Shown: positions 1 to 64,000, counted from the first letter of the stretch. The stretch: DNA of 64,000 nucleotides from Cyanobium sp. Morenito 9A2 (GCF_024345575.1 NZ_JAGQBJ010000005.1:124001-188000); one strand, 5' to 3'. The notes: generated from the letters alone by a model not told the origin. Program-made: numbers and translations.

Positions 1-83
1 GACGGCGTGGCAAAGGCCTCCAGATCCAGGGTCGTCCCGCCAGCTTCCGCACAGTTAAGGCGCCGAGATTCACCCGCCAGCTG

Positions 84-1319
84 ATGTTAATGACTTCTCA
101 ACACCCTTTGATAACCAGCATGGCCAATCCCTTCCCCCTGGACGGCGAGAGTTTTCTGAAGATCCGGATTTCCGTACGGATGCTGAAATGCAACTTCAGT
201 TGCAACTATTGCGTGGCAGCCGCAGGGCAGACGCAGGTGAGCGGGGTGGACTACAGCAGGGGTGCTAAACGCAACATGTGGGGGACGGAAAAAGGCCGGG
301 GCGCGGCACGTCAAGCGATCGAATGGGCGGCGTCTCTGCCCTATCGGATTGGCGTTCGCTACGACGTGCACGGGGAACCCTTCCTCAACGCCGATGTGAT
401 GGAGGATCTGGTCTGGCTCACAGGCCAGGCAAACGTTGCCTTTGTGGAAGTGCAGACCAATGCTTCACTGTTCAAGCAGCGTCTGCCGACCCTTGCAACA
501 GCCCTGGATCCCAAAAAGCTCAAACTCTTCTGCACGTTTCACCATACGGAGATCGCCCTCGATGATTTTCTGAGTAACGTCATCGTTGCCAGCGATCTGG
601 GATTTGACGTTGTGGTCAACACCTTGCTCGCAACGGACAATGTGGCCATCATCCGCGAAGCCCTGGAGCGCTGCGCCGAACTGACGATCGCCACCTCTGC
701 TGATCTGAAGTTTCCTGGGTTTGAGGTGCCGGCCACCGAGGCGATGGGTACACGGGTCGATGTTGACAAACGGGCCAGGCATTTTCTCAGCAAAGACCCC
801 ATCGAAGAACTTCTCCAGGCCGGTGAAGCAGGCCTGGAGGTCTTCCGGACGATGGCCGACAGCGGACCACTGGGGCGGGAGATTCGCTTTCTGGCGGCCC
901 TGCTGGTGGGACTCTATGGGGGAACGGGCCGGCTCTGCTCCGCCGGTCATGACTATCTGATTGTTGACAACTGGGGCGACGTCTTCCCCTGCACAAGTTA
1001 TGCGGATATCCAGATGGGTCAACTTGGTTCAGTCTTTGATCCTGGATTTGTTCCAGTACTCAGAGAAGCTGTGTACGCCCCATGTGCCTACGCAGAAACC
1101 TGCCACCAGAAGGAAGAATATGGAAATCTGAGCATTCTTCGAGAACACCGGGATCGGCTTAATATGAGCCTAAATTGTGTTTGCGGAACAGCCAAGGAGA
1201 TTGATCCCCAGACCCTTTTTGACAGCAGAATGGCCCTTCTGGAAACAAGCCGCAACAATCTTCAGACCGGCCGGATCGGGAAGCCCTTCTGCGATCCCAC
1301 CCCCGCAATCAGCGGATAG
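84..1319 (+). CDS. Radical SAM/SPASM-type protein of the accessory cluster
   Basis: Probable radical S-adenosylmethionine enzyme that cleaves SAM at a [4Fe-4S] cluster; substrate unknown. The cluster motif CX3CX2C is C36, C40, C43, followed by a GEPFLN stretch at the place of the usual GGEP motif. The C-terminal part matches the first half of a SPASM domain: C285, then 12 residues, G298, then 4 residues, C303. Further cysteines at 334, 340, 365 and 367 could hold one or two auxiliary clusters. Length of 411 aa suits SPASM enzymes. In-frame ATGs at 84, 90 and 120 are all possible starts. It is the first gene of a plus-strand operon, 21 nt before the transporter. The line starting at 1021 has only 28 G+C of 60 bases, against 49 of 60 in a sampled core-gene line (46141), which suggests transfer. 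No precursor peptide is visible nearby, so a small-molecule substrate is more likely than a RiPP. Confidence 0.85.
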   Translation: MLMTSQHPLITSMANPFPLDGESFLKIRISVRMLKCNFSCNYCVAAAGQTQVSGVDYSRGAKRNMWGTEKGRGAARQAIEWAASLPYRIGVRYDVHGEPFLNADVMEDLVWLTGQANVAFVEVQTNASLFKQRLPTLATALDPKKLKLFCTFHHTEIALDDFLSNVIVASDLGFDVVVNTLLATDNVAIIREALERCAELTIATSADLKFPGFEVPATEAMGTRVDVDKRARHFLSKDPIEELLQAGEAGLEVFRTMADSGPLGREIRFLAALLVGLYGGTGRLCSAGHDYLIVDNWGDVFPCTSYADIQMGQLGSVFDPGFVPVLREAVYAPCAYAETCHQKEEYGNLSILREHRDRLNMSLNCVCGTAKEIDPQTLFDSRMALLETSRNNLQTGRIGKPFCDPTPAISG

Positions 1320-1340
1320 GGGTCAGGTCCTCACAACGTC

Positions 1341-4073
1341 ATGCCATTCTCTTCCAAGCCTTCTCCACAATGGTGGCTGGAGGCCAGAGTGTTGATCTTT
1401 GCGCTGGTGGCCTCTCTGGGAGGCCTGCTGTTTGGCTTCAACGCGACAACACTCGGGCTGGTGGCCTCGACGGCGGCCAACGACTGGTCCCTCAGCCTGA
1501 CGTCCCAGTATCTGCTAAGTGGAGCCTTTTTCCTGGGCGCCATCCTGGGGGGGATCTTCATCGGCAGGTTCGGAGATGGCCTGAGCAGACGAGATGTGAT
1601 CACGACGAGTGCGGCCTGCTATGCCTTCTTCGGTTTTGCCTGTGCCATCTCTGAGCACTTCGAAGAGCTGGTGGTGGCGCGCTTCTTTCTGGGGATCATC
1701 GTTGGAGTGACGTCCCTGGCCATCCCCTTGTACATCGCTGAGATCTCCCAACCCAAAAACAGGGGAGCCCTGATCTCACTCAACCAGATGAGCATCACCC
1801 TGGGGATCGTTCTGGCTTTTGTAGCGGAGAACAGACTGGTGGATGAGCGTGACATCACGCAGCTCTACACCATCAGCGGCATTCTTGCCGTCGCCGTGAG
1901 CATGGGAGCCATCATTCTGCCTGACTCCCCAGCCTGGCTGATCAAGCAAGGAGATGAGGATGCCGCTCGCGCTGTTCTGAGGACCATCCACAGCGCGGAT
2001 GTGGAGCAGGAGGTGGCCGCCATCAAGGAGAGCCTGACTGACAGCCAGCAGAACGTGTGGGTGGAACTTCTGGAGCCATCGAATCGGAAGCTGCTGGGCA
2101 TTGGGATTCTGCTGTTCGCGATTCAGCAACTGAGTGGGATCAATTTTGTCCTGCAGCTGGCCGGAAATGGATCTCTGTTTAAGAGCTTGGACCTCGGTTG
2201 GGACATGGTGATTGTCATTGGGCTCGTCAATCTGATCAGCACGCTGTTCTTTCTCCTCCTCGTCGATCGCATCGGTCGCCGTCCCTTGCTTCTTGGGGGC
2301 ATGGCGGGCCTGGCCCTGTGCCTGGTCGGTCTGATTCTCGAATCCACAGGCCATGATGTTCTACGGATGGAAGCAGCCACCCATCCCCTGCTGCTACTTG
2401 GCTATGTGTTTTTCTTTGCCATCAGCCTGGGGCCCTTGCCCTGGCTCTTTGTGGCAGAGATGTATCCGCTGGCGGTGCGAGGAATCTCGATGAGTATTCC
2501 GATCACCATCAATTGGATCACCAATGCGATCATGGTGTTCGCCGCCCTGTCGGTGGATTCACCAGCGGATACGCTCGCTGTCTACTCGATTTCATTGACG
2601 GCCACTGTCATCGGGATTCCACTGTGCTTTCTGTTGTATCCAGAGACCCGGCGGATGCGCTTCTCGCAGATCCGATTCATGTGGCACCAATCGGGTACGG
2701 CCAGTGAAAGAAACGAGATCGCCGCCACACTGGCCACCATTGTCGTGACCATCGGTGGGATCTTCTTCGGTTACAACCTGACGGTCATTGCGGGAGCCTT
2801 GCTGCAGATCCGAGCGCAGTTTGCTCTCACACCACTGACCAGTGGACTGGTGGTGAGTTCGGTGCTGGTAGGGGCCATTCTAGGTTCCTTCATGAGCGGA
2901 AATCTGGCGGCGGCCTTCGGCAGGAGATACATGCTTTTGACGACAACGGTTGTTCTCATCGTCGGGACAGCCGTCTCAGGGCTCTCCGATTCAGCCCAGG
3001 CATTGATTCTCGGGCGCTTTGTCACCGGCCTGGCAACGGGGGTGACGGCGAGCATCGTGCCTCTTTACATTTCGGAAATCTCCCCCGCCTCGATTCGTGG
3101 TCGCTTGAACTCGATTCAGCACCTTGCTGTCGGTATTGGCGCACTCACCGCCTATGGCACCAACACCCTGCTGATGGAAGTGAACGAAGGATGGAGAGCG
3201 ATGTTGTATCTCGGATCTGTGCCAGCCTTGCTGCTGGGAATCGGGGCTCTCTTTCTGCCGGAGTCTCCTCGCTGGCTCATTTCCAAGTCCCGTTTCAGCA
3301 CAGCTGAACGGATGCTCGAACAACTCTGCGTCAACAACCCTGGGCAGGAGCTCGCCCTGATCAAGGCCACGGCCGAACAGGCTCCAGCCGGCTCCAGAAC
3401 TACACCCTTGTTCTCGAAAACCGTCCGCGGGCCCCTACTGATCGGCCTTGGCCTGGTGTTCTTCCAGGAGTGCACAGGTATCAACATCGTCACCTACTAC
3501 AGCCCGACGATCTTTCAAGCCAGTGGGGTAAACAATCCAACCACGGCCAGCCTTCTGACCACAATCGGCGTCGGTGTCTTCGGCCTGGCCATGACATCCC
3601 TGTCCTTTCTGCTAGTCGACCGCATGGGCCGCCGCAGCCAATTCCTGATGGGAATTCTTGGAGCGCTCACCAGTTCGATCGGCTTCGGGGTGATCTTTGG
3701 TGTCCTGCCCTTGGGCTCTCCCGCCGTTCAGTATCTGGTCTTGGCCTGCTTCATCCTGTTTGTTTCTTCCTTCTCCCTGAGCCTTGGTGCCGTCTGCGGG
3801 ATGATGGTTTCGGAGTTGTATCCGCAGTCGGTCAGAGATCGTGCCATCGGGTTTGTGATCGCCTTTCAGGTGCTCTGCGGCATGGTGGCCTCTTTTGTCT
3901 TTCCGATGCTCGCCAACTCGTTGGGTCTGGCGGTGGTGTTTTTCATCAATGCCGGAATCACCGCCCTGGCCCTTCCGTTCTGGTACTACCTCATGCCTGA
4001 AACACGGGGCCGGAGCCTGGAGGACATTGAACAGCACTGGCTGGCAGGCAGAAGTCCCGCAACCCTGCGATGA
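1341..4073 (+). CDS. Tandem (double-length) MFS transporter, sugar porter type
   Basis: A 910-residue membrane protein made of two complete major facilitator units in one reading frame. Unit 1 (about residues 1-450) has GRFGDGLSRR, RFFLGIIVGV, LPDSPAWL, QQLSGIN and YPETR. Unit 2 (about 455-910) repeats the series with RFVTGLATGV, LPESPRWL, CTGIN, DRMGRR and MPETRGRS. These are sugar-porter family signatures, and each half should have about 12 helices. Ordinary members are about 450-500 aa, so this is a duplication or fusion. The two halves have diverged clearly, so the event is not recent. Unit 2 keeps the more canonical motifs; unit 1 may be regulatory or have another specificity. It lies between the radical SAM gene and an SDR gene. 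Export of the cluster product or uptake of a sugar or polyol precursor are both possible. Confidence 0.93.
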   Translation: MPFSSKPSPQWWLEARVLIFALVASLGGLLFGFNATTLGLVASTAANDWSLSLTSQYLLSGAFFLGAILGGIFIGRFGDGLSRRDVITTSAACYAFFGFACAISEHFEELVVARFFLGIIVGVTSLAIPLYIAEISQPKNRGALISLNQMSITLGIVLAFVAENRLVDERDITQLYTISGILAVAVSMGAIILPDSPAWLIKQGDEDAARAVLRTIHSADVEQEVAAIKESLTDSQQNVWVELLEPSNRKLLGIGILLFAIQQLSGINFVLQLAGNGSLFKSLDLGWDMVIVIGLVNLISTLFFLLLVDRIGRRPLLLGGMAGLALCLVGLILESTGHDVLRMEAATHPLLLLGYVFFFAISLGPLPWLFVAEMYPLAVRGISMSIPITINWITNAIMVFAALSVDSPADTLAVYSISLTATVIGIPLCFLLYPETRRMRFSQIRFMWHQSGTASERNEIAATLATIVVTIGGIFFGYNLTVIAGALLQIRAQFALTPLTSGLVVSSVLVGAILGSFMSGNLAAAFGRRYMLLTTTVVLIVGTAVSGLSDSAQALILGRFVTGLATGVTASIVPLYISEISPASIRGRLNSIQHLAVGIGALTAYGTNTLLMEVNEGWRAMLYLGSVPALLLGIGALFLPESPRWLISKSRFSTAERMLEQLCVNNPGQELALIKATAEQAPAGSRTTPLFSKTVRGPLLIGLGLVFFQECTGINIVTYYSPTIFQASGVNNPTTASLLTTIGVGVFGLAMTSLSFLLVDRMGRRSQFLMGILGALTSSIGFGVIFGVLPLGSPAVQYLVLACFILFVSSFSLSLGAVCGMMVSELYPQSVRDRAIGFVIAFQVLCGMVASFVFPMLANSLGLAVVFFINAGITALALPFWYYLMPETRGRSLEDIEQHWLAGRSPATLR

Positions 4074-4155
4074 CGATCGGGGTGCCGTGCAGGAACCAGG
4101 AGGCCAGCTCAGCCCCTTCGTTGAGAGGTGGGGTCAGCGTTGCCAGCATGACACC

Positions 4156-4920
4156 ATGACACCTGCGTCACCCCCCCTGGAGGGCAAGATCGCGCTGGTC
4201 ACCGGAGCCTCTCGGGGCATCGGGGCTGCCATCGCGCTTCACCTCGCCGAAGCGGGTGCCTCGGTGGTGGTCAACTACGCGGCCCACAGGAACGGTGCCG
4301 AACGGATTGTCCGCAGCATCCGGGAGAACGGGGGCCAGGCGATGGCGGTGCAAGCGGATGTCGGCAAGGGCGAGGATGTCGAACGTCTGTTCCTGGCCTC
4401 TGATCGAGCCTTCGGTGGCGAACTGGATGTCCTTGTCAACAATGCCGGCGTGTACTACGCCACAGATCTGCAGGATGTGACGCCGGCAGTGTTCGATCAC
4501 CTCTTCAGGATCAACGTGCTCGGGGTGATTCTCTGCTGCCAGGCAGCGGCCCACCGATTTCCACAGATGGGCGGATCGATTATCAACATCAGCAGCCTCG
4601 CCGCCACCAAGGGGGCGACGGGAAGTCTTGTCTACAGCGCGACCAAGGGGGCCATTGATGCCTTGACCCGAACACTTTCACAGGACCTGGCGCCCCGTAA
4701 CATCCGCGTGAATGCCATCAATCCAGGGCTGGTGATCACAGAAGGAACTCGAACGGCAGGATTCACCACAGCCGCACTGGAGGAGCAATGGAAGGCGAAG
4801 ACAGCCCTGGGGAGAGTGGCAACGCCCGATGACATCGCGCCGGTGGTCCTGTTTCTCGCCTCCTCAGCCAGCCGATGGCTGACGGGGGAAACCATCCACA
4901 CCACAGGAGGTGTCCGATAA
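4156..4920 (+). CDS. Short-chain dehydrogenase/reductase (SDR)
   Basis: Classical SDR of 254 aa, a NAD(P)-dependent oxidoreductase. The cofactor motif TGASRGIG spans residues 16-23, NNAG lies near residue 95, and the catalytic residues are S147, Y160 and K164 (YSATK). The C-terminal LTGETIHTTGG is typical of the FabG-like branch. The frame stays open far upstream to 3895, inside the transporter gene, but the protein homology begins at the ATG at 4156, which I took as start. It is the third gene of the plus-strand accessory operon, 82 nt after the transporter. In context it probably reduces a ketone or aldehyde intermediate, or oxidises an alcohol; the real substrate cannot be read from the sequence. 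Confidence 0.9.
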   Translation: MTPASPPLEGKIALVTGASRGIGAAIALHLAEAGASVVVNYAAHRNGAERIVRSIRENGGQAMAVQADVGKGEDVERLFLASDRAFGGELDVLVNNAGVYYATDLQDVTPAVFDHLFRINVLGVILCCQAAAHRFPQMGGSIINISSLAATKGATGSLVYSATKGAIDALTRTLSQDLAPRNIRVNAINPGLVITEGTRTAGFTTAALEEQWKAKTALGRVATPDDIAPVVLFLASSASRWLTGETIHTTGGVR

Positions 4921-5071
4921 GCGACACAGCGCCCCACAGCTCCCTCAGCGCGACGCTCCCTGGCTCCATGGGTGCCAACCGCGCTCTTAACTCCGTGATT
5001 GCCGTGGCGATTCAGCCCAGCACAATTAAACTGTTGAACAGAACAAAATCCCTGGGCTTGAAAAGATCATC

Positions 5072-6841
5072 ATGAAAGGCTCTGATCTTTTTGCGAGTTA
5101 TCTCGAGCAGCGAGGGATCACCCATGTGTTCGAACTGATCGGCGGCACCATCACCTACCTTCTCGATTCCATCCAGCAGCGGACCTCAATCAAGATCATC
5201 AGCATGCACCATGAACAGGGCGCTGGTTTTGCAGCCGAAGCCTACGCCCGCCTCACAGGACGGCCCGGAATCGCCCTGGCGACGAGTGGTCCGGGGGCGA
5301 CCAATCTCCTCACCGCAATCGGCAGTTGCTATTTCGATTCAACCCCAGCCATCTTTGTTACCGGTCAGATCAACCGCGACGAGAGGAAAGGAGACCTCCC
5401 CATGCGTCAGCTCGGCTTCCAGGAAACCGACATCGTCGCCATGGCCCGACCGATCACCAAGGCGGCGATTCTGGTCGAGGATCCCGCCGATCTTCCCCAT
5501 CGACTCGAGGAGGCCTTTGAGCTGGCCCTCAGCGGTCGACCGGGCCCGGTGTTGCTGGACCTGCCGATGGAGGTGCAAACCGCCGAGATTCCCTCCCGGT
5601 CCCTGGGGCCGGCGTTCGCTCAAGGGACAACAGCCAGCGGCGATTCCTCTGACGCCACAGAGCGAATGGATCTGTTCTGGAAGGCCACCCGTACCGCCCT
5701 CAGCCGGGCCGAGCGTCCGCTGATTCTGGCGGGGGGAGGCATCCGAACATCGGGAGCAACGGAGGCCTTCCGCCGGTTTGTCCGGGCCTTGGGGGTGCCG
5801 GTGGTCCATTCGCTGATGGGGGTGGATGCGCTCCCCTTCGATGATCCCCTGCGCCTGGGCATGATCGGCCTGTACGGCAATCGCTGGGCCAACGTCGCCC
5901 TTTGCGACTGTGATGTTCTGCTGGTGCTGGGCAGTCGTCTCGACAGTCGCCAGACCGGAAGTGATACCGAGCTGTTCCGAGGGACCCGTTCGCTCCATCA
6001 CGTGGACTGTGACGCCCATGAACTGAACAACAGGGTCAAGGGATGTCAGACGCTGACGGTATCCCTGGAGGCGTTCTTTCGCCGCTGCGGGCAGGATCTG
6101 CCCGCAGCCCGAGGGCACGAAGCCTGGACCATCCTGCTGCAACAGCAACGGGAGCAATGGCCGGACACCGCCGAGCTCGGGGCCGTCAACGGCATCAACC
6201 CCAACCGACTCATGCAGCAGCTCTCCCAGGCCTCGGGCGCGGCAGCGGCTTTCGTGGTGGATGTGGGCCAGCATCAGATGTGGGCCGCCCAGTCGCTGCG
6301 GTTGCGGGACCACCAGCGCTTCCTGACCTCCGGGGGCATGGGGGCCATGGGATTTGCCCTGCCGGCGGCGATCGGAGCCTGCCTGGCGGCAGGGCAGCAG
6401 CCGGTGGTCGTGATCGCGGGCGACGGGGGATTCCAGATCAACATCCAGGAGCTGCAGACCATCAAACGGAACCGGCTGCCGATCAAGGTGCTGGTCCTCA
6501 ACAACCAGTGCCATGGCATGGTGCGTCAGATTCAGGATGTCGCCTTCCAGGCCCGGTACCAGTCAACGGTCTGGGGCTACGACGCGCCCTCCTTCACGGC
6601 CGTCGCTTCGGCCTATAGGATCCCATCGGGGCTGGTAACGCAGGAATCCGGGGTTGGCGAAGCCCTGCATGAGATGTGGGCTGATCCGGAGGCCCCCTTT
6701 CTTCTGGAGGTCGCCATCGACGCTTCGGTCAACGCCTACCCCAAAGCCATCGCAGGACGTCCCCTCTCGGAGATGGAGCCTCCCTTGGCCACGGACTCCA
6801 ATGGGCAAGATCAGGCAGACGACCCAGGGGGGGAGCGGTGA
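5072..6841 (+). CDS. Thiamine-diphosphate enzyme, acetolactate synthase-like
   Basis: ThDP-dependent enzyme of 589 aa with the three-domain acetolactate synthase fold: an N-terminal pyrimidine domain with the cofactor-activating Glu48 in HHEQGAGFAAEAYAR, a central domain, and a C-terminal ThDP/Mg site starting with GDGG at 450-453 and ending in the NN pair near 477. The family decarboxylates 2-oxo acids and joins the resulting carbanion to an aldehyde or ketone; IolD-type hydrolases share the fold. It is probably not the housekeeping ilvB, because it sits in a transporter/SDR/radical SAM operon, has no ilvN neighbour, and has diverged around the active site. It overlaps the 3' end of the carboxylic acid reductase gene by 31 nt. 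Since that enzyme makes an aldehyde, acyloin-type coupling is an attractive inference. The 151 nt before it hold no clear gene. Confidence 0.9.
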   Translation: MKGSDLFASYLEQRGITHVFELIGGTITYLLDSIQQRTSIKIISMHHEQGAGFAAEAYARLTGRPGIALATSGPGATNLLTAIGSCYFDSTPAIFVTGQINRDERKGDLPMRQLGFQETDIVAMARPITKAAILVEDPADLPHRLEEAFELALSGRPGPVLLDLPMEVQTAEIPSRSLGPAFAQGTTASGDSSDATERMDLFWKATRTALSRAERPLILAGGGIRTSGATEAFRRFVRALGVPVVHSLMGVDALPFDDPLRLGMIGLYGNRWANVALCDCDVLLVLGSRLDSRQTGSDTELFRGTRSLHHVDCDAHELNNRVKGCQTLTVSLEAFFRRCGQDLPAARGHEAWTILLQQQREQWPDTAELGAVNGINPNRLMQQLSQASGAAAAFVVDVGQHQMWAAQSLRLRDHQRFLTSGGMGAMGFALPAAIGACLAAGQQPVVVIAGDGGFQINIQELQTIKRNRLPIKVLVLNNQCHGMVRQIQDVAFQARYQSTVWGYDAPSFTAVASAYRIPSGLVTQESGVGEALHEMWADPEAPFLLEVAIDASVNAYPKAIAGRPLSEMEPPLATDSNGQDQADDPGGER

Positions 6842-9800
6842 ACGTCGCGGGCGAGGGAGTCGATCAGCCCACGCACGGCGAAGTCGTTGATCACCTTGGC
6901 CAGGTAGTCCGCCGGGAAGCTGGCGCGCAGATCACCGCCCCAGTGTTCTGAAACGGAGTGATCGGAAGCCCCCTCGCCGGGTCCCGGCGCCGCCGGCGCC
7001 AGGGGCGAACCATAGGCCTCCAGCACATCCAGCAACGACAGCGCCTGCTGCGGCGCGGGCAGCTCGAGCAGGGCCTGCTCAATTCGATCCAACCACTCGT
7101 CGTAGCTGGCCAACCGCTCCAGGGGACAACCTGCCGCCGCCATCCCGTCCACCAGGGCCTCCAGGGGGAACAGGCCATCGGACGGGCCAGCCAGGTCGAG
7201 CAGGTTGAAACCACCCGCCTCCGATGCCGCCAGGGAAACGATCGCCTCCGCCCACTGATCAACGGGCAGACCCCGGGCACGGAATCCCCGTTCCTCCCCA
7301 TCGGGCCCGGGGCCGGAGAAGCGCAACGGGGCCAGCCCCGTGCGCAGGATGCTGTAGATCAGGCGGCAGAAAATGTCGTGCTGGTTCATGTCCCCGGCCA
7401 ACCGGCGATCGGGGAGAATCAATTCCGGCCGGACGATGCGAACCGGAAGCCCTGTCACCGCGTGGGTGGAGCGCAGCAACTGCTCGCAGGCCCACTTGCT
7501 GGCGGCATAGCCGTTGGCATAGGAGTCATCGAGACGGATGCACTCCGTCCAGGGCGCCTCGCCGCTGGGTGTCCCGGACGGACGGCGGAGGCCGCCGACG
7601 GCAACTGTGGAGACGAAGTTGATGGACTTGCGCCTGTGCGCCATCGCCAGACGCACGATCTCCGCTGTTCCGGAGACATTGGGTCGCACAACATGGCGGT
7701 AGGCCAAACGATGGTTGACCAGGGCCGCGCAATGGCAGATGGCATCGACCTCATGGGCCACCCTGGCGTACGTGCTGGGCTCGAGCCCACACAGGGGCTC
7801 GGTGATGTCGCCGGCAAGGACCTTCAGATGGCGACCCGCCAAGGTGCGAAAGCGGAGCGCTGTGGCGCTGTCGTAGTGAGCGAAACGGGCCTCCAGCCGC
7901 TCCAGGGCTGAGTGGCGCTGGCTCGGCCGCACGAGACAGAAGAGCCGTCCGCCCGTGGTCGAGAGGCGCTCCAACCAGGCCAGACAGACCCGACCGCCCA
8001 GAAATCCGCTCGCCCCGGTGAGAAAAACCGACTGCACAGGCCAGGACCCGGGGGGGAGTTCCGCCACGGCATGGAGGATCGCCCTGTCGACCAACCTCTC
8101 CACCGCGACGTCTTCGGCCCTCAGCTCCCGGGCCTCAGCGGAGCGGCCGCCCCTCTCTCCGGGCAGGGCCGGGGTGGGTCCGGCTGGGTCGGCGCGGATG
8201 ATCCGCGCCCACTCCGCGACCGTGCCGCCGGGACCGAGGATCTGGCTGCCCTCAATGGAAACGCCAAAGAGCTCCTCGATCTGGACCGAAAGCTGAGCAG
8301 CGCCCAGGGAGTCGCCGCCCAGCTCGCGGAAACTCCTGGTCTGGAGCTCATCATGGCCCTGCACCCCCAGGCTGCTGCTCAGAAGCAGCAGCAGTCGACC
8401 CTCGACGGTGAGCTCGGCTTCCGGGTGCCGGAGGCTCTGCAGGACCGTGCGGCCATGGCTGTCGTGGGCCCCATACAGCTCGTCGAGGGCAGACAGATAG
8501 CGCTGGCGGATGGCCGGGCGGATCGGCTTGCCCAGCGAAGTCAGAAGGCCATTTTCATGGCTGAAGGGTTCCGTTGCGAGGATGAAATCCCGGGGGATCT
8601 CAAAGCTCTGCAGGCCCCGCTCTCGGGCCACCTCCAGCACCTCATGGCGCAGAAGGGCGATCCACTCCGCCTCGCCCATGGGCGGCTGGGCCCACCGCTC
8701 CAGGGCCGCCTGGTCGGGGACGACGACCGCCAGCAGGTAGGAACGGGAGCTGTCTCCATGCACATGGATCTGCCGCACGGAGGTGCAGGCTTCCACAAAC
8801 AGTTGCTCCAGCGCGCCAACGGCGACAAACTCCCCCTGCGAGAGCTTGATCACATTCTTGCGACGGTCGATGATGGCAATCCGGTTGGGGGCGCGCTCCT
8901 CGACGACATCACCGGTGCAACTGAATCCCTCCGCATCAAACAACTCGGCTGTGGCCTCAGGGTTGTTGAAATACTGGCGGATGCCAAAGCGTGTCTTGAC
9001 ACATAACTCTCCCCTCGGGAAAGGGCGATCCGTGAGAAAGTAACCCGATTCCGGCACATCCCTAAGCCGGTACTCAATGACGTTCCGGCGGTTGAGCAGA
9101 CCGTCCATGGCCAGCCCCCCGCTGGCCGTCTCGGTGCTGCTGTAGCCCTCATGCACAGGCACCTGAAACGTATCGGCCATGAGCGCACGAAGCCTGGGTG
9201 CGAGCGGCGCAGAGGCCACAACGATGCTTTGCAAGCGATCGCCCAGAAAGCAACGGAGCGAAGGTTCTGGCGCTGAGGTTCTGGCCCGGATCGATTGAAC
9301 ATGCTGATCAATCCACTCACAGAGGCGAGGGAAAAGAACCAGTGCGGTCGGACGCACCAGCTGAATATCCTCGAAAACGGTGGAGAGATCAGGCCTGAGG
9401 GTGAAACAGGCGATGCCACCTGAATTGAGGGCGGAGATCATCGCGTCCCGGCCCATCATGTGATGGAACGGTGCCAGGACAACAACAATTTTCGGGAATG
9501 GAGCGGTGACCGTTCGCCACGTGTTGATCAAGGCCCTGGTGGAGATGCAGGCACCCTTGGGGTGGCCGGTGCTGCCCGACGTGTGAATCAGCAGAGCCGG
9601 GACCTCGGGATCATCAACGCCCGCGGCGGAGAACTCAAAGCCGTCGCCGTGACCACGGTCGAGGAGCGACTGGAGCAGCCGCAGGGTCACCGGCGATCCC
9701 GCCTCCCGAAGCTGACGCTGGGCCTCCCCGAGGAGGGTTTGCTCGGCTGTGATCCGGGGATCGGCGTCGAAGACAATCAGACCTCTGATGCCGGCATGGC

Positions 9801-10311
9801 GCCTGACAAGATCGACGGCTGCGGGAAGTTGAACGATCGAAACTGCCAACGCGGCAGGAGCGATCTTCAGAAGGATGGCGTCGTACTCGGAGGCGGTGTG
9901 ATGGCCCGACAGAGGAGCGGGCACAGCCCTGACATAGGCGAGTGACAGGTCGATGACCGCGTAGTCAAGGCTCGCAAAGCCGAGGATGCCAACGGTCTCC
10001 CCCGGCCGCAGGCCGAGATCAGGGTCCGATCGCCAGACCATGGCCATGGCCCTGACCCGCTCGTGCAGCATGCGGTAGGTGATGGCACGGAACTCCGGCA
10101 GGATCTCTCGCCGGGTGGCGCCCGTGGCTGGGTCAACCCGGAGTTCATGGGCTCGCTCCGCCAGGGCAGGCCGTTCGCCGTAGGCCGAAAGGAACGTGTC
10201 GATAATCTCCTCGCAGGAGAGCCCTGGCGCCTGGACCCGCGCCGTCACGGAGGGATCGGGACCTTCGACGGACGGCCCCGACAGACCCAGGGGAATGGTG
10301 GCCTCGCTCAC
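6811..10311 (-). CDS. car: Carboxylic acid reductase (A-PCP-thioester reductase)
   Basis: A 1166-residue enzyme, the usual length of bacterial carboxylic acid reductases (CAR), which convert acids to aldehydes with ATP and NADPH. Visible parts in order: an AMP-forming adenylation domain with the P-loop HTSGSTGHPKGA near residues 243-255; a carrier domain with LGGDSLG, where Ser668 should carry phosphopantetheine; and a thioester reductase domain with TGASGFLGG near 764 and the catalytic YAASK near 934. There is no condensation domain, so it is not an elongating NRPS. Start is GTG, 13 nt after the radical SAM gene on the same strand. It needs a phosphopantetheinyl transferase; one lies at 48499-49206. 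The acid substrate is unknown. CARs are best known from actinomycetes and fungi, so its presence in a cyanobacterial-looking genome suggests transfer. Confidence 0.93.
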   Translation of the reverse strand: MSEATIPLGLSGPSVEGPDPSVTARVQAPGLSCEEIIDTFLSAYGERPALAERAHELRVDPATGATRREILPEFRAITYRMLHERVRAMAMVWRSDPDLGLRPGETVGILGFASLDYAVIDLSLAYVRAVPAPLSGHHTASEYDAILLKIAPAALAVSIVQLPAAVDLVRRHAGIRGLIVFDADPRITAEQTLLGEAQRQLREAGSPVTLRLLQSLLDRGHGDGFEFSAAGVDDPEVPALLIHTSGSTGHPKGACISTRALINTWRTVTAPFPKIVVVLAPFHHMMGRDAMISALNSGGIACFTLRPDLSTVFEDIQLVRPTALVLFPRLCEWIDQHVQSIRARTSAPEPSLRCFLGDRLQSIVVASAPLAPRLRALMADTFQVPVHEGYSSTETASGGLAMDGLLNRRNVIEYRLRDVPESGYFLTDRPFPRGELCVKTRFGIRQYFNNPEATAELFDAEGFSCTGDVVEERAPNRIAIIDRRKNVIKLSQGEFVAVGALEQLFVEACTSVRQIHVHGDSSRSYLLAVVVPDQAALERWAQPPMGEAEWIALLRHEVLEVARERGLQSFEIPRDFILATEPFSHENGLLTSLGKPIRPAIRQRYLSALDELYGAHDSHGRTVLQSLRHPEAELTVEGRLLLLLSSSLGVQGHDELQTRSFRELGGDSLGAAQLSVQIEELFGVSIEGSQILGPGGTVAEWARIIRADPAGPTPALPGERGGRSAEARELRAEDVAVERLVDRAILHAVAELPPGSWPVQSVFLTGASGFLGGRVCLAWLERLSTTGGRLFCLVRPSQRHSALERLEARFAHYDSATALRFRTLAGRHLKVLAGDITEPLCGLEPSTYARVAHEVDAICHCAALVNHRLAYRHVVRPNVSGTAEIVRLAMAHRRKSINFVSTVAVGGLRRPSGTPSGEAPWTECIRLDDSYANGYAASKWACEQLLRSTHAVTGLPVRIVRPELILPDRRLAGDMNQHDIFCRLIYSILRTGLAPLRFSGPGPDGEERGFRARGLPVDQWAEAIVSLAASEAGGFNLLDLAGPSDGLFPLEALVDGMAAAGCPLERLASYDEWLDRIEQALLELPAPQQALSLLDVLEAYGSPLAPAAPGPGEGASDHSVSEHWGGDLRASFPADYLAKVINDFAVRGLIDSLARDVHRSPPGSSA

Positions 10312-10324
10312 GGCGAGTCAGCCC

Positions 10325-11197
10325 TCAAGCCGGTGCTTTGGCAAACTCAAAGACAGGAAAGTTCTGGGGCAATTTGATGGCGTAGACACAGGTTTTACAG
10401 AGGTCATAGGAATGGAGAGGACTGGGGAGCAGGTCAGAAAAAGACTGCTCAAAGATGTTTCCCAGCACATGATCCAGATGGTAATCCTGACAACAGAGAA
10501 CAATATCTCCATTCGGAAGCATCACGTTGTTGTAGATGTATTCATCGCGACCGCAGATCACAGGGCCGTCATGGGACGCCGCTTGGAAGGATTCCGAAAC
10601 GCCTTGCTTCTCAAGATTCCCAGACCGTGAATTCATTGTTGGCAGCGCCACGCTGGACTGCGGAAAGATGGATTCGACATCGGGATGGATCGCGCCCATC
10701 GACATGACGGAAAAGTTCTGGATGCTGGCGGCTTTGAGAGCTTCAAGCACCTGCAGGTACTCCGGCGTGACATCGATCTTGGCCAATCCCCTCGCATCGG
10801 GAAGATGGATGGTGAATCCCCCATGGGGATAGGCGCTGAAGGGAATATCCTTGATCTGATCGACATCCTGCAGACTCATACCGACGGCGGTCGTGAACAC
10901 GCAAAGGGGATGCCCCTTGTGGTGCGCATGCAGGATCATCCTGGCGCATTCTTCGTTCAGAAATGGCTCGGAAAAGCCTGCAAAGATAATCGTGACATCA
11001 TCCGGCATTTTATCGAGAGCAAGTCTGAAGTCAGCGAAGGCCAGCTTGCGTTTAGGACTTCGATACCGGCCCAGGAGACTTTTCTGGGGACAATAGGTGC
11101 AGTTGACATTGCAACCGATGACCGTGGTGATCTCCATCATGCAAGCTGGAACCCGCACATCCCGCAAACTGAAGTGCGCCAGAGAGTGTGCGGCCAT
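10325..11197 (-). CDS. Radical SAM protein with SPASM/twitch domain
   Basis: Second radical SAM enzyme of the cluster, 290 aa from the ATG chosen here; a TTG 24 nt upstream gives 298 aa. The SAM cluster motif is C29, C33, C36. The stretch SEPFLN corresponds to the GEPFLN of the first radical SAM protein. The C-terminal part has C215, 14 residues, G, 4 residues, C (a CC pair), then a CX2C at 267 and 270, which matches a SPASM or twitch auxiliary-cluster domain. Small twitch enzymes of the BtrN type dehydrogenate sugar or cyclitol alcohols, so a small-molecule dehydrogenase or epimerase is plausible but unproven. It lies between the glycosyltransferase (83 nt upstream) and the carboxylic acid reductase (13 nt downstream). 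Base composition is low for this genome: 30 G+C of 60 in the line at 10381. Confidence 0.85.
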   Translation of the reverse strand: MAAHSLAHFSLRDVRVPACMMEITTVIGCNVNCTYCPQKSLLGRYRSPKRKLAFADFRLALDKMPDDVTIIFAGFSEPFLNEECARMILHAHHKGHPLCVFTTAVGMSLQDVDQIKDIPFSAYPHGGFTIHLPDARGLAKIDVTPEYLQVLEALKAASIQNFSVMSMGAIHPDVESIFPQSSVALPTMNSRSGNLEKQGVSESFQAASHDGPVICGRDEYIYNNVMLPNGDIVLCCQDYHLDHVLGNIFEQSFSDLLPSPLHSYDLCKTCVYAIKLPQNFPVFEFAKAPA

Positions 11198-11280
11198 GGC
11201 TGAATTCTTTCGCCTTTCCAAGGATGTAAGACCTTGGAGATTTTCTCAACCCTAGCACCAGATCAGTGATCAAGGGATGA

Positions 11281-12633
11281 TCAAGTCGCCTTGCGGCCAC
11301 CAGCCAGCCGATGTCCCTCGATGAACGCAACTGCCTGAGTCAGGCCAGGCTCGCGTTCCATCGTTCCCTTGAGCCGAGCGAGGCCCGATCTCAATCGCGC
11401 GTCATTCACGGCCTTGCCGATCAGTGCCAGCAGCCGATCTGCCGTGATCGCGCTGACATCAGCAGTCAGGGCCAGCTGGTGGTAGGCCGCACGGGCGGCG
11501 TTGCCAGGCTGGTCCCTGGCGCAGGGAAGGATCACCATGGGAACTTCATTCTGTACACATTCAAGGATGGAATTGAGGCCTCCGTGATGGACCATGACGA
11601 CCGCATGCCTCAGCAGTGAAAGCTGGGGAATCCAGGACGTCACCAGCAGATTCTGCGAAGACGGATAATCAGCGAGCAAAGCTGGATCGCTGATGTGGAG
11701 CACAAAGAACCACTGCGGAGCCGCTGCGCTGGCCCCTGCCACAGCCGAAAAAAATCTGCGGGCCTGCCGGTAGGAACCGGCACTTGTCCCAAGGGAACAA
11801 AGGATGATCGTCCTGTTGGCGGGATCAAAGGGAAGCTCTGGTTCGTTTCTCTGGAAGTCAATAAAGTCGCCGCAATGGTGCCGCTCCCTTCGCCCGGGGC
11901 CCGGGAATTGAAAGGCGGCCGGACACAGCACAAGCTCCGGCAGGATCAGATGGGGGCCGATTTCGTCCAGAAGGTAATTGACCTGGCGCTGGCAGCGGAA
12001 GTCCGACTGCCTGGCGATCGAAAGGAAGCTGTCGGTGAGATGGTGCATTCTCAGCGGGGCACGGTAAGCACCGAAAAGGCGGGAAGCCAGTCGCTTGCTG
12101 AACAAATGCTTGAGGTGCATCAGCTTCCAGGCCAGGGAGATCTGGAGGGCGGAGAACGCTCCCGGACGAGGCGTGATGGAGCTCACCGCAGGGGGGATCC
12201 GGGGGTTGTCACACAGAAACAGTGACGTCGAGACCTGAAGTGTCGAGATGCCCAGCCGGAGGCCCCTGAGGGCGACATACCAGAGGAACGAGTCGCAGAG
12301 TAGAAGGTCCGGGCGAGCCGCGATCAAACAGCTGTCGAGACTGCCGTCCACGATCGCTGTGGTGTAGCGACGGAAGAGCGTTTCCCCTGCCCGGCGGCGG
12401 GCCAGGCGGCTGGTCGGGGCCCCATCGGCGGGTTCCGCCCGAACCTGGTCAGGCTCCGCGAAGAGGTGCCCCGCAAAGGCGATGAAGTCGAAGCCCTGAT
12501 CCTCCACCAACGGCCTGATACGGGGCATCCCGAGGTAGGCCACCTGATGGCCCTGACAGACCAGCGCTCGGGCCAGCCGGAATGTCCCCAGGTGATGGCC
12601 CGGCTCGCCATGCATGGAGAACAGGATCTTCAT
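11281..12633 (-). CDS. GT1-family (UGT/MGT-like) glycosyltransferase
   Basis: GT-B fold glycosyltransferase of 450 aa. The N-terminus carries the acceptor-side signature HGEPGHHLGTFRLARAL, as in macrolide and UDP-glucuronosyl transferases. The nucleotide-sugar site is HHGGLNSILECVQNEVPMV near residue 345, followed by DQPGNAAR. The family transfers a sugar from a nucleotide sugar to a small acceptor such as an alcohol, phenol or acid. Start is ATG with a purine-rich AAGGA directly before it. As first gene of the minus-strand operon with the radical SAM and CAR genes, it probably glycosylates the cluster product. No sugar-nucleotide biosynthesis genes are in the cluster, so the donor would come from general metabolism. 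Confidence 0.9.
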   Translation of the reverse strand: MKILFSMHGEPGHHLGTFRLARALVCQGHQVAYLGMPRIRPLVEDQGFDFIAFAGHLFAEPDQVRAEPADGAPTSRLARRRAGETLFRRYTTAIVDGSLDSCLIAARPDLLLCDSFLWYVALRGLRLGISTLQVSTSLFLCDNPRIPPAVSSITPRPGAFSALQISLAWKLMHLKHLFSKRLASRLFGAYRAPLRMHHLTDSFLSIARQSDFRCQRQVNYLLDEIGPHLILPELVLCPAAFQFPGPGRRERHHCGDFIDFQRNEPELPFDPANRTIILCSLGTSAGSYRQARRFFSAVAGASAAAPQWFFVLHISDPALLADYPSSQNLLVTSWIPQLSLLRHAVVMVHHGGLNSILECVQNEVPMVILPCARDQPGNAARAAYHQLALTADVSAITADRLLALIGKAVNDARLRSGLARLKGTMEREPGLTQAVAFIEGHRLAGGRKAT

Positions 12634-14041
12634 TCCTTGGCCCCGTTTCCAAGCCGCGGGCCGGCGGCCTTCGCATACCCTGGCGGGCCCTGGCCAGCCT
12701 TCAGGGCCCGATCACCGGGGGATCCTGGAAGGCCGCCGGTGATGCGGCAGGCAGCGCCATCCGCACCAACGCCAACGACACCCGCTCCGGTCGAGCGTGC
12801 CCTGCTCTGGTGCCGAGAGGCAAGGGAGGCTGAGCTGGTGTCAGCGTCCGGGGGACCACCCGGCGGCAGAGGCTGGGCCTGGATGACAAACGCCGCGGCG
12901 ATCAACGGGACCCCGTGGGGGCATTCGGCTGAGGCGATCAGCTGGGCACCACCGTTGAAGGCGTTCGGCACGGTGGCGGCCTGGAACAACGTTGACGCCC
13001 CTGGCTTCGAGCCGGAGCGATGGCCAAGGTAGCTGGTTCGGCGTGGCGGCTCGGGGGTGGTCGATCGTCTGCGCTGACCGGATGTCGCTGACGCGGCTGC
13101 CGCTGGCGGGGCTGCCAGCGATGCCCAGACGGTTCGATCGCCAGTGGAGGGGTCCCGCGGCTGATGGGCCGGGGGATCGGCTTGGCCGTTGGTGCGTGCC
13201 GTGCCGGGTTTGGGGCGGATGGGTTTCCGATCCAGTGCCCGGCGGGCTGTTCTCCTGTCACCGGGGCGACAGGTGGCCCGTGGTCCCACCAGACACGGTG
13301 GCGGGTGATTCCCCCCGGGAACCCGCCACCCGCAGGGGGCACGGCGGCGGTCACGGCTGGTCCGGTGCCCTCCTCGCTCCGACCTGGCCCGCTGCCACTC
13401 CTGACCTTCGCGGCGGCGGCAGCGGTTGAGCGGACTACGGCCAGGTTCTGCAAGGGGCCCATGGCTCCGGGGCGTTGCGACGGGCGTCTGGAACGGAAGA
13501 CCCGGGTTCGAGGGTCCGCTCCGACGCCGAGGGCATGGCCAACGCCGGGGCCGCGCGCCGGACAACCCTGACCGCCCATGGCCTGGCGGCGCGAGACATC
13601 ACGCGGGCGCCAGGGGATTCCGCCCGGCTGCAATCGTCCACCCCCGCCGCAGAAACCGCTTCCATGCCACCGTCTTCCCTGGCCCCGGGGCCAGAACTCG
13701 CCCAGAACCTCACCCCAGACAGCAGAGGGGAGGGCGATGGCAGGGCGATGGCAAGGCGGAATCCCCGCCAAGCGCCCGGGGAACCGGACGGGTTCGGGAT
13801 CTCCAAGGAAACTGAAGAATCCGCAGATTCTCTCCCTGCCAGGCCGGTTCCCGTGGAGGTGGGTCAGGACGCTTCGGTCTCCGATCACCCCCGCAGCCGC
13901 CCTTTGACGCCAAGAACGCATCCGCCGCGCGCACCCAGGCTCGGGACCGTCCCGGCGCGGCCATGCGATCGCCCCCCTGGCCTTGTCAAGCCCAGGCGGC
14001 TGGACCCAACCCAGGCACCAGGTTGAAGAGCCCTGGGCTGC
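12634..14041. other. Gene-poor stretch of about 1.4 kb at the edge of the accessory cluster
   Basis: No gene is supported here. Several long open frames exist on both strands (for example minus 12630-13565 and 12938-13921), but their translations are runs of Gly, Pro, Arg and Ala without domains or motifs, and they overlap one another, as expected for stop-poor GC-rich DNA. No tRNA, transposase or integrase was recognised. A block of this size is unusual in an otherwise packed window. It may be decayed coding sequence, a regulatory region for the divergently placed cluster, or the scar of an insertion. Confidence 0.6.
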
Positions 14042-14611
14042 TCACGCCTGCCCCAGTGCGCCCACGGGCCGCAGGGCGCGCAGCCGCCGGCGCAGGTACC
14101 GAAGCATCCGCAACCACTGCTGGGCCGGGGCGTCGTAGAAGCTGAAGATGTCGCCGAAGGCGGCGAAGCCGTTGCGGTGGTGCTCCCAATGGCACTCAGG
14201 TGTCACCACACCGAGCCGATCACACAGCGCGCGCACGGGCTCCGGCGTGCGCCAGCCCAGGCTGCCCACGTGCCGCCAGACCACGTGCAGCTCCCCCAGC
14301 AGCAACCCGATCCCAGTGCCAAAGGGCGAAAGCGGCCAGAGCAAGGGCGCCAGCAACAGATAGGGCAACGCCCCCAGAAGCCCGTCAAGGATCACCAGCG
14401 GTTGGCGGGAGAGCACGGCGTAGTGGCGAAAACACCGGTTCCTGCCGTGGTGCACCTTGACATGAAAGCGACCGAAGGCGTGCTCCGGGACGTGATAAAA
14501 GAAAGTGGAAAGAAAATCACCCACCACCAGCAGCAACCAGGCCGTCAGAGAGGCCAACAACAAAGCACTCATGCTTGGAGCGAAACTGGCCAGAATGGAA
14601 GCCAATGCCAA
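14042..14611 (-). CDS. Histidine-box membrane protein, fatty acid hydroxylase/desaturase-like
   Basis: Membrane protein of 189 aa with about three hydrophobic segments (near residues 12-35 and 75-112) and clustered histidines: HVPEH, HVKVHH, HVVWRH and HWEHH. Such spaced His boxes bind a di-iron centre in the sterol desaturase/fatty acid hydroxylase superfamily, so an O2-dependent lipid or carotenoid hydroxylase or desaturase is the best guess. It is short for that superfamily and the HX3H/HX2HH pattern is not perfectly canonical, so the activity is uncertain. It follows the metallophosphoesterase gene by 20 nt on the same strand. The start is taken at the first ATG; a second Met at residue 14 is possible. 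Confidence 0.65.
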   Translation of the reverse strand: MALASILASFAPSMSALLLASLTAWLLLVVGDFLSTFFYHVPEHAFGRFHVKVHHGRNRCFRHYAVLSRQPLVILDGLLGALPYLLLAPLLWPLSPFGTGIGLLLGELHVVWRHVGSLGWRTPEPVRALCDRLGVVTPECHWEHHRNGFAAFGDIFSFYDAPAQQWLRMLRYLRRRLRALRPVGALGQA

Positions 14612-14631
14612 GATGAGCGCTCACAATTGGA

Positions 14632-15810
14632 TCAAGCCCGAACCGTATCGGCAACAGTTAAAGGGCCCCTTATGGGGGGATTAAAATCATCTAGATTCAG
14701 ATCGACTTTGGAGAGATCCGCCACCGGTGCGCCACACACCGCACAGGGTCGCTGAGGGTAACTGTTGAAAGGAAATTTTGGTGGCTGAAAGGGCACGATT
14801 CCCCGCTGGCGATCAAAACGAACCATGCCGATCGTGCCGTCATGGGCCACCACCAGGGCGGTGCGGCCCAGCTGCCGTTGGCTGCGGGCCCAGCTGCCGT
14901 CGTTGTAGGTGGTGATGTGGCAGGGCCACAGCACATCGCCCGGGGCGGCTGGGGGCGATTCAAAACCGGTGACCTCTGGGATGTGGGTGTGACCATTGAT
15001 CACCCCATCGAGGCGCCTGCCGGCCCGGTTCTCGCGGAACAGGTGCTGGGTCAACAGCCGCTTCAGCACCCGGTCATGGCCCGTGCGTGTCTTGATCGCC
15101 CGCTCCAGGGCAAAGGCCAGCGAGAAATCCGACGACTCCAACCCCCGGGCCTGGGGCACCGGCCACTCCCAGGGCTGGGCGAGCAACTCCACGGCGCTCT
15201 GCAGGATCGCCTCGGGATCCCAACTCGCCAGGGGTCGACTGGGGCGCAGCGCCTCAGCGGCGGAGCGGAACAGGCCGACCAGCTGGCTGTAACGCTCGGT
15301 GAGGCGCGTGAGCTGAGCGGCCAGATTCTGGTGGAAATGGATCACCCCGTCGTACTCATCGCCGTGGCGCACCAGCAGCCGGCGGCCATCGGGGGTGGTG
15401 TAGATGTCTTCGCGCCGGATGGCGAAGCCGTCGTGCTCCAGACCCGCGTACCTGCGCAGGTAGGCATCGTGGTTTCCCGGTACATAGACCACCTTCACCC
15501 CCGAGCAACCGAGCGCGCGTAAATCGCGAAGCACCTGCAGGTGAGTGTGGCGCAACAATCTGCGGCTGCCGAAGAAGCCCTTCTCCAGCGGATCGGCGGA
15601 GGTGGCCTGGAAGGCCCGATCGACGCTGGCCGCCAGGAAGGCTTCGCTGACGTTGGCATTGATGCGGATCGCCTGCAGGTCGATCACATCGCCCACCAGA
15701 TAGAGCACCCGGGGGCGAATCAGGGCCAGAAAACGACTGAGCTCCTTGGCCTCACACTGATTCGAACCCAGATGCAGATCGGAGATGAACAGGGCGGCAC
15801 AATCGAGCAC
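14632..15810 (-). CDS. Calcineurin-like metallophosphoesterase (LpxH-like)
   Basis: Binuclear-metal phosphoesterase of 392 aa. All signature blocks are present: SDLHLGS, GDVIDL, PGNHD, RHGDEYD and GHTHIPE. The beginning resembles UDP-2,3-diacylglucosamine pyrophosphatases, but the protein is longer (LpxH is about 240 aa) and has an extra C-terminal region with CAVCG. The substrate is therefore open. It lies between mtnA (62 nt upstream, same strand) and the His-box membrane protein, probably in one transcript. Confidence 0.85.
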   Translation of the reverse strand: MLDCAALFISDLHLGSNQCEAKELSRFLALIRPRVLYLVGDVIDLQAIRINANVSEAFLAASVDRAFQATSADPLEKGFFGSRRLLRHTHLQVLRDLRALGCSGVKVVYVPGNHDAYLRRYAGLEHDGFAIRREDIYTTPDGRRLLVRHGDEYDGVIHFHQNLAAQLTRLTERYSQLVGLFRSAAEALRPSRPLASWDPEAILQSAVELLAQPWEWPVPQARGLESSDFSLAFALERAIKTRTGHDRVLKRLLTQHLFRENRAGRRLDGVINGHTHIPEVTGFESPPAAPGDVLWPCHITTYNDGSWARSQRQLGRTALVVAHDGTIGMVRFDRQRGIVPFQPPKFPFNSYPQRPCAVCGAPVADLSKVDLNLDDFNPPIRGPLTVADTVRA

Positions 15811-15872
15811 GACAGATCACCGCTTTGTTGTTGACCATCCCTTAACCTTTTCAGGCCCCAGGCGCGCGGAAC

Positions 15873-16985
15873 TTAGGCCTGGGCATACAACGAACGCAAC
15901 CCCTCCTCACTGGCCTCGGCCACGCCGCGTTCCGTGATCAACCCCGTCACCAACCGCGCCGGGGTGACGTCGAAGGCGGGATTGAAGCCCATGCTGCCGT
16001 CGGGGCTGAGCTGCACTGTGATCGGATCGCTCCCGTAGGCAATCTCCCCAGGACGCCCCTGGATATGGGTCACCTCACGGGCGGAGCGCGCCTCGATCGG
16101 GATCTCGGCCACCCCGTCGTCGATCGTCCAGTCGATGGTGGAGGCGGGCAGGGCCACGTAGAAGGGCACGCCGTTGTCGAAGGCAGCCAGGGCCTTGAGA
16201 TAGGTGCCGATCTTGTTGCACACATCGCCCGAGCGCGTGGTGCGGTCCGTGCCGACGATCACCACATCCACCTGGCCGTGCTGCATCAGATGACCGCCGG
16301 CGTTGTCGACGATCACGGTGTGGGACACCCCCTCACGCCCCAGCTCGAAGGCGGTGAGGCTCGCCCCCTGGTTGCGCGGGCGTGTCTCATCCACCCACAC
16401 ATGAATCGGAATCCCCGCCCGGTGGGCCTTGTAGATCGGGGCCAGGGCCGTGCCCCAGTCCACCGTGGCCAGCCAGCCGGCGTTGCAGTGGGTGAGCACG
16501 TTCAATGGTTCCCCCTGGCGCTCGACCGGGCGGGCGGCGGCGATCGCCTGGAAGATCCTCAACCCGTGGTCGCCGATGGCCTCACACATCGCGACATCTT
16601 CATCGGCGATGGCGGCGGCTTCGACCTTCGCGGCCTCTGCCCGCTGCTCCGGCGGCAGGGGCCGCACGCGCTCACGCACCCGTTCCAGGGCCCAGCGCAG
16701 GTTGATGGCCGTGGGGCGGGTGGCGTTGAGCTGCTCGAAGGCAGCCTCCAGCGCTGAGTCGCCGGGGTCGTGCCGCAGGGCCAGCATCAGCCCATAGGCA
16801 CCGGTGACGCCAATCAGGGGAGCCCCCCGCACCACCATGGTGGCAATGGCCTGTGCCGTCTGATCGAGGCTGGCGAGCGAACGGGTTTCGAAGCGATGCG
16901 GCAGCAGGGTCTGGTCGATCACACCCACCGCAGCGCCGCCCTGCTCCAGCCAGATCGTGCGCCAGGCCTTGCCGTCGATGTTCAT
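15873..16985 (-). CDS. mtnA: S-methyl-5-thioribose-1-phosphate isomerase
   Basis: Methionine salvage enzyme that isomerises methylthioribose-1-phosphate to methylthioribulose-1-phosphate in the cytoplasm. The 370-aa protein has the family blocks [15 protein letters not shown] near residues 53-67, [10 protein letters not shown] with the catalytic cysteine, and [18 protein letters not shown] with the acid-base aspartate. It resembles eIF2B alpha/beta/delta proteins, but the THCN and GDV-NKIGT blocks favour MtnA. Start is ATG. It is probably the first gene of a minus-strand unit with the metallophosphoesterase and the His-box membrane protein. No other methionine salvage gene is in the window. 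Confidence 0.93.
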
Positions 16986-17140
16986 CCGCCCCGCTCCTTG
17001 TCAAGTCAACCGTTCACGGATCCAATCCTGGGGGATCGTTGGCCCCGGGGCGTGTATCCCACCCACCTCCTGGGCCAGCGGCCCTGGCCCGCCGCCTTCG
17101 GACGGCTCCGACCTCCTTGGCCTGAAGCACTGAGGGAGGT

Positions 17141-17431
17141 TCCTTTGGCGCCCCTCGTCAGAACGGCTCCTTTGCTTCGCTTTCAAGCGAGCCCTCAGCC
17201 GCGCCAGCAGTTGGTGATCGCTGTGGTGGCGGTGCTGGGGGCCGCAGGGTGGGCTGGCGGCGGTTGGCCACGGTCACCGCCAACGAGCGCGCCCAGGGGG
17301 CGATCGAGGCCCCAACGGCGCCGGTGCTGCGGAAAGATACGGGGATCACGGTGGCAGCCACCGGCTCGTGCAGGCCGGGCGGATCATGCACATCCGCGAC
17401 GGGCGGATCAAGCCCCACGGGCAAGGGTGAT
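17141..17431 (+). pseudogene. Possible decayed scrap of an HlyD-type adaptor/ABC exporter gene
   Basis: Between mtnA and the VOC gene no intact gene is seen. Three consecutive frames give short protein-like pieces: QQLVIAVVAVLGAAG (a membrane anchor), then RRLATVTANERAQGAIEAPT and APVLRKDTGITVAATGS, then GRIMHIRDGRIK before a stop at about 17431. The first two resemble the start of a membrane-fusion protein. The last resembles the end of a MacB/DevA-type ABC ATPase. This fits a deleted and frameshifted adaptor-to-ATPase remnant, but the pieces are short and chance similarity is possible. Confidence 0.3.
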
Positions 17432-17496
17432 GAAGACGACCGGATCACTTGGAATACCGAACCTAAGGTTCAAACCACCCTCCACCCGACACCGCC

Positions 17497-17868
17497 ATGG
17501 CCACCAATCCCGTCATCTGGTTCGAGATCAACGTGTCCGACATGGAACGGGCCAAAGCGTTCTATGGGGCCGTGTTCCAGGTGGAGTTCGAGGACATGTC
17601 CAACCCGGCCATGGCCTACTGGAGCTTCCCGATGGACAACGCCCAGGTGGGCGCCGGTGGGGCACTGATGAAGGTGGAGGGCTGCGAGCCCGGGAAGGGC
17701 GGCACACTGGTGTACTTCAGCTGTGGGGATTGCGCTGTGGAGGAAAGCCGCGTGGTGCCCGCCGGAGGCCAGGTGTGCCGCCCGAAAATGGCCATTGGCG
17801 AGTTCGGTTTCATCTCCGTGGTGATCGACACGGAAGGCAATGCGATCGGCCTGCATTCACTGGCCTGA
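17497..17868 (+). CDS. VOC (glyoxalase/bleomycin resistance) superfamily protein
   Basis: Small cytoplasmic protein of 123 aa with one vicinal-oxygen-chelate domain. It opens with VIWFEINVSDMERAKAFYGAVF and ends with VIDTEGNAIGLHS, the usual first and last beta-alpha elements. Such proteins are metal-dependent lyases or dioxygenases, or drug-binding proteins. No substrate can be assigned. It stands alone on the plus strand, convergent with sufS, with 30 nt between the two ends. Confidence 0.85.
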   Translation: MATNPVIWFEINVSDMERAKAFYGAVFQVEFEDMSNPAMAYWSFPMDNAQVGAGGALMKVEGCEPGKGGTLVYFSCGDCAVEESRVVPAGGQVCRPKMAIGEFGFISVVIDTEGNAIGLHSLA

Positions 17869-17898
17869 AGCAGTGGTCTCCCCGGAGCCGATCCAGCC

Positions 17899-19188
17899 TC
17901 AGCTGTGCTCCCGAAGGAAACCGATCGTGCCCTGGAGTTCCTCGGCGAAGCGGTCGATTTCCTCGGGCGTGGTGGTGAATCCCAGGCTGGCCCGGGCCGA
18001 TCCGGCGAGGCCGTAGTGGCGGTGCAGGGGCTGGGTGCAGTGGTGGCCGCTGCGAATGCAGATGCCGGCGGAATCCAGCAGGGCGGCGATGTCGTTGGCG
18101 TGCAGGCCCTCCACCGTGAACGCGGCCAGGGCGGCGCGATCCGGTTGCTGCTCGGGCGTGGGGCCAAGGATCCGCACCCCCTCGATCGCCTGCAACCTGG
18201 CGAACAGCTGGCGCGTCAGCTGCTGCTCCCAGGCATGGATGCGCCCGAGCCCCAGGCCCTGCAGGTAATCGAGGGCCGCTCCCATGCCGATCGCCTCGCC
18301 GATGGCCGGGGTTCCGGCTTCGAACTTGTGGGGCAGACCCGCCCAGGTGCTGGAGCCCAGCTGCACCTCCTCGATCATCTCGCCGCCCCCCAGGAAAGGC
18401 GGCATCGCCTCCAGCAGCGCCTCGCGTCCCCACAGAAAGCCCATGCCCGTGGGCCCGCAGAGCTTGTGGGAGGAGCCCACCAGGAAATCGGCGCCGAGAT
18501 CGGCCACATTCAGTGGCAGGTGGGGGAGGCTCTGGCAGGCATCCACCAGCACCAACGCACCGGCGGCGTGGGCCAGGCGGGTGATCTCGGCGATCGGGTT
18601 GAGGCAGCCCAGGGTGTTGCTCACCTGCACCAGGCTCACCAGCCTCGTGCGCTCTCCCAGCTGGGCCTTGAAGTCGTCGAGATCCAGTTCACCGGTGGGG
18701 GTGAGCCCCACATGACGCAGCACGGCGCCCGTGCGGGCCGCCAGCAGCTGCCAGGGCACCAGGTTGCTGTGGTGCTCCATCACCGACAGCAGAATCTCAT
18801 CGCCGGGGCGGATGTTTGCGTCACCCCAGCTGCGGGCCACCAGGTTGATCGCCTCGGTGGCGTTGCGGGTGAAGACGATCTCGTGGGGGCTGGCGGCACC
18901 GATGAAGGCCGCCGTTTTGGTGCGTGCCGCCTCGAAGGCTTCGGTGGCACGGCCACTCAGTTGGTGGGCGCCGCGGTGCACGTTGGCGTTGTCATGGCCG
19001 TAGTAGTGCTGCAGGGCCTGGAGCACCTGACGGGGCTTCTGGCTGGTGGCGGCGTAATCGAGATAGATCAGCGGCTGCCCCAGGCAGGCCACCTGATCGA
19101 GCAGCGGGAAATCCGGACGCGTCATCAATGCCAGGTTCTCGGCCGGCTCGATCGCGGGGATCAGCGGTGGGAGGGCCAGGCTGGTCAT
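17899..19188 (-). CDS. sufS: Cysteine desulfurase SufS
   Basis: PLP enzyme of 429 aa that takes sulfur from cysteine and passes it to the SufBCD scaffold. Visible are the PLP lysine in GSSHKLCGPTG and the persulfide cysteine in RSGHHCTQPL, typical of class II (SufS/CsdA) desulfurases. It is the last gene of the minus-strand operon ftrC-sufB-sufC-sufD-sufS. Its start ATG overlaps the sufD stop by 4 nt (ATGA type), so translational coupling is likely. No sufE or sufU is adjacent. Confidence 0.96.
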   Translation of the reverse strand: MTSLALPPLIPAIEPAENLALMTRPDFPLLDQVACLGQPLIYLDYAATSQKPRQVLQALQHYYGHDNANVHRGAHQLSGRATEAFEAARTKTAAFIGAASPHEIVFTRNATEAINLVARSWGDANIRPGDEILLSVMEHHSNLVPWQLLAARTGAVLRHVGLTPTGELDLDDFKAQLGERTRLVSLVQVSNTLGCLNPIAEITRLAHAAGALVLVDACQSLPHLPLNVADLGADFLVGSSHKLCGPTGMGFLWGREALLEAMPPFLGGGEMIEEVQLGSSTWAGLPHKFEAGTPAIGEAIGMGAALDYLQGLGLGRIHAWEQQLTRQLFARLQAIEGVRILGPTPEQQPDRAALAAFTVEGLHANDIAALLDSAGICIRSGHHCTQPLHRHYGLAGSARASLGFTTTPEEIDRFAEELQGTIGFLREHS

Positions 19189-20489
19189 GGCCGCCGCTCC
19201 GGAGCGCTCAAAGCAGAGCCCGGCTGCAGCACCCTCGCCAGGGGCTCCCAGACGGCGGCGGCCGCGGGAAGACCCTTGAGCACTTCGGCGCAGAAGCCAC
19301 GCTTGAGCAGGCTGGCGGCGAGCTCGGCGTCGATGCCGCGGCTCTGCAAATAAAAGAGCTCATCGAGCTGCAACCGGCTCACGGTGGCGCCATGGGCGCA
19401 GCGCACGTCGTCGGCGACGATCTCCAACTCGGGCTTGGTGTCGATCCGGGCCAGGTTGGAGAGCAGCAGGTTGCGGCTCAGCTGGGCGGCGTTGGTGCGC
19501 TGGGCCGCCCGGGGCACGCGCACGGCACCATTGAAGATGCTGCGGCCGTGGTCATCGGCGATCGCCTTGTGCAGCTGCTCGAGGTTGCCATCGGGCCCCT
19601 CGAAGCGCACCCAGGCGTGGGTGTCCGCCACCTGATGCTGCTCCGCCAGCTGCAGGCCCGCCAGATGGGTGTGGGCCGCGCCGCTCACCTGACTGATGCG
19701 GGGCTCCAGGCGCGACAGCGCCCAGCCGCGGGAGGCACTGGTGAACTGATAGCGGCTCTGGGGTTCCTGCTCCACGGCCACATGGGCCAGCAGGCTGGCC
19801 GGGGCCTCCCCGAGGGCCAGCAGACCATGATTGACCGCGGCCTTACGGCCCAGGTGCAGCTCAAGAATCAGGCTGGTGAGGCTGGCGGCCGAGCCCAGCA
19901 GCACCTGGGTGAGCTCCAGCTGGGCCTTCTCCTCCACCACCACCAACACGCGCAGGGGGAGCACCGCCTGGTCGTTGCAAGCAGCACTGACGAGTTCCAG
20001 CTGAACGATCTCCCGCCCACTCACGCGGAGGGCCAGGCAATCGCCGGCGCTGGCGTGGTTGAAGGCCACGGGCCAGTGGTGCTCAGCGCCCACAGCCGCC
20101 AGGGTGTGGCCCAGGGCCTGGCTCAGCTCCAACGGCGCCAGGGGGCGCAGACCGGGCGGCAGTTCCACTCCAGCGAGGGGATCACTGCGGCCATCGAGCC
20201 ACAGGCGCGTGACCCCGGGGGCCGCCGGGGGCCAATCGGCGGGCGGCGCCACGGGAGCCGCGTCCCAACGGGGGCTAAGGGCTGTCAAGCCTCCCAGATC
20301 AGTGAACCGCCAATCCTCCTGGTGCCGACGGGGCAGGGGCAGGGCTTCTAGGGCGGCGCGACCGCGACGCTGCACGTCCGCCAGCACACCCACGGCGGGC
20401 GGTAACTCTTGCAGGAGCTTCGCGCTCCAGGCCTCGATCGCCGTGGCGTGATCGGCGGCCCCGGTTGTGGTGTCGCTCGCCAGGACCAT
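19185..20489 (-). CDS. sufD: Fe-S cluster assembly protein SufD
   Basis: SufD of 434 aa, partner of SufB and SufC in the SufBC2D scaffold for Fe-S cluster assembly. The C-terminal core contains [25 protein letters not shown], which parallels the matching region of SufB. The N-terminus is long and Ala/Leu-rich, which is usual for SufD and is its least conserved part. Two nucleotides separate it from sufC and it overlaps sufS by 4 nt. Confidence 0.95.
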   Translation of the reverse strand: MVLASDTTTGAADHATAIEAWSAKLLQELPPAVGVLADVQRRGRAALEALPLPRRHQEDWRFTDLGGLTALSPRWDAAPVAPPADWPPAAPGVTRLWLDGRSDPLAGVELPPGLRPLAPLELSQALGHTLAAVGAEHHWPVAFNHASAGDCLALRVSGREIVQLELVSAACNDQAVLPLRVLVVVEEKAQLELTQVLLGSAASLTSLILELHLGRKAAVNHGLLALGEAPASLLAHVAVEQEPQSRYQFTSASRGWALSRLEPRISQVSGAAHTHLAGLQLAEQHQVADTHAWVRFEGPDGNLEQLHKAIADDHGRSIFNGAVRVPRAAQRTNAAQLSRNLLLSNLARIDTKPELEIVADDVRCAHGATVSRLQLDELFYLQSRGIDAELAASLLKRGFCAEVLKGLPAAAAVWEPLARVLQPGSALSAPERRP

Positions 20490-20491
20490 GG

Positions 20492-21310
20492 TCAGGCCAC
20501 CTCCAGAGGCGTGCGGGCGTTCTCGGAAAGCTCCAGGGCCGCTAGCTCCTCGTCGACCCAGTCGTAGCCGCGCTCCTCGAGTTCCAGGGCCAGCTCCTTG
20601 CCGCCCGTGCGCAGGATGCGGCCCGCCGCCATCACGTGCACATAATCAGGGGTGATCACCTCAAGCAGGCGCTGGTAGTGGGTGATCAGCAGAGTGGCAT
20701 TGTCAGCCGTGGCCAGTTGATTGACCCCGCCAGCGACGATGCGGAGGGCGTCGATGTCGAGGCCGGAATCGGTTTCATCAAGGATCGCCACCAAGGGCTC
20801 CAGCAGCGCCATCTGAAGAATTTCGTTGCGCTTTTTCTCACCCCCGGAGAAGCCTTCGTTCACCGAGCGTTCCAGAAAGGCCGGGTCCATCTGCACCACC
20901 TTGAGGCGCTCGTTCACCAGATCCTCGAAGGCAAAGGTGTCCAGCTCCTCCTGGCCCTTCTGGCCGCGGCGGGCGTTGGTGGCCACCCGCAGAAATTCCA
21001 GGTTGCTCACCCCGGGAATCTCGATCGGGTACTGAAAGCCGAGGAACACCCCCATCCGGGCCCGCTCCTCCGGGGGCAGCGCCAGCAGATCCTCGCCCCG
21101 ATAGCGCACCGAACCGCTGGTCACCCGATAGGAGGGATGGCCCGCCAGCACCTTGGAGAGCGTGCTCTTGCCACTGCCGTTGCGGCCCATCACCGCATGG
21201 ATTTCGCCGGCGCGGATCTCCAGGTTCACGCCCTTGAGGATCGGCTGATCCTCCACGCGGGCGTGGAGATCGGTGATCTGGAGCAGAAGTTCAGCGTCGG
21301 GACGGATCAC
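20492..21310 (-). CDS. sufC: Fe-S assembly ATPase SufC
   Basis: ABC-type soluble ATPase of 272 aa. Walker A is [14 protein letters not shown], the signature is [13 protein letters not shown] and Walker B is [12 protein letters not shown]; the EKKRNEI stretch is diagnostic for SufC. It drives conformational change in the SufBC2D scaffold. It lies 86 nt downstream of sufB and 2 nt before sufD. The start is the first ATG; a somewhat later start is possible because the family core begins at [11 protein letters not shown]. Confidence 0.97.
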
Positions 21311-21396
21311 AGGGCCTGGGGTTGGGGCAGAGCGGAAGGAAGGCAGGCCCTAGGGGGAGCTGCACGGGAGCGGGGATGGAAGGAACGAAGCGGGAC

Positions 21397-22842
21397 TCAA
21401 CCCACCGAACCCTCCAGCTTGAGAGCGAGGAGCTTGTCGGCCTCGGCGGCGAACTCCATCGGCAGCTGGTTGAACACATCGCGGCAGAAGCCGCTGACCA
21501 TCATCGACACCGCCTCCTCGAAGCCAATGCCCCGGCTCTGCAGATAGAAGAGCTGGTCTTCGGAGATCCGGCAGGTGCTGGCCTCGTGCTCGATCGCGGC
21601 GTCGGGCTGCTGGGAGCGGATGTAGGGGTAGGTGTTGGCGGCGGCCTGGTCGCCGATCAGCATCGAATCGCACTGACTGAAGTTGCGACCCCCAACCGCC
21701 TTGGGCCCCATCTGCACCAGACCCCGGTAGCTGTTGGAGGAATGGCCGGCGCTGATGCCCTTGCTCACGATCGTGGAGCGTGTGCGCGGACCCACGTGGA
21801 TCATCTTGGTGCCGGTGTCCGCCTGTTGGCGGTGGTTAGTGAGGGCCACCGAGTAGAACTCGCCCACCGAATCAGCCCCCTGCAGCACGCAGCTGGGGTA
21901 CTTCCAGGTGATCGCCGAGCCGGTCTCCACCTGGGTCCAACTGATATGGCTGCGGTCGCCGCGGCAGTGGCCGCGCTTGGTGACGAAGTTGTAGATGCCA
22001 CCCACACCGTTCTCATCGCCGGCGTACCAGTTCTGCACGGTGGAGTACTTGATCGAGGCGTCATCGAGGGCCACCAACTCCACCACCGCCGCATGCAGCT
22101 GATTGGTGTCGAACATCGGTGCGGTGCAGCCCTCGAGGTAGCTCACCGAGGCGCCTTCTTCAGCCACGATCAAGGTGCGCTCGAACTGGCCGGTGTCGCC
22201 GGAGTTGATGCGGAAGTAGGTGGAGAGTTCCATCGGGCATTCCACCCCCTTGGGGATGAACACGAAGGATCCATCGCTGAACACCGCTGAATTGAGGGCC
22301 GCGAAGTAGTTGTCGTTGCCGGGAACCACCGTGCCCAGATAGCGCTCGATCAGCTCGGGATGCTCCTTCACAGCCTCACTGATCGAGCCGAAGATCACCC
22401 CGTGCTCCGCCAGCTTCTCCTTGTAAGTGGTGGCGATCGAAACGCTGTCGAAGACCGCATCAACGGCCACGTTGGAAAGACGCTTCTGCTCGCTCAAGGG
22501 GATGCCGAGCTTCTCGAAGGTTTCCAACAGCTTCGGATCCACTTCATCGAGGCTGGACTTCTTCGCCTGCTCTTTGGGGGCCGCGTAGTAAATGATGTTC
22601 TGATAGTCGATGGCTGGGAAACCGAGGGTGGCCCAGTCGGGTTCCTCCATGCGCAGCCATTGGCGGTAGGCTCTCAGACGGAAATCGAGTAGGAAGGACG
22701 GCTCCTCCTTCTTCGCTGAAATCCAGCGGACCACGTCCTCGCTCAGTCCCTTGGCGATTTTGTCGGTCTCGATGTCGGTGACGAAGCCATACTTGTACGG
22801 CTGGCTCACCAGATCTCCGAGCGGGGAGGCGGCTGCGGTCAT
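21397..22842 (-). CDS. sufB: Fe-S cluster assembly protein SufB
   Basis: SufB scaffold subunit, 481 aa from the ATG at 22842. The frame is open further upstream, but the protein homology ([10 protein letters not shown] and [18 protein letters not shown]) begins just after this ATG and the usual length is about 480. Conserved blocks include [34 protein letters not shown] and a C-terminal [21 protein letters not shown]. It follows ftrC by 13 nt and is probably controlled by SufR from the palindrome at 23317-23336. Confidence 0.97.
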
Positions 22843-22855
22843 GGCGGTGCGGCGC

Positions 22856-23233
22856 TCAGCCTGCGGTGTGGGAAAGAAGTTCTTCTGTGCTGATGGTCTG
22901 GCTCTCGCCGCGGAAGGGGTTGTCCTCGGTGAGGAAGAGCATGCAGTGACACTCCTTGCGCTCCCGCATCGGCACGCAGGGGCAATTCCAGAAAGCCTGG
23001 GAGACCTCGGCCTGCTTGTCCTCGTAGTGGCGACAGGGGCAGAGGGCACCCCCGAGCTCATCCTTGTGGCGGGCAAGGCCCTCGAGTACCACGGCTGTCA
23101 CGCCGGGATCGCTGCAGAAATAGGTGCCGGTGCGCTTGGCGTAGGTCTCGGCAAACTTGCGGATCACCTCAAGGCTCTCGGAGCCGGCCCCCGCAGGACC
23201 GCTGGATGCCGTAGCTGAGGAGGCGTCTGACAT
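22856..23233 (-). CDS. ftrC: Ferredoxin-thioredoxin reductase catalytic chain
   Basis: Catalytic beta subunit of ferredoxin:thioredoxin reductase, 125 aa, which passes photosynthetic electrons from ferredoxin to thioredoxin through a [4Fe-4S] cluster and a redox disulfide. The characteristic cysteine series is present: [17 protein letters not shown] and CHC. The frame extends upstream to 23314, but the ATG at 23233 gives the normal length. It is the first gene of the suf operon, 13 nt before sufB, so an Fe-S enzyme of light-driven redox control is probably co-regulated with cluster assembly. Confidence 0.95.
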
Positions 23234-23316
23234 GGTTCGACGGGACGGTGGGCGGCACCACGGCGTGGGGGATGAGGGCTTGGAGAGATCCGGCCGGACA
23301 GGGCCAGCCTCCAATT

Positions 23317-23336
23317 ACGAAACTCTGGGGTTTCGT
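23317..23336. promoter_or_regulatory. Candidate SufR operator (palindrome)
   Basis: A perfect inverted repeat ACGAAAC - 6 nt - GTTTCGT lies between the divergent ftrC-sufBCDS operon and sufR. Its layout (AAAC-N6-GTTT core) resembles the CAAC-N6-GTTG element reported for SufR of Synechocystis, from memory. It sits 83 nt before the ftrC start and 153 nt before the sufR ATG, suitable for repression of one or both directions. Confidence 0.6.
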
Positions 23337-23489
23337 TAGTTGGAGCCTAGGGCACCGCAGCAGGCACCGGAGGTGATGGGGCCATTGTGGCCCTTGCCTG
23401 ACCCTTGCCCGGGCGCTGACCACAGATTCCTGCCGCGCGTGGCAAGGTTGGGGCACGGTCCGCTCGCCGGCGGAACCGTGAACGACCCG

Positions 23490-24146
23490 ATGAGCCCCTC
23501 CACCCAGGCCCCCACCCGCGAGGCGGCACTCACCCTGCTGTTGCACACGGGTGACGCGACGGCGGCCCAGTTGGCCGACCGCCTGGAGGTTTCAGTACAG
23601 GTGATGCGTCGGCACCTGCGCAGCCTCGAAGACGACGGCCTCGTGGAGGCCAGCCCCGCCGCCGAGGGCCCCGGTCGCCCCAGCAACCACTGGCGCCTGA
23701 CACCCCGAGGCCACGACCAGTTCCCCGACGGCAGCGAGCAGTTCGCCCTCGGCCTGCTCAGCTCGATCAACGCCAGCCTGCCCCCCGGCACCGTCCAAGC
23801 CTTGCTGGAGCAGCAGGCCCAGGACAAGGCCCGGCTCTATCACCGGCAGATCGGCGAAGGCAGCCTCCGCACCCGGGTGGAGCGCCTGGTGGAGCTGCGC
23901 CGCCGGGAGGGTTATGTCACCGAATGCCGCCCGGACCCCGAGGGCAGTGGCTGGCTCATGAGCGAATTCCACTGCTCGGTCTCGCGCATCGCCGAGCAGT
24001 TCCCGGTGGTGTGTGCCCAGGAACTGGAGCTGATTCGCCACACCTTCCCCGACTGCTCGGTGGAACGCATGCATTGGCGCCTGGAGGGGGGCCACTCCTG
24101 CGGCTTCCGCCTCCAGATCGAGAACGGCATATCACCCCAGCGGTGA
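23490..24146 (+). CDS. sufR: SufR, Fe-S-sensing repressor of the suf operon
   Basis: Transcriptional repressor of 218 aa with an N-terminal DeoR/ArsR-like winged helix (AAQLADRLEVSVQVMRRHLR) and a C-terminal cluster-binding region. The four cysteines follow exactly CX12CX13CX14C, the SufR signature. The family represses suf genes when it carries a 4Fe-4S cluster and releases them under iron or oxidative stress. It is divergent from ftrC-sufBCDS with a matching palindrome between. Start is the ATG at 23490; a GTG 12 nt earlier is in frame. The next gene starts inside its stop codon. Confidence 0.95.
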   Translation: MSPSTQAPTREAALTLLLHTGDATAAQLADRLEVSVQVMRRHLRSLEDDGLVEASPAAEGPGRPSNHWRLTPRGHDQFPDGSEQFALGLLSSINASLPPGTVQALLEQQAQDKARLYHRQIGEGSLRTRVERLVELRRREGYVTECRPDPEGSGWLMSEFHCSVSRIAEQFPVVCAQELELIRHTFPDCSVERMHWRLEGGHSCGFRLQIENGISPQR

Positions 24147-24526
24147 ATCCCTCCGGCCCCCTCAGTGATCGCGACCTGGGCCTGCTGGAGTCCAGTCTGC
24201 TGCCATCTCTGGAGCGCCATCACCTGCGCCTGCTCGCCCACTGCCTGCGCTGCCTTCAGGAGATCGCCGGGCGGGGCCACGGCCCCATGCCCGTCAGCGT
24301 TGCGATCGAAGCCTGGATGGCCCATGAGCCCCGCTTCCAGAGCGACCCTGGCTTCGCCCCGGTGTTCCTGGAGCAACTGCTCAGCGGCGCCGCCCAACTG
24401 GAGCGTCTGGCCGCCGAGCTGGGCTGTGATCCCCTCACCCTTGAGCTGACCCAGCTGGTGGCCTGGGCCGAGGGGCAGGCCCAGGAGCGCTTGAACGGTG
24501 CGCCGTTGACACGCGATCCGGCTTAA
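24143..24526 (+). CDS. Conserved-looking hypothetical protein coupled to sufR
   Basis: A 127-aa soluble protein, predicted mostly alpha-helical, with no motif I recognise. The start is a GTG that overlaps the sufR stop (GTGA), giving a 4-nt overlap and probable translational coupling. The downstream end overlaps the convergent permease gene by 4 nt. Residues such as RCLQEIAGRGHGPMPVSVAI give it the composition of a real protein. Co-expression with sufR suggests a role linked to Fe-S homeostasis, but that is inference only. Confidence 0.7.
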   Translation: MNPSGPLSDRDLGLLESSLLPSLERHHLRLLAHCLRCLQEIAGRGHGPMPVSVAIEAWMAHEPRFQSDPGFAPVFLEQLLSGAAQLERLAAELGCDPLTLELTQLVAWAEGQAQERLNGAPLTRDPA

Positions 24527-25326
24527 CCCCCCAGGCCCACCACCAAGCCGACACCCGCCAGGGCCAGCAGCGCCGCCGCCCACCCCCGCCGCCCCGGCCT
24601 GTCCCTTTCCAGGGGGGCCAAGGGCAGGGCCATCACCGGCGCTGTGGCCATCAGCACCACAGGCCAGCGCGGCCGCTTCGGCAGGGGACCGCAGCGGGCG
24701 CGCGGCAACCGCCCCAGCAGCGGTAGCAACACCACAACAGCGGCGGCAAGGCGCACGGCAGCGGATTGCAGCGGCCCCACCGTGCCCACCACCAGCACCG
24801 AACGGGCCAGGAGCGCCCCGGCTGTCCCGCAGGCCAGGGCCCCAAGGGCCAGGGGCACCCCCCAGGGGTCGGGGGGCCGCCGCTGGCCGTCAGAGTCGCG
24901 CACGCCACGGGCCACCAGCAGCACCGCCAGGCTGATCAGGCCGATGCCCAGCCACTGGCCGGGCCGGGGCACCTCCGCCAGCGCCAGGACACCCACCAAG
25001 GCCGTGAGAGCCGGTCCGCCGGCATCGAGGGTGAGGGTGCGGCGGGTGCCCAGGCGCCGCAGAGCCGCAAAGAACAGGCTGTCCCCGAGGCCGATTCCCA
25101 CCACTCCGCTCAGGGCCAGGGGCAGAAGGACCGAGGGCGGCACCGCCCCGGGAAGCAGCCCCAACACCGGCCCCAGCAGGGCCAGGGCCAACAGGTTCTT
25201 GAGCAGGTTCAGCTGGGCGGGGCCCAAGGAGGTGGGCAACCGCCGCCAGAGGCTGGTGGAAAGGGTCCAGCAGAGGGCTGCCGCCAAGGCCGCCAGGGCT
25301 CCGAGGGACAAAAGAGGCGCCACCAA
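24523..25326 (-). CDS. DMT/EamA-family permease
   Basis: Integral membrane protein of 267 aa with about ten hydrophobic stretches and the internal two-fold repeat of the drug/metabolite transporter family. GVVGIGLGDSLFFAALRRLG in the first half is typical of EamA domains. Substrates in this family range from amino acids to nucleotide sugars and cannot be predicted here. It is convergent with the sufR-coupled gene (4-nt overlap) and divergent from the bilin lyase gene. Confidence 0.88.
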   Translation of the reverse strand: MVAPLLSLGALAALAAALCWTLSTSLWRRLPTSLGPAQLNLLKNLLALALLGPVLGLLPGAVPPSVLLPLALSGVVGIGLGDSLFFAALRRLGTRRTLTLDAGGPALTALVGVLALAEVPRPGQWLGIGLISLAVLLVARGVRDSDGQRRPPDPWGVPLALGALACGTAGALLARSVLVVGTVGPLQSAAVRLAAAVVVLLPLLGRLPRARCGPLPKRPRWPVVLMATAPVMALPLAPLERDRPGRRGWAAALLALAGVGLVVGLGG

Positions 25327-25366
25327 GGCCGTCGCTTGCGATCATCGCTGTAGCCGCTGCCGCGCC

Positions 25367-25996
25367 GTGAGCCTCTCGATTGCCGATGCCCTGAGTTTTT
25401 TCCAGCTCAGCTGCGGCCGCTGGCGCTCCCAACGCAGCAGCCACCACCTCCTGTACCGCAGCGCTGAGGCGGGCGGCTCCCTGATTGAAGTGGTGGAAGT
25501 GGTCGCCGGCGACCCGCGGCTGTTGGCGATTGCCGAACTGCATGGCCAGGACCCCGCCGGTCTGGTGGGGGGCTGCCAAGTGCGCTGGAGCGGCTCGATG
25601 GCCTGGGACAAGGCGGGCGAAGCCCATGAAGGCGAATCCGTCTTCGGGCTGATCCCCAGCGATGAACGGGGCCGCGTCGGCCTGCTGCTGCGCGACCGGG
25701 GCTACGCCGAGACGGCCCCGGTGGCTGGCCACTTCGCGATGGACGCGCGCGATGGCCTCCTGCTCAGCACCAACTACGAAACGATGAACTCCCTGGAGCG
25801 CTTCAGCTTCGCCGGGCCTGATGTGCGCCTGCGCACCAGCACGGTGGAGGGGCTTTCCAACACCGCTTCCTTCTGCATCGAAACCCGCTGGCAGGGAGCC
25901 GATGGCGCCGAAGCGCCCTCAGCAGCAGCCGTTGGAGCGCCTGAGTCCGGAGCCGCCCCCCCCCCGGCGTCACCCCTTTCAGCCTTCGGCTGGTGA
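25367..25996 (+). CDS. Phycobiliprotein bilin lyase, CpcS/CpeS family
   Basis: Chromophore lyase that attaches phycocyanobilin or phycoerythrobilin to a cysteine of phycobiliproteins. The 209-aa protein has the CpcS family start IADALSFFQLSCGRWRSQRS and the lipocalin-like core with NYETMNSLERFSFAGPDVRLR. The C-terminal 30 residues are rich in Pro and Ala and look like a disordered tail. Start is GTG, because homology begins immediately after it; a longer open frame upstream lies over the divergent permease. It precedes the rod-core linker cpcG by 130 nt, so both serve phycobilisome assembly. Which subtype (CpcS, CpcU or CpeS) cannot be told by eye. Confidence 0.85.
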   Translation: MSLSIADALSFFQLSCGRWRSQRSSHHLLYRSAEAGGSLIEVVEVVAGDPRLLAIAELHGQDPAGLVGGCQVRWSGSMAWDKAGEAHEGESVFGLIPSDERGRVGLLLRDRGYAETAPVAGHFAMDARDGLLLSTNYETMNSLERFSFAGPDVRLRTSTVEGLSNTASFCIETRWQGADGAEAPSAAAVGAPESGAAPPPASPLSAFGW

Positions 25997-26126
25997 GTCC
26001 CCCGCGGGGGGTGGGCCGGCCACGCAGCAGGGTGCAAACGTTACGGATCGTGAGTCCTGCCTGGCCAGCGAGAAGAGGCCCAGAGGCGCACTTCTACGAT
26101 CACAGGCGTCGGATGCCGATAGACGC

Positions 26127-26888
26127 GTGGCGCTCCCCCTACTCAAGTACGCACCCACGACCCAGAACTCCCGGGTCAAGGCGTTTCGGGTGGGTTCCGA
26201 CGAAGATCCCAAGGCCGTTGCGCTGGACAAGGTCCTGAGCCGCGACGATCAGAACTTTGTGATCGAATCGGCTTACCGCCAGCTCTTCTTCCACGCCTTC
26301 AAGGTCGACCGGGACCACACCCTCGAATGCCAACTGCGCGACGGTCAGATCACCGTGCGCGACTTCATCCGCTCCCTGGCCCTCTCGGACACCTTCGTTC
26401 GCAGCTTTTACAACCTCAATAACAACTACCGCCTGTCCCGCCACTTGGTGGAGAAACTGCTCGGTCGTCCGGTCTACAGCCAGGCCGAGGAAATCGCCTG
26501 GTCGGCCGTGATCATGACCAAGGGCCTCAAGGGTGCCGTGGACGCGATCCTCGACAGCGACGAGTACCTCGAGAACTTCGGCTACGACACGGTTCCCTAC
26601 CACCGGAACCGGGTGGTGGGCTCCCGGGCGCTGGGTGAAACCCCCTTCAACATCACCACGCCCCGCTACGACGCCTACTACCGCGGCATCTTCGGTTTCC
26701 CGCAGATCGTCTACACCGGCGCAGGCAAAGCCTTCCCGGTTCGCGCCACCCAGCGCCGTGGCGGCAACCCCGAGGATTACCTCCCCTGGGTGCGCTCCCT
26801 GCCGGCCCTGCGCAACGCCGGCAATGCCGCCAGCAGCGCCAGCATCGACTACCTCTCCAAGGTTCCTTACCGCAGCATCGGTCGCTGA
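26127..26888 (+). CDS. cpcG: Phycobilisome rod-core linker CpcG
   Basis: Linker of 253 aa that ties phycocyanin rods to the allophycocyanin core on the thylakoid surface. It begins with LPLLKYAPTTQNSRV, the diagnostic CpcG start, and carries one phycobilisome linker domain (about residues 20-190) with FVIESAYRQLFFHAFKVDRD, SALSDTFVRSFYNLN-like and NRVVGSRALGETPFN blocks. The start codon is GTG; the frame is open upstream into the lyase gene, but that sequence has no linker homology. A strong hairpin terminator follows 36 nt after the stop. Confidence 0.95.
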   Translation: MALPLLKYAPTTQNSRVKAFRVGSDEDPKAVALDKVLSRDDQNFVIESAYRQLFFHAFKVDRDHTLECQLRDGQITVRDFIRSLALSDTFVRSFYNLNNNYRLSRHLVEKLLGRPVYSQAEEIAWSAVIMTKGLKGAVDAILDSDEYLENFGYDTVPYHRNRVVGSRALGETPFNITTPRYDAYYRGIFGFPQIVYTGAGKAFPVRATQRRGGNPEDYLPWVRSLPALRNAGNAASSASIDYLSKVPYRSIGR

Positions 26889-26924
26889 TTTCAGCGCTTT
26901 TGCCAGCCCGGCAAGGCCATCAAC

Positions 26925-26952
26925 AACGGCGGGAGATCCCCGCCGTTTTTTT
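26925..26952 (+). terminator. Rho-independent terminator of cpcG
   Basis: A 9-bp perfect stem (AACGGCGGG / CCCGCCGTT) with a 5-nt loop followed by seven T residues, just after cpcG. Confidence 0.9.
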
Positions 26953-27062
26953 CATGGTTGGTGGCAACCGGAGCCGTCAGAAGATGCTGACCCTTGCCCT
27001 GGGACGGGGCCCTGGGCGGAAAAAGTCATGCAAACTGATCCCAAACGAAATCAGGAAACGCT

Positions 27063-28175
27063 GTGAGTCAGACCCTCTCTTCTCTAGCCCGCTTGACCCT
27101 CCGGCAGCTGCGTCAGATGGCCAGTGATCTGGGGGTCGGTCTTTACAGCCGCAAATCCAAGCAGGAATTGGTGGAAGCGATCAACACCCGGCAACCAGGC
27201 GATGACGCCCCGGACACTCCGGCCCTGAACCTGCAGGCGATTGAGGCGGAGCTGCCGCCTGCCCCCCGGCCGGCCTCCCCCACCAAGGTGGTGTTTTTGC
27301 CGCGGGATCCCCAATGGGCCTATGTGTTCTGGGAGATCTCCGACCCTGATCGTCAGGGAGCCCTGACCATCGGCGCCACCCAGCTGGCCCTGCGCCTGGC
27401 CGATGTGACGGGCCTCGCCAATGGTGCCACCCACCCCCACACCCTGCAGGAGGTGCCGGTGGATGCCCACGCCACTGAGTGGTACCTGCCCGTGCCACTG
27501 AGCGACCGCGACTACCGGGTGGAGCTGGGCTACCGCCGACCGGCCGGCGGCTGGATCTCCCTGGCCACATCTTCTGTGGCGCGCGTTCCGGCCCTGCATC
27601 CCAGCGAGCAGATCCTCGATCAATTCGTGCCCTTCACCCTCGAATCGTCGGCACCTGGCACCACGGGCACTCTGCCCAGCCTGCCCAGCCCTGTGGAGGC
27701 CGCCGACACCGACCTGCATGAGCGGCTGTACCAAAGCGCCACGGTGCGGTGGAAGCGCTTCGGCCGCGGCTCAGAGGCCTTCCACGAAATCGAGGACAGC
27801 GACCATTCCCGCCTCAGCGGTGTAGGCCTCAACCCCTCGGGCATCGGCCTTTGGGCCAGTGGCCGCAATGAATCAGGCCTGGGCGGGGTGGCCCCGCGCC
27901 AGCGGGCCTTCTGGCTTGTGGCCGACGCCGAGCTGATCGTCTACGGCGCCACCGATCCCTCCGCCCGGCTCTTGATCGGCGAGGAGGAGGTGCCCCTCTC
28001 CAGCGATGGCACTTTCCGGGTGCAGGTGCCGTTCCGCGATGGCCTGCAGCTTTATCCGATCCAGGCGATCGCCGCCGACGGTCAGCAAAAGCGCAACATC
28101 ACCCTGCGCTTCGAACGCGACACCCCTGAAGACAACAGCAACCCCAGCGATCAGGCCGTCGCCGAGTGGTTTTAA
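27063..28175 (+). CDS. DUF4912 protein with N-terminal Rho_N/SAP-like motif
   Basis: Protein of 370 aa. Residues about 8-42 (LTLRQLRQMASDLGVGLYSR...) form a helix-extension-helix motif of the Rho N-terminal type, which can bind nucleic acid. Residues about 75-140 contain PRDPQWAYVFWEISDPDR, the DUF4912 signature. The C-terminal part resembles a second beta-rich repeat with LIVYGATDPSARLLIGEEEVPL. The function is not known; such proteins are widespread in cyanobacteria. Start is GTG and no other start gives the helical motif. It has its own upstream region after the cpcG terminator. Confidence 0.85.
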   Translation: MSQTLSSLARLTLRQLRQMASDLGVGLYSRKSKQELVEAINTRQPGDDAPDTPALNLQAIEAELPPAPRPASPTKVVFLPRDPQWAYVFWEISDPDRQGALTIGATQLALRLADVTGLANGATHPHTLQEVPVDAHATEWYLPVPLSDRDYRVELGYRRPAGGWISLATSSVARVPALHPSEQILDQFVPFTLESSAPGTTGTLPSLPSPVEAADTDLHERLYQSATVRWKRFGRGSEAFHEIEDSDHSRLSGVGLNPSGIGLWASGRNESGLGGVAPRQRAFWLVADAELIVYGATDPSARLLIGEEEVPLSSDGTFRVQVPFRDGLQLYPIQAIAADGQQKRNITLRFERDTPEDNSNPSDQAVAEWF

Positions 28176-28271
28176 GCCCCCAACGGCGCTGAACCGCTGG
28201 AGGGAGAGGCCGCCCGCCACCTCCCCGTCCACCTCTGGGAACCCTGAACCGGACCAGCGGAACCGGCAACC

Positions 28272-29765
28272 ATGGGCGCCAAGGCCAATCCTTCGGCAGC
28301 GATCAGCCCCCACGATCACGTCTTGGAGCCTCCCGGTAGGGGCCCGCTCAACTGCCTGGGGCTTGGCTTGTTGACCCTTGCCGGGGCGATTTCCCTGGGC
28401 GGCTGCGGCGCCAACGCCCGGCTGATCGGCTCAACCCCTGCGCAACCGCCGCTGCCCAAGGGCTTTGAGCTGGTCTTCAACCAGCGCGGAGAAACCAGCT
28501 ACCGCAGCCCGATCAACGGTCAGCAGCGCCCAGGCGATGACCTCGAAGCCCTGGTGCTTCGCTCGATCCGGGAGGCCCGCAGCGAACTGCTGGTCGCCGT
28601 TCAGGAGCTCTCTCTGCCGGAGGTGGCCCGGGCCCTGGTGGCCAAACAGCGTGAAGGGATCACGGTGAAGGTGGTGCTTGAGAACACCTACAGCACCCCC
28701 TGGAGCCAACAGCACGCCCTCGATCTCAACCCCCACCAGCGCCTGCGCCAGCGGCAGCTGAGCGCCCTGGCCGATCGCAACCACGACGGAGTGCTCAGCT
28801 CCGAGGAACGGGAGGCGGGCGATGCGGTGCTCATCCTGCAGCGAGGGGGTGTCCCCCTGATCGATGACACCGCTGACGGCAGCGCCGGCAGCGGCCTGAT
28901 GCACCACAAGTTCCTGATCGCCGACCGGCGCGTGCTGGTGACCGGCTCGGCCAACTTCACCCCCTCCTGCATCCACGGCGACCCCGACTCCCCCAGCACC
29001 CGCGGCAACGTCAATCACCTCCTGCGCCTGGAAAGCGCTCCATTGGCGGCTGTGTTCGTGCAGGAGTTCCAGAAACTCTGGGGGGATGGTCCCCAGGGCC
29101 AACCCGACAGCCGCTTCGGCCTGGAGAAAAAGGGAACAGCGATCCAGCGGGTCGATGTACAGGGCACCGCCGTGGATGTGCTCTTCGCCCCCCACCGGTC
29201 CAAGGATCCTCGCAACGGACTTCTGGTGCTGGAGCAGAGCCTCAACCAGGCCCGGGAGCGGATCGATCTGGCCCTGTTCGTCTTCTCGGCCCAGAACCTC
29301 ACCGAGGCCCTGGCCCACCTGCGCACCAAGGGCGTGCGCCTCAGGCTGCTGGCCGATCCGGGCTTCGCCTACCGCTCCTTCTCCGAGGTGCTGGATCTGC
29401 TCGGGATCAACCTGCCTGATCGCCGCTGCGGCATCGAAGCGGGCAACAAAACCTGGAGCGCGGCGATGGAAACGGTGGGGGTGCCACGGCTCGCGGGGGG
29501 CGACAAGCTCCACCACAAATTCGCCGTGATCGACCGGCGCACGGTGATCACCGGCAGCTTCAACTGGAGCCCGTCGGCCGCCCACGGAAATGACGAAACC
29601 CTTCTGCTGATTCACTCACCTGCGCTGGCGTCCCAGTTCGAGCACGAGTTCGAGCGGATGTGGCGGGGGGCCGAGCTCGGGGTGGCCCCGCGGCTGGAGC
29701 GCAGATGGGCGCGGATGCACAAGGCGTGCGGCAGCGGCCAGAGGCGCCCGATGCCGGGGCGATGA
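28272..29765 (+). CDS. Lipoprotein phospholipase D-like protein with EF-hand loop
   Basis: Two-HKD phospholipase D superfamily protein of 497 aa. The first catalytic motif is H211, K213, D218 (HHKFLIAD) followed by GSANF; the second is H414, K416, D421 (HHKFAVID) followed by GSFNWSP. A lipobox LGGC with Cys45 after a hydrophobic segment predicts a membrane-anchored exported lipoprotein, though the n-region is long and a later start is possible. Between the two halves of the first domain is a perfect 12-residue EF-hand loop, D168-N170-D172-G173-S176-E179, suggesting calcium control. Substrates could be phospholipid or nucleic acid. The stop overlaps the next start (ATGA). Confidence 0.88.
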   Translation: MGAKANPSAAISPHDHVLEPPGRGPLNCLGLGLLTLAGAISLGGCGANARLIGSTPAQPPLPKGFELVFNQRGETSYRSPINGQQRPGDDLEALVLRSIREARSELLVAVQELSLPEVARALVAKQREGITVKVVLENTYSTPWSQQHALDLNPHQRLRQRQLSALADRNHDGVLSSEEREAGDAVLILQRGGVPLIDDTADGSAGSGLMHHKFLIADRRVLVTGSANFTPSCIHGDPDSPSTRGNVNHLLRLESAPLAAVFVQEFQKLWGDGPQGQPDSRFGLEKKGTAIQRVDVQGTAVDVLFAPHRSKDPRNGLLVLEQSLNQARERIDLALFVFSAQNLTEALAHLRTKGVRLRLLADPGFAYRSFSEVLDLLGINLPDRRCGIEAGNKTWSAAMETVGVPRLAGGDKLHHKFAVIDRRTVITGSFNWSPSAAHGNDETLLLIHSPALASQFEHEFERMWRGAELGVAPRLERRWARMHKACGSGQRRPMPGR

Positions 29766-30223
29766 TGGGGCTCATCTGTGCTGCCTCCATGGCTCGGCCC
29801 AACGCCTGCGCCCTCGGCCTCCTCGCCGCGGCACTCCTGCCCTGGAATGCACCACCCGGCGCCCAGGCCGCTCCGAAAACCCCTGAGCCGGACTTTCCCA
29901 GCCAAGAGACCCTGCGCACCATGCAGCTGAGCGCGATCAACTGCGCCCGCGAAAACACCGCCATCACATGCGACCCCTCGCGCAAGAGCGCCGATGGGTT
30001 GCTGGACAACCCCTGGCTCTCGGCCAGTTGCAAAGACGATCTCTGGGAGATTCGCCAGAAATCAGTGACCGCCTCCAGCAACAGCTACAAGCGCCGCGAA
30101 GCCCTCAACAAGCTGGCGGAAGGCCTGCAGAACGTTTGCAAACCCACCCTCAAACCTCTGGTGGCCCCGGCCCCCGCAGCCGCGCCCAAGCCAAAGAGCG
30201 GCTTTAACTTCGGCACCCAATGA
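29762..30223 (+). CDS. Small secreted protein, function unknown
   Basis: A 153-aa protein with a signal peptide (hydrophobic stretch CALGLLAAALLPW ending near AQA) and a mature part with four cysteines, a central charged helix and a Pro/Ala/Lys-rich tail. The start ATG overlaps the phospholipase D stop, so the two are probably co-translated and may act together in the periplasm. A second ATG directly follows and a third is ten codons in. I recognise no family. Confidence 0.65.
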   Translation: MMGLICAASMARPNACALGLLAAALLPWNAPPGAQAAPKTPEPDFPSQETLRTMQLSAINCARENTAITCDPSRKSADGLLDNPWLSASCKDDLWEIRQKSVTASSNSYKRREALNKLAEGLQNVCKPTLKPLVAPAPAAAPKPKSGFNFGTQ

Positions 30224-30242
30224 TCCCCGCGAGGGCGGAGCC

Positions 30243-32443
<2,201 letters not shown>

Positions 32444-32492
32444 TCGGGATCACCTGATCGAGATCACTGGTTCGAGCTCACGGGAATGGTGG

Positions 32493-35305
32493 TCAAGGGC
32501 TGGCTGGCGGCGGCGGCGCCCACAGGCTGGGGTTGTGGGCCGCCATGAAGGCCTCGAACGCCTCCACCTGGAGCGGTCGGCTGCAAAGATAGCCCTGAAT
32601 TTCATCACAGCCCTGCTGACGAAGGTAGGCCAGCTGCCCCTCCGTTTCCACGCCTTCGGCAATTGCCTTGATGCCGAGATTGTGGGCCGGATGAATGATC
32701 AAGCGCACGATCGTGCGGCCGTCTTCAGAGGTTTCAAGATCCCCGATGAAGGACTGGTCGATTTTGAGCTTGTTGACCCTGAGCTTGCGCAGGTAGCTGA
32801 AGGAGGAATAGCCCGTCCCGAAGTCGTCGATCGACCAGGTGATTCCCAGCTCCCGCAGCTCGCCCATGATCTGGGCCACCCGCTCGGGGTTGTGCATGGT
32901 GACCGACTCGGTGAGCTCCAACTCCAACCAGGAGGGATGCACTCCCTCCTGCACCAGCAAAGCCTCCAAGTGCTCCACCAGGTCGGGTTGGAGCAGCTGC
33001 TGGGCGGAGAGGTTCACCGCCACCACCACAGGAGAACGACCGGGCTGGTTCCAGTGGCGCAGCTTCTCCAGCACCCGGTGGAGCACCCACTAACCATGGT
33101 TAACGATCAGGCCGTTGCTTTCAGCGATTGGGATGAACTCCCCCGGTGACACGGGCCCAATGGAGTGATGGTTCCAACGCAGGAGTGCCTCGGCGCCCAC
33201 CAGTGCGCCGCTGCGCAGGTCGAGCTGGGGTTGATAGTGCACCGCGAACTGTTCACGGGTAATCGCCTCATGGAGGCCATTGCCCAGCACCAGCCGGCGA
33301 TCGGAGCCGGCGAGGAACTCGGCGTGAAACAGAGTCACACTGTTGTGTCCGTCCTCCTTGGCCGTGCGCGCACTGACCTCAGCCTTGCGCAGCAAGGTCT
33401 CAAAATCGTCGCCATCGAAGGGATGGAGGCTCACACCGGCGAAGGCGCAGACGCGCACTTCCTTGAGTTCCGCCCGGACGGGTCAATTCAGGCGTTGCCG
33501 CAGGGCATGGGCCTGGGCAACGGCCTCCAGCTCATCGGTATCCGGCAGCAGGACCACGAAGGTATCCGCCGCAAACCTAGCCAGCACTTGGTTGGCCGAG
33601 GGGTTGGCGGCCCGCAGGCGATCGGCCATGGCGATCAGCAGGATGTCGCCCACGGGGTAGCCGTAGGCTTCATTCACCAACCGCAGGTTGTCGATATCGA
33701 AGACCAGCACGGCCAGGGTCTTGATGGGACTCCTGTTAGAAGCGATGGCCTGGTTGAACTTTTGACGCAATTGAAGGGCATTGGGCAGACCCGTGAGCTC
33801 ATCGAAGAGCGTGAGCTCATCGATGAGCGTGAGCTCGTCGATTCTGGCCTGGTAGCGCTTGCGCTCAGTGATGTCACGGGTGCCCCCATCGATCTCAAGA
33901 CGGCCCCTCAGTTCGTTGAGCACCGGGTTGATGATCACCTCCACGTTGTGCCGCTCGCCATTGGTATCACCCTGCAGCAGATCAGGACGTCGAGGCAGTG
34001 TCGCCTTGAAGCCGTCCGTTTCGACCCGGCAGACCATGGCCGCGACCGTCTCCCGCAAGGAAGCAAGACTGGGAGGCGAGAAGCAGAGATCGAGGGGTGC
34101 CTGCAGCACCTCCTCGGCCTTTAGCCCCCGTAACCGCTCAATGGCAGGGCTGACGTAGAGGAAGCGGAATCTGATCGGATCCAGGCTCCAGATCACATCG
34201 CTGATGCTCTCGGTCAGCTGGCGATACTGGCGTTCGCTGGCACGTAAGTCCACCTGAAGGGTCTTGTTGTCCTGTTCACGCGCGAAACGATCCAGGGTGA
34301 GATCCAGGTCGTTGACGAAATCTTCGAGCGGCAAACGCGTGCGCACATCGAATAGCTCCTCCTCTCCGAAGTACAGCGTGATCCCCCCCACCACGGAGCT
34401 CTTCTCATGCAGGGGAAGGCTGGCTGAGGATCGCCTGCCGTACTGCCGGCCTAAGTCGTGCCAGGCGGCCGCCAACGGATCGTTGCTGACATCATCGACC
34501 GAGCAGGGATGGTCTTCTCGCACGGTCGTGCCGGTGGGGCCACGGCCACCGGGCTCATCGGCGCGGATCGAGAGCGAAATTCTGCTGAGGTAATCGGTGC
34601 CGCTGCCGGCGCAGGCCTTCATTGGCAGCGCCCCCTTGGCAGGGTCCACCTCGCCGATCCAGACCATCTTCACCTCCCCGGATTGCACGGCCAGATCGCA
34701 GAACGTTCGGAAAAGCTCGTGCCGGTTAAGGCTCTTTACGCTCGCACGATTGCAGTTCCGCAAGGTTTCGTAGAATCGATTCTGCCGATCAGGTTCTGGG
34801 GCGTTTCCACCATCGCGGTCACATCCCGCAACAGCACGACGAACCGATCACCACTTGGTTGGGCCGCTGGCCACGTCGCCACGGAGAGTTAGAACCAATG
34901 AAGACCCTCTCCAAGCACATGGGAAATGCGGCGACCGACAGAACGGCCACGGTCGTCGGCCTCAGCGATGGCCTCGCGGTTCACCCGCCCGGCATCCGCA
35001 GGAAAGATGTCCCCAATGGTTCTGCCCAGCAGGGCCTGTGGTGTTTCGTCCCGTTGCAAAGGTCGGGTCCCATAGGCGGTGAGGTAAACACCCTCGCGAT
35101 CAAGTTCAAAGAGCCGATCGGGCAGGGCGGCAAGGATCGCCCCCTCGTGATCAAGCGCCTGGATGACCTCCCTGGCCTGGCGCTTCGAAAGGATGCCAAG
35201 GCGCCTGATGTTGAGAAGCAACAGAAGAGCCCCCAACACCACCAGCACCAGGCACCCAGCCACCAGCGACTCGTTGTCGTGGAGCCAGCCAATGGCCCCT
35301 GGCAC
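32493..35305 (-). pseudogene. Broken PAS-GGDEF-EAL cyclic-di-GMP signalling gene
   Basis: Read as one gene it encodes an N-terminal membrane helix, a PAS domain, a GAF-like region, a second PAS, a degenerate GGDEF domain (RFAADTF at the active loop) and an EAL domain with intact GAEALLRW, DDFGTGYSS and EGVE motifs. It is interrupted by TAA at 34889-34891, TGA at 33483-33485 and TAG at 33090-33092, all in frame with the flanking homology. Each looks like a single substitution of GAA, CGA and GAG. One frameshift lies at the G run 34798-34801, consistent with loss of one base. Protein similarity is otherwise well kept, so the decay looks recent. Start is GTG. Fragments 33483-34763 and 32493-33086 could still be translated. 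Confidence 0.88.
33793..33846 (-). repeat. Three 18-bp tandem repeats inside the broken GGDEF gene
   Basis: Units at 33793-33810, 33811-33828 and 33829-33846 share GTGAGCTC(A/G)TCGA and encode a repeated DELTLI/DELTLF hexapeptide just before the GGDEF start motif DELTGLPN. The first two units differ at one base; the third is looser. Usual proteins have a single copy at this spot, so this is slippage-type expansion. Confidence 0.85.
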
Positions 35306-35530
35306 ACCTAATTACTCCTGGGGGACCTCGATCATCCCCCCCCTGCAACCCGCGGGGGTGCCGTGCAATCGCAGCAAGGAAGGGAGGGGAGGCAGGGGTT
35401 TCAGCGACCGCCGGAGCCCCCTACGGACCACAAGGAGTACCTCAAGGCATCCTTCGATTCTTGGGAAACTCTAAAGAGTGGATTGTGCACTGGGCATCCT
35501 CCAGGGGAGTGGCCCGGGCCGGGACTCTGC

Positions 35531-38500
35531 CTAAGCAGAGTCTTGGCGATCCGCCTCAGCGAACCAGGCCTGTTCCAGCCCCTTGATCACCACATAGAAG
35601 GGCGGCACCACACCCAGCGAGAGCACCGTGGCCACCAGCAGGCCGCCGAAGATCACCGTGCCCAGGGATTGCTGGCTCTGGGCGCCGGCGGAGTGGGCCA
35701 CCACCAGGGGCATGAAGCCCGCCAGGGCCGCAATCGCCGTCATCAGGATGGGCCGCAGCCGCGATTCCGCAGAGGCAATCGCCGCCTCCACCGCACTCAT
35801 CCCGGCCTTCATGTGCTGCTCGGCCACCTCCACGATCAAGATGCCGTTCTTGGCCGCCAGTCCGATCAACGTCACCAATCCCACCTGGGCGTAGATGTTG
35901 AGGTCGATCGAGCGGATCGCCAGAAACGCCAGCGCCCCGAGCATCGCCAGGGGCACGGTCATCAGGATGATCACGGGGGTGACATAACTCTCGTACTGGG
36001 CCGAGAGCACCAGATACACCACCAGAATTCCGAGCCCGAAGACCAGCACACTGGCGCCACCTGCCGAAAGCTGGAGGGCGGCCAGGCCCGTGAAGGCATA
36101 GCCGATGTTGTTGAAATCGAGGTTGGTGAACACCTCCTGAATCTTGGCCAGCGCCTGGCCGGAGCTCTTGCTCGCCGCCTCAGCCCCCTGCACCAGGATC
36201 GTGCGGTAGAGGTTGTAGTGGCTGATCACCGGCGGGGCGCTGGTGAGCGTGACCTTGGCAAACTCCGACACGGGCACCAACTTGTTGTCGTTGGAGCGGA
36301 CGTAGTATCCCTCCACGTCTTCGATCGTGCTGCGGTTAGCCGCCTGTGACTGGACGTAGATGTTGCGCACCTGGCCGTTCTCATAGGTGAGGTTGGCGAA
36401 GTTGCTACCCGCCAGGATGCCGATCGTGCTCATCGCCTGGGAGAAATCGATGTTCAATGCCCCCAACATGTCGCGGTCGATGCTCAACTCGAAGGCCGGG
36501 GCACTGGGGATGAACTGGGTGTAAACCGAGCTGAAGAAACCGGTGGCCTGGGCTGCCGAGGTGAGTTTGGCGGCCTGTTCCGCCAGCTGAGTGAAGGTGT
36601 AGCCGCCGTTGCTGAGGTCGTTGAACTGGAAATAGAAGCCCCCCTGGGAGGAGAAACCTGGAATCGCCGGAGGCAAGCCGGCGCGTACGAAGCCGCTGCT
36701 GATCGTTTGCAGGCTGTCGTTGAGCCGTTGCACCACAGCGGCGGCCGAAGCCGAGGCGGCCGAGCGCTCCTCCAGGGGCTTGAGTCCGAAGAAGAACACC
36801 CCCTGGTCGGGGCTGGCGCCATTGAAGCCGTAGCCGCTGACCACCGTGCCAGCCACGATCTCCTCCTCCTTGCCCAGCACGCGGGACACTTCCTGGGCCG
36901 TGGCCTGGGTCTGGCTGAGGGAGGCGCCGTTCTGGAGTTGGAAGAAGCCCACCCCATAGCCCTGATCCTCGTCGGGGATGAAGGCCGAAGGCAGACTGGT
37001 GAAAGCGAAGACCGTGAGGACGATGCCGGCACCAAGGCCCACCAGAATGAGGCGGCGGCGCCGGATCAAGGTGGCGACCAAGGTGGCATAGCCGCTCTCC
37101 ACCTTGGCAAAGAAGACGTTGAAACGATTGAAGATCCAGGGCAGGTTGGCCCCGGCCAGCACGCCGAGCACCACGCCGAGGATGTAGGTCCACCCCCCCA
37201 CACCGTTGAAACGGCCGAAGGCCAGACCCACCACCACCCCGAGCACGATCCAGATCGGCCCCTTGGGGGGTTGGGGCTTACCCCCAAGGATCAGGCCCGA
37301 GAGCATCGGCGAGAAGGTAAGCGCATTGAAGGCAGAGATCGCAATCGAGAAAGCGATCGTGAGGGCAAACTGCTTGTAGATGATGCCGATGCCGCCGGGG
37401 TAGAAGGCCACCGGCACGAACACCGCCATCAGCACCAGGGCCGTGGCCACCAGAGCGCCGATAAGCTCGCCCATGCATTCGATTGCCGCCTCCCGGGCCT
37501 TCATGCCCCTCTCGATGTTCTTGGACACCGCCTCGATCACCACGATCGCGTCATCCACCACCAGACCCGTGGCCAGCACCAAACCCAGAAGGGTGAGCTG
37601 GTTGATCGAGAAGCCGAAGACCTTGACGAAGGCAAAGGTGCCCACCAGGGAGATCGGGATTGCCAGGCTGGGCACCACCGTGGCACGCCAATCCTGAAGG
37701 AAAAGGAACAGAATCAGCAGGACTAGGATGATTGCCAGACCAAGGGCGTCCACCACCCCTTCAACGGCCGATTCGATGAACTGACCGATGTTGTAGATCT
37801 GCTGCACGGTGACACCCGAGGGCACACCGGCGGCAAACTGGTTCATGACCGCCACCACCCCCTCGGACACATCGAGAGCGTTGCTCGCCGGGGTCTGGAA
37901 GACCGCCACGGTGATCGAGGGATTTCCCTTCTTGTCGACCGCCACCTGGCCAAAACTGTTGAAGCCATAGGTGGCACTTCCCACATCCTTGAGACGCAGG
38001 AGGTTGCCGGAGGTGGTGCGCCCCACGATCAGATCATTGAGCTCCTCCACCGACACCAGGTTGCCGTTGTTCTTGATCAGCAGCGGGTAGGCAAAGGCCT
38101 GATCGCCGCCCGCCGGCGGGCCACCCACCAGGCCACCGATCGCCACGGTGTTCTGGTTCTTGACCGCATTAACCACATCGTTGGCCGTAAGGCCGTTGGC
38201 CGTGATCTTCTTGGCATCGATGAACAACCAGAAGGCAGGGTTGGAGCCGCCCAGCAGGTTGACGTTGGCCACCCCGGGCACCCGGCCCAGCTGGTAGAAA
38301 AGGTTTTCGTAGATCAGGCCGTTGAGGTAGGCGGCATCAAACTGGCCCTCGGTGGAGCCGACCTGATAGGCCAGCAAAATCGAGGGGGTGGACTGCTCCA
38401 CCGAGATCCCAGTGGCCTGGACCTGCTGGGGCAATTGCGGCATCGCCAGGGAAACGCGGTTCTGCACGTTGACCTGATTGATGTTGATGTCTGTGCCTTC

Positions 38501-38791
38501 GTTGAAGTAGACGCTGATCGTGCTCGCTCCTTGCATCGTGCTGGTGGAGGCGATGTAGGAAGCGTTGGGTACGCCGTTGATCTGCTGCTCGAGCGGATTG
38601 GTGACCGACTGCTCGGTGACGATTGAATTGGCGCCGCCATAGGTGGCGCTCACCTGCACCAGCGGCGGCGCGATGTTGGGCAGGTTTTCGATCGAAAGGG
38701 TGGGGATTGCGATCAAGCCCACCAGCACGATCAGGATGCTGCAGACGGTGGTGAGCACCGGCCGCTTGATGAAATTATCGGAGAGGGACAT
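35531..38791 (-). CDS. RND multidrug efflux permease (HAE1/AcrB-type), copy B
   Basis: Inner-membrane pump of 1086 aa driven by the proton gradient. It begins with IKRPVLTTVCSILIVLVGLIAIPTL and has the proton-relay VDDAIVVIEAV in TM4 and the usual two periplasmic loops and 12 helices. A glycine-rich insertion of about 50 residues follows the sixth helix (PKGPIWIVLGVVVGLAFGRF), adding apparent extra membrane segments. It is the last gene of a five-gene minus-strand operon, 9 nt after its adaptor. No TolC-type outer membrane gene is in the window. Confidence 0.95.
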   Translation of the reverse strand: MSLSDNFIKRPVLTTVCSILIVLVGLIAIPTLSIENLPNIAPPLVQVSATYGGANSIVTEQSVTNPLEQQINGVPNASYIASTSTMQGASTISVYFNEGTDININQVNVQNRVSLAMPQLPQQVQATGISVEQSTPSILLAYQVGSTEGQFDAAYLNGLIYENLFYQLGRVPGVANVNLLGGSNPAFWLFIDAKKITANGLTANDVVNAVKNQNTVAIGGLVGGPPAGGDQAFAYPLLIKNNGNLVSVEELNDLIVGRTTSGNLLRLKDVGSATYGFNSFGQVAVDKKGNPSITVAVFQTPASNALDVSEGVVAVMNQFAAGVPSGVTVQQIYNIGQFIESAVEGVVDALGLAIILVLLILFLFLQDWRATVVPSLAIPISLVGTFAFVKVFGFSINQLTLLGLVLATGLVVDDAIVVIEAVSKNIERGMKAREAAIECMGELIGALVATALVLMAVFVPVAFYPGGIGIIYKQFALTIAFSIAISAFNALTFSPMLSGLILGGKPQPPKGPIWIVLGVVVGLAFGRFNGVGGWTYILGVVLGVLAGANLPWIFNRFNVFFAKVESGYATLVATLIRRRRLILVGLGAGIVLTVFAFTSLPSAFIPDEDQGYGVGFFQLQNGASLSQTQATAQEVSRVLGKEEEIVAGTVVSGYGFNGASPDQGVFFFGLKPLEERSAASASAAAVVQRLNDSLQTISSGFVRAGLPPAIPGFSSQGGFYFQFNDLSNGGYTFTQLAEQAAKLTSAAQATGFFSSVYTQFIPSAPAFELSIDRDMLGALNIDFSQAMSTIGILAGSNFANLTYENGQVRNIYVQSQAANRSTIEDVEGYYVRSNDNKLVPVSEFAKVTLTSAPPVISHYNLYRTILVQGAEAASKSSGQALAKIQEVFTNLDFNNIGYAFTGLAALQLSAGGASVLVFGLGILVVYLVLSAQYESYVTPVIILMTVPLAMLGALAFLAIRSIDLNIYAQVGLVTLIGLAAKNGILIVEVAEQHMKAGMSAVEAAIASAESRLRPILMTAIAALAGFMPLVVAHSAGAQSQQSLGTVIFGGLLVATVLSLGVVPPFYVVIKGLEQAWFAEADRQDSA

Positions 38792-38800
38792 TGCTAGGCC

Positions 38801-39967
38801 TCAGTTCTCCGGAGTACTGACCGCCAGCCGGGTGCCCGGGGCAGCTTCGTTGACCGGCATGCCGCTCCGCAGCAGAGCCGTGTTGCTCACCACGACCCTG
38901 TCTCCGGATTTCAGGCCGCTGATCAAGGGGAAGTGGTTGTTCTGAAGAAGACCCAGCTTGACCGCCACCTGCACCACCACCGGCTGCTGGGGGTTCTTGG
39001 CCGCCAGCAGCTCCAGTTTCCTTTTCTGCACCTCGGGCACCTGGGGAGAAGCCTTCAGCCGGGGCAGAATCGATTGAATCGGCACCACCTTGAAAACAAA
39101 GGGCTGGGACGCCTGCATCGTCACCGCCTGCACGGGCACTGCCAGGGAAGAGGCCTCCTCAGTGATGATTCGGTTGGTCACCACCAGGCCGTTCTTGAGT
39201 TTGCCGGTGAGGTTGGGGAACTCCGCCTTCACCAGCAGAGAATTGGGCGGAGAGGGATTCGTGGCGGTGGCGGGCGTGAAGTAGGGGGAAATGAACACCA
39301 CCCTCCCTTCCGACTTGACCTTGGGGGTGCCCTGGGAGGTCAGCAGGACCCGCTGACCCACCGCGACCCGGCCCAGTTGGGTGGAGGGCACATCCATGCG
39401 TGTCCAGAGTGAGCTGTTATCCACCACTCCTGTGATCGATTGGCCCTTGGTGACGAAATCGCCGAGCTTGACGCTGCTCAGATCACCGAGGATGCCATCG
39501 ATCGGCGCCTTCACGAAGGAGTAGCCCAAGGTGGCGGCGTCAGCTTTGGCCTGGTCTCGCGACTGGATCGCCTGGGTGATGTAGGAATCGCGGTCTTTGT
39601 TAGAAACCGCTCCCTGGTTGTTCAGGAAAACGTACCGCTCGGCGTTGATGCGATCCTTGCGCGCCTCTGCGGTGCTTGCGTTGAGCTGGGCGCTGGGCTG
39701 CACGTTATCCAGCACCAAGATGTGCTGGCCCTGACGCACTCTCTGACCCTGGGTGGCCAGGATCTTCACCACCCGTCCATCGGTCTCCGGCTTGAGCAGC
39801 ACATCGGCAATCGACTCCAGCTTGCTGACCACATCGATCCCCGGGCTGAAGGTCTGGGGGGCGATCGTCTGCGTCTGGACGATCAGCAGAGGCTGGGCAG
39901 GGGGCTTGCCGCCACCGCATCCGGCCAGAAGCACCAGGGGAAGCAGCGAGACCGCAGATTTGCGCAC
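38801..39967 (-). CDS. RND periplasmic adaptor (membrane fusion lipoprotein), copy B
   Basis: Adaptor of 388 aa with a lipobox LLAGC at residues 12-16, a lipoyl/hairpin region and beta-barrel regions of the HlyD/AcrA family (VVKILATQGQRVRQGQHILVLD is typical). It bridges the pump to the outer-membrane channel. It lies 9 nt before permease B and 27 nt after a small membrane protein. Confidence 0.93.
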   Translation of the reverse strand: MRKSAVSLLPLVLLAGCGGGKPPAQPLLIVQTQTIAPQTFSPGIDVVSKLESIADVLLKPETDGRVVKILATQGQRVRQGQHILVLDNVQPSAQLNASTAEARKDRINAERYVFLNNQGAVSNKDRDSYITQAIQSRDQAKADAATLGYSFVKAPIDGILGDLSSVKLGDFVTKGQSITGVVDNSSLWTRMDVPSTQLGRVAVGQRVLLTSQGTPKVKSEGRVVFISPYFTPATATNPSPPNSLLVKAEFPNLTGKLKNGLVVTNRIITEEASSLAVPVQAVTMQASQPFVFKVVPIQSILPRLKASPQVPEVQKRKLELLAAKNPQQPVVVQVAVKLGLLQNNHFPLISGLKSGDRVVVSNTALLRSGMPVNEAAPGTRLAVSTPEN

Positions 39968-39994
39968 GGAAAGAGCCCAACTGCGAACGCGAGG

Positions 39995-40312
39995 TTAGTC
40001 GCCCTTGGGCAGATCGTCCAAAGGCCTGTGGCGCTGGGGCCTCTGGCGCCGAGCTGCCGTGCGGGGTTGGCGGTGGTAGGCAGGATCGGGGTTGCGCTCC
40101 TGCAGCTGACGCACCGCTTCCAGCGTGAGGCCGGCCACGGCGCCGAAAGCGCAGAAAATCACAAAAAAGATCAGGTAGGTCCTGGGGCTCACCTGGGCCG
40201 GGGTGTTGGACACCACGGTCTTCAACATCAGGGCCATGGCGGCCCCCAGGGCGCCGCCGATGAGTGCTGCCAGGAGCACCTGGCGCCCGCGCAGGGGGAC
40301 CGGGGGCGCCAT
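39995..40312 (-). CDS. Small two-helix membrane protein within the RND operon
   Basis: A 105-aa protein with two hydrophobic segments (about residues 12-31 and 46-64) and a basic, proline-rich C-terminal tail. It overlaps the stop of permease A by one nucleotide and precedes adaptor B by 27 nt, so it is translated as part of the efflux operon. I do not recognise the family. A role as a pump accessory, comparable in size to AcrZ-like proteins, is speculation. Confidence 0.7.
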   Translation of the reverse strand: MAPPVPLRGRQVLLAALIGGALGAAMALMLKTVVSNTPAQVSPRTYLIFFVIFCAFGAVAGLTLEAVRQLQERNPDPAYHRQPRTAARRQRPQRHRPLDDLPKGD

Positions 40313-43300
40313 CAGGGGGAGGCTCCTTCGATCGCCACAGCCTCAGCTCCCTCCTCCGGCGGAGCGGAAGGGGGCGGCACCAACTGCTTCATCACCACGT
40401 AGAACACCGGCACCACCAGCAGCGAGAGGATCGTGGCCACCAGCAGGCCGCCGAACACCACCGTTCCGAGAGCCGACTGGCTGCGGGCCCCGGCGCCGCT
40501 CGCCAGCACCAGCGGCAGGAAGCCGAACAAGGAGGAGATGGCGGTCATGATGATTGGCCGCAGGCGGGAGCGGGCCGCCTCCCGGGCCGCCTCCAGGGCG
40601 CTGGCGCCGGCGGCCATGCGCTGGTTGGCGAGATCGACGATCAGGATCCCGTTCTTGGCCGCCAGGCCGATCAGCATCACCAGGCCCACCTGGGCGTAGA
40701 TGTTGAGCTCGTAGCCGCGGGCGCCCAGGAACGCCAGGGCCCCGAGCATGGCGGTGGGCACCGTCATCAGGATGATCAGCGGATCGCTGTAGCTCTCGTA
40801 CTGGGCCGCCAGCACCAGGTAAACCACAAGAATCCCGAGGGCGAAGATCACCACCGCCAGGGCACCGGCGTTCACCTCCTCCCTGGCGATGCCAGTCCAG
40901 TCGTAGCCGATGCCAGGCACATCAAGGCTCTTGAACAGCCCCAGGATGCCCTTGATCGCCTGGCCCGAGCTGCGCCCCGGGCCCGCCGAGCCCTCCACCC
41001 GGATGGCGCGGAAGAGGTTGAAGCGGGGAATGATCGAGGGGCCTGTGACCGGCTCCACCGTGAACACCTCCGCCAGGGACACCGGCTCGCCTCGGCTGTT
41101 AGTGACGAACAGGGACCGCAGCCGCTCCGGCGTGGCCCGGAAGGGGGCGTCCGCCTGCACATACACCCGCCGCACCCGGCCCTCCTGGAAGGTGTCGTTC
41201 ACGTAGGCCCCACCGAAGTAGAAGCTGAAGGTGCGCATCGCCTGGCCGTAGTCGAGGCCCAGGGAGGCGAGGCGATCACGGTCAACCGTGACGGAAAGCT
41301 GGGGCGATTCGGCGCTGAACTGAGTGAACACACGGCTGAACAGCGGCCGGCCATCGGGCCGCGCCTGGTTGGCCTTGGCGATCAGCTGGCCCGCCACCCC
41401 CGAGAACTGAGGCAGGGAGAGGCCACCCCCGCTCTGATCCAGGAGCTGGAACTCGAAGCCGCCGGAGGCGCCGTAGCCGGGGATGGAGGGGGGCTCCACC
41501 ACGAACACCCGGGCCCCATCGATCACCGAGAGCTTGCGGTTCAGCCGCTCCACGATCGCGTTCACCGACTGGTCCGCATCGCCGCGGTCATCCCAATTTT
41601 TGGTGCCGAAGAAAAACAGGCCGCGGTTGGGCGCATTGCCATCGAGGCTGGCGCCGCTGAAGATCGCCGCCGAACTGATGTCGCTCTCGCTGCGCAGGAT
41701 CTCCGCCACCCGGGCATTGATGCGGCGGGTGTTCTGCTCCGAGGTGCCGTCGGGGGCCTGCACAAAGCCGATGGCATAACCCTGATCCTCCACCGGCACG
41801 AACCCCGACGGGATGGCATTGAACGCCACACCGGTGAGCACCACCCCCCCCAAGAGCAGGGCCATCACCAGCGTGCGACGGCCCAGGACCCAGGCCAGAG
41901 CACCGTTGTAGCGCTCTTCAAAGCCGCCATAGAAACGGTTGAACCCCCTGAAGATCGAGGGGGTGAACCAGCCCAGGGCCAGGCCCAACAGGCCGAACAG
42001 CAACATCGGCAGGGGCCTGGTGAGGCTTCCGCTCCTGAGCAGGCCATAGATGGCCCCGATCACCACACCGCCGATGGCATAGATCCGGCGGGTCGGCGGC
42101 GGACTCTCGCGGGCCAGCAGCAGGGCTGAAAGCATCGGAGAGAAGGTGAGGGCGTTGAAGGTGGAGATCGCCACCGAAAAGATGATCGTGGCGGCGAACT
42201 GCTTGTAGATCGTGCCGGTGGCGCCGGGGAAGAACAGCACCGGCAGGAACACCGCGAACAACACCAGGGAGGTGGCGATCACCGCTCCGAACAGCTCGTT
42301 CATGGTGGCCATGGCGGCCGCCATGGCTGAGAGCCCTTCCTTCTTCTTGGTGGAGGTGTCCTCGATCACGGTGATGGCGTCATCCACCACCAGGCCCGTG
42401 GCCAGCACCAGACCGAACAGGGTGAGCTGGTTGAGCGAAAAGCCGAAGGCCATCACGAAGGCGAAGGTGCCCACCAGGGCCACCGGAATGGCGATTCCCG
42501 GCACGAGTGTCGCCTTCCAGTCCTGGAGAAACAGAAACAGGATCAGCACCACCAGCAGCACGGCGTCCCGCAGGGAGCCCGTCACCCCCTCGATCGAGGC
42601 GTTGATGAAGTCGGTGTTGTCATAGATGATCTCCTTTCGTATCCCTGGCGGCAGGGTGGCCACGAAGGTGTCGAGCACCTCCTTGACCCCATTGGACACC
42701 TCGAGGGCATTGCTGCCGCTGAGCTGATACACCGCCAGGCCCACCGAGGGCACCCCGCGCAGGTCAGTGGCCCCCACATCGAAGCTTTCACCCCCCAGCT
42801 CGACGCGGCCCACATCGCGCAGGCGGATCAGGCCCCCATCCGGGGTGGTGCGCAGAATCATGCGCCCGAATTCCTCGTTGGTGCGCAGCCGTCCCTGCAG
42901 CTGCACGGTGAAGGTGAACTGCTGGCCATCGGGCGCCGGTGCACCGCCCACCCGGCCGGCCGGCACCAGGCGGTTCTGGGAGCTCAGGGCCGCCACCACA
43001 TCAGAGGACGTGAGCCGGTTGGCGGCCAGCCGATCGGGGTCGAGCCAGAGGCGGACCGCCAGCTGACGGTTGCCGAAGTAGGCGATGCTGCCCACACCCC
43101 GCACCCGGCGCAGGGCGTCGGTGAGGTTCTGATCGAGCAGGCCGCTGATCGTCTCGATGCTGAAGGGGTTAGCCGGGTCTTCGCTCACGAAGTTGGCCAC
43201 CAGCAGGATTGAATTGGAGGCCTGGTTGACCACCACCCCCGACTGGCGAACTTCTTCGGGGAGCTGCGGCTGGGCCAGGGCCACCCGGTTCTGCACGTTC

Positions 43301-43620
43301 ACCTGGTTGATGTCGCCGTCGGTGCCGCTGGCGAAGGAGACCGTGATCGCGCTGGTGCCGTCGGCAGAACTGTTGGAGCTGATGAACTCCATGTTCTGGA
43401 CGCCATTGATCTGCTGCTCCAGCACGGAGGTGACGCCCTGCTCGACGCTGAGCGCATCGGCGCCGTTGTAGCGGGCGGTGACCTGCACGGTGGGCGGGGC
43501 GATGTCCGGCAGGTTCTCGACCGGCAGCAACGGAATGGCGATCAGCCCGGCGAACACGATCAGCAGGCTGCACACCACGGTGAGCACCGGCCGGACGATG
43601 AAGTTATTGGAGGGGGACAT
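40312..43620 (-). CDS. RND multidrug efflux permease (HAE1/AcrB-type), copy A
   Basis: Inner-membrane pump of 1102 aa, a paralogue of the permease at 35531-38791. It shares the start NFIVRPVLTVVCSLLIVFAGLIAI and the proton-relay block GLVLATGLVVDDAITVIEDT, followed by KKKEGLS. It also carries an extra hydrophobic insertion after TM6 (GGVVIGAIYGLLRSG). It lies 14 nt after adaptor A. Two full RND systems in one operon probably arose by duplication, and the sequence divergence suggests different substrates. Confidence 0.95.
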   Translation of the reverse strand: MSPSNNFIVRPVLTVVCSLLIVFAGLIAIPLLPVENLPDIAPPTVQVTARYNGADALSVEQGVTSVLEQQINGVQNMEFISSNSSADGTSAITVSFASGTDGDINQVNVQNRVALAQPQLPEEVRQSGVVVNQASNSILLVANFVSEDPANPFSIETISGLLDQNLTDALRRVRGVGSIAYFGNRQLAVRLWLDPDRLAANRLTSSDVVAALSSQNRLVPAGRVGGAPAPDGQQFTFTVQLQGRLRTNEEFGRMILRTTPDGGLIRLRDVGRVELGGESFDVGATDLRGVPSVGLAVYQLSGSNALEVSNGVKEVLDTFVATLPPGIRKEIIYDNTDFINASIEGVTGSLRDAVLLVVLILFLFLQDWKATLVPGIAIPVALVGTFAFVMAFGFSLNQLTLFGLVLATGLVVDDAITVIEDTSTKKKEGLSAMAAAMATMNELFGAVIATSLVLFAVFLPVLFFPGATGTIYKQFAATIIFSVAISTFNALTFSPMLSALLLARESPPPTRRIYAIGGVVIGAIYGLLRSGSLTRPLPMLLFGLLGLALGWFTPSIFRGFNRFYGGFEERYNGALAWVLGRRTLVMALLLGGVVLTGVAFNAIPSGFVPVEDQGYAIGFVQAPDGTSEQNTRRINARVAEILRSESDISSAAIFSGASLDGNAPNRGLFFFGTKNWDDRGDADQSVNAIVERLNRKLSVIDGARVFVVEPPSIPGYGASGGFEFQLLDQSGGGLSLPQFSGVAGQLIAKANQARPDGRPLFSRVFTQFSAESPQLSVTVDRDRLASLGLDYGQAMRTFSFYFGGAYVNDTFQEGRVRRVYVQADAPFRATPERLRSLFVTNSRGEPVSLAEVFTVEPVTGPSIIPRFNLFRAIRVEGSAGPGRSSGQAIKGILGLFKSLDVPGIGYDWTGIAREEVNAGALAVVIFALGILVVYLVLAAQYESYSDPLIILMTVPTAMLGALAFLGARGYELNIYAQVGLVMLIGLAAKNGILIVDLANQRMAAGASALEAAREAARSRLRPIIMTAISSLFGFLPLVLASGAGARSQSALGTVVFGGLLVATILSLLVVPVFYVVMKQLVPPPSAPPEEGAEAVAIEGASP

Positions 43621-43634
43621 CGTTTACAGGCCGC

Positions 43635-44738
43635 TCAATTCGCTGCCACCGGCACCCCGTGGCGCAGGTTGAGGAGGTTGGAGGTGACCACCTGCTGGCC
43701 GGGTTGAAGACCACGCTGCACAGGAAAACGGTTGTTCTGCACTGGCCCCAGGCTGACCGGGACCTGCAGGGCAAACATGGTGCCCGGTGGCAGGCGGCGG
43801 GCGGCCTCCAGCACCGGCGCCGGCGGCTTGGTGGCCTCCAGCTCGGCGAGGCTGCCGGGGCTGAACACGAAGCTCTGGCCCGAGGTCTGGATCACAGCCT
43901 CAAACGGCACCGAGAGCTGCTCCTGCTCAGCGAGCACCAGCCGGGTGCGCACCCGCAGCCCATTGCGCAGCACCCCATCGGGGTTGGCGAAGGCCGCCTT
44001 CACCAGCAGTGACTGACTGCCGGCGTTCACAGTCGGATCGATTGAATCGACGCGACCGTTGGCGAGGGTGCGACCGGTGAGCGGATCCTTGATCACCACC
44101 AACTGTCCGGGCCGCACGCGGCTGGAGAGCGCCGCCGGCACATCGACCCGCGCCATCAACTCGGCGTTGCTCACCACCTTGGTGAGCTCCTGACCGGTGG
44201 CGATCACATCGCCGGCCTTCACCTTCAGGTCGCTGATCACCCCGGCGATCGGAGCGCGCAGATCGCGGAAGGCCAGGTCGGCTTCCCGGGAGATCACCGC
44301 CTGGCGCGAGGAGAGGTAGGCCGCCCGCAGTTCATCGCGCTGAAGGGCGCTGGCCGCCCCCTCCCGGGCCAGAAACTCGAAGCGCGCATAGTTGAGCTTG
44401 TCCTTTTCCAGCTGGGCCCGCAGGCTGGCCACCGAGGCCTCCACCTGCACCTGATCGAGCACCAGCAGCTGCTGGCCGGCACTCACCCGGTCCCCCTGGC
44501 GCACGTTCAGGCGCAGAATACGGCCGCCGGCCTGGGCGGCGAGCTGCACGAGCTTGTCGGATTCGAGGGTGCTGACCGTATCGACCCCATCGCTGAAGCG
44601 CGCCGGGGAGACCGCTGCCGTGGCCACAGGAAGCACCCTCGGCCGCACCGCCTCCGGCTTCTGGCAACCCGCCAGCGCCACCAGCAGGCCAGCGGCGCCC
44701 AGGCCGACGAGGAAAAGGCGCGACACAACCAACGGCAA
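43635..44738 (-). CDS. RND periplasmic adaptor (membrane fusion lipoprotein), copy A
   Basis: Adaptor of 367 aa with a lipobox ALAGC near residues 21-25 and HlyD/AcrA-type core (ILRLNVRQGDRVSAGQQLLVLD; IAGVISDLKVKAGDVI). It is the first gene of the five-gene efflux operon and is divergent from the RarA-type gene, so the promoter is expected in or near 44739-44833. Confidence 0.93.
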   Translation of the reverse strand: MPLVVSRLFLVGLGAAGLLVALAGCQKPEAVRPRVLPVATAAVSPARFSDGVDTVSTLESDKLVQLAAQAGGRILRLNVRQGDRVSAGQQLLVLDQVQVEASVASLRAQLEKDKLNYARFEFLAREGAASALQRDELRAAYLSSRQAVISREADLAFRDLRAPIAGVISDLKVKAGDVIATGQELTKVVSNAELMARVDVPAALSSRVRPGQLVVIKDPLTGRTLANGRVDSIDPTVNAGSQSLLVKAAFANPDGVLRNGLRVRTRLVLAEQEQLSVPFEAVIQTSGQSFVFSPGSLAELEATKPPAPVLEAARRLPPGTMFALQVPVSLGPVQNNRFPVQRGLQPGQQVVTSNLLNLRHGVPVAAN

Positions 44739-44833
44739 ACTCCGTCAGAGTCTGCCCCCCTGCCTACCCTTTGCAACCGGCCCGCCCTCTCCTGGCTGGA
44801 GTTCCCTGGAATCAGCGCCCTGTGGGGTTCAGT

Positions 44834-47071
44834 GTGAGCGAGCCAGCCGGCTACGACCTGTTCGCCCACCAGGAGGACCGCCATCGAGCCAAGGTGGCGC
44901 CGCTGGCGGATCGCCTGCGCCCACAAACGCTCGAGGATTTCGCCGGCCAGGAGGAGATCCTTGGGCCCGGACGCCTGCTGCGCCGGGCGATCATCGCCGA
45001 TCGGGTGGGCAACCTCATCCTGCACGGCCCCCCCGGGGTCGGCAAAACCACCCTCGCCCGGATCATCGCCGGCAGCACCCGGGCCCACTTCAGCAGCCTC
45101 AATGCCGTGCTGGCGGGGGTCAAAGATCTGCGCGCCGAGGTGGAGGCCGCCCGCGACCGGCTGGGGAAGCACGGCTTGCGCACCCTGCTGTTCATCGATG
45201 AGGTGCACCGCTTCAACAGCGCCCAGCAGGACGCCCTGCTGCCCTGGGTGGAGAACGGCACGGTCACCCTGATCGGCGCCACCACCGAAAACCCCTTCTT
45301 CGAGGTGAACAAGGCGCTGGTGAGCCGCTCGCGTCTGTTCCGGCTCCAGCCCCTGGAACCCCGCCACCTGCGCCAGCTGCTGGAGCGCGCCCTCACCGAC
45401 CGCGAGCGCGGCTATGGCGAGCGACGGGTGGAACTGGCGCCCGAGGCGGCCGATCACCTGCTGGATGTGGCCGCAGGGGATGCCCGCAGCCTGCTCAATG
45501 CCCTTGAGCTGGCGGTGGAGACCACCGATCCCGGCGCCGATGGCGTGATCCACATCGATCTGGCGATCGCCGAGGAATCGATCCAGCAGCGGGCGGTGCT
45601 CTACGACAAGCAGGGGGACGCCCACTTCGACACCATCAGCGCCTTCATCAAGTCGCTGCGGGGCAGTGACCCGGACGCGGCCCTGTTCTGGCTGGCGCGC
45701 ATGGTGGAGGCGGGCGAAAACCCGCGCTTCATCTTCCGGCGCATGCTGATCTCCGCCGGAGAAGACATCGGCCTGGCCGATCCCCAGGCGGTGGTGGTGG
45801 TGGAGGCCTGTGCCGCCGCCTTCGAGCGCGTGGGGCTGCCGGAGGGGCTGTACCCCCTGGCCCAGGCCGCCCTTTACCTGGCAGGCACCGAGAAGAGCAA
45901 CAGCCTGCTGGGCTTCTTCGACGCCCTCAAGAGCGTGCGCGCGGCCAACCGCCAGGAGGTGCCCTCCCACCTGCGCGATGCCAGCCGCGACGGAGCGGCC
46001 TTCGGCGACGGGGTGGGCTACCGCTACCCCCATGCCTATGCCGAGCACTGGGTGGCCCAGCAATATCTTCCCGGGGCCCTGCAGGGGGAGGTCTTCTGGC
46101 AGCCAGGGCGGACCGGTTGGGAGGGGGAGCGGCGCCAGCGCCTGCAGCGGCGACGGGCGGCCCAACTGGCGGCCGCGGCCGAATCGGCCGCCGAGGGGGA
46201 GAGCTTCGCCCCCCTCAGCAGCGGCCCCGAGGATCCAGCCCTGGAGCGCTGGCTCCGGCGGCAACTGGGGGCGGAAGGGGAGCGACTCGATCAACTACGC
46301 CAGCGGTTCTGGCAGAACGCCCATTGGCAGCGGCACGGCCGCACCCTGGTCCTGGAGGCCCGTTCCTTGCTCTGGGCCCTCGACCCTCTGGAGGCCACGC
46401 CGGAAGGGGGCGTGGTGCTTCACGTGGTTGAGGTGGGGGATCAAGAGCGACTCACGGCCCAACTGGACCTGCTCGACGACCTGCGCCGACCCCACCTGCT
46501 ACGGGCCGCCCTCAAGGATCCGGAGGCCTTGGTGCGGCAGCTGGAACCTGGGCATCGCTTCGAAACCCTGGCGGCCCGCAACCCCTGGCGCGGCGCCGAC
46601 CCCGAAACAGTGTCGGCCTGGCTTGAAACGATCGAGCGGCTGGCCGCCCCGGGCGCTGAACTGCGGCTGCTGTTCTCCGAGCCGCAACTGGGGCCCGCGG
46701 CGGCCCTGGTGGAACTGACCAGGGCCGCTGGCCCAACCCCACGGCTGGAGGCACTGGAGCAAGCGATCAGCCTCGAAGGACCCTGGTTGCGCAGCAGCCC
46801 CGATCCAGAAGCCCTCGGGACCGAGTTGAAAGAGCGGGGTTGGACGCTGGAGTCGCAGGACTGGAGCGAACCGCTGAGCCTGGAGCTCAACGATGCTGTG
46901 ATCGAGCGCTGGTTCGCCCCTGGGGCGCCTTACCGCCAGAAGCTGGAGCAGACCCTGGGCACGGGGGCGATCGAAACCCTGCACCAGGTCTTTCTGACCC
47001 AGCGCGGCCGACCGCTGCCCCAGCGGCTCGGGCACCAGCTGCTGATCTCCCGCCGCCCGGGGCCGCCATGA
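44834..47071 (+). CDS. rarA: RarA/MgsA-type AAA+ ATPase fused to a C-terminal domain
   Basis: Replication-associated recombination ATPase. Residues about 1-430 match RarA, with Walker A HGPPGVGKTTLARIIAG, Walker B LLFIDEVHRFN, sensor 1 GATTENP and the tetramerisation part ending in HYAEHWV-like HAYAEHWVAQQYLPG. RarA is normally about 440 aa; here 745 aa from the GTG chosen, with roughly 300 extra residues. The extra part has LVLEARSLLWALDPLE and VLHVVEVGDQERLTAQL and may be a degenerate methyltransferase-like domain, a fusion known from cyanobacteria. The frame is open upstream to 44771. Its stop overlaps the opposing terminator. Confidence 0.9.
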   Translation: MSEPAGYDLFAHQEDRHRAKVAPLADRLRPQTLEDFAGQEEILGPGRLLRRAIIADRVGNLILHGPPGVGKTTLARIIAGSTRAHFSSLNAVLAGVKDLRAEVEAARDRLGKHGLRTLLFIDEVHRFNSAQQDALLPWVENGTVTLIGATTENPFFEVNKALVSRSRLFRLQPLEPRHLRQLLERALTDRERGYGERRVELAPEAADHLLDVAAGDARSLLNALELAVETTDPGADGVIHIDLAIAEESIQQRAVLYDKQGDAHFDTISAFIKSLRGSDPDAALFWLARMVEAGENPRFIFRRMLISAGEDIGLADPQAVVVVEACAAAFERVGLPEGLYPLAQAALYLAGTEKSNSLLGFFDALKSVRAANRQEVPSHLRDASRDGAAFGDGVGYRYPHAYAEHWVAQQYLPGALQGEVFWQPGRTGWEGERRQRLQRRRAAQLAAAAESAAEGESFAPLSSGPEDPALERWLRRQLGAEGERLDQLRQRFWQNAHWQRHGRTLVLEARSLLWALDPLEATPEGGVVLHVVEVGDQERLTAQLDLLDDLRRPHLLRAALKDPEALVRQLEPGHRFETLAARNPWRGADPETVSAWLETIERLAAPGAELRLLFSEPQLGPAAALVELTRAAGPTPRLEALEQAISLEGPWLRSSPDPEALGTELKERGWTLESQDWSEPLSLELNDAVIERWFAPGAPYRQKLEQTLGTGAIETLHQVFLTQRGRPLPQRLGHQLLISRRPGPP

Positions 47072-47094
47072 AAAAGCCCCGGCCTAGCCGGGGC
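47071..47094 (-). terminator. Terminator of the DUF1400 gene
   Basis: On the minus strand an 8-bp perfect stem GCCCCGGC / GCCGGGGC with a 3-nt loop is followed by five T residues. It touches the last base of the opposing RarA stop codon. Confidence 0.88.
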
Positions 47095-47116
47095 AGGGAG
47101 CCGAGGGCCCGGGGGC

Positions 47117-47788
47117 TCACCAGAGGCCGCGGATGGCCTCGGGAGCCGGCGCAGGCGCCGCCATGGGCTCTGGACGGACAGCGGCGATGGGTCCTGTCAG
47201 CTGGTTGGCCTGGATGCAGGCGGGCAGGAAGACGTACCAGCTGAGCAGCGAGGTGCACTGGGCCTCACCCACGCACTTGCCTTCGGCGCAGACGTTTTGC
47301 TTACCGTCGTAGGTGTTGCAGGTGTCGGCCAGGCGGTAGTCAACCGGCAGGTTGCCCATGATCTCGGCCGAGGAGATCGTGCCATCGACGGACGAGGCGA
47401 TGATCGAGCTGCGCAGCGATTCCACGGCGTAGGTGGACTGGGACCAGTAGGGGAAGTAGCTGCGGGAGGCGTTCTTGAGGAACTTCACACCCGCGTCGGA
47501 GTAAAGGAAGTTCGAGACACCCACCAGATCGACGCTGTAGGGCTTGGCCAGACCGGTGCGCAGTTCGCTGGCGCTCCAGCCCGAGCGGGAGATCCCCGAA
47601 GCAAGACCCCGGTCGGTGACATCACCGCTGCCGATGAAGGTCTTGAAGGCATCGAGGTTGGTGGACCACACCGCACCGCCGGAGTTCCAGCGCACGGGGA
47701 GATCGTTGTCGACTGCCGCGGAAGCGGGCAGGGCAACGGTGGCGAGGGTGGCTCCGATCATCAGACCGGCGGCAAGACGCTTGATCAC
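47117..47788 (-). CDS. Secreted DUF1400-domain protein
   Basis: Protein of 223 aa with a clear signal peptide (MIKRLAAGLMIGATLATVAL, cleaved near ASA-A) and a region at about 40-150 resembling the DUF1400 domain found at the N-terminus of cyanobacterial alpha/beta hydrolases (ELRTGLAKPYSVDLVGVSNFLYSDAGVKFL). No hydrolase domain follows; instead there is a cysteine-rich segment (six cysteines) and a Pro/Ala tail. It is therefore a stand-alone version with unknown role in the periplasm or outside the cell. Confidence 0.75.
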   Translation of the reverse strand: MIKRLAAGLMIGATLATVALPASAAVDNDLPVRWNSGGAVWSTNLDAFKTFIGSGDVTDRGLASGISRSGWSASELRTGLAKPYSVDLVGVSNFLYSDAGVKFLKNASRSYFPYWSQSTYAVESLRSSIIASSVDGTISSAEIMGNLPVDYRLADTCNTYDGKQNVCAEGKCVGEAQCTSLLSWYVFLPACIQANQLTGPIAAVRPEPMAAPAPAPEAIRGLW

Positions 47789-47963
47789 GGATGTGGCTTG
47801 GAGTACATCGAAGTCAACCTAGGCGCTGGAGTAACACTTGCCAACAACTCCGAAAGTCCTCTTGCGGGTCTCGAAACAACCCTCCCTGGCCGATGACAAA
47901 CAATGCCCTTGGGTTGACAGCCTGCTCGTGGGAAGGGCGAGCGCCATCGCCACGGGGCGCGTC

Positions 47964-48470
47964 TTACCCCCGGCGCTGCCGACGTTCCGGGGTCCTCAGT
48001 TCGATCCAGCCCTCTGGGCACTGCAGTCGGCCGGCGCGCAGGGCAAAGGGTCCCGGGGTGCCCTCACCGCGACAACTCACCGCCCGCGGGGCATTGTTCA
48101 CACCCTCGACCCGGCCGATGTAACGCTCTCCTCCCCCTTCGCTGGGGGCGAGCCGCAGTTCGATGCTGCCGGGCCCACTCACCACCCGGGCCGTCATGTC
48201 GTCGGGGGGCTCCAGGCCGATCACATCGAGGTAGGGGGTAAAACCACCCCAGACGAAGCGGGTGATCTGGCCACCCACGAAGCGATCGAGGCTGATGGCG
48301 GCCCGTTCACGGCTGTCCTGGAGAGCTTCTTGGTGCTCCAGCTCGGCCAGCATCCGATCACTGCCCGTGCCGTTGCGGCGGCCCAGCGGGGGCTCCAGCG
48401 GCAGGTCGAGCAGACCGGCCAGGCCGAGCAGGCCCAAGGCGGCGATCACGACGAGGCGAAGGGCGACCAC
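47964..48470 (-). CDS. Membrane-anchored hypothetical protein
   Basis: About 168 aa with one N-terminal hydrophobic segment (VVALRLVVIAALGLLGLAGLL) and a polar, probably periplasmic domain containing QITRFVWGGFTPYLDVIGLEPPDDMTARV-like sequence, split here for length, and two cysteines. The start is unsure: GTG 48470 or TTG 48473 place it just after the phosphopantetheinyl transferase gene, while the open frame runs back to 48593 inside it. Family not recognised, though its composition and position look like a real gene. Confidence 0.65.
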   Translation of the reverse strand: MVALRLVVIAALGLLGLAGLLDLPLEPPLGRRNGTGSDRMLAELEHQEALQDSRERAAISLDRFVGGQITRFVWGGFTPYLDVIGLEPPDDMTARVVSGPGSIELRLAPSEGGGERYIGRVEGVNNAPRAVSCRGEGTPGPFALRAGRLQCPEGWIELRTPERRQRRG

Positions 48471-48498
48471 CAACTTGGCCAGGGCGGCTGGGCGGACC

Positions 48499-49206
48499 CT
48501 AGCCCCACTCGACCAACTCAACCTCCTCCCCCGCGGCGGCGCACAGCCAACCCTGACACTCCTTGATGTAACTGGTGGGCGCTGCCGATCCACACAGGTT
48601 CAGCAGCACCTGGCGCCGGTGGTCCCAGCACCAGTGGCCCAGGTCGGCCGCCAGGCTGCCGCCGCTCCATTTGATCGCCGCTTCCTTATGCACCCAGCTT
48701 TCCAGCACGGCCCGGCGCAGGGCCGCCGGATCGAGCCCCGCCAGCTGCCGGCACTCCTGGGGCGGGAAGAACCGCTTCGCCAGGGCCGCGGCCTGCAGGG
48801 GGCGATGGCGATTCTCCAGATCCACACCGATCGGCTGCGACGACCAGCCGATCAGCAAGCGATCCCCGCTGTGGGCCAGACTGATCCAGCCGCTCCCAGG
48901 AGCCAGGCGGGGGGGCTCACCCGGTGGGCTGTGCAGAGGCACCGCCAGGGGCTCGCAGGCCAGGAGCTCCGCCAGGGTTTGGCGCACCAGGGCTCGGCTG
49001 GCGCCGTAGCGCCCGCGCACACCGTCCGGCAACTGGGCCCACCAGGCCTGCTCCTGGGGAGCGAGCCAGGCCCTGGGGTCAAACGCGACGCCGAAACGGA
49101 GCAGCCAGAGCCGCGGTCCTCGGTTCGCCGCCCCCTCTAGGCTTCCAAGAATGTTGACTGCGCCCGTGATGGCCCTCCAGATCGGCGATCCCGCCCCTGA
49201 CTTCAC
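48499..49206 (-). CDS. 4'-phosphopantetheinyl transferase (Sfp/HetI-like)
   Basis: Enzyme of up to 235 aa that transfers phosphopantetheine from CoA to carrier-protein serines. It shows the family motifs GVDLEN and WVHKEAAIKW, with SLAHSGDRLLIGWSS before them. The only ATG in frame lies at 49206, overlapping the divergent bcp start by 38 nt; homology begins around LWLLRFG, so the start is uncertain. It is probably the housekeeping activator of acyl carrier protein, and is the visible candidate for activating Ser668 of the carboxylic acid reductase at 6811-10311. Confidence 0.9.
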   Translation of the reverse strand: MKSGAGSPIWRAITGAVNILGSLEGAANRGPRLWLLRFGVAFDPRAWLAPQEQAWWAQLPDGVRGRYGASRALVRQTLAELLACEPLAVPLHSPPGEPPRLAPGSGWISLAHSGDRLLIGWSSQPIGVDLENRHRPLQAAALAKRFFPPQECRQLAGLDPAALRRAVLESWVHKEAAIKWSGGSLAADLGHWCWDHRRQVLLNLCGSAAPTSYIKECQGWLCAAAGEEVELVEWG

Positions 49207-49636
49207 CCTGCCGGACCAGAACGGCCAACCGGTGAACCTGGCCTCATTCAGGGGCCAGCGGGTGGTGATCTACTTCTATCCCAAGGACGACACTCCGGGC
49301 TGCACCAAGGAGGCCTGCAACTTCCGCGACCAATGGTCGGTGCTCCAACAGCACGGCATCGCCGTGCTCGGCATCAGCAAGGACTCGGCCACCAGCCACA
49401 CCAAGTTCATCGCCAAGTACGAGCTCCCCTTCACCCTCCTCAGCGAGGCGGAGCCCTTCCCGGTGGCGACGGCCTACGAGAGTTACGGGCTCAAGAAATT
49501 CATGGGCAAGGAATTCATGGGGGTGTTCCGGCACACCTTCGTGGTCGACCCCGAAGGGCGGCTCGAGCAGATCTACCTGAAGGTGAAGGCGGAAACCCAG
49601 GCCGATGACATCCTCACGGATCTGGGTCTGAGCTGA
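49169..49636 (+). CDS. bcp: Peroxiredoxin Q/Bcp, thioredoxin-dependent
   Basis: Thiol peroxidase of 155 aa that reduces H2O2 and organic peroxides. The active site DDTPGCTKEACNFRD contains the peroxidatic cysteine and, five positions on, the resolving cysteine, as in PrxQ. The ATG at 49169 is taken as start because homology begins with LQIGDPAPDF; another ATG is 18 nt upstream. It overlaps coaX by 23 nt at its 3' end. Reduction by thioredoxin links it loosely to ftrC in this window. Confidence 0.94.
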   Translation: MALQIGDPAPDFTLPDQNGQPVNLASFRGQRVVIYFYPKDDTPGCTKEACNFRDQWSVLQQHGIAVLGISKDSATSHTKFIAKYELPFTLLSEAEPFPVATAYESYGLKKFMGKEFMGVFRHTFVVDPEGRLEQIYLKVKAETQADDILTDLGLS

Positions 49637-50345
49637 GGGCCACCAGGGCCGCCAGCACCAGGTCCGGGTTGTGGCGCAAGGGCAAGGGCGGGGGGTCCAG
49701 CAGCGGCCGCAAGACAGGACCATCGCCGCCCGTGAGCCAGAGGGCGGTGGGTTCCCCGCTGCCGGCCAGCTCCTGGGCCGCCGCCCGCACCGCCGCCGCC
49801 AGCCCCTGAGCGACACCGGTGGCCATCGCCGCCGCTGTGGCCTCAGGCCAGGGCTCTGATCCCGGAGCCCAGAGCCCCTGGGCAAGGGCTGCGGGCGGCA
49901 CAGCCGGCAGCGCCGCTGTGCCCGCCGCCAGGGCCCGCAGCTGCAGGCCAAAACCGGCCATCAAACGGCCACCGCGAAAGTGGCCGCCGCCGTCCACGCG
50001 GGTGAGGCTCAGGGCGGTGCCCGCATCGGCGACCAGCACCGCAGCACCCGGTTGAAGGAGCTGCTCCCGGCGCCAGGCTCCCCAGCCCGCCAAGGCGCGA
50101 TCGATCCCCAACCAGGGAGGCAGCCCTTCAAGGGGCACCCGCCCAACGTCAAAGCGCAGCCGCTCCGGCAGGTTCCAGCCTGGTTCCACGGGGCCCACAG
50201 CCGCCCATGCCTCGAGGCCGCAGCCATCGAGACCCCCCTGAGGGGGCATGTGGTGCCAGTAGCGCAGGGGGCCGCCGGCCCCCGACTCCACCCAGTGCCA
50301 GCGGCTGTTGCCGATCAGCAACCAGCGCCTGGACCCCGCCACCAC
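49614..50345 (-). CDS. coaX: Type III pantothenate kinase
   Basis: First enzyme of CoA synthesis, phosphorylating pantothenate; 243 aa from the GTG chosen. It shows the ASKHA-fold motifs LLIGNSRWHW near the N-terminus, VLVADAGTALSLTRVDGGG and GLQLRALAAGTAALP. The family blocks are somewhat divergent, as is usual in cyanobacteria. The start GTG lies one base after the cysH stop; the frame is open further upstream within cysH, but without homology. It is convergent with bcp. Confidence 0.85.
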   Translation of the reverse strand: MVAGSRRWLLIGNSRWHWVESGAGGPLRYWHHMPPQGGLDGCGLEAWAAVGPVEPGWNLPERLRFDVGRVPLEGLPPWLGIDRALAGWGAWRREQLLQPGAAVLVADAGTALSLTRVDGGGHFRGGRLMAGFGLQLRALAAGTAALPAVPPAALAQGLWAPGSEPWPEATAAAMATGVAQGLAAAVRAAAQELAGSGEPTALWLTGGDGPVLRPLLDPPPLPLRHNPDLVLAALVALSSDPDP

Positions 50346-50346
50346 T

Positions 50347-51114
50347 TCAGATGCCGTCGCCCATCTCCCCGGGCAGATGAATGCCGCACTCTTGCTTGAG
50401 GCCACCGAAGCGGGTGGCTCGGCCGGCGCCATGGCCAGCGCCGCTGCCGTCATCGGGGGCGCTGGAGTGCCAGTCACCGACGGTGCTGTAACCCGCTTCA
50501 AACAGGGGATGCTGGGGGAGGCCGTGCTCGTTCATGTAATAGAAGACATCGCGGCTGGTCCACTCCAACAAAGGCCGCAGCGACCAGTGCTCGCGGACGG
50601 GATCAAGAATCGCCATGGTCTTGCGGTGGTCGGTCTGACCACCGCGCACGCCGCTGGCCCAGCAGCGCACCCCCAGCTCGTTCAGGGCCCGATCCAACGG
50701 TTCCACCTTGCGCAGCTGGTGGTACAGCGTGAGGTCATCGACGTTGCCGGTCTCCCAGAGCCGGCCGTGGAGGGCCTCCATGCGCGCCGGGCTCATGGGC
50801 GACTGCAGCACCTGCAGATTCAGGGGCAGCAGGCGGCAGAGGGTGTCGGCGTAGCGGTAGGTGGCCTCCGGCAGGTAGCCGGTGTCAACCCAGAGCACGG
50901 GGATGCGATCACTCAGGCGACTGACCATATGCAACAGCACCGCGGACTGGATGCCGAAGCTGGTGGTGAGGGCAAAGGCGTCGCCGAAGGTCTCAAAACC
51001 CCATTGAAGCCGCGCCGCGGCGTCGGCCGTCTCCAGGTCGGTGCGGGCGGCGATCAGATCAATCGGTTGACCGAGGCCATCGGTCGGCAACTTCAGCTCA
51101 GCGAGCAAGGTCAT
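50347..51114 (-). CDS. cysH: Phosphoadenylyl-sulfate (PAPS) reductase
   Basis: Enzyme of assimilatory sulfate reduction, 255 aa, releasing sulfite from PAPS with thioredoxin. The substrate region TTSFGIQSAVLLHM and the C-terminal catalytic KQECGIHLP are present. It lacks the CC...CXXC set of the APS-type enzyme: only single cysteines such as in VRCWASGV are seen, so the thioredoxin-dependent PAPS type fits. The ATG at 51114 is taken as start. coaX follows after one nucleotide. Confidence 0.94.
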   Translation of the reverse strand: MTLLAELKLPTDGLGQPIDLIAARTDLETADAAARLQWGFETFGDAFALTTSFGIQSAVLLHMVSRLSDRIPVLWVDTGYLPEATYRYADTLCRLLPLNLQVLQSPMSPARMEALHGRLWETGNVDDLTLYHQLRKVEPLDRALNELGVRCWASGVRGGQTDHRKTMAILDPVREHWSLRPLLEWTSRDVFYYMNEHGLPQHPLFEAGYSTVGDWHSSAPDDGSGAGHGAGRATRFGGLKQECGIHLPGEMGDGI

Positions 51115-51251
51115 CGCACCATTCTTGCCTCTGCGTGCTCCCAGCGGACGTAGGAGCAGCGGTGCCCAGCTCGGGGTACCCCATCCAGGCTGTCGCCAGT
51201 CATCCAACGCTGATCGCTCTGGTTAGGGTTCGGGTTTGACGCAGGGTTCCG

Positions 51252-52436
51252 GTGGCGGCCAACGATGCCCTGGTGGTGATCGCCGGTGGCGGCTTCGGTG
51301 GGCTTTACACCGCCCTGGCCATGGCCGACCGCCGGCCCCACCCGCCGATCCTGCTGATCGAGCCGAACGAGCGTTTCCTCTTCCTTCCCCTCCTCTACGA
51401 GCTGCTCAGCGACGAACTGCGCAGCTGGGAGATCGCCCCCCGCTACGACGCCCTGCTGGCCGGTCGGGGGGTGGCCTGGCTGCGTGATCGGGTGGTGCGT
51501 GTCGATGCCGAGGGCCACAGGCTGCAGACCGCCCAGGGGCGTGACTTGATCTACGGCCGGCTGGTGCTGGCCACGGGCGGGCGCCCCGAGAGCTTTGGGG
51601 TGCCCGGCGTGAAAGAGCACAGCCTCGGCTTCCGCAGCCTGGCCGATGTGGAACGTCTCCAGGAGCTGGTGCAGCGGCTGCGCCTTGAGCGGCGACCCCT
51701 GCAGCGGCTGGCGGTGATCGGCGCCGGCCCCACCGGGGTGGAGCTGGCCTGCAAGCTGGCCGATCTGCTCGGCGAGACGGCCGTGATCGAGCTGATCGAG
51801 CAGGGCAGCGAGCTGCTGGCCTCCGGGCGCTCCTTCAACCGCGACCAGGCCCGGGCCGCTTTGCAGCGCAAGGACGTGCGCCTGCGCACCCACACCCGCG
51901 TGCTGGCTGTGGAAGCCGAAGCACTTGAGCTCAGCCACGAGGCCGGTGCTGGCAACGGGCCCAGGCGCGAAACCCTGCGGGTGGATGGGGTGATCTGGGC
52001 CGCCGGCAGCTCCGCTTCCCTGCCTGAGCTTCACCCCATCCCAGCCCTTGGCAGCGGTGGCCGCCTGCGCTGCAACGACGACCTGAGCGTGGAGGGCCTG
52101 GCGGACGTGTTCGCCCTCGGCGATGGGGCCCTGGCGCTGGACGACGAGGGACGAGTCCTGCCCACCACCGCCCAGGTGGCCTTCCAGCAGGCGGAGCTGC
52201 TGGCCCGCAATCTGCTTCACTCGCTCGCCTCTGAGCCCCTGGAATCCTTCCACTGGAACGACCTGGGGGAAATGATCAGCCTCGGTGTCGGCAACGCCAG
52301 CCTCACCGGCCTGGGGGTCACCCTGGCGGGCCCCGCCGCCTTCCGCCTGCGCCAGATCGCCTACCTGGCCCGCCTGCCCGGTCTGCCCCACCAGCTCAAG
52401 GTGGCGGCGGGCTGGCTCTCGGACCTGCGCCGCTGA
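51252..52436 (+). CDS. Type II NAD(P)H dehydrogenase (NDH-2)
   Basis: Membrane-associated flavoprotein of 394 aa that passes electrons from NAD(P)H to quinone without proton pumping. The FAD fold AGGGFGGLYTA is at the N-terminus, the NADH fold IGAGPTGVELA near residue 157, and the second FAD block DVFALGDGAL near 288. It resembles cyanobacterial NdbB/NdbC, where such enzymes may sense redox state or make vitamin K1. Start is GTG. Its stop overlaps the next start by one base (TGATG). Confidence 0.9.
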   Translation: MAANDALVVIAGGGFGGLYTALAMADRRPHPPILLIEPNERFLFLPLLYELLSDELRSWEIAPRYDALLAGRGVAWLRDRVVRVDAEGHRLQTAQGRDLIYGRLVLATGGRPESFGVPGVKEHSLGFRSLADVERLQELVQRLRLERRPLQRLAVIGAGPTGVELACKLADLLGETAVIELIEQGSELLASGRSFNRDQARAALQRKDVRLRTHTRVLAVEAEALELSHEAGAGNGPRRETLRVDGVIWAAGSSASLPELHPIPALGSGGRLRCNDDLSVEGLADVFALGDGALALDDEGRVLPTTAQVAFQQAELLARNLLHSLASEPLESFHWNDLGEMISLGVGNASLTGLGVTLAGPAAFRLRQIAYLARLPGLPHQLKVAAGWLSDLRR

Positions 52437-53101
52437 TGGGCGCAGCCCCCGCGATCGCCTCCCCAGCGCCAGTTCCGGTTCGGGGCCTGCTGTTCGATGC
52501 CATGGGTACCTTGATCGGCCTGCGGGCCTCGGTGGGCAGCACCTACGCCACCGCCGCCGCGGGCCATGGGCTGGAGCTGGACGCCGCCGCGATCGATCGG
52601 GCCTTCGGTCCTGTGCTGCGCCAGGCATCGCCCCTGGCCTTTCCCGGCCTGGAAGGCCCGGCCCTGCTGGAAGCTGAGCGGCACTGGTGGGGGGATCGCA
52701 TCGATGAAACCCTGAGGGCAGCAGGCGGCGGGCCAACGCCGGAGGCCCTGCGCCATGAACTGTTCGAGCGCTACGCCGACCCCACCCTCTGGCGGGTCTA
52801 CCCCGGGGTGAGCGAGCAGCTGGAGCGCTGGAACGCCCGCGGCCTGGCCCTGGCGGTGGTCAGCAACTTCGATTCGCGCCTGCTCCCTCTGCTCGAGGGT
52901 CTCGGGCTGGCCCCCTGGTTCAAGGCAGTGGTGGTTTCCAGCGCCGCCGGGGCGGCCAAGCCCGATCCACTTCCCTTCCAACGGGCCCTCAAAGCCCTGG
53001 GGTTGGAGCCCCCCCAGGTGTGGCACGTGGGCGACAGCCCCGAAGATGAAGCCGGCGCCCACGCCGCCGGCCTGCGTTGCCTGTTGATTCGTCACCCATG
53101 A
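52436..53101 (+). CDS. HAD-superfamily hydrolase
   Basis: Phosphatase-like protein of 221 aa. Motif I is FDAMGTL, with the nucleophile Asp but Met where the acid-base Asp usually stands, as in REG-2/HDHD3-like members. Motif II is VVSNFDSR, motif III the Lys in AAKPDPLPF, and motif IV HVGDSPEDEAGA. The substrate is unknown. The altered motif I may mean a weak or different phosphatase activity. It is translationally coupled to both neighbours (1-nt and 4-nt overlaps). Confidence 0.88.
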   Translation: MGAAPAIASPAPVPVRGLLFDAMGTLIGLRASVGSTYATAAAGHGLELDAAAIDRAFGPVLRQASPLAFPGLEGPALLEAERHWWGDRIDETLRAAGGGPTPEALRHELFERYADPTLWRVYPGVSEQLERWNARGLALAVVSNFDSRLLPLLEGLGLAPWFKAVVVSSAAGAAKPDPLPFQRALKALGLEPPQVWHVGDSPEDEAGAHAAGLRCLLIRHP

Positions 53102-54738
53102 AGCAAGCCGTTCTGCTGGGGCGCACCGCCGGCCTGCGCCCCTCTGTGGTGCGGCGCCTGGAGCGGCTTTCCCAGCGCCGTCACCCCGAAGAGGGCGGCG
53201 CTGACCTGCTCACCCTGCAGCGACTGGCGGCGGAAAGCCGGGAGCTGGAGTTGCCCCTGAGCCTGGTGGTGGACGGCCGCGGCCTCGGCCGCCTGCTCTG
53301 GGTGGGGCCCCTGGAACAATCGGGACGCCTTCTGGAGCGGCTGCCGGGCTCCCAACGGCGCCAGGGGCCGAACCTGCGCCTGTTCACCTGCGTGGGACGC
53401 AGCCGCCAGCTGGACCCCCAGGCGGGCGAAGCGACCGTGGGCCTCGACCTGCAGCCGTTGTTCTGGCTGCGCTTCCCCGACCATGCCGAGGCCGGGGGCC
53501 TCTGGCCGGCGGCGGGCTTTGCCCCCGGTGGCTCCGCCGCCCAGCCCTGGCAGCCCCTCGCCAGCGGCGCGCTGGCCGAGCTGAGTGAGCCCGGTGCCCT
53601 GGGCAGCACCGAACCGGAGACCACCGAACCGAGCCGGCGCATCGAGGGCCCCGAACGTGTGTTGCTGCTGGCCCTGACCCCTGGCGATCCGATCGAGGCC
53701 CAGAGGGAGGTGGGCGAACTCGAGGGGCTGGTGCGCAGCGCCGGCGGCGAACCCGTGGGCCTTGTGCAGCAGCGCCGCCAGCAGGTCTCCCCCCAGACGG
53801 TCTGGGGGGAGGGCAAGGTGCAGGAGGCCGCCCTGGAGGCGCGCCGGGTGGGGGCCACCCTGGTGGTCACCGATCGGGAGCTCTCCCCCGGGCAGGCCCG
53901 CAACCTGGAACGGATGCTGGATCTCCCCGTCAGCGACCGCAGCGAGCTGATCCTCGACATCTTTGCCCAGCGGGCCTCCAGCAGCGCCGGCCGCCTGCAG
54001 GTGGAACTGGCCCAGCTGCGCTACCGGCTGCCACGGCTGAGCGGGCGGGGCCTGAGCCTCTCGCGCCAGGGGGGGGGGATCGGCACCCGCGGCCCCGGAG
54101 AAACCCAGCTGGAAAAAGACCGCCGCGTGATTGCCAGCCGCGTCGACCGGCTTCAGAAGGAGGTGAGGCAACTGGGGGAACACCGCTCACGGCTGCGCCA
54201 GGGCCGCCGCGGCCAGCGGCGCCTGGCCCTGGTCGGCTACACCAACGCCGGGAAGTCCTCCCTGCTCAATGCCCTCACCAAACCCGTGGCTGGGGAAGAA
54301 GCCCTGGCGGAGGACAAGTTGTTTGCCACCCTCGATCCCACCACCCGCCGGCTGGATCGACCCAACCCAACCGGCGGCCCCCCCACCAGCCTGCTGCTCA
54401 CCGACACCGTCGGCTTCATCCGTGGCCTGCCACCGCCGCTGGTGGAGGCCTTCCGCTCCACCCTGGAGGAAACCCTCGAGGCCGACCAGCTCCTGATCGT
54501 GGTGGACCTCTCCGATCCCGCCTGGATCCACCAGGTGCGCACGGTGGAGGCGATCCTCGATGACCTGGGCAGCGCCGCTCCCCGGCGACTGATTGGCAAC
54601 CAGATCGATCGCTGCCCGGTGGAAGCGATTGAGCAGGCTCGCCTGCACGATCCCCAGGCCCTGTTCATCTCCGCCACCGCCGGCCTCGGACTGGAACGGC
54701 TGCGGGACTGGCTGTTTGATCCAACCCCCGCGTTGTAA
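53098..54738 (+). CDS. hflX: Ribosome-associated GTPase HflX
   Basis: GTPase of 546 aa that splits stalled ribosomes under stress. The HflX-specific GPGETQLEKDRR is present, followed by G1 GYTNAGKSSLLNAL, G3 DTVGFIRGLP and G4 NQID. A proline- and acid-rich N-terminal extension of about 190 residues precedes the family core, as in cyanobacterial members. The ATG overlaps the HAD gene stop by 4 nt. The frame is open 21 nt further upstream. Confidence 0.96.
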   Translation: MKQAVLLGRTAGLRPSVVRRLERLSQRRHPEEGGADLLTLQRLAAESRELELPLSLVVDGRGLGRLLWVGPLEQSGRLLERLPGSQRRQGPNLRLFTCVGRSRQLDPQAGEATVGLDLQPLFWLRFPDHAEAGGLWPAAGFAPGGSAAQPWQPLASGALAELSEPGALGSTEPETTEPSRRIEGPERVLLLALTPGDPIEAQREVGELEGLVRSAGGEPVGLVQQRRQQVSPQTVWGEGKVQEAALEARRVGATLVVTDRELSPGQARNLERMLDLPVSDRSELILDIFAQRASSSAGRLQVELAQLRYRLPRLSGRGLSLSRQGGGIGTRGPGETQLEKDRRVIASRVDRLQKEVRQLGEHRSRLRQGRRGQRRLALVGYTNAGKSSLLNALTKPVAGEEALAEDKLFATLDPTTRRLDRPNPTGGPPTSLLLTDTVGFIRGLPPPLVEAFRSTLEETLEADQLLIVVDLSDPAWIHQVRTVEAILDDLGSAAPRRLIGNQIDRCPVEAIEQARLHDPQALFISATAGLGLERLRDWLFDPTPAL

Positions 54739-54822
54739 CCAGGGGCACTTCCGTGGGCGCCCAGGCCGGGAAGGGGCGCGATCTGCTATGCCAGCATCGT
54801 CCGGTTGAACGCGAACGCCTCC

Positions 54823-55458
54823 ATGACACTGCTCCTCGGGGATACCGTCCCCGATTTCACCCAGGATTCCCAGCTGGGTCCGATCAACCTCTACGACTTT
54901 GCTGGTGACAGCTGGGTGGTCCTGTTCTCCCATCCCGCCGATTTCACCCCTGTCTGCACCACCGAACTCGGTGAGGTGGCCAAGCTCCGCCCTGAGTGGG
55001 ACAAGCGCAACGTCAAAACCCTTGCCCTCAGCGTTGACACGGCCGAAAGCCACAAGGGTTGGATCCCCGACATCAACGAGACCCAGCACACCTCGGTCGA
55101 TTACCCGATCCTTGCGGATGGCGACAAAAAAGTCAGCGACCTCTACGGCCTGATCCATCCCAACGCCCTCAACAACCTGACCGTGCGTTCGGTGTTCGTC
55201 ATCGACCCCAACAAGAAGCTGCGTCTGCAGATCACCTATCCCGCCAGCACCGGCCGGAACTTCGATGAGATCCTTCGGGTGATCGATTCGCTGCAACTCA
55301 CCGACCACCACTCCGTGGCCACCCCGGTGAACTGGAAGGACGGAGAAGATTGTGTGGTGGTGCCCTCGATCTCCACCGCCGACGCCAAAGTGAAGTTCCC
55401 CAAAGGCGTCACCGAGGTCAAGCCTTACCTGCGCTTCACACCCCAGCCCAACAAGTAA
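54823..55458 (+). CDS. 1-Cys peroxiredoxin (Prx6-like)
   Basis: Peroxidase of 211 aa that reduces hydroperoxides. The active site is PADFTPVCTTE, and the long C-terminal dimerisation domain ends in PYLRFTPQPNK, both typical of 1-Cys/Prx6 enzymes. Length equals that of cyanobacterial homologues as I recall them. The ATG at 54823 is taken as start; an in-frame TTG is 18 nt upstream. A strong terminator follows 22 nt after the stop. Confidence 0.95.
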   Translation: MTLLLGDTVPDFTQDSQLGPINLYDFAGDSWVVLFSHPADFTPVCTTELGEVAKLRPEWDKRNVKTLALSVDTAESHKGWIPDINETQHTSVDYPILADGDKKVSDLYGLIHPNALNNLTVRSVFVIDPNKKLRLQITYPASTGRNFDEILRVIDSLQLTDHHSVATPVNWKDGEDCVVVPSISTADAKVKFPKGVTEVKPYLRFTPQPNK

Positions 55459-55480
55459 GACCCCTCACCGGGCAGACTTC

Positions 55481-55517
55481 AGCTCCCCGCGACTTCGGAC
55501 GCCGGGGAGCTTTTTTG
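55481..55517 (+). terminator. Terminator after 1-Cys peroxiredoxin, next to the ktrB start
   Basis: Perfect 9-bp stem AGCTCCCCG / CGGGGAGCT with a 13-nt loop followed by six T residues. Its 3' arm holds GGGGAG, 8 nt before a TTG that is a candidate ktrB start. Confidence 0.85.
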
Positions 55518-56945
55518 TTGCTCCTGCGCCCATTGCCCCCCCGAAACGACTCCCGCGAGCCCTGGCTTGCCGCCTTGGTGCTATGGCGCCGCCAGCTCAC
55601 CGTTCCCCAGTTCACCGCCGTCACCGGCGCCCTGGTGATCGTCACCGGCACCCTGATGCTGGCCACACCACTCTGCTCCAGCGACAGCGTGGGGCTCTGG
55701 GAGGCGCTGTTCACCGCCACCTCGGCCATCACCGTGACCGGCCTCTCGATCATCGATGTGGGCACCGAACTCACCTTCGCCGGCCAGGTGGTGCTGGCGG
55801 GGCTGATCCTCACCGGCGGCCTCGGCCTGATGGCGATCACCTCCTTTCTGCAGGGCCTGCTGCAGCGGCAGGTGGGCCTGCAACGGCACCTCGATCGGGG
55901 TCGGGCCCTCGATGAATTCGGCGTCGGCGGCATCGGCGCCACCTTCCACAGGATCCTGATCAGCGCCGTCGCGGTGATGGGCCTGGGCACGGCCGTGCTC
56001 TACGGCTTCGGCTTCAGCGACATCCCCAACCGGGGGGAGCGGCTCTGGGCCGCCCTTTTCCACGCCATCAGCGCCTACAACAACGCGGGCTTCGGCCTCT
56101 GGAGCGACAGCCTGGTGCGCTACCACAACAAGCCTTTGGTCAACCTGGTGATCGCCCTGTTGATCGTCACGGGGGGGATCGGCTGGCGCGTCACCCACGA
56201 GCTCTGGACCAAACGGCGGCGGCTGCTGAGGCTGCGACAGCTCAGCCTTCACACCACCCTGGTGATCCAGAGCACCGGGGGCCTGATCCTGCTCGGGGCC
56301 TTGGGGTTGCTCGCGACCGAGCACTTCGCCCTGGACGGGGTCGTGGCGAATCTCGCCTGGTGGGACAAGGTGCAGGTGGTGATGTTCCAGTCGGTGAGCA
56401 CCCGCACCGCCGGCTTCAACACGATTCCGCTCTCGATCAACACCGTCTCCGACGCCGGCCTGCTGCTGATGATCACGCTGATGTTCATCGGTGCCAGCCC
56501 CGGCGGCACCGGCGGCGGCATCAAAACCACCACCTTCGCCGCCCTGCTGGCCGCCACCCGCTCCACCCTGCAGGGCTACACCAGCGTGGTCATCCATGCC
56601 CGCCAGATCCCGGACAAAACCGTGCTGCGCGCCGTGGGGGTGACCGTGGCCTCGGTGCTGTTCGTGCTGATGATGACCCTCTCGCTGGGGCTGGGGCGTA
56701 CGGCCGGCGGGGAAGTCAGCACCCTGCACTTCACCTTCCTTGAAAAACTGTTCACCTGCGTGTCGGCCTTCGCCACGGTGGGGCTCGACCTGGGGGTAAC
56801 GGCCCAGCTCAGCCGCTGGGGGCAGCTGGTGCTGATCGTGGGCATGTACGTGGGCCGCCTGGGAATTCTGCTGCTGCTGTCGGCTCTGTTCACCGCGCGG
56901 CCCCAGAATCGAGTCGGTTACCCCCGTGAGGAGTTGTATGTCTGA
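55518..56945 (+). CDS. ktrB: Potassium uptake channel subunit KtrB/NtpJ
   Basis: Membrane subunit of a Trk/Ktr potassium transporter, about 475 aa, with four pore repeats: SAITVTGLSIIDVG, SAYNNAGFGLWSDS, STRTAGFNTIPLS and SAFATVGLDLGVT, each with the filter glycine. The start is unclear. TTG 55518 has GGGGAG at good distance; TTG 55533 and GTG 55578 are alternatives. The open frame upstream runs over the peroxiredoxin gene and its terminator and is not coding. It pairs with ktrA 29 nt downstream. Confidence 0.92.
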   Translation: MLLRPLPPRNDSREPWLAALVLWRRQLTVPQFTAVTGALVIVTGTLMLATPLCSSDSVGLWEALFTATSAITVTGLSIIDVGTELTFAGQVVLAGLILTGGLGLMAITSFLQGLLQRQVGLQRHLDRGRALDEFGVGGIGATFHRILISAVAVMGLGTAVLYGFGFSDIPNRGERLWAALFHAISAYNNAGFGLWSDSLVRYHNKPLVNLVIALLIVTGGIGWRVTHELWTKRRRLLRLRQLSLHTTLVIQSTGGLILLGALGLLATEHFALDGVVANLAWWDKVQVVMFQSVSTRTAGFNTIPLSINTVSDAGLLLMITLMFIGASPGGTGGGIKTTTFAALLAATRSTLQGYTSVVIHARQIPDKTVLRAVGVTVASVLFVLMMTLSLGLGRTAGGEVSTLHFTFLEKLFTCVSAFATVGLDLGVTAQLSRWGQLVLIVGMYVGRLGILLLLSALFTARPQNRVGYPREELYV

Positions 56946-56974
56946 ACCGAAGCGGGCATGAGCGGCACGCAGCC

Positions 56975-57679
56975 ATGAGCAACTGGTGGCAATGGGCCTC
57001 GGGCGAAGCCCCCCTGGCCGGCAGCTTTGCCGTCATCGGAGTGGGCCGCTTCGGCAGTGCCGTCTGCAAGGAGCTGGTCAGGGCAGGGGCGCCGGTGCTG
57101 GCCATCGACAGCAGCCAGCGGGCCATCGATGAGCTGCGCCTGATCGATCCGGCGATCGAGGCCCGGGTGGTGGATTGCACCGAAGAGGAAGCCCTGCGCG
57201 CCGCTGGCCTGTTCGATCTCTCCACGGTGGTGGTGGCGATCAGTGAACCGATCGAGGTCAGCATCACGGCCACCTTGATCGCCAAGGACACACCGGACAG
57301 CCGGGTTCGTCAGGTGATTGCGCGCGCCACCAGTGATCTGCACGAAAAGATGCTGTTGCGGGTCGGCGCCGACAAGGTGATTTTCCCCTCGCGCATGCAG
57401 GGGGAGCGGCTGGGGCGTGAACTGATCCGCCCCAACCTGCTGGAGCGCCTGCGCCTCGACGACCGCAACAGCATCGAGGAGATCCGGGTGCCCAGGGCCT
57501 TCGTGGGGCGCTCCCTCAGGGAGATCAACCTGCGCAAGAACTATGGCGTCAGCGTGCTGGCCGCTGGATGCGCCGAACGACTGCTGGTCAATCCCCCCGC
57601 TTCCCTCACCCTCAATGAAGGCGAGCTGTTGGTGGTGATGGGGCCCAGTGACGCGCTCGAATCGCTGCCCTCAAGCTGA
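56975..57679 (+). CDS. ktrA: Potassium uptake regulatory subunit KtrA/TrkA
   Basis: Cytoplasmic RCK ring protein of 234 aa that gates KtrB. The nucleotide-binding start AVIGVGRFGSAVCKEL and the downstream acidic site are visible, followed by RCK_C with GRSLREINLRKNYGV. Cyanobacterial KtrA works with KtrB, and with KtrE in Synechocystis. It lies between ktrB and anmK (4 nt downstream). Confidence 0.94.
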   Translation: MSNWWQWASGEAPLAGSFAVIGVGRFGSAVCKELVRAGAPVLAIDSSQRAIDELRLIDPAIEARVVDCTEEEALRAAGLFDLSTVVVAISEPIEVSITATLIAKDTPDSRVRQVIARATSDLHEKMLLRVGADKVIFPSRMQGERLGRELIRPNLLERLRLDDRNSIEEIRVPRAFVGRSLREINLRKNYGVSVLAAGCAERLLVNPPASLTLNEGELLVVMGPSDALESLPSS

Positions 57680-57683
57680 GCCC

Positions 57684-58850
57684 ATGCGTGTGCTCGGCCT
57701 GATGAGCGGCACCAGCGCCGACGGCGTCGACGCCGTGCTGGCCCAGTTTGCTGGCCCCCCCGCCCGGCCCCGCTGGCGTCTGCTGCGCCACGCCTTCCGG
57801 CCCTATCCCACCGCCTTGCGCCACGCGCTGGTGGCGGCTGGCCAGGGTGTTCCCCTGGCGGCCGAGGAGGTGCTGGAGCTGAGCGAAGCCGTCACCGAAG
57901 CCCAAGCGGCCTGCGCCCGGGCCTGCGATCCCCAGGCAGAGGCGGAGCTGGTGGGCTGCCATGGTCAGACCCTCTGGCACCGGCCACCGGCGGGCGGGCG
58001 GCGCGGGGCCAGCTGGCAACTGCTGCAGGGTCCGGTGCTGGCGGAGCTCCTGGGAAGGCCGGTGGTGTTCGACTTCCGTTCCCAGGATCTGGCCTTGGGC
58101 GGCCAGGGGGCGCCGCTGGTGCCGGCCGCCGACGCGGCGCTGCTGCCGGCGATTGGCGGCTGGCGAGCCGTGCTCAACCTCGGCGGCATCGCCAACCTCA
58201 CCCTGTTGCCCCCGGCCACGGGACCCGATCGCCACCAACAGGTGCGGGGCTGGGACTGCGGTCCGGCTAACACCCTGCTGGACCTGGCCGTGGAGCGCTT
58301 CAGTGGCGGCACCCTCTGTTACGACGCCGATGGCCGCTGGGCCGCCGGCGGCCAGGTCAATGAAACCCTGATCGAGCGCTGGCTCCAGGAGCCCTACCTC
58401 CAAGCGGCCCCCCCGAAATCCACGGGACGCGAACTGTTCGGTGCCCCTGATCTGGAACGGCGCCTGGCCGAGCTCACCAGCGCCTGCGGCCACGACCCCC
58501 CTGCCGCCAGCGATCAGGCCGATGCCCTGGCCAGCCTCACCGCCTTCACGGCGGCGGTGGTGGCCGCCGACCTGAAACGGGGCATCACTCCCCTAGAGCT
58601 GCTGGTGGCCGGTGGCGGCGCCCGCAATGGCGCCCTGATGGCGGAGTTGCGTCGGCGCTGTCCCGGCACGCAGGTCAAGCCCCTGGCGGAGTTGGGCATT
58701 GGCGAGAGCGAACGGGAAGCCCTGGGTTTCGCGCTGCTGGCTTGGTGGCACCAGAAGGGGTTTGAGGGCTCCCTGCCCTCGGTCACCGGCGCCCCCCAGG
58801 CGGCGGTGCTGGGGGTGCGGGCCGATCCCCAGGGCCCCAGGCAGCGCTGA
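57684..58850 (+). CDS. anmK: Anhydro-N-acetylmuramic acid kinase
   Basis: Peptidoglycan recycling kinase of 388 aa that turns 1,6-anhydro-MurNAc into MurNAc-6-phosphate. The N-terminus LGLMSGTSADGVDAVL is diagnostic, and GCHGQTLWHRP, FDFRSQDLALGGQGAPLVP and VLNLGGIANLT follow in family order. The ATG at 57684 is taken as start; the frame is open 36 nt further into ktrA. Only 4 nt separate it from ktrA. Confidence 0.95.
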   Translation: MRVLGLMSGTSADGVDAVLAQFAGPPARPRWRLLRHAFRPYPTALRHALVAAGQGVPLAAEEVLELSEAVTEAQAACARACDPQAEAELVGCHGQTLWHRPPAGGRRGASWQLLQGPVLAELLGRPVVFDFRSQDLALGGQGAPLVPAADAALLPAIGGWRAVLNLGGIANLTLLPPATGPDRHQQVRGWDCGPANTLLDLAVERFSGGTLCYDADGRWAAGGQVNETLIERWLQEPYLQAAPPKSTGRELFGAPDLERRLAELTSACGHDPPAASDQADALASLTAFTAAVVAADLKRGITPLELLVAGGGARNGALMAELRRRCPGTQVKPLAELGIGESEREALGFALLAWWHQKGFEGSLPSVTGAPQAAVLGVRADPQGPRQR

Positions 58851-58856
58851 GAGCCA

Positions 58857-59177
58857 TCAGCGCTCCGACGATCGGCCGGGCCGCTGCAGCCTCAGGCGCC
58901 GGGGAACCCCACGCAGGCGGCTGGGCCGTTCCTGGCTGCGTTCTTCAAGGGCCTCCCGGAATTCGTCAGTGGCCTGGCGGCCCGTGGGCTGGCGCTCGCC
59001 GGCCGCCCGATCGATGCGCTCAAGGCCTTGCTGGATCAGCACCTTGGCCATGTTGCTGACCGTGCGCGACTCCGCTTCGGCCACGTCATGGAGCCGGGCA
59101 CAGAGCTCCTCCGGCAGGACCACCTGAATGCGCGGCGACTTGGGCTTGCCACTGGTGGAGGTCTGACGGATGGCCAA
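58857..59177 (-). CDS. Ribbon-helix-helix (CopG/Arc-like) DNA-binding protein
   Basis: Protein of 106 aa. Residues about 14-58 (PRIQVVLPEELCARLHDVA, then SRTVSNMAKVLIQQGLERI) form a strand-helix-helix typical of the MetJ/Arc family. The C-terminal half is rich in Arg and Gln. No toxin partner is adjacent, so it is more likely a regulator than an antitoxin. It is convergent with anmK, 6 nt apart. GATC-rich and palindromic DNA lies just upstream of its start. Confidence 0.8.
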   Translation of the reverse strand: MAIRQTSTSGKPKSPRIQVVLPEELCARLHDVAEAESRTVSNMAKVLIQQGLERIDRAAGERQPTGRQATDEFREALEERSQERPSRLRGVPRRLRLQRPGRSSER

Positions 59178-59505
59178 GGCAAACGGGGATCAGAGGATCA
59201 GATCCGGCCGGAACGGATCCCCAGGGATCCAGCTCGTTACCAACAAGTGTACAGAGATGCACAAGGATAGTATCCGTGGTTATGCTTGTCCTGGGTTCTT
59301 CCCTCAGCCGCTTCACTCAGCTGCTTCTCCCCGTCCACCCGGAGGCCACTAGCCGCCCTCTGGATCAGCGCAACACCAGCCCCCACGCTCAGCCCCCCCC
59401 CCAGGTTCACCCGCGGCCCAAGCGCGGGAAAGAAGCCGCCAACCCCAGCGCCCTGACCTGGAACACCCCACCAGACCGATCTGGGAGTCGCCTCAATTCC
59501 GACGC
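59178..59505. other. Intergenic region with GATC cluster and small palindrome
   Basis: Upstream of the ribbon-helix-helix gene. Five GATC sites fall in 42 bp (59188-59229), and GGATA-G-TATCC forms a palindrome at 59265-59275. Either could be an operator for the neighbouring regulator. A 77-codon frame at 59276-59509 has no recognisable homology and ends with a 4-nt overlap of the next start; I do not call it. Confidence 0.4.
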
Positions 59506-59952
59506 GTGAACGTCCGGCTCGCCCACTCGGTCCCGTCAGCCCTTCCCCCTGAACCAGCCGTGGCCCCCCGTACCGCCTCCGCCTCCCGCCCAGCCCGAAC
59601 AGCCCCTCCCACCGGGACCGGTCGAAGCGAATCAGGACAAACCGAAACCCGCGGCAGCGAATCAGGCCTCCGCGCTCAAGGGGAGCGCAGCGCCAAGGCG
59701 GGCCGGGCCAGCAGGGTGCAACGCCAAGCGGAGCGCAGCGATGTGCTGGTTTCGGCTGTGATCAGCACCTATCTGCTCACCCACTTGCACCACGTCCTCC
59801 AACGGGCCGAATTCGGCGCCCAGCAGGAGGGTCGCGACTCCCTGGCGGCCAACTACGCCCAGCTGCGCAAAGTGCTCTGCCTCGATGCCCGCACCATGGA
59901 GGATGCCTCCGCCACCGGCGAGGACGACCAGGAGGAGCTCGAGGCGGCCTGA
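59506..59952 (+). CDS. Small conserved-looking hypothetical protein
   Basis: Protein of 148 aa. The N-terminal 75 residues are low in complexity (Ala, Pro, Arg, Ser) and probably disordered. The C-terminal part, SDVLVSAVISTYLLTHLHHV and LAANYAQLRKVLCLDARTME, looks helical and conserved. Start is GTG; an internal start nearer the conserved half is possible. I recognise no function. Confidence 0.65.
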   Translation: MNVRLAHSVPSALPPEPAVAPRTASASRPARTAPPTGTGRSESGQTETRGSESGLRAQGERSAKAGRASRVQRQAERSDVLVSAVISTYLLTHLHHVLQRAEFGAQQEGRDSLAANYAQLRKVLCLDARTMEDASATGEDDQEELEAA

Positions 59953-60350
59953 GCAGCGATCGCTGGGCCGCACACACCCCTTGTCGGGTCGCCTTCCGTT
60001 TGCCCAGGCCCCTTTCCCGGAGGGCCGACGGTTCCAGCGCCAACGCGTTGATCGCCCCGCTCCGCGACATCGGGACCGCTCAGGCGATTCGCCAGCTGAA
60101 CCGTGATTGGCCTGACGCCCTCAACGAGAGCAGAAACCGTTGGTCCAGGGCCAGCCTCCCGTTCGATGCCCTCAGAGGTGGCTGGTAAAAGCCCGGAGCG
60201 ATTCCACCCTTGGCCCCGGGACTGATGGCCAAGGGCCGGTGGGGCCCCGGCGGGGCCGAGGCGAAGGGACAGGCCCCATCACGATCCGCCCCGTGCCCTG
60301 GGCAAGAACGGCTGAGGCTGCATAGGGTCAACGCAGCCCAAGCCGCTGCC
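59953..60350. other. Intergenic stretch without a supported gene
   Basis: About 400 bp with only short overlapping open frames of biased composition. No hairpin terminator or tRNA was recognised. Confidence 0.5.
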
Positions 60351-60584
60351 ATGGCCGACTCCGCCGCCGCCCAGCTCTACGACCTGATCCGCCAGGACGG
60401 CGAGCTCACGCGCTCCCTCTTCCGTCAGGCCCTCCAGGACCCCGGCGGCACCGTCCAGAGGATCCGCCAGCTGGGACAGGAGCGGGGCCTGGAGCTCACT
60501 GACGACACCATTCGCCAGTTCATCGCTTCCCTCGATGACGACGCCAGCAAGCAATGGCTGGTGAAGGCCCGCGGCGGACTCTGA
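60351..60584 (+). CDS. Small helical protein, weakly Nif11-like
   Basis: A 77-aa protein, mostly helical, with QLYDLIRQDGELTRSLFRQA, then LGQERGLELTDDTIRQFIASL and the end WLVKARGGL. The pattern of two short helices, G-x-E-L-T-D-D and a terminal Gly-Gly faintly recalls Nif11 leader-like proteins, which in picocyanobacteria act as lanthipeptide leaders. No modifying enzyme or core peptide follows, so a stand-alone small protein is more likely. The start ATG fits the conserved-looking start; the frame is open upstream. Confidence 0.6.
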   Translation: MADSAAAQLYDLIRQDGELTRSLFRQALQDPGGTVQRIRQLGQERGLELTDDTIRQFIASLDDDASKQWLVKARGGL

Positions 60585-60590
60585 AGCGCC

Positions 60591-60800
60591 TCAGGGCAAA
60601 GGAACCGAGCCTGGCCCAGCACCAGCCCCGGGACTCCCCGGCGGCTGGGGGCCGGGCCTACCCAGGGAGGGCGCCGGTGCCGGCAGCCTGGGCCGGTGGC
60701 CGTCATCACTCTTGGCCCAGCTGAAGAACAACCAGTAGCTCACGATCGCCAGGCCCGCTGCGATCACCACGGCGGCCACCTGCTCCAAACGCTTGACCAT
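60591..60800 (-). CDS. Single-helix membrane protein, unknown function
   Basis: A 69-aa protein with one membrane helix (VAAVVIAAGLAIVSYWLFFSW) and a Pro/Gly-rich C-terminal tail. The ATG at 60800 starts directly before the helix. It is convergent with the small helical protein (6 nt apart) and divergent from the ABC-F gene. Confidence 0.6.
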   Translation of the reverse strand: MVKRLEQVAAVVIAAGLAIVSYWLFFSWAKSDDGHRPRLPAPAPSLGRPGPQPPGSPGAGAGPGSVPLP

Positions 60801-60974
60801 GGCTGGTGAGGAGAGGGCGGCCCATCGAGTCTGCCGAATCACTCCGTCCCAGCCGCCCACCCACGCGAGGGTACGGGTCACCGGCCGGATTCCGTGCGGC
60901 TCTGTCGACGCGGAAGCGCGGCCGCAGCGGCCAACGGTGATGATGGGGATTACACCAGGTCTCCCCTCGCCTCC

Positions 60975-62699
60975 GTGCTTCGTCTTGAACGCGTTTCAAA
61001 GATTTACCCTACGGGTGAGGTGCTGCGCGACATCACCTGGGAGGTGAAAGGCGGCGATCGCATCGGGTTGGTGGGCGTCAATGGCGCCGGCAAGTCCACC
61101 CAGATGCGGCTGATCGCCGGCCTGGAGGATCCCAGTGGTGGCCAGGTGGTCAAGCAGGGCGACCCGCGCATCGCCTATCTGCAGCAGGAATTCGACGTGG
61201 ACCTCGCGCGCAGCGTGCGTGAGGAACTGTTTCAGGCCTTCGGTGAGGCCGCCACTGTGCTCATCCGCCAGCACCAGGTGGAAAAGGAGATGGCCAGCGA
61301 GCAGGCCGCCAGCGACCCCGACCATCTCCATGAGCTGATCCACGAGCTGGGTCGCCTGCACACTCGTTTCGAAGCGCTCCACGGCTACGAACTCGATGCC
61401 CGCATCGACAAGCTGCTGCCCACGATCGGCTTCAGCCCCGAGGGGGCCGAGCGGCCGGTGGGGGATTATTCCGGCGGCTGGCAGATGCGCATCGCCCTGG
61501 GCAAGATCCTCCTACAACAGCCCGATCTGCTCCTGCTCGACGAGCCCACCAACCATTTGGACGTGGAAACGATCCAGTGGCTGGAGGGTTACCTGATCAG
61601 CCAGACGATTCCTCTGGTGGTGATCAGCCATGACCGGGCCTTCCTCGATCGGGTCTGCAACCAGATTGTCGAAACCGAACGCGGCATCTCCCGTACCTAC
61701 CTGGGCAACTACAGCCAACACCTGGAGCAGAAGGCCCTGGAGCGCGAAGCCAGCCAGGCGGCCTTTGAGCGACAACAGAAAGAGCTGAGCACCCAGCAGG
61801 CCTACATCGACCGCTTCCGCGCCAGTGCCACCCGCAGCACCCAGGCCAAGAGCCGCGAGAAGCTGCTGGAGAAAGTGGAGCGCATCGAAGCGCCACTGGA
61901 GGGCATCGCCGGTCCTCGATTCCAGTTTCCGCCGGCGCCCCGCTGCGGCCGCCAGGTGGCGGTAATCGAGAAACTCACCCACAGCTACGACGACAAGATT
62001 CTTTTCCTGGAGGCTGATCTGGAGGTGGAGCGGGGTGATCGGATCGCTTTCGTCGGCCCCAATGGCGCCGGCAAATCCACCCTGCTGCGGTTGGTGATGG
62101 GCCTTGAAGCCCCCGACGACGGCAGAGCCCGCCTGGGGGAGCACAACGTGATCGCCGGTTATTTCGAGCAGAACCAGGCCGAGGCCCTTGATCTCAGCAA
62201 AACGGTGATCGACACCCTGTTCGAGGCGGTGCCCGACTGGACCCAGACCCAGGTGCGCTCCATGCTAGGCAGCTTCGGCTTCAGCAACGACTCCGTGTTC
62301 AAGGAGGCCGGCAAGCTCTCCGGTGGCGAAAAGGCGCGCCTGGCCCTGGCCCTGATGCTGCTGAGCCCCTGCAACCTCCTGGTGCTGGATGAACCCACCA
62401 ACCACCTGGACATTCCCGCCAAGCAGATGCTGGAGGAGGCGCTCATGACCTACGAGGGGGCGGCCCTTCTGGTCTCCCATGACCGCTACTTCATCTCCAG
62501 GGTGGCGAACAAGATCGTTGAGCTGCGCGACGGCGAACTCGTCCTCTACCGCGGCAACTACGCCTATTACCAGGAAAAGAAAGTGGAGGAGGCCGCCGAA
62601 CAGCAAGCGATCGCTGAAGCCCTGGCCAAGGGAGCCAAGAAAACCGCCAACCAGCAGAAGCAGAAAACCCGATCAGCGGCACGTCGTAGGGCGGCGTGA
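60975..62699 (+). CDS. ABC-F family ATPase (Uup/EttA-like)
   Basis: Soluble protein of 574 aa with two ATP-binding cassettes and no membrane part, acting on the ribosome in known ABC-F members. Cassette 1 has GVNGAGKSTQMRL, YSGGWQMRIALG and LLLLDEPTNHLD; cassette 2 has GPNGAGKSTLLRL, LSGGEKARLAL and LLVLDEPTNHLD. The linker includes a charged coil (about residues 250-310). The C-terminal lysine-rich tail resembles Uup. Start is GTG at the beginning of homology. Confidence 0.93.
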   Translation: MLRLERVSKIYPTGEVLRDITWEVKGGDRIGLVGVNGAGKSTQMRLIAGLEDPSGGQVVKQGDPRIAYLQQEFDVDLARSVREELFQAFGEAATVLIRQHQVEKEMASEQAASDPDHLHELIHELGRLHTRFEALHGYELDARIDKLLPTIGFSPEGAERPVGDYSGGWQMRIALGKILLQQPDLLLLDEPTNHLDVETIQWLEGYLISQTIPLVVISHDRAFLDRVCNQIVETERGISRTYLGNYSQHLEQKALEREASQAAFERQQKELSTQQAYIDRFRASATRSTQAKSREKLLEKVERIEAPLEGIAGPRFQFPPAPRCGRQVAVIEKLTHSYDDKILFLEADLEVERGDRIAFVGPNGAGKSTLLRLVMGLEAPDDGRARLGEHNVIAGYFEQNQAEALDLSKTVIDTLFEAVPDWTQTQVRSMLGSFGFSNDSVFKEAGKLSGGEKARLALALMLLSPCNLLVLDEPTNHLDIPAKQMLEEALMTYEGAALLVSHDRYFISRVANKIVELRDGELVLYRGNYAYYQEKKVEEAAEQQAIAEALAKGAKKTANQQKQKTRSAARRRAA

Positions 62700-62807
62700 A
62701 CCACGCCAATGGCCCTGAGTTGAATGACCTAATGAAGAAAGCTGTTTAAGTGGGCGGATCCGGGCACGTGTGCATAGCCTGACAACATCCCCCTTGCATT
62801 GGGATCG

Positions 62808-62993
62808 ATGACTGTCCTCATAGGCCATTTCACTCCCTCCTCCCCCCAGGAGCGGGACGGCGCCAGCACCCATCCCGCAGGGCACCGCACCCGGGAAGCG
62901 GCGGAGACTTATTTTGAGTGCATCACCACCTGTTCGCTGGATGACGGCGAATGCGTGACCCGCTGCGTGGAGCAACTGCGGGAACTGAACTGA
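62808..62993 (+). CDS. Tiny twin-CX3C protein
   Basis: A 61-aa protein whose C-terminal half reads YFECITTCSLDDGE then CVTRCVEQLRELN: two CX3C motifs separated by six residues in predicted helices, suitable for a helical hairpin with two disulfides or for metal binding. The N-terminus is polar. The ATG at 62808 is used; another is 9 nt upstream. No family name comes to mind; similar small proteins occur in marine Synechococcus as far as I recall. Confidence 0.65.
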   Translation: MTVLIGHFTPSSPQERDGASTHPAGHRTREAAETYFECITTCSLDDGECVTRCVEQLRELN

Positions 62994-63017
62994 GGCGCCC
63001 AGGGGCCTCATCAAGCA

Positions 63018-63049
63018 CGCTCCCGCCCGACACCTTCGGTGCGGGAGCG
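63018..63049. terminator. Hairpin after the twin-CX3C gene
   Basis: Inverted repeat CGCTCCCGC / GCGGGAGCG, 9 bp, with a 14-nt loop, 25 nt after the gene. There is no T run, so it may be a weak terminator or an mRNA 3' end stabiliser. Confidence 0.55.
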
Positions 63050-63145
63050 CTGACACCACCGACCTAGCTCTGTGGCATTCGATACGCGACGCAACGAAAC
63101 ACTTCGTAGCATTGGCCCAGTCCAACGCCCCGTCGCGACGTCACC

Positions 63146-63423
63146 ATGTCCGATCAACTCGCCCTCAGCCTTGGCCAGCAGTTCGAACTGGAGCGCATGA
63201 ACCGGGTGATCGATTCCACCGGTGACGCCCAGATGCTGCGGGGGCTGGCCAAGCAATTGCTGCAGGCCTGGCAAAGCCAAAAGGCCGCCACCCAGTGGAT
63301 CATGCGCCAGCAGTTGGCCACACCGTCGAGCTTCGCCATTGACGCGGTCAAAGGTCTCGAGCTGATGGGCGGTGGAGATCCGTCGGGTCCGTCCGCCCCG
63401 CCCAATGGCACCATGGACGTGCT

Positions 63424-63427
<4 letters not shown>
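63146..63427 (+). CDS. Small conserved-looking hypothetical protein
   Basis: A 93-aa soluble protein, helical in its first 60 residues ([18 protein letters not shown], then [20 protein letters not shown]), with a Gly/Pro-rich end. It resembles a family of unnamed cyanobacterial proteins but I cannot give a function. It overlaps the convergent protease gene by 4 nt. Confidence 0.7.

Positions 63428-64000
<573 letters not shown>

Follow-up and report, generated by a model that had tools for sequence, protein, structure and literature searches.

The closest described counterparts of the enzyme analysed here are three carboxylic acid reductase (CAR) chains in the PDB, 5msc, 5msp and 5mso, which we take to be NiCAR, SrCAR and MmCAR, respectively. 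A different route to aldehydes is used by AAR, which reduces acyl-ACP without adenylation. The catalytic residues of CARs have been mapped in NcCAR, the Neurospora CAR, in which replacement of His237, Glu433, Ser595, Tyr844 or Lys848 by alanine abolished the activity (PMC5826065), and in SrCAR a long loop preceding the catalytic His reaches the substrate (PMC6874671). A survey of 48 sequences found CARs in actinobacteria only (PMC5396282), and an earlier note on the DNA described here held them to be known mainly from actinomycetes and fungi. This view is too narrow, since nine Sphingobium plasmids carry a CAR. The Sphingobium CAR (AP027325, L027) is like the present enzyme in occurring outside actinomycetes and fungi and in having alcohol dehydrogenase and MFS genes close by, in its case directly downstream; it differs in that it passes the CAR family model NF041592 (1587 bits), is 57% identical to NiCAR and 38% to the present enzyme, and has no glycosyltransferase or radical-SAM gene in the stretch viewed. 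No published account of the present cyanobacterial CAR clade or of its cluster was found in the open-access papers searched. What is new here is a deep CAR clade together with its gene context, while the logic of the enzyme is already known.

The window, that is, the whole stretch of DNA analysed, comprises 64,000 nucleotides of Cyanobium sp. Morenito 9A2 (GCF_024345575.1 NZ_JAGQBJ010000005.1:124001-188000), a small cyanobacterium of the freshwater type. Positions are counted from its first letter, and negative positions lie to its left. The features of the locus are as follows, and the product of gene F is the CAR-type enzyme.

-1194 to -49 (L007:18806-19951): gene A, zinc MDR alcohol dehydrogenase, start of the cluster, just left of the window
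1-14627: part of the island inside the window; the island starts about 3.2 kb further left
84-1319, plus strand: gene B, radical-SAM-type protein with a SPASM-like C-terminus, 411 aa
1341-4073, plus strand: gene C, tandem (duplicated) sugar-type MFS transporter, 910 aa, PF00083 in two stretches
4156-4920, plus strand: gene D, short-chain dehydrogenase (SDR), 254 aa, PF13561/PF00106
5072-6841, plus strand: gene E, acetolactate-synthase-like ThDP enzyme, PF02775/02776/00205
6811-10311, minus strand: gene F, CAR-type enzyme, 1166 aa, GTG start; adenylation (A) domain at about 18-615, carrier (T) at about 636-710 with Ser668, NADPH thioester reductase (R) at about 727-1110
10325-11221, minus strand: gene G, radical SAM/SPASM protein in a TTG-start frame, 298 aa, PF04055 and PF13186 above cut-off
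11281-12633, minus strand: gene H, GT1/macrolide-type glycosyltransferase (GT), 450 aa, PF00201 and PF06722 above cut-off
12690-12971, minus strand: probable relic of gene I, an uncharacterised cluster-adjacent gene (tblastn, 37% over 94 aa, E 2e-11)
48499-49206, minus strand: 4'-phosphopantetheinyl transferase (PPTase), the sole PF01648 match in the genome

Domain organization and catalytic residues

A full-length CAR had been proposed at 6811-10311; these coordinates are exact, and the strand has to be corrected to minus, as the plus strand across this interval is riddled with stops and the coding frame lies on the other strand. The Pfam domains AMP-binding (PF00501, residues 73-447), PP-binding (PF00550, 640-704) and NAD_binding_4 (PF07993, 764-1024) were all found in F above cut-off, and the three CAR chains were its top matches in the PDB (E 6e-232 to 3e-211, residues 17-1110), in agreement with the intact A, carrier and reductase domains claimed for it. 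The key residues singled out at that time were also located: HTSGSTG at 243-249, Ser668 within LGGDSLG, and YAASK with Tyr935 and Lys939. In the alignment, TGxxGxxG from 765 and GxxN976xxD were retained, and all five residues essential in NcCAR had equivalents in F, namely His284, Glu494, Ser668, Tyr935 and Lys939. F has in common with NiCAR, SrCAR and MmCAR the A-T-R order, the length, the P-loop and the motifs PxxH, LSxGE, LGGDSL, TGxxGxxG, YxxxK and GxxNxxD. CAR activity of F is predicted from this homology.

The F gene is single-copy in a 3.1-Mb genome that is 99.79% complete. Its orthologues elsewhere were intact, with dN/dS of about 0.27-0.39, so F is a maintained gene and not a chance occurrence. 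The closest named relatives of the protein were from Aphanothece saxicola, A. cf. minutissima CCALA 015 and Cyanobium sp. N.Huapi 1H5, which bears out the cyanobacterial origin suspected from the DNA. Contamination as the source of F was ruled out by the low contamination of the genome (0.04%), by the match of the flanks to a congener (82-90%) and by the orthologues in other cyanobacterial genomes. The same genome also encodes the aldehyde-forming AAR/ADO system, with AAR (TIGR04058, 601.9 bits) and ADO (TIGR04059, 404.5 bits) both above cut-off, so that F represents a second potential aldehyde route, as had been anticipated. AAR is unrelated to F in sequence and is encoded on another contig.

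A separate clade among CARs

The best NCBIfam match of F was the CAR equivalog model NF041592 (carboxyl_red), with a profile match ending near position 1112-1118 of 1160 and a score of 995 bits against the curated cut-off of 1300. Three orthologues of F scored 961-973 bits, and other bacterial CARs scored 1284-1621 (Curtobacterium 1284; Sphingobium, Mycolicibacterium and Streptomyces 1583-1621). Because the scores of F and its orthologues lie under the cut-off, F was kept out of the equivalog and placed as a CAR-like sister clade. The seven cyanobacterial CARs were 53-94% identical to one another and 35-41% identical to NiCAR, MmCAR, SrCAR and the plasmid CARs of Sphingobium, Mycolicibacterium, Tsukamurella, Streptomyces and Curtobacterium (39-40% for F against NiCAR, SrCAR and MmCAR), and the non-cyanobacterial CARs compared were 44-63% identical among themselves. 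In the A-domain tree and in the R-domain tree alike, the seven cyanobacterial CARs formed one clade with a support of 100/100, in trees with several long outgroup branches and a bootstrap not fully settled. By these comparisons, F and its orthologues from six other genomes are a separate deep CAR clade, not the ordinary actinobacterial type. The identification of F as a CAR therefore holds for the A-T-R, CAR-type architecture, and it does not hold in the sense of a plain actinomycete- or fungal-type enzyme, given the identity of 35-41%, the score under the NF041592 cut-off and the changed motifs.

The clade differs from the other CARs by 22 alignment columns that are fixed differently. At the adenylation motifs these include His for Tyr at 243, Cys for Met at 255, Phe for Val at 327 and Ser for Gly at 391, and the A5-type motif carries an insertion of two residues, TA, at 395-396. 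The cyanobacterial CARs have no counterpart of the long loop that precedes the catalytic His of SrCAR, and the corresponding loop of F is short. According to this substrate-pocket comparison, made by alignment only, the clade-specific changes in the A domain may alter the acid accepted by the enzyme.

The conserved cluster and its island

Loci from three genera were compared all against all, with additional targeted tblastn, and genes A, B, C, F and H were found in all clusters examined, forming the core of a conserved, mobile, multi-gene context that was absent from the earlier note. The genes are arranged in two convergent runs, A-B-C-D-E rightward and H-G-F leftward. B-C and H-G-F are tightly spaced, with a gap of 13 nt between F and G, which lies upstream of the CAR start, and of 59 nt between G and H, and the 3' end of F overlaps the convergent gene E by 31 bp. 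In locus L025 there is an overlap of 4 nt between the GT and CAR frames. D and E co-occur exactly: both are present in the window, L009/L020, L022 and L025, and both are missing in L010/L024, L011/L021 and L023. G is lacking in L025, and in L023 it has decayed. Since some clusters lack them, D, E and G are not needed for the core chemistry. An intact copy of gene I lies next to the clusters of the Cyanobium-type genus. All of the cluster genes measured (CAR, GT, B, C and G) were under purifying selection, with CAR and GT evolving faster (dN/dS of about 0.3 and about 0.2) than B, C and G (about 0.08-0.14 when compared with the window).

The top NCBIfam match of gene A was scyllo-inosose 3-dehydrogenase (220 bits against a cut-off of 450). 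B had no Pfam match, and its NCBIfam matches, NF038073 with 47 bits and several SPASM families, were all below cut-off; its CxxxCxxC is invariant, it is 73-84% identical across all clusters, and no match was found in 291 other genomes of the phylum. C matched TIGR00879 above cut-off (537.9 bits) and was 71-84% identical across all clusters. G was 80-85% identical in the Aphanothece/Cyanobium orthologues, and H was present in every CAR cluster examined at 54-75% identity. No characterised protein is closely related to B or G, and the AlphaFold models of both, built on four-sequence alignments, were poor (mean pLDDT 45-46).

The top PDB match of E was 5ahk (429 bits), and its score with the acetolactate synthase model TIGR00118 was 452.7 bits, under the cut-off of 538.35. 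E retains the ThDP motifs HHEQ and GDGGFQ...LNN. AHAS enzymes have a Trp after GMV-R-Q, and Ile replaced this Trp in all four of the aligned E proteins, a change that agrees with a function outside branched-chain amino-acid synthesis. E thus seems to act like a ThDP carboligase rather than an acetolactate synthase, and from the ThDP motifs, the Ile-for-Trp change and the 5ahk relative it could add a two-carbon unit.

No shared pathway was seen in the plasmid neighbourhoods of A, B, G and H homologues. These comprised actinomycete radical-SAM/creatininase/arylsulfotransferase clusters, rhizobial symbiotic regions, a PKS-type region in Bacillota and in a Klebsiella record, and an isolated GT. 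The actinomycete plasmids with a B homologue (L041:12742-19207, L042:12817-19204, L043:12761-19237) have one compact cluster in common, encoding radical SAM/SPASM, radical SAM, creatininase, arylsulfotransferase, glycosyltransferase, methyltransferase and ATPase proteins. Relatives of G (33-36% identity) lie at L046:9959-10813 and L047:9941-10795, in symbiotic/nif regions of Mesorhizobium and Sinorhizobium plasmids. In the Klebsiella grimontii plasmid pNY3A (L045), the LoaP/fabD/ectB set is more Bacillota-like than Klebsiella-like, possibly owing to misassembly or contamination.

In the congener, the counterparts of window positions -3181 and 14628 are only 68 bp apart (G001:C9:50016-50084); therefore the window's species has a stretch of about 17.8 kb that the congener lacks. 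The GC content is 56-63% over most of this island, 66-68% in the CAR gene and about 68-72% in the flanks. Near the clusters of the other genera nothing corresponds to the flank genes of the window (metallophosphatase and mtnA), so the cluster lies at different genome sites there. No direct repeat of at least 10 bases, tRNA or recognised integrase was found at the island edges. Just inside the right edge, at 14042-14611 on the minus strand, there is a small protein of the fatty-acid-hydroxylase family (PF04116), without a match near the other clusters, and two adjacent RND efflux pump/membrane-fusion gene pairs lie further on in the window (35531-44738, minus strand).

The F gene was found in 7 of 400 genomes of its family, belonging to three genera, and in 5 of the 42 genomes of the Aphanothece/Cyanobium-strain genus. 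The single congener sampled lacks it, and in a phylum-wide sample of 386 genomes only the window's own genome matched F at E <= 1e-60. F is therefore rare and patchy. A search of Pseudomonadota genomes, run without a positive control, gave no match. Judged from these comparisons, the cluster is mobile and patchily distributed. The CAR-less congener has elsewhere (L026, G001:C5:137000-156900) a PKS/NRPS-type open frame of about 2190 aa, the R domain of which is about 30% identical to the CAR R domain.

F might alternatively be an ordinary broad-specificity CAR for aromatic or fatty acids, acquired horizontally for housekeeping or detoxification and surrounded by its neighbours by chance. The standard catalytic machinery of F, the promiscuity of characterised CARs (PMC5396282, PMC5826065), the variability of several neighbour genes and the higher dN/dS of CAR than of B, C and G would agree with such an enzyme. 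We consider it unlikely, however, because the core A-B-C-F-H stays united at different genome sites across three genera, the frames of GT and CAR overlap in L025, and the fixed residues and the two-residue insertion at the adenylation motifs distinguish the clade.

Proposed function of the CAR-type enzyme

F could also be viewed as an NRPS-like loading/release module, with the R domain reducing a tethered, partner-built product to an aldehyde or alcohol instead of acting on a free acid. F is surrounded by tailoring enzymes, models such as MxcG and AusA match it weakly in NCBIfam, and the R domain of the mycobacterial Nrp (4dqv) nested among the CAR R domains in the R-domain tree, so that the R domain by itself distinguishes poorly between CAR and NRPS. 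The R domains of Mt Nrp and MxaA (4u7w) share the SDR-type R motifs with F, but they end multi-module synthases, whereas F consists of one A-T-R polypeptide whose A domain is of the CAR type. The Pfam search of the 1166-aa protein found no condensation domain, no KS and no second carrier domain, none of these is present among the annotated cluster genes, and with the amino-acid adenylation model TIGR01733 F scored 54 bits against a cut-off of 317, far below what an NRPS with a terminal reductase would show. In the A-domain tree, which included no NRPS A domain, the 15 CARs split from three acyl-CoA-ligase-type outgroups with a support of 100/100. The trees did not bring out the refuting outcome named in the earlier note, placement within ordinary NRPS-like reductases, a test for which the R domain does not suffice on its own. 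By its domain content and A-domain grouping, F is a CAR-type A-T-R enzyme and not an NRPS release module, and the NRPS-like reading is very improbable. A catabolic cluster would take up a compound linked to a sugar or cyclitol through the MFS protein, oxidise it with the dehydrogenases and use the CAR to detoxify the acid set free. Such a cluster would suit the scyllo-inosose match of A and the sugar-porter type of C, but it can hardly be expected, since a glycosyltransferase and two radical-SAM-type proteins suit biosynthesis better and an ATP- and NADPH-costly acid reduction would be an unlikely catabolic step in a phototroph.

F is probably an ATP/NADPH-dependent CAR of a distinct cyanobacterial clade, performing the aldehyde-forming step of a mobile biosynthetic cluster. 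The domain order, the catalytic residues, the clade and the conservation and mobility of the cluster are read from the sequences themselves; the order of the pathway, the acid and the product are speculative. In the proposed mechanism, the A domain of F would adenylate a carboxylic acid, and the acyl group would ride on the phosphopantetheine arm at Ser668, which is presumably attached by the single PPTase of the genome, converting the CAR carrier to the holo form. The R domain, with Tyr935 and Lys939, would then carry out one two-electron, NADPH-dependent reduction and release the aldehyde. The scaffold would be built or modified by the radical-SAM-type proteins and the dehydrogenases. Where present, E would join two carbons derived from pyruvate to an aldehyde or a ketone/keto-sugar, and D would reduce the product of E; this step is optional, because several clusters lack D and E. 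The GT1 enzyme H would glycosylate the product and the tandem MFS protein C would move it, although C could be an importer instead of an exporter. Most likely, the aldehyde from F goes into a glycosylated, exported natural product. A bolder proposal, which is possible but doubtful, is that the clade is a CAR subfamily with a substrate of its own, dedicated to a new family of natural products, in which a glycosylated aldehyde or acyloin/diol would arise by CAR-initiated chemistry and radical-SAM tailoring and, in some strains, by ThDP carboligation of the aldehyde that the CAR makes.

As biocatalysts, CARs are much in demand, and the sequence space of these enzymes is enlarged by a divergent, conserved cyanobacterial clade with altered adenylation motifs. 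The cluster of F is a natural-product lead in small cyanobacteria, in which the enzyme stands as a potential aldehyde route beside AAR/ADO.
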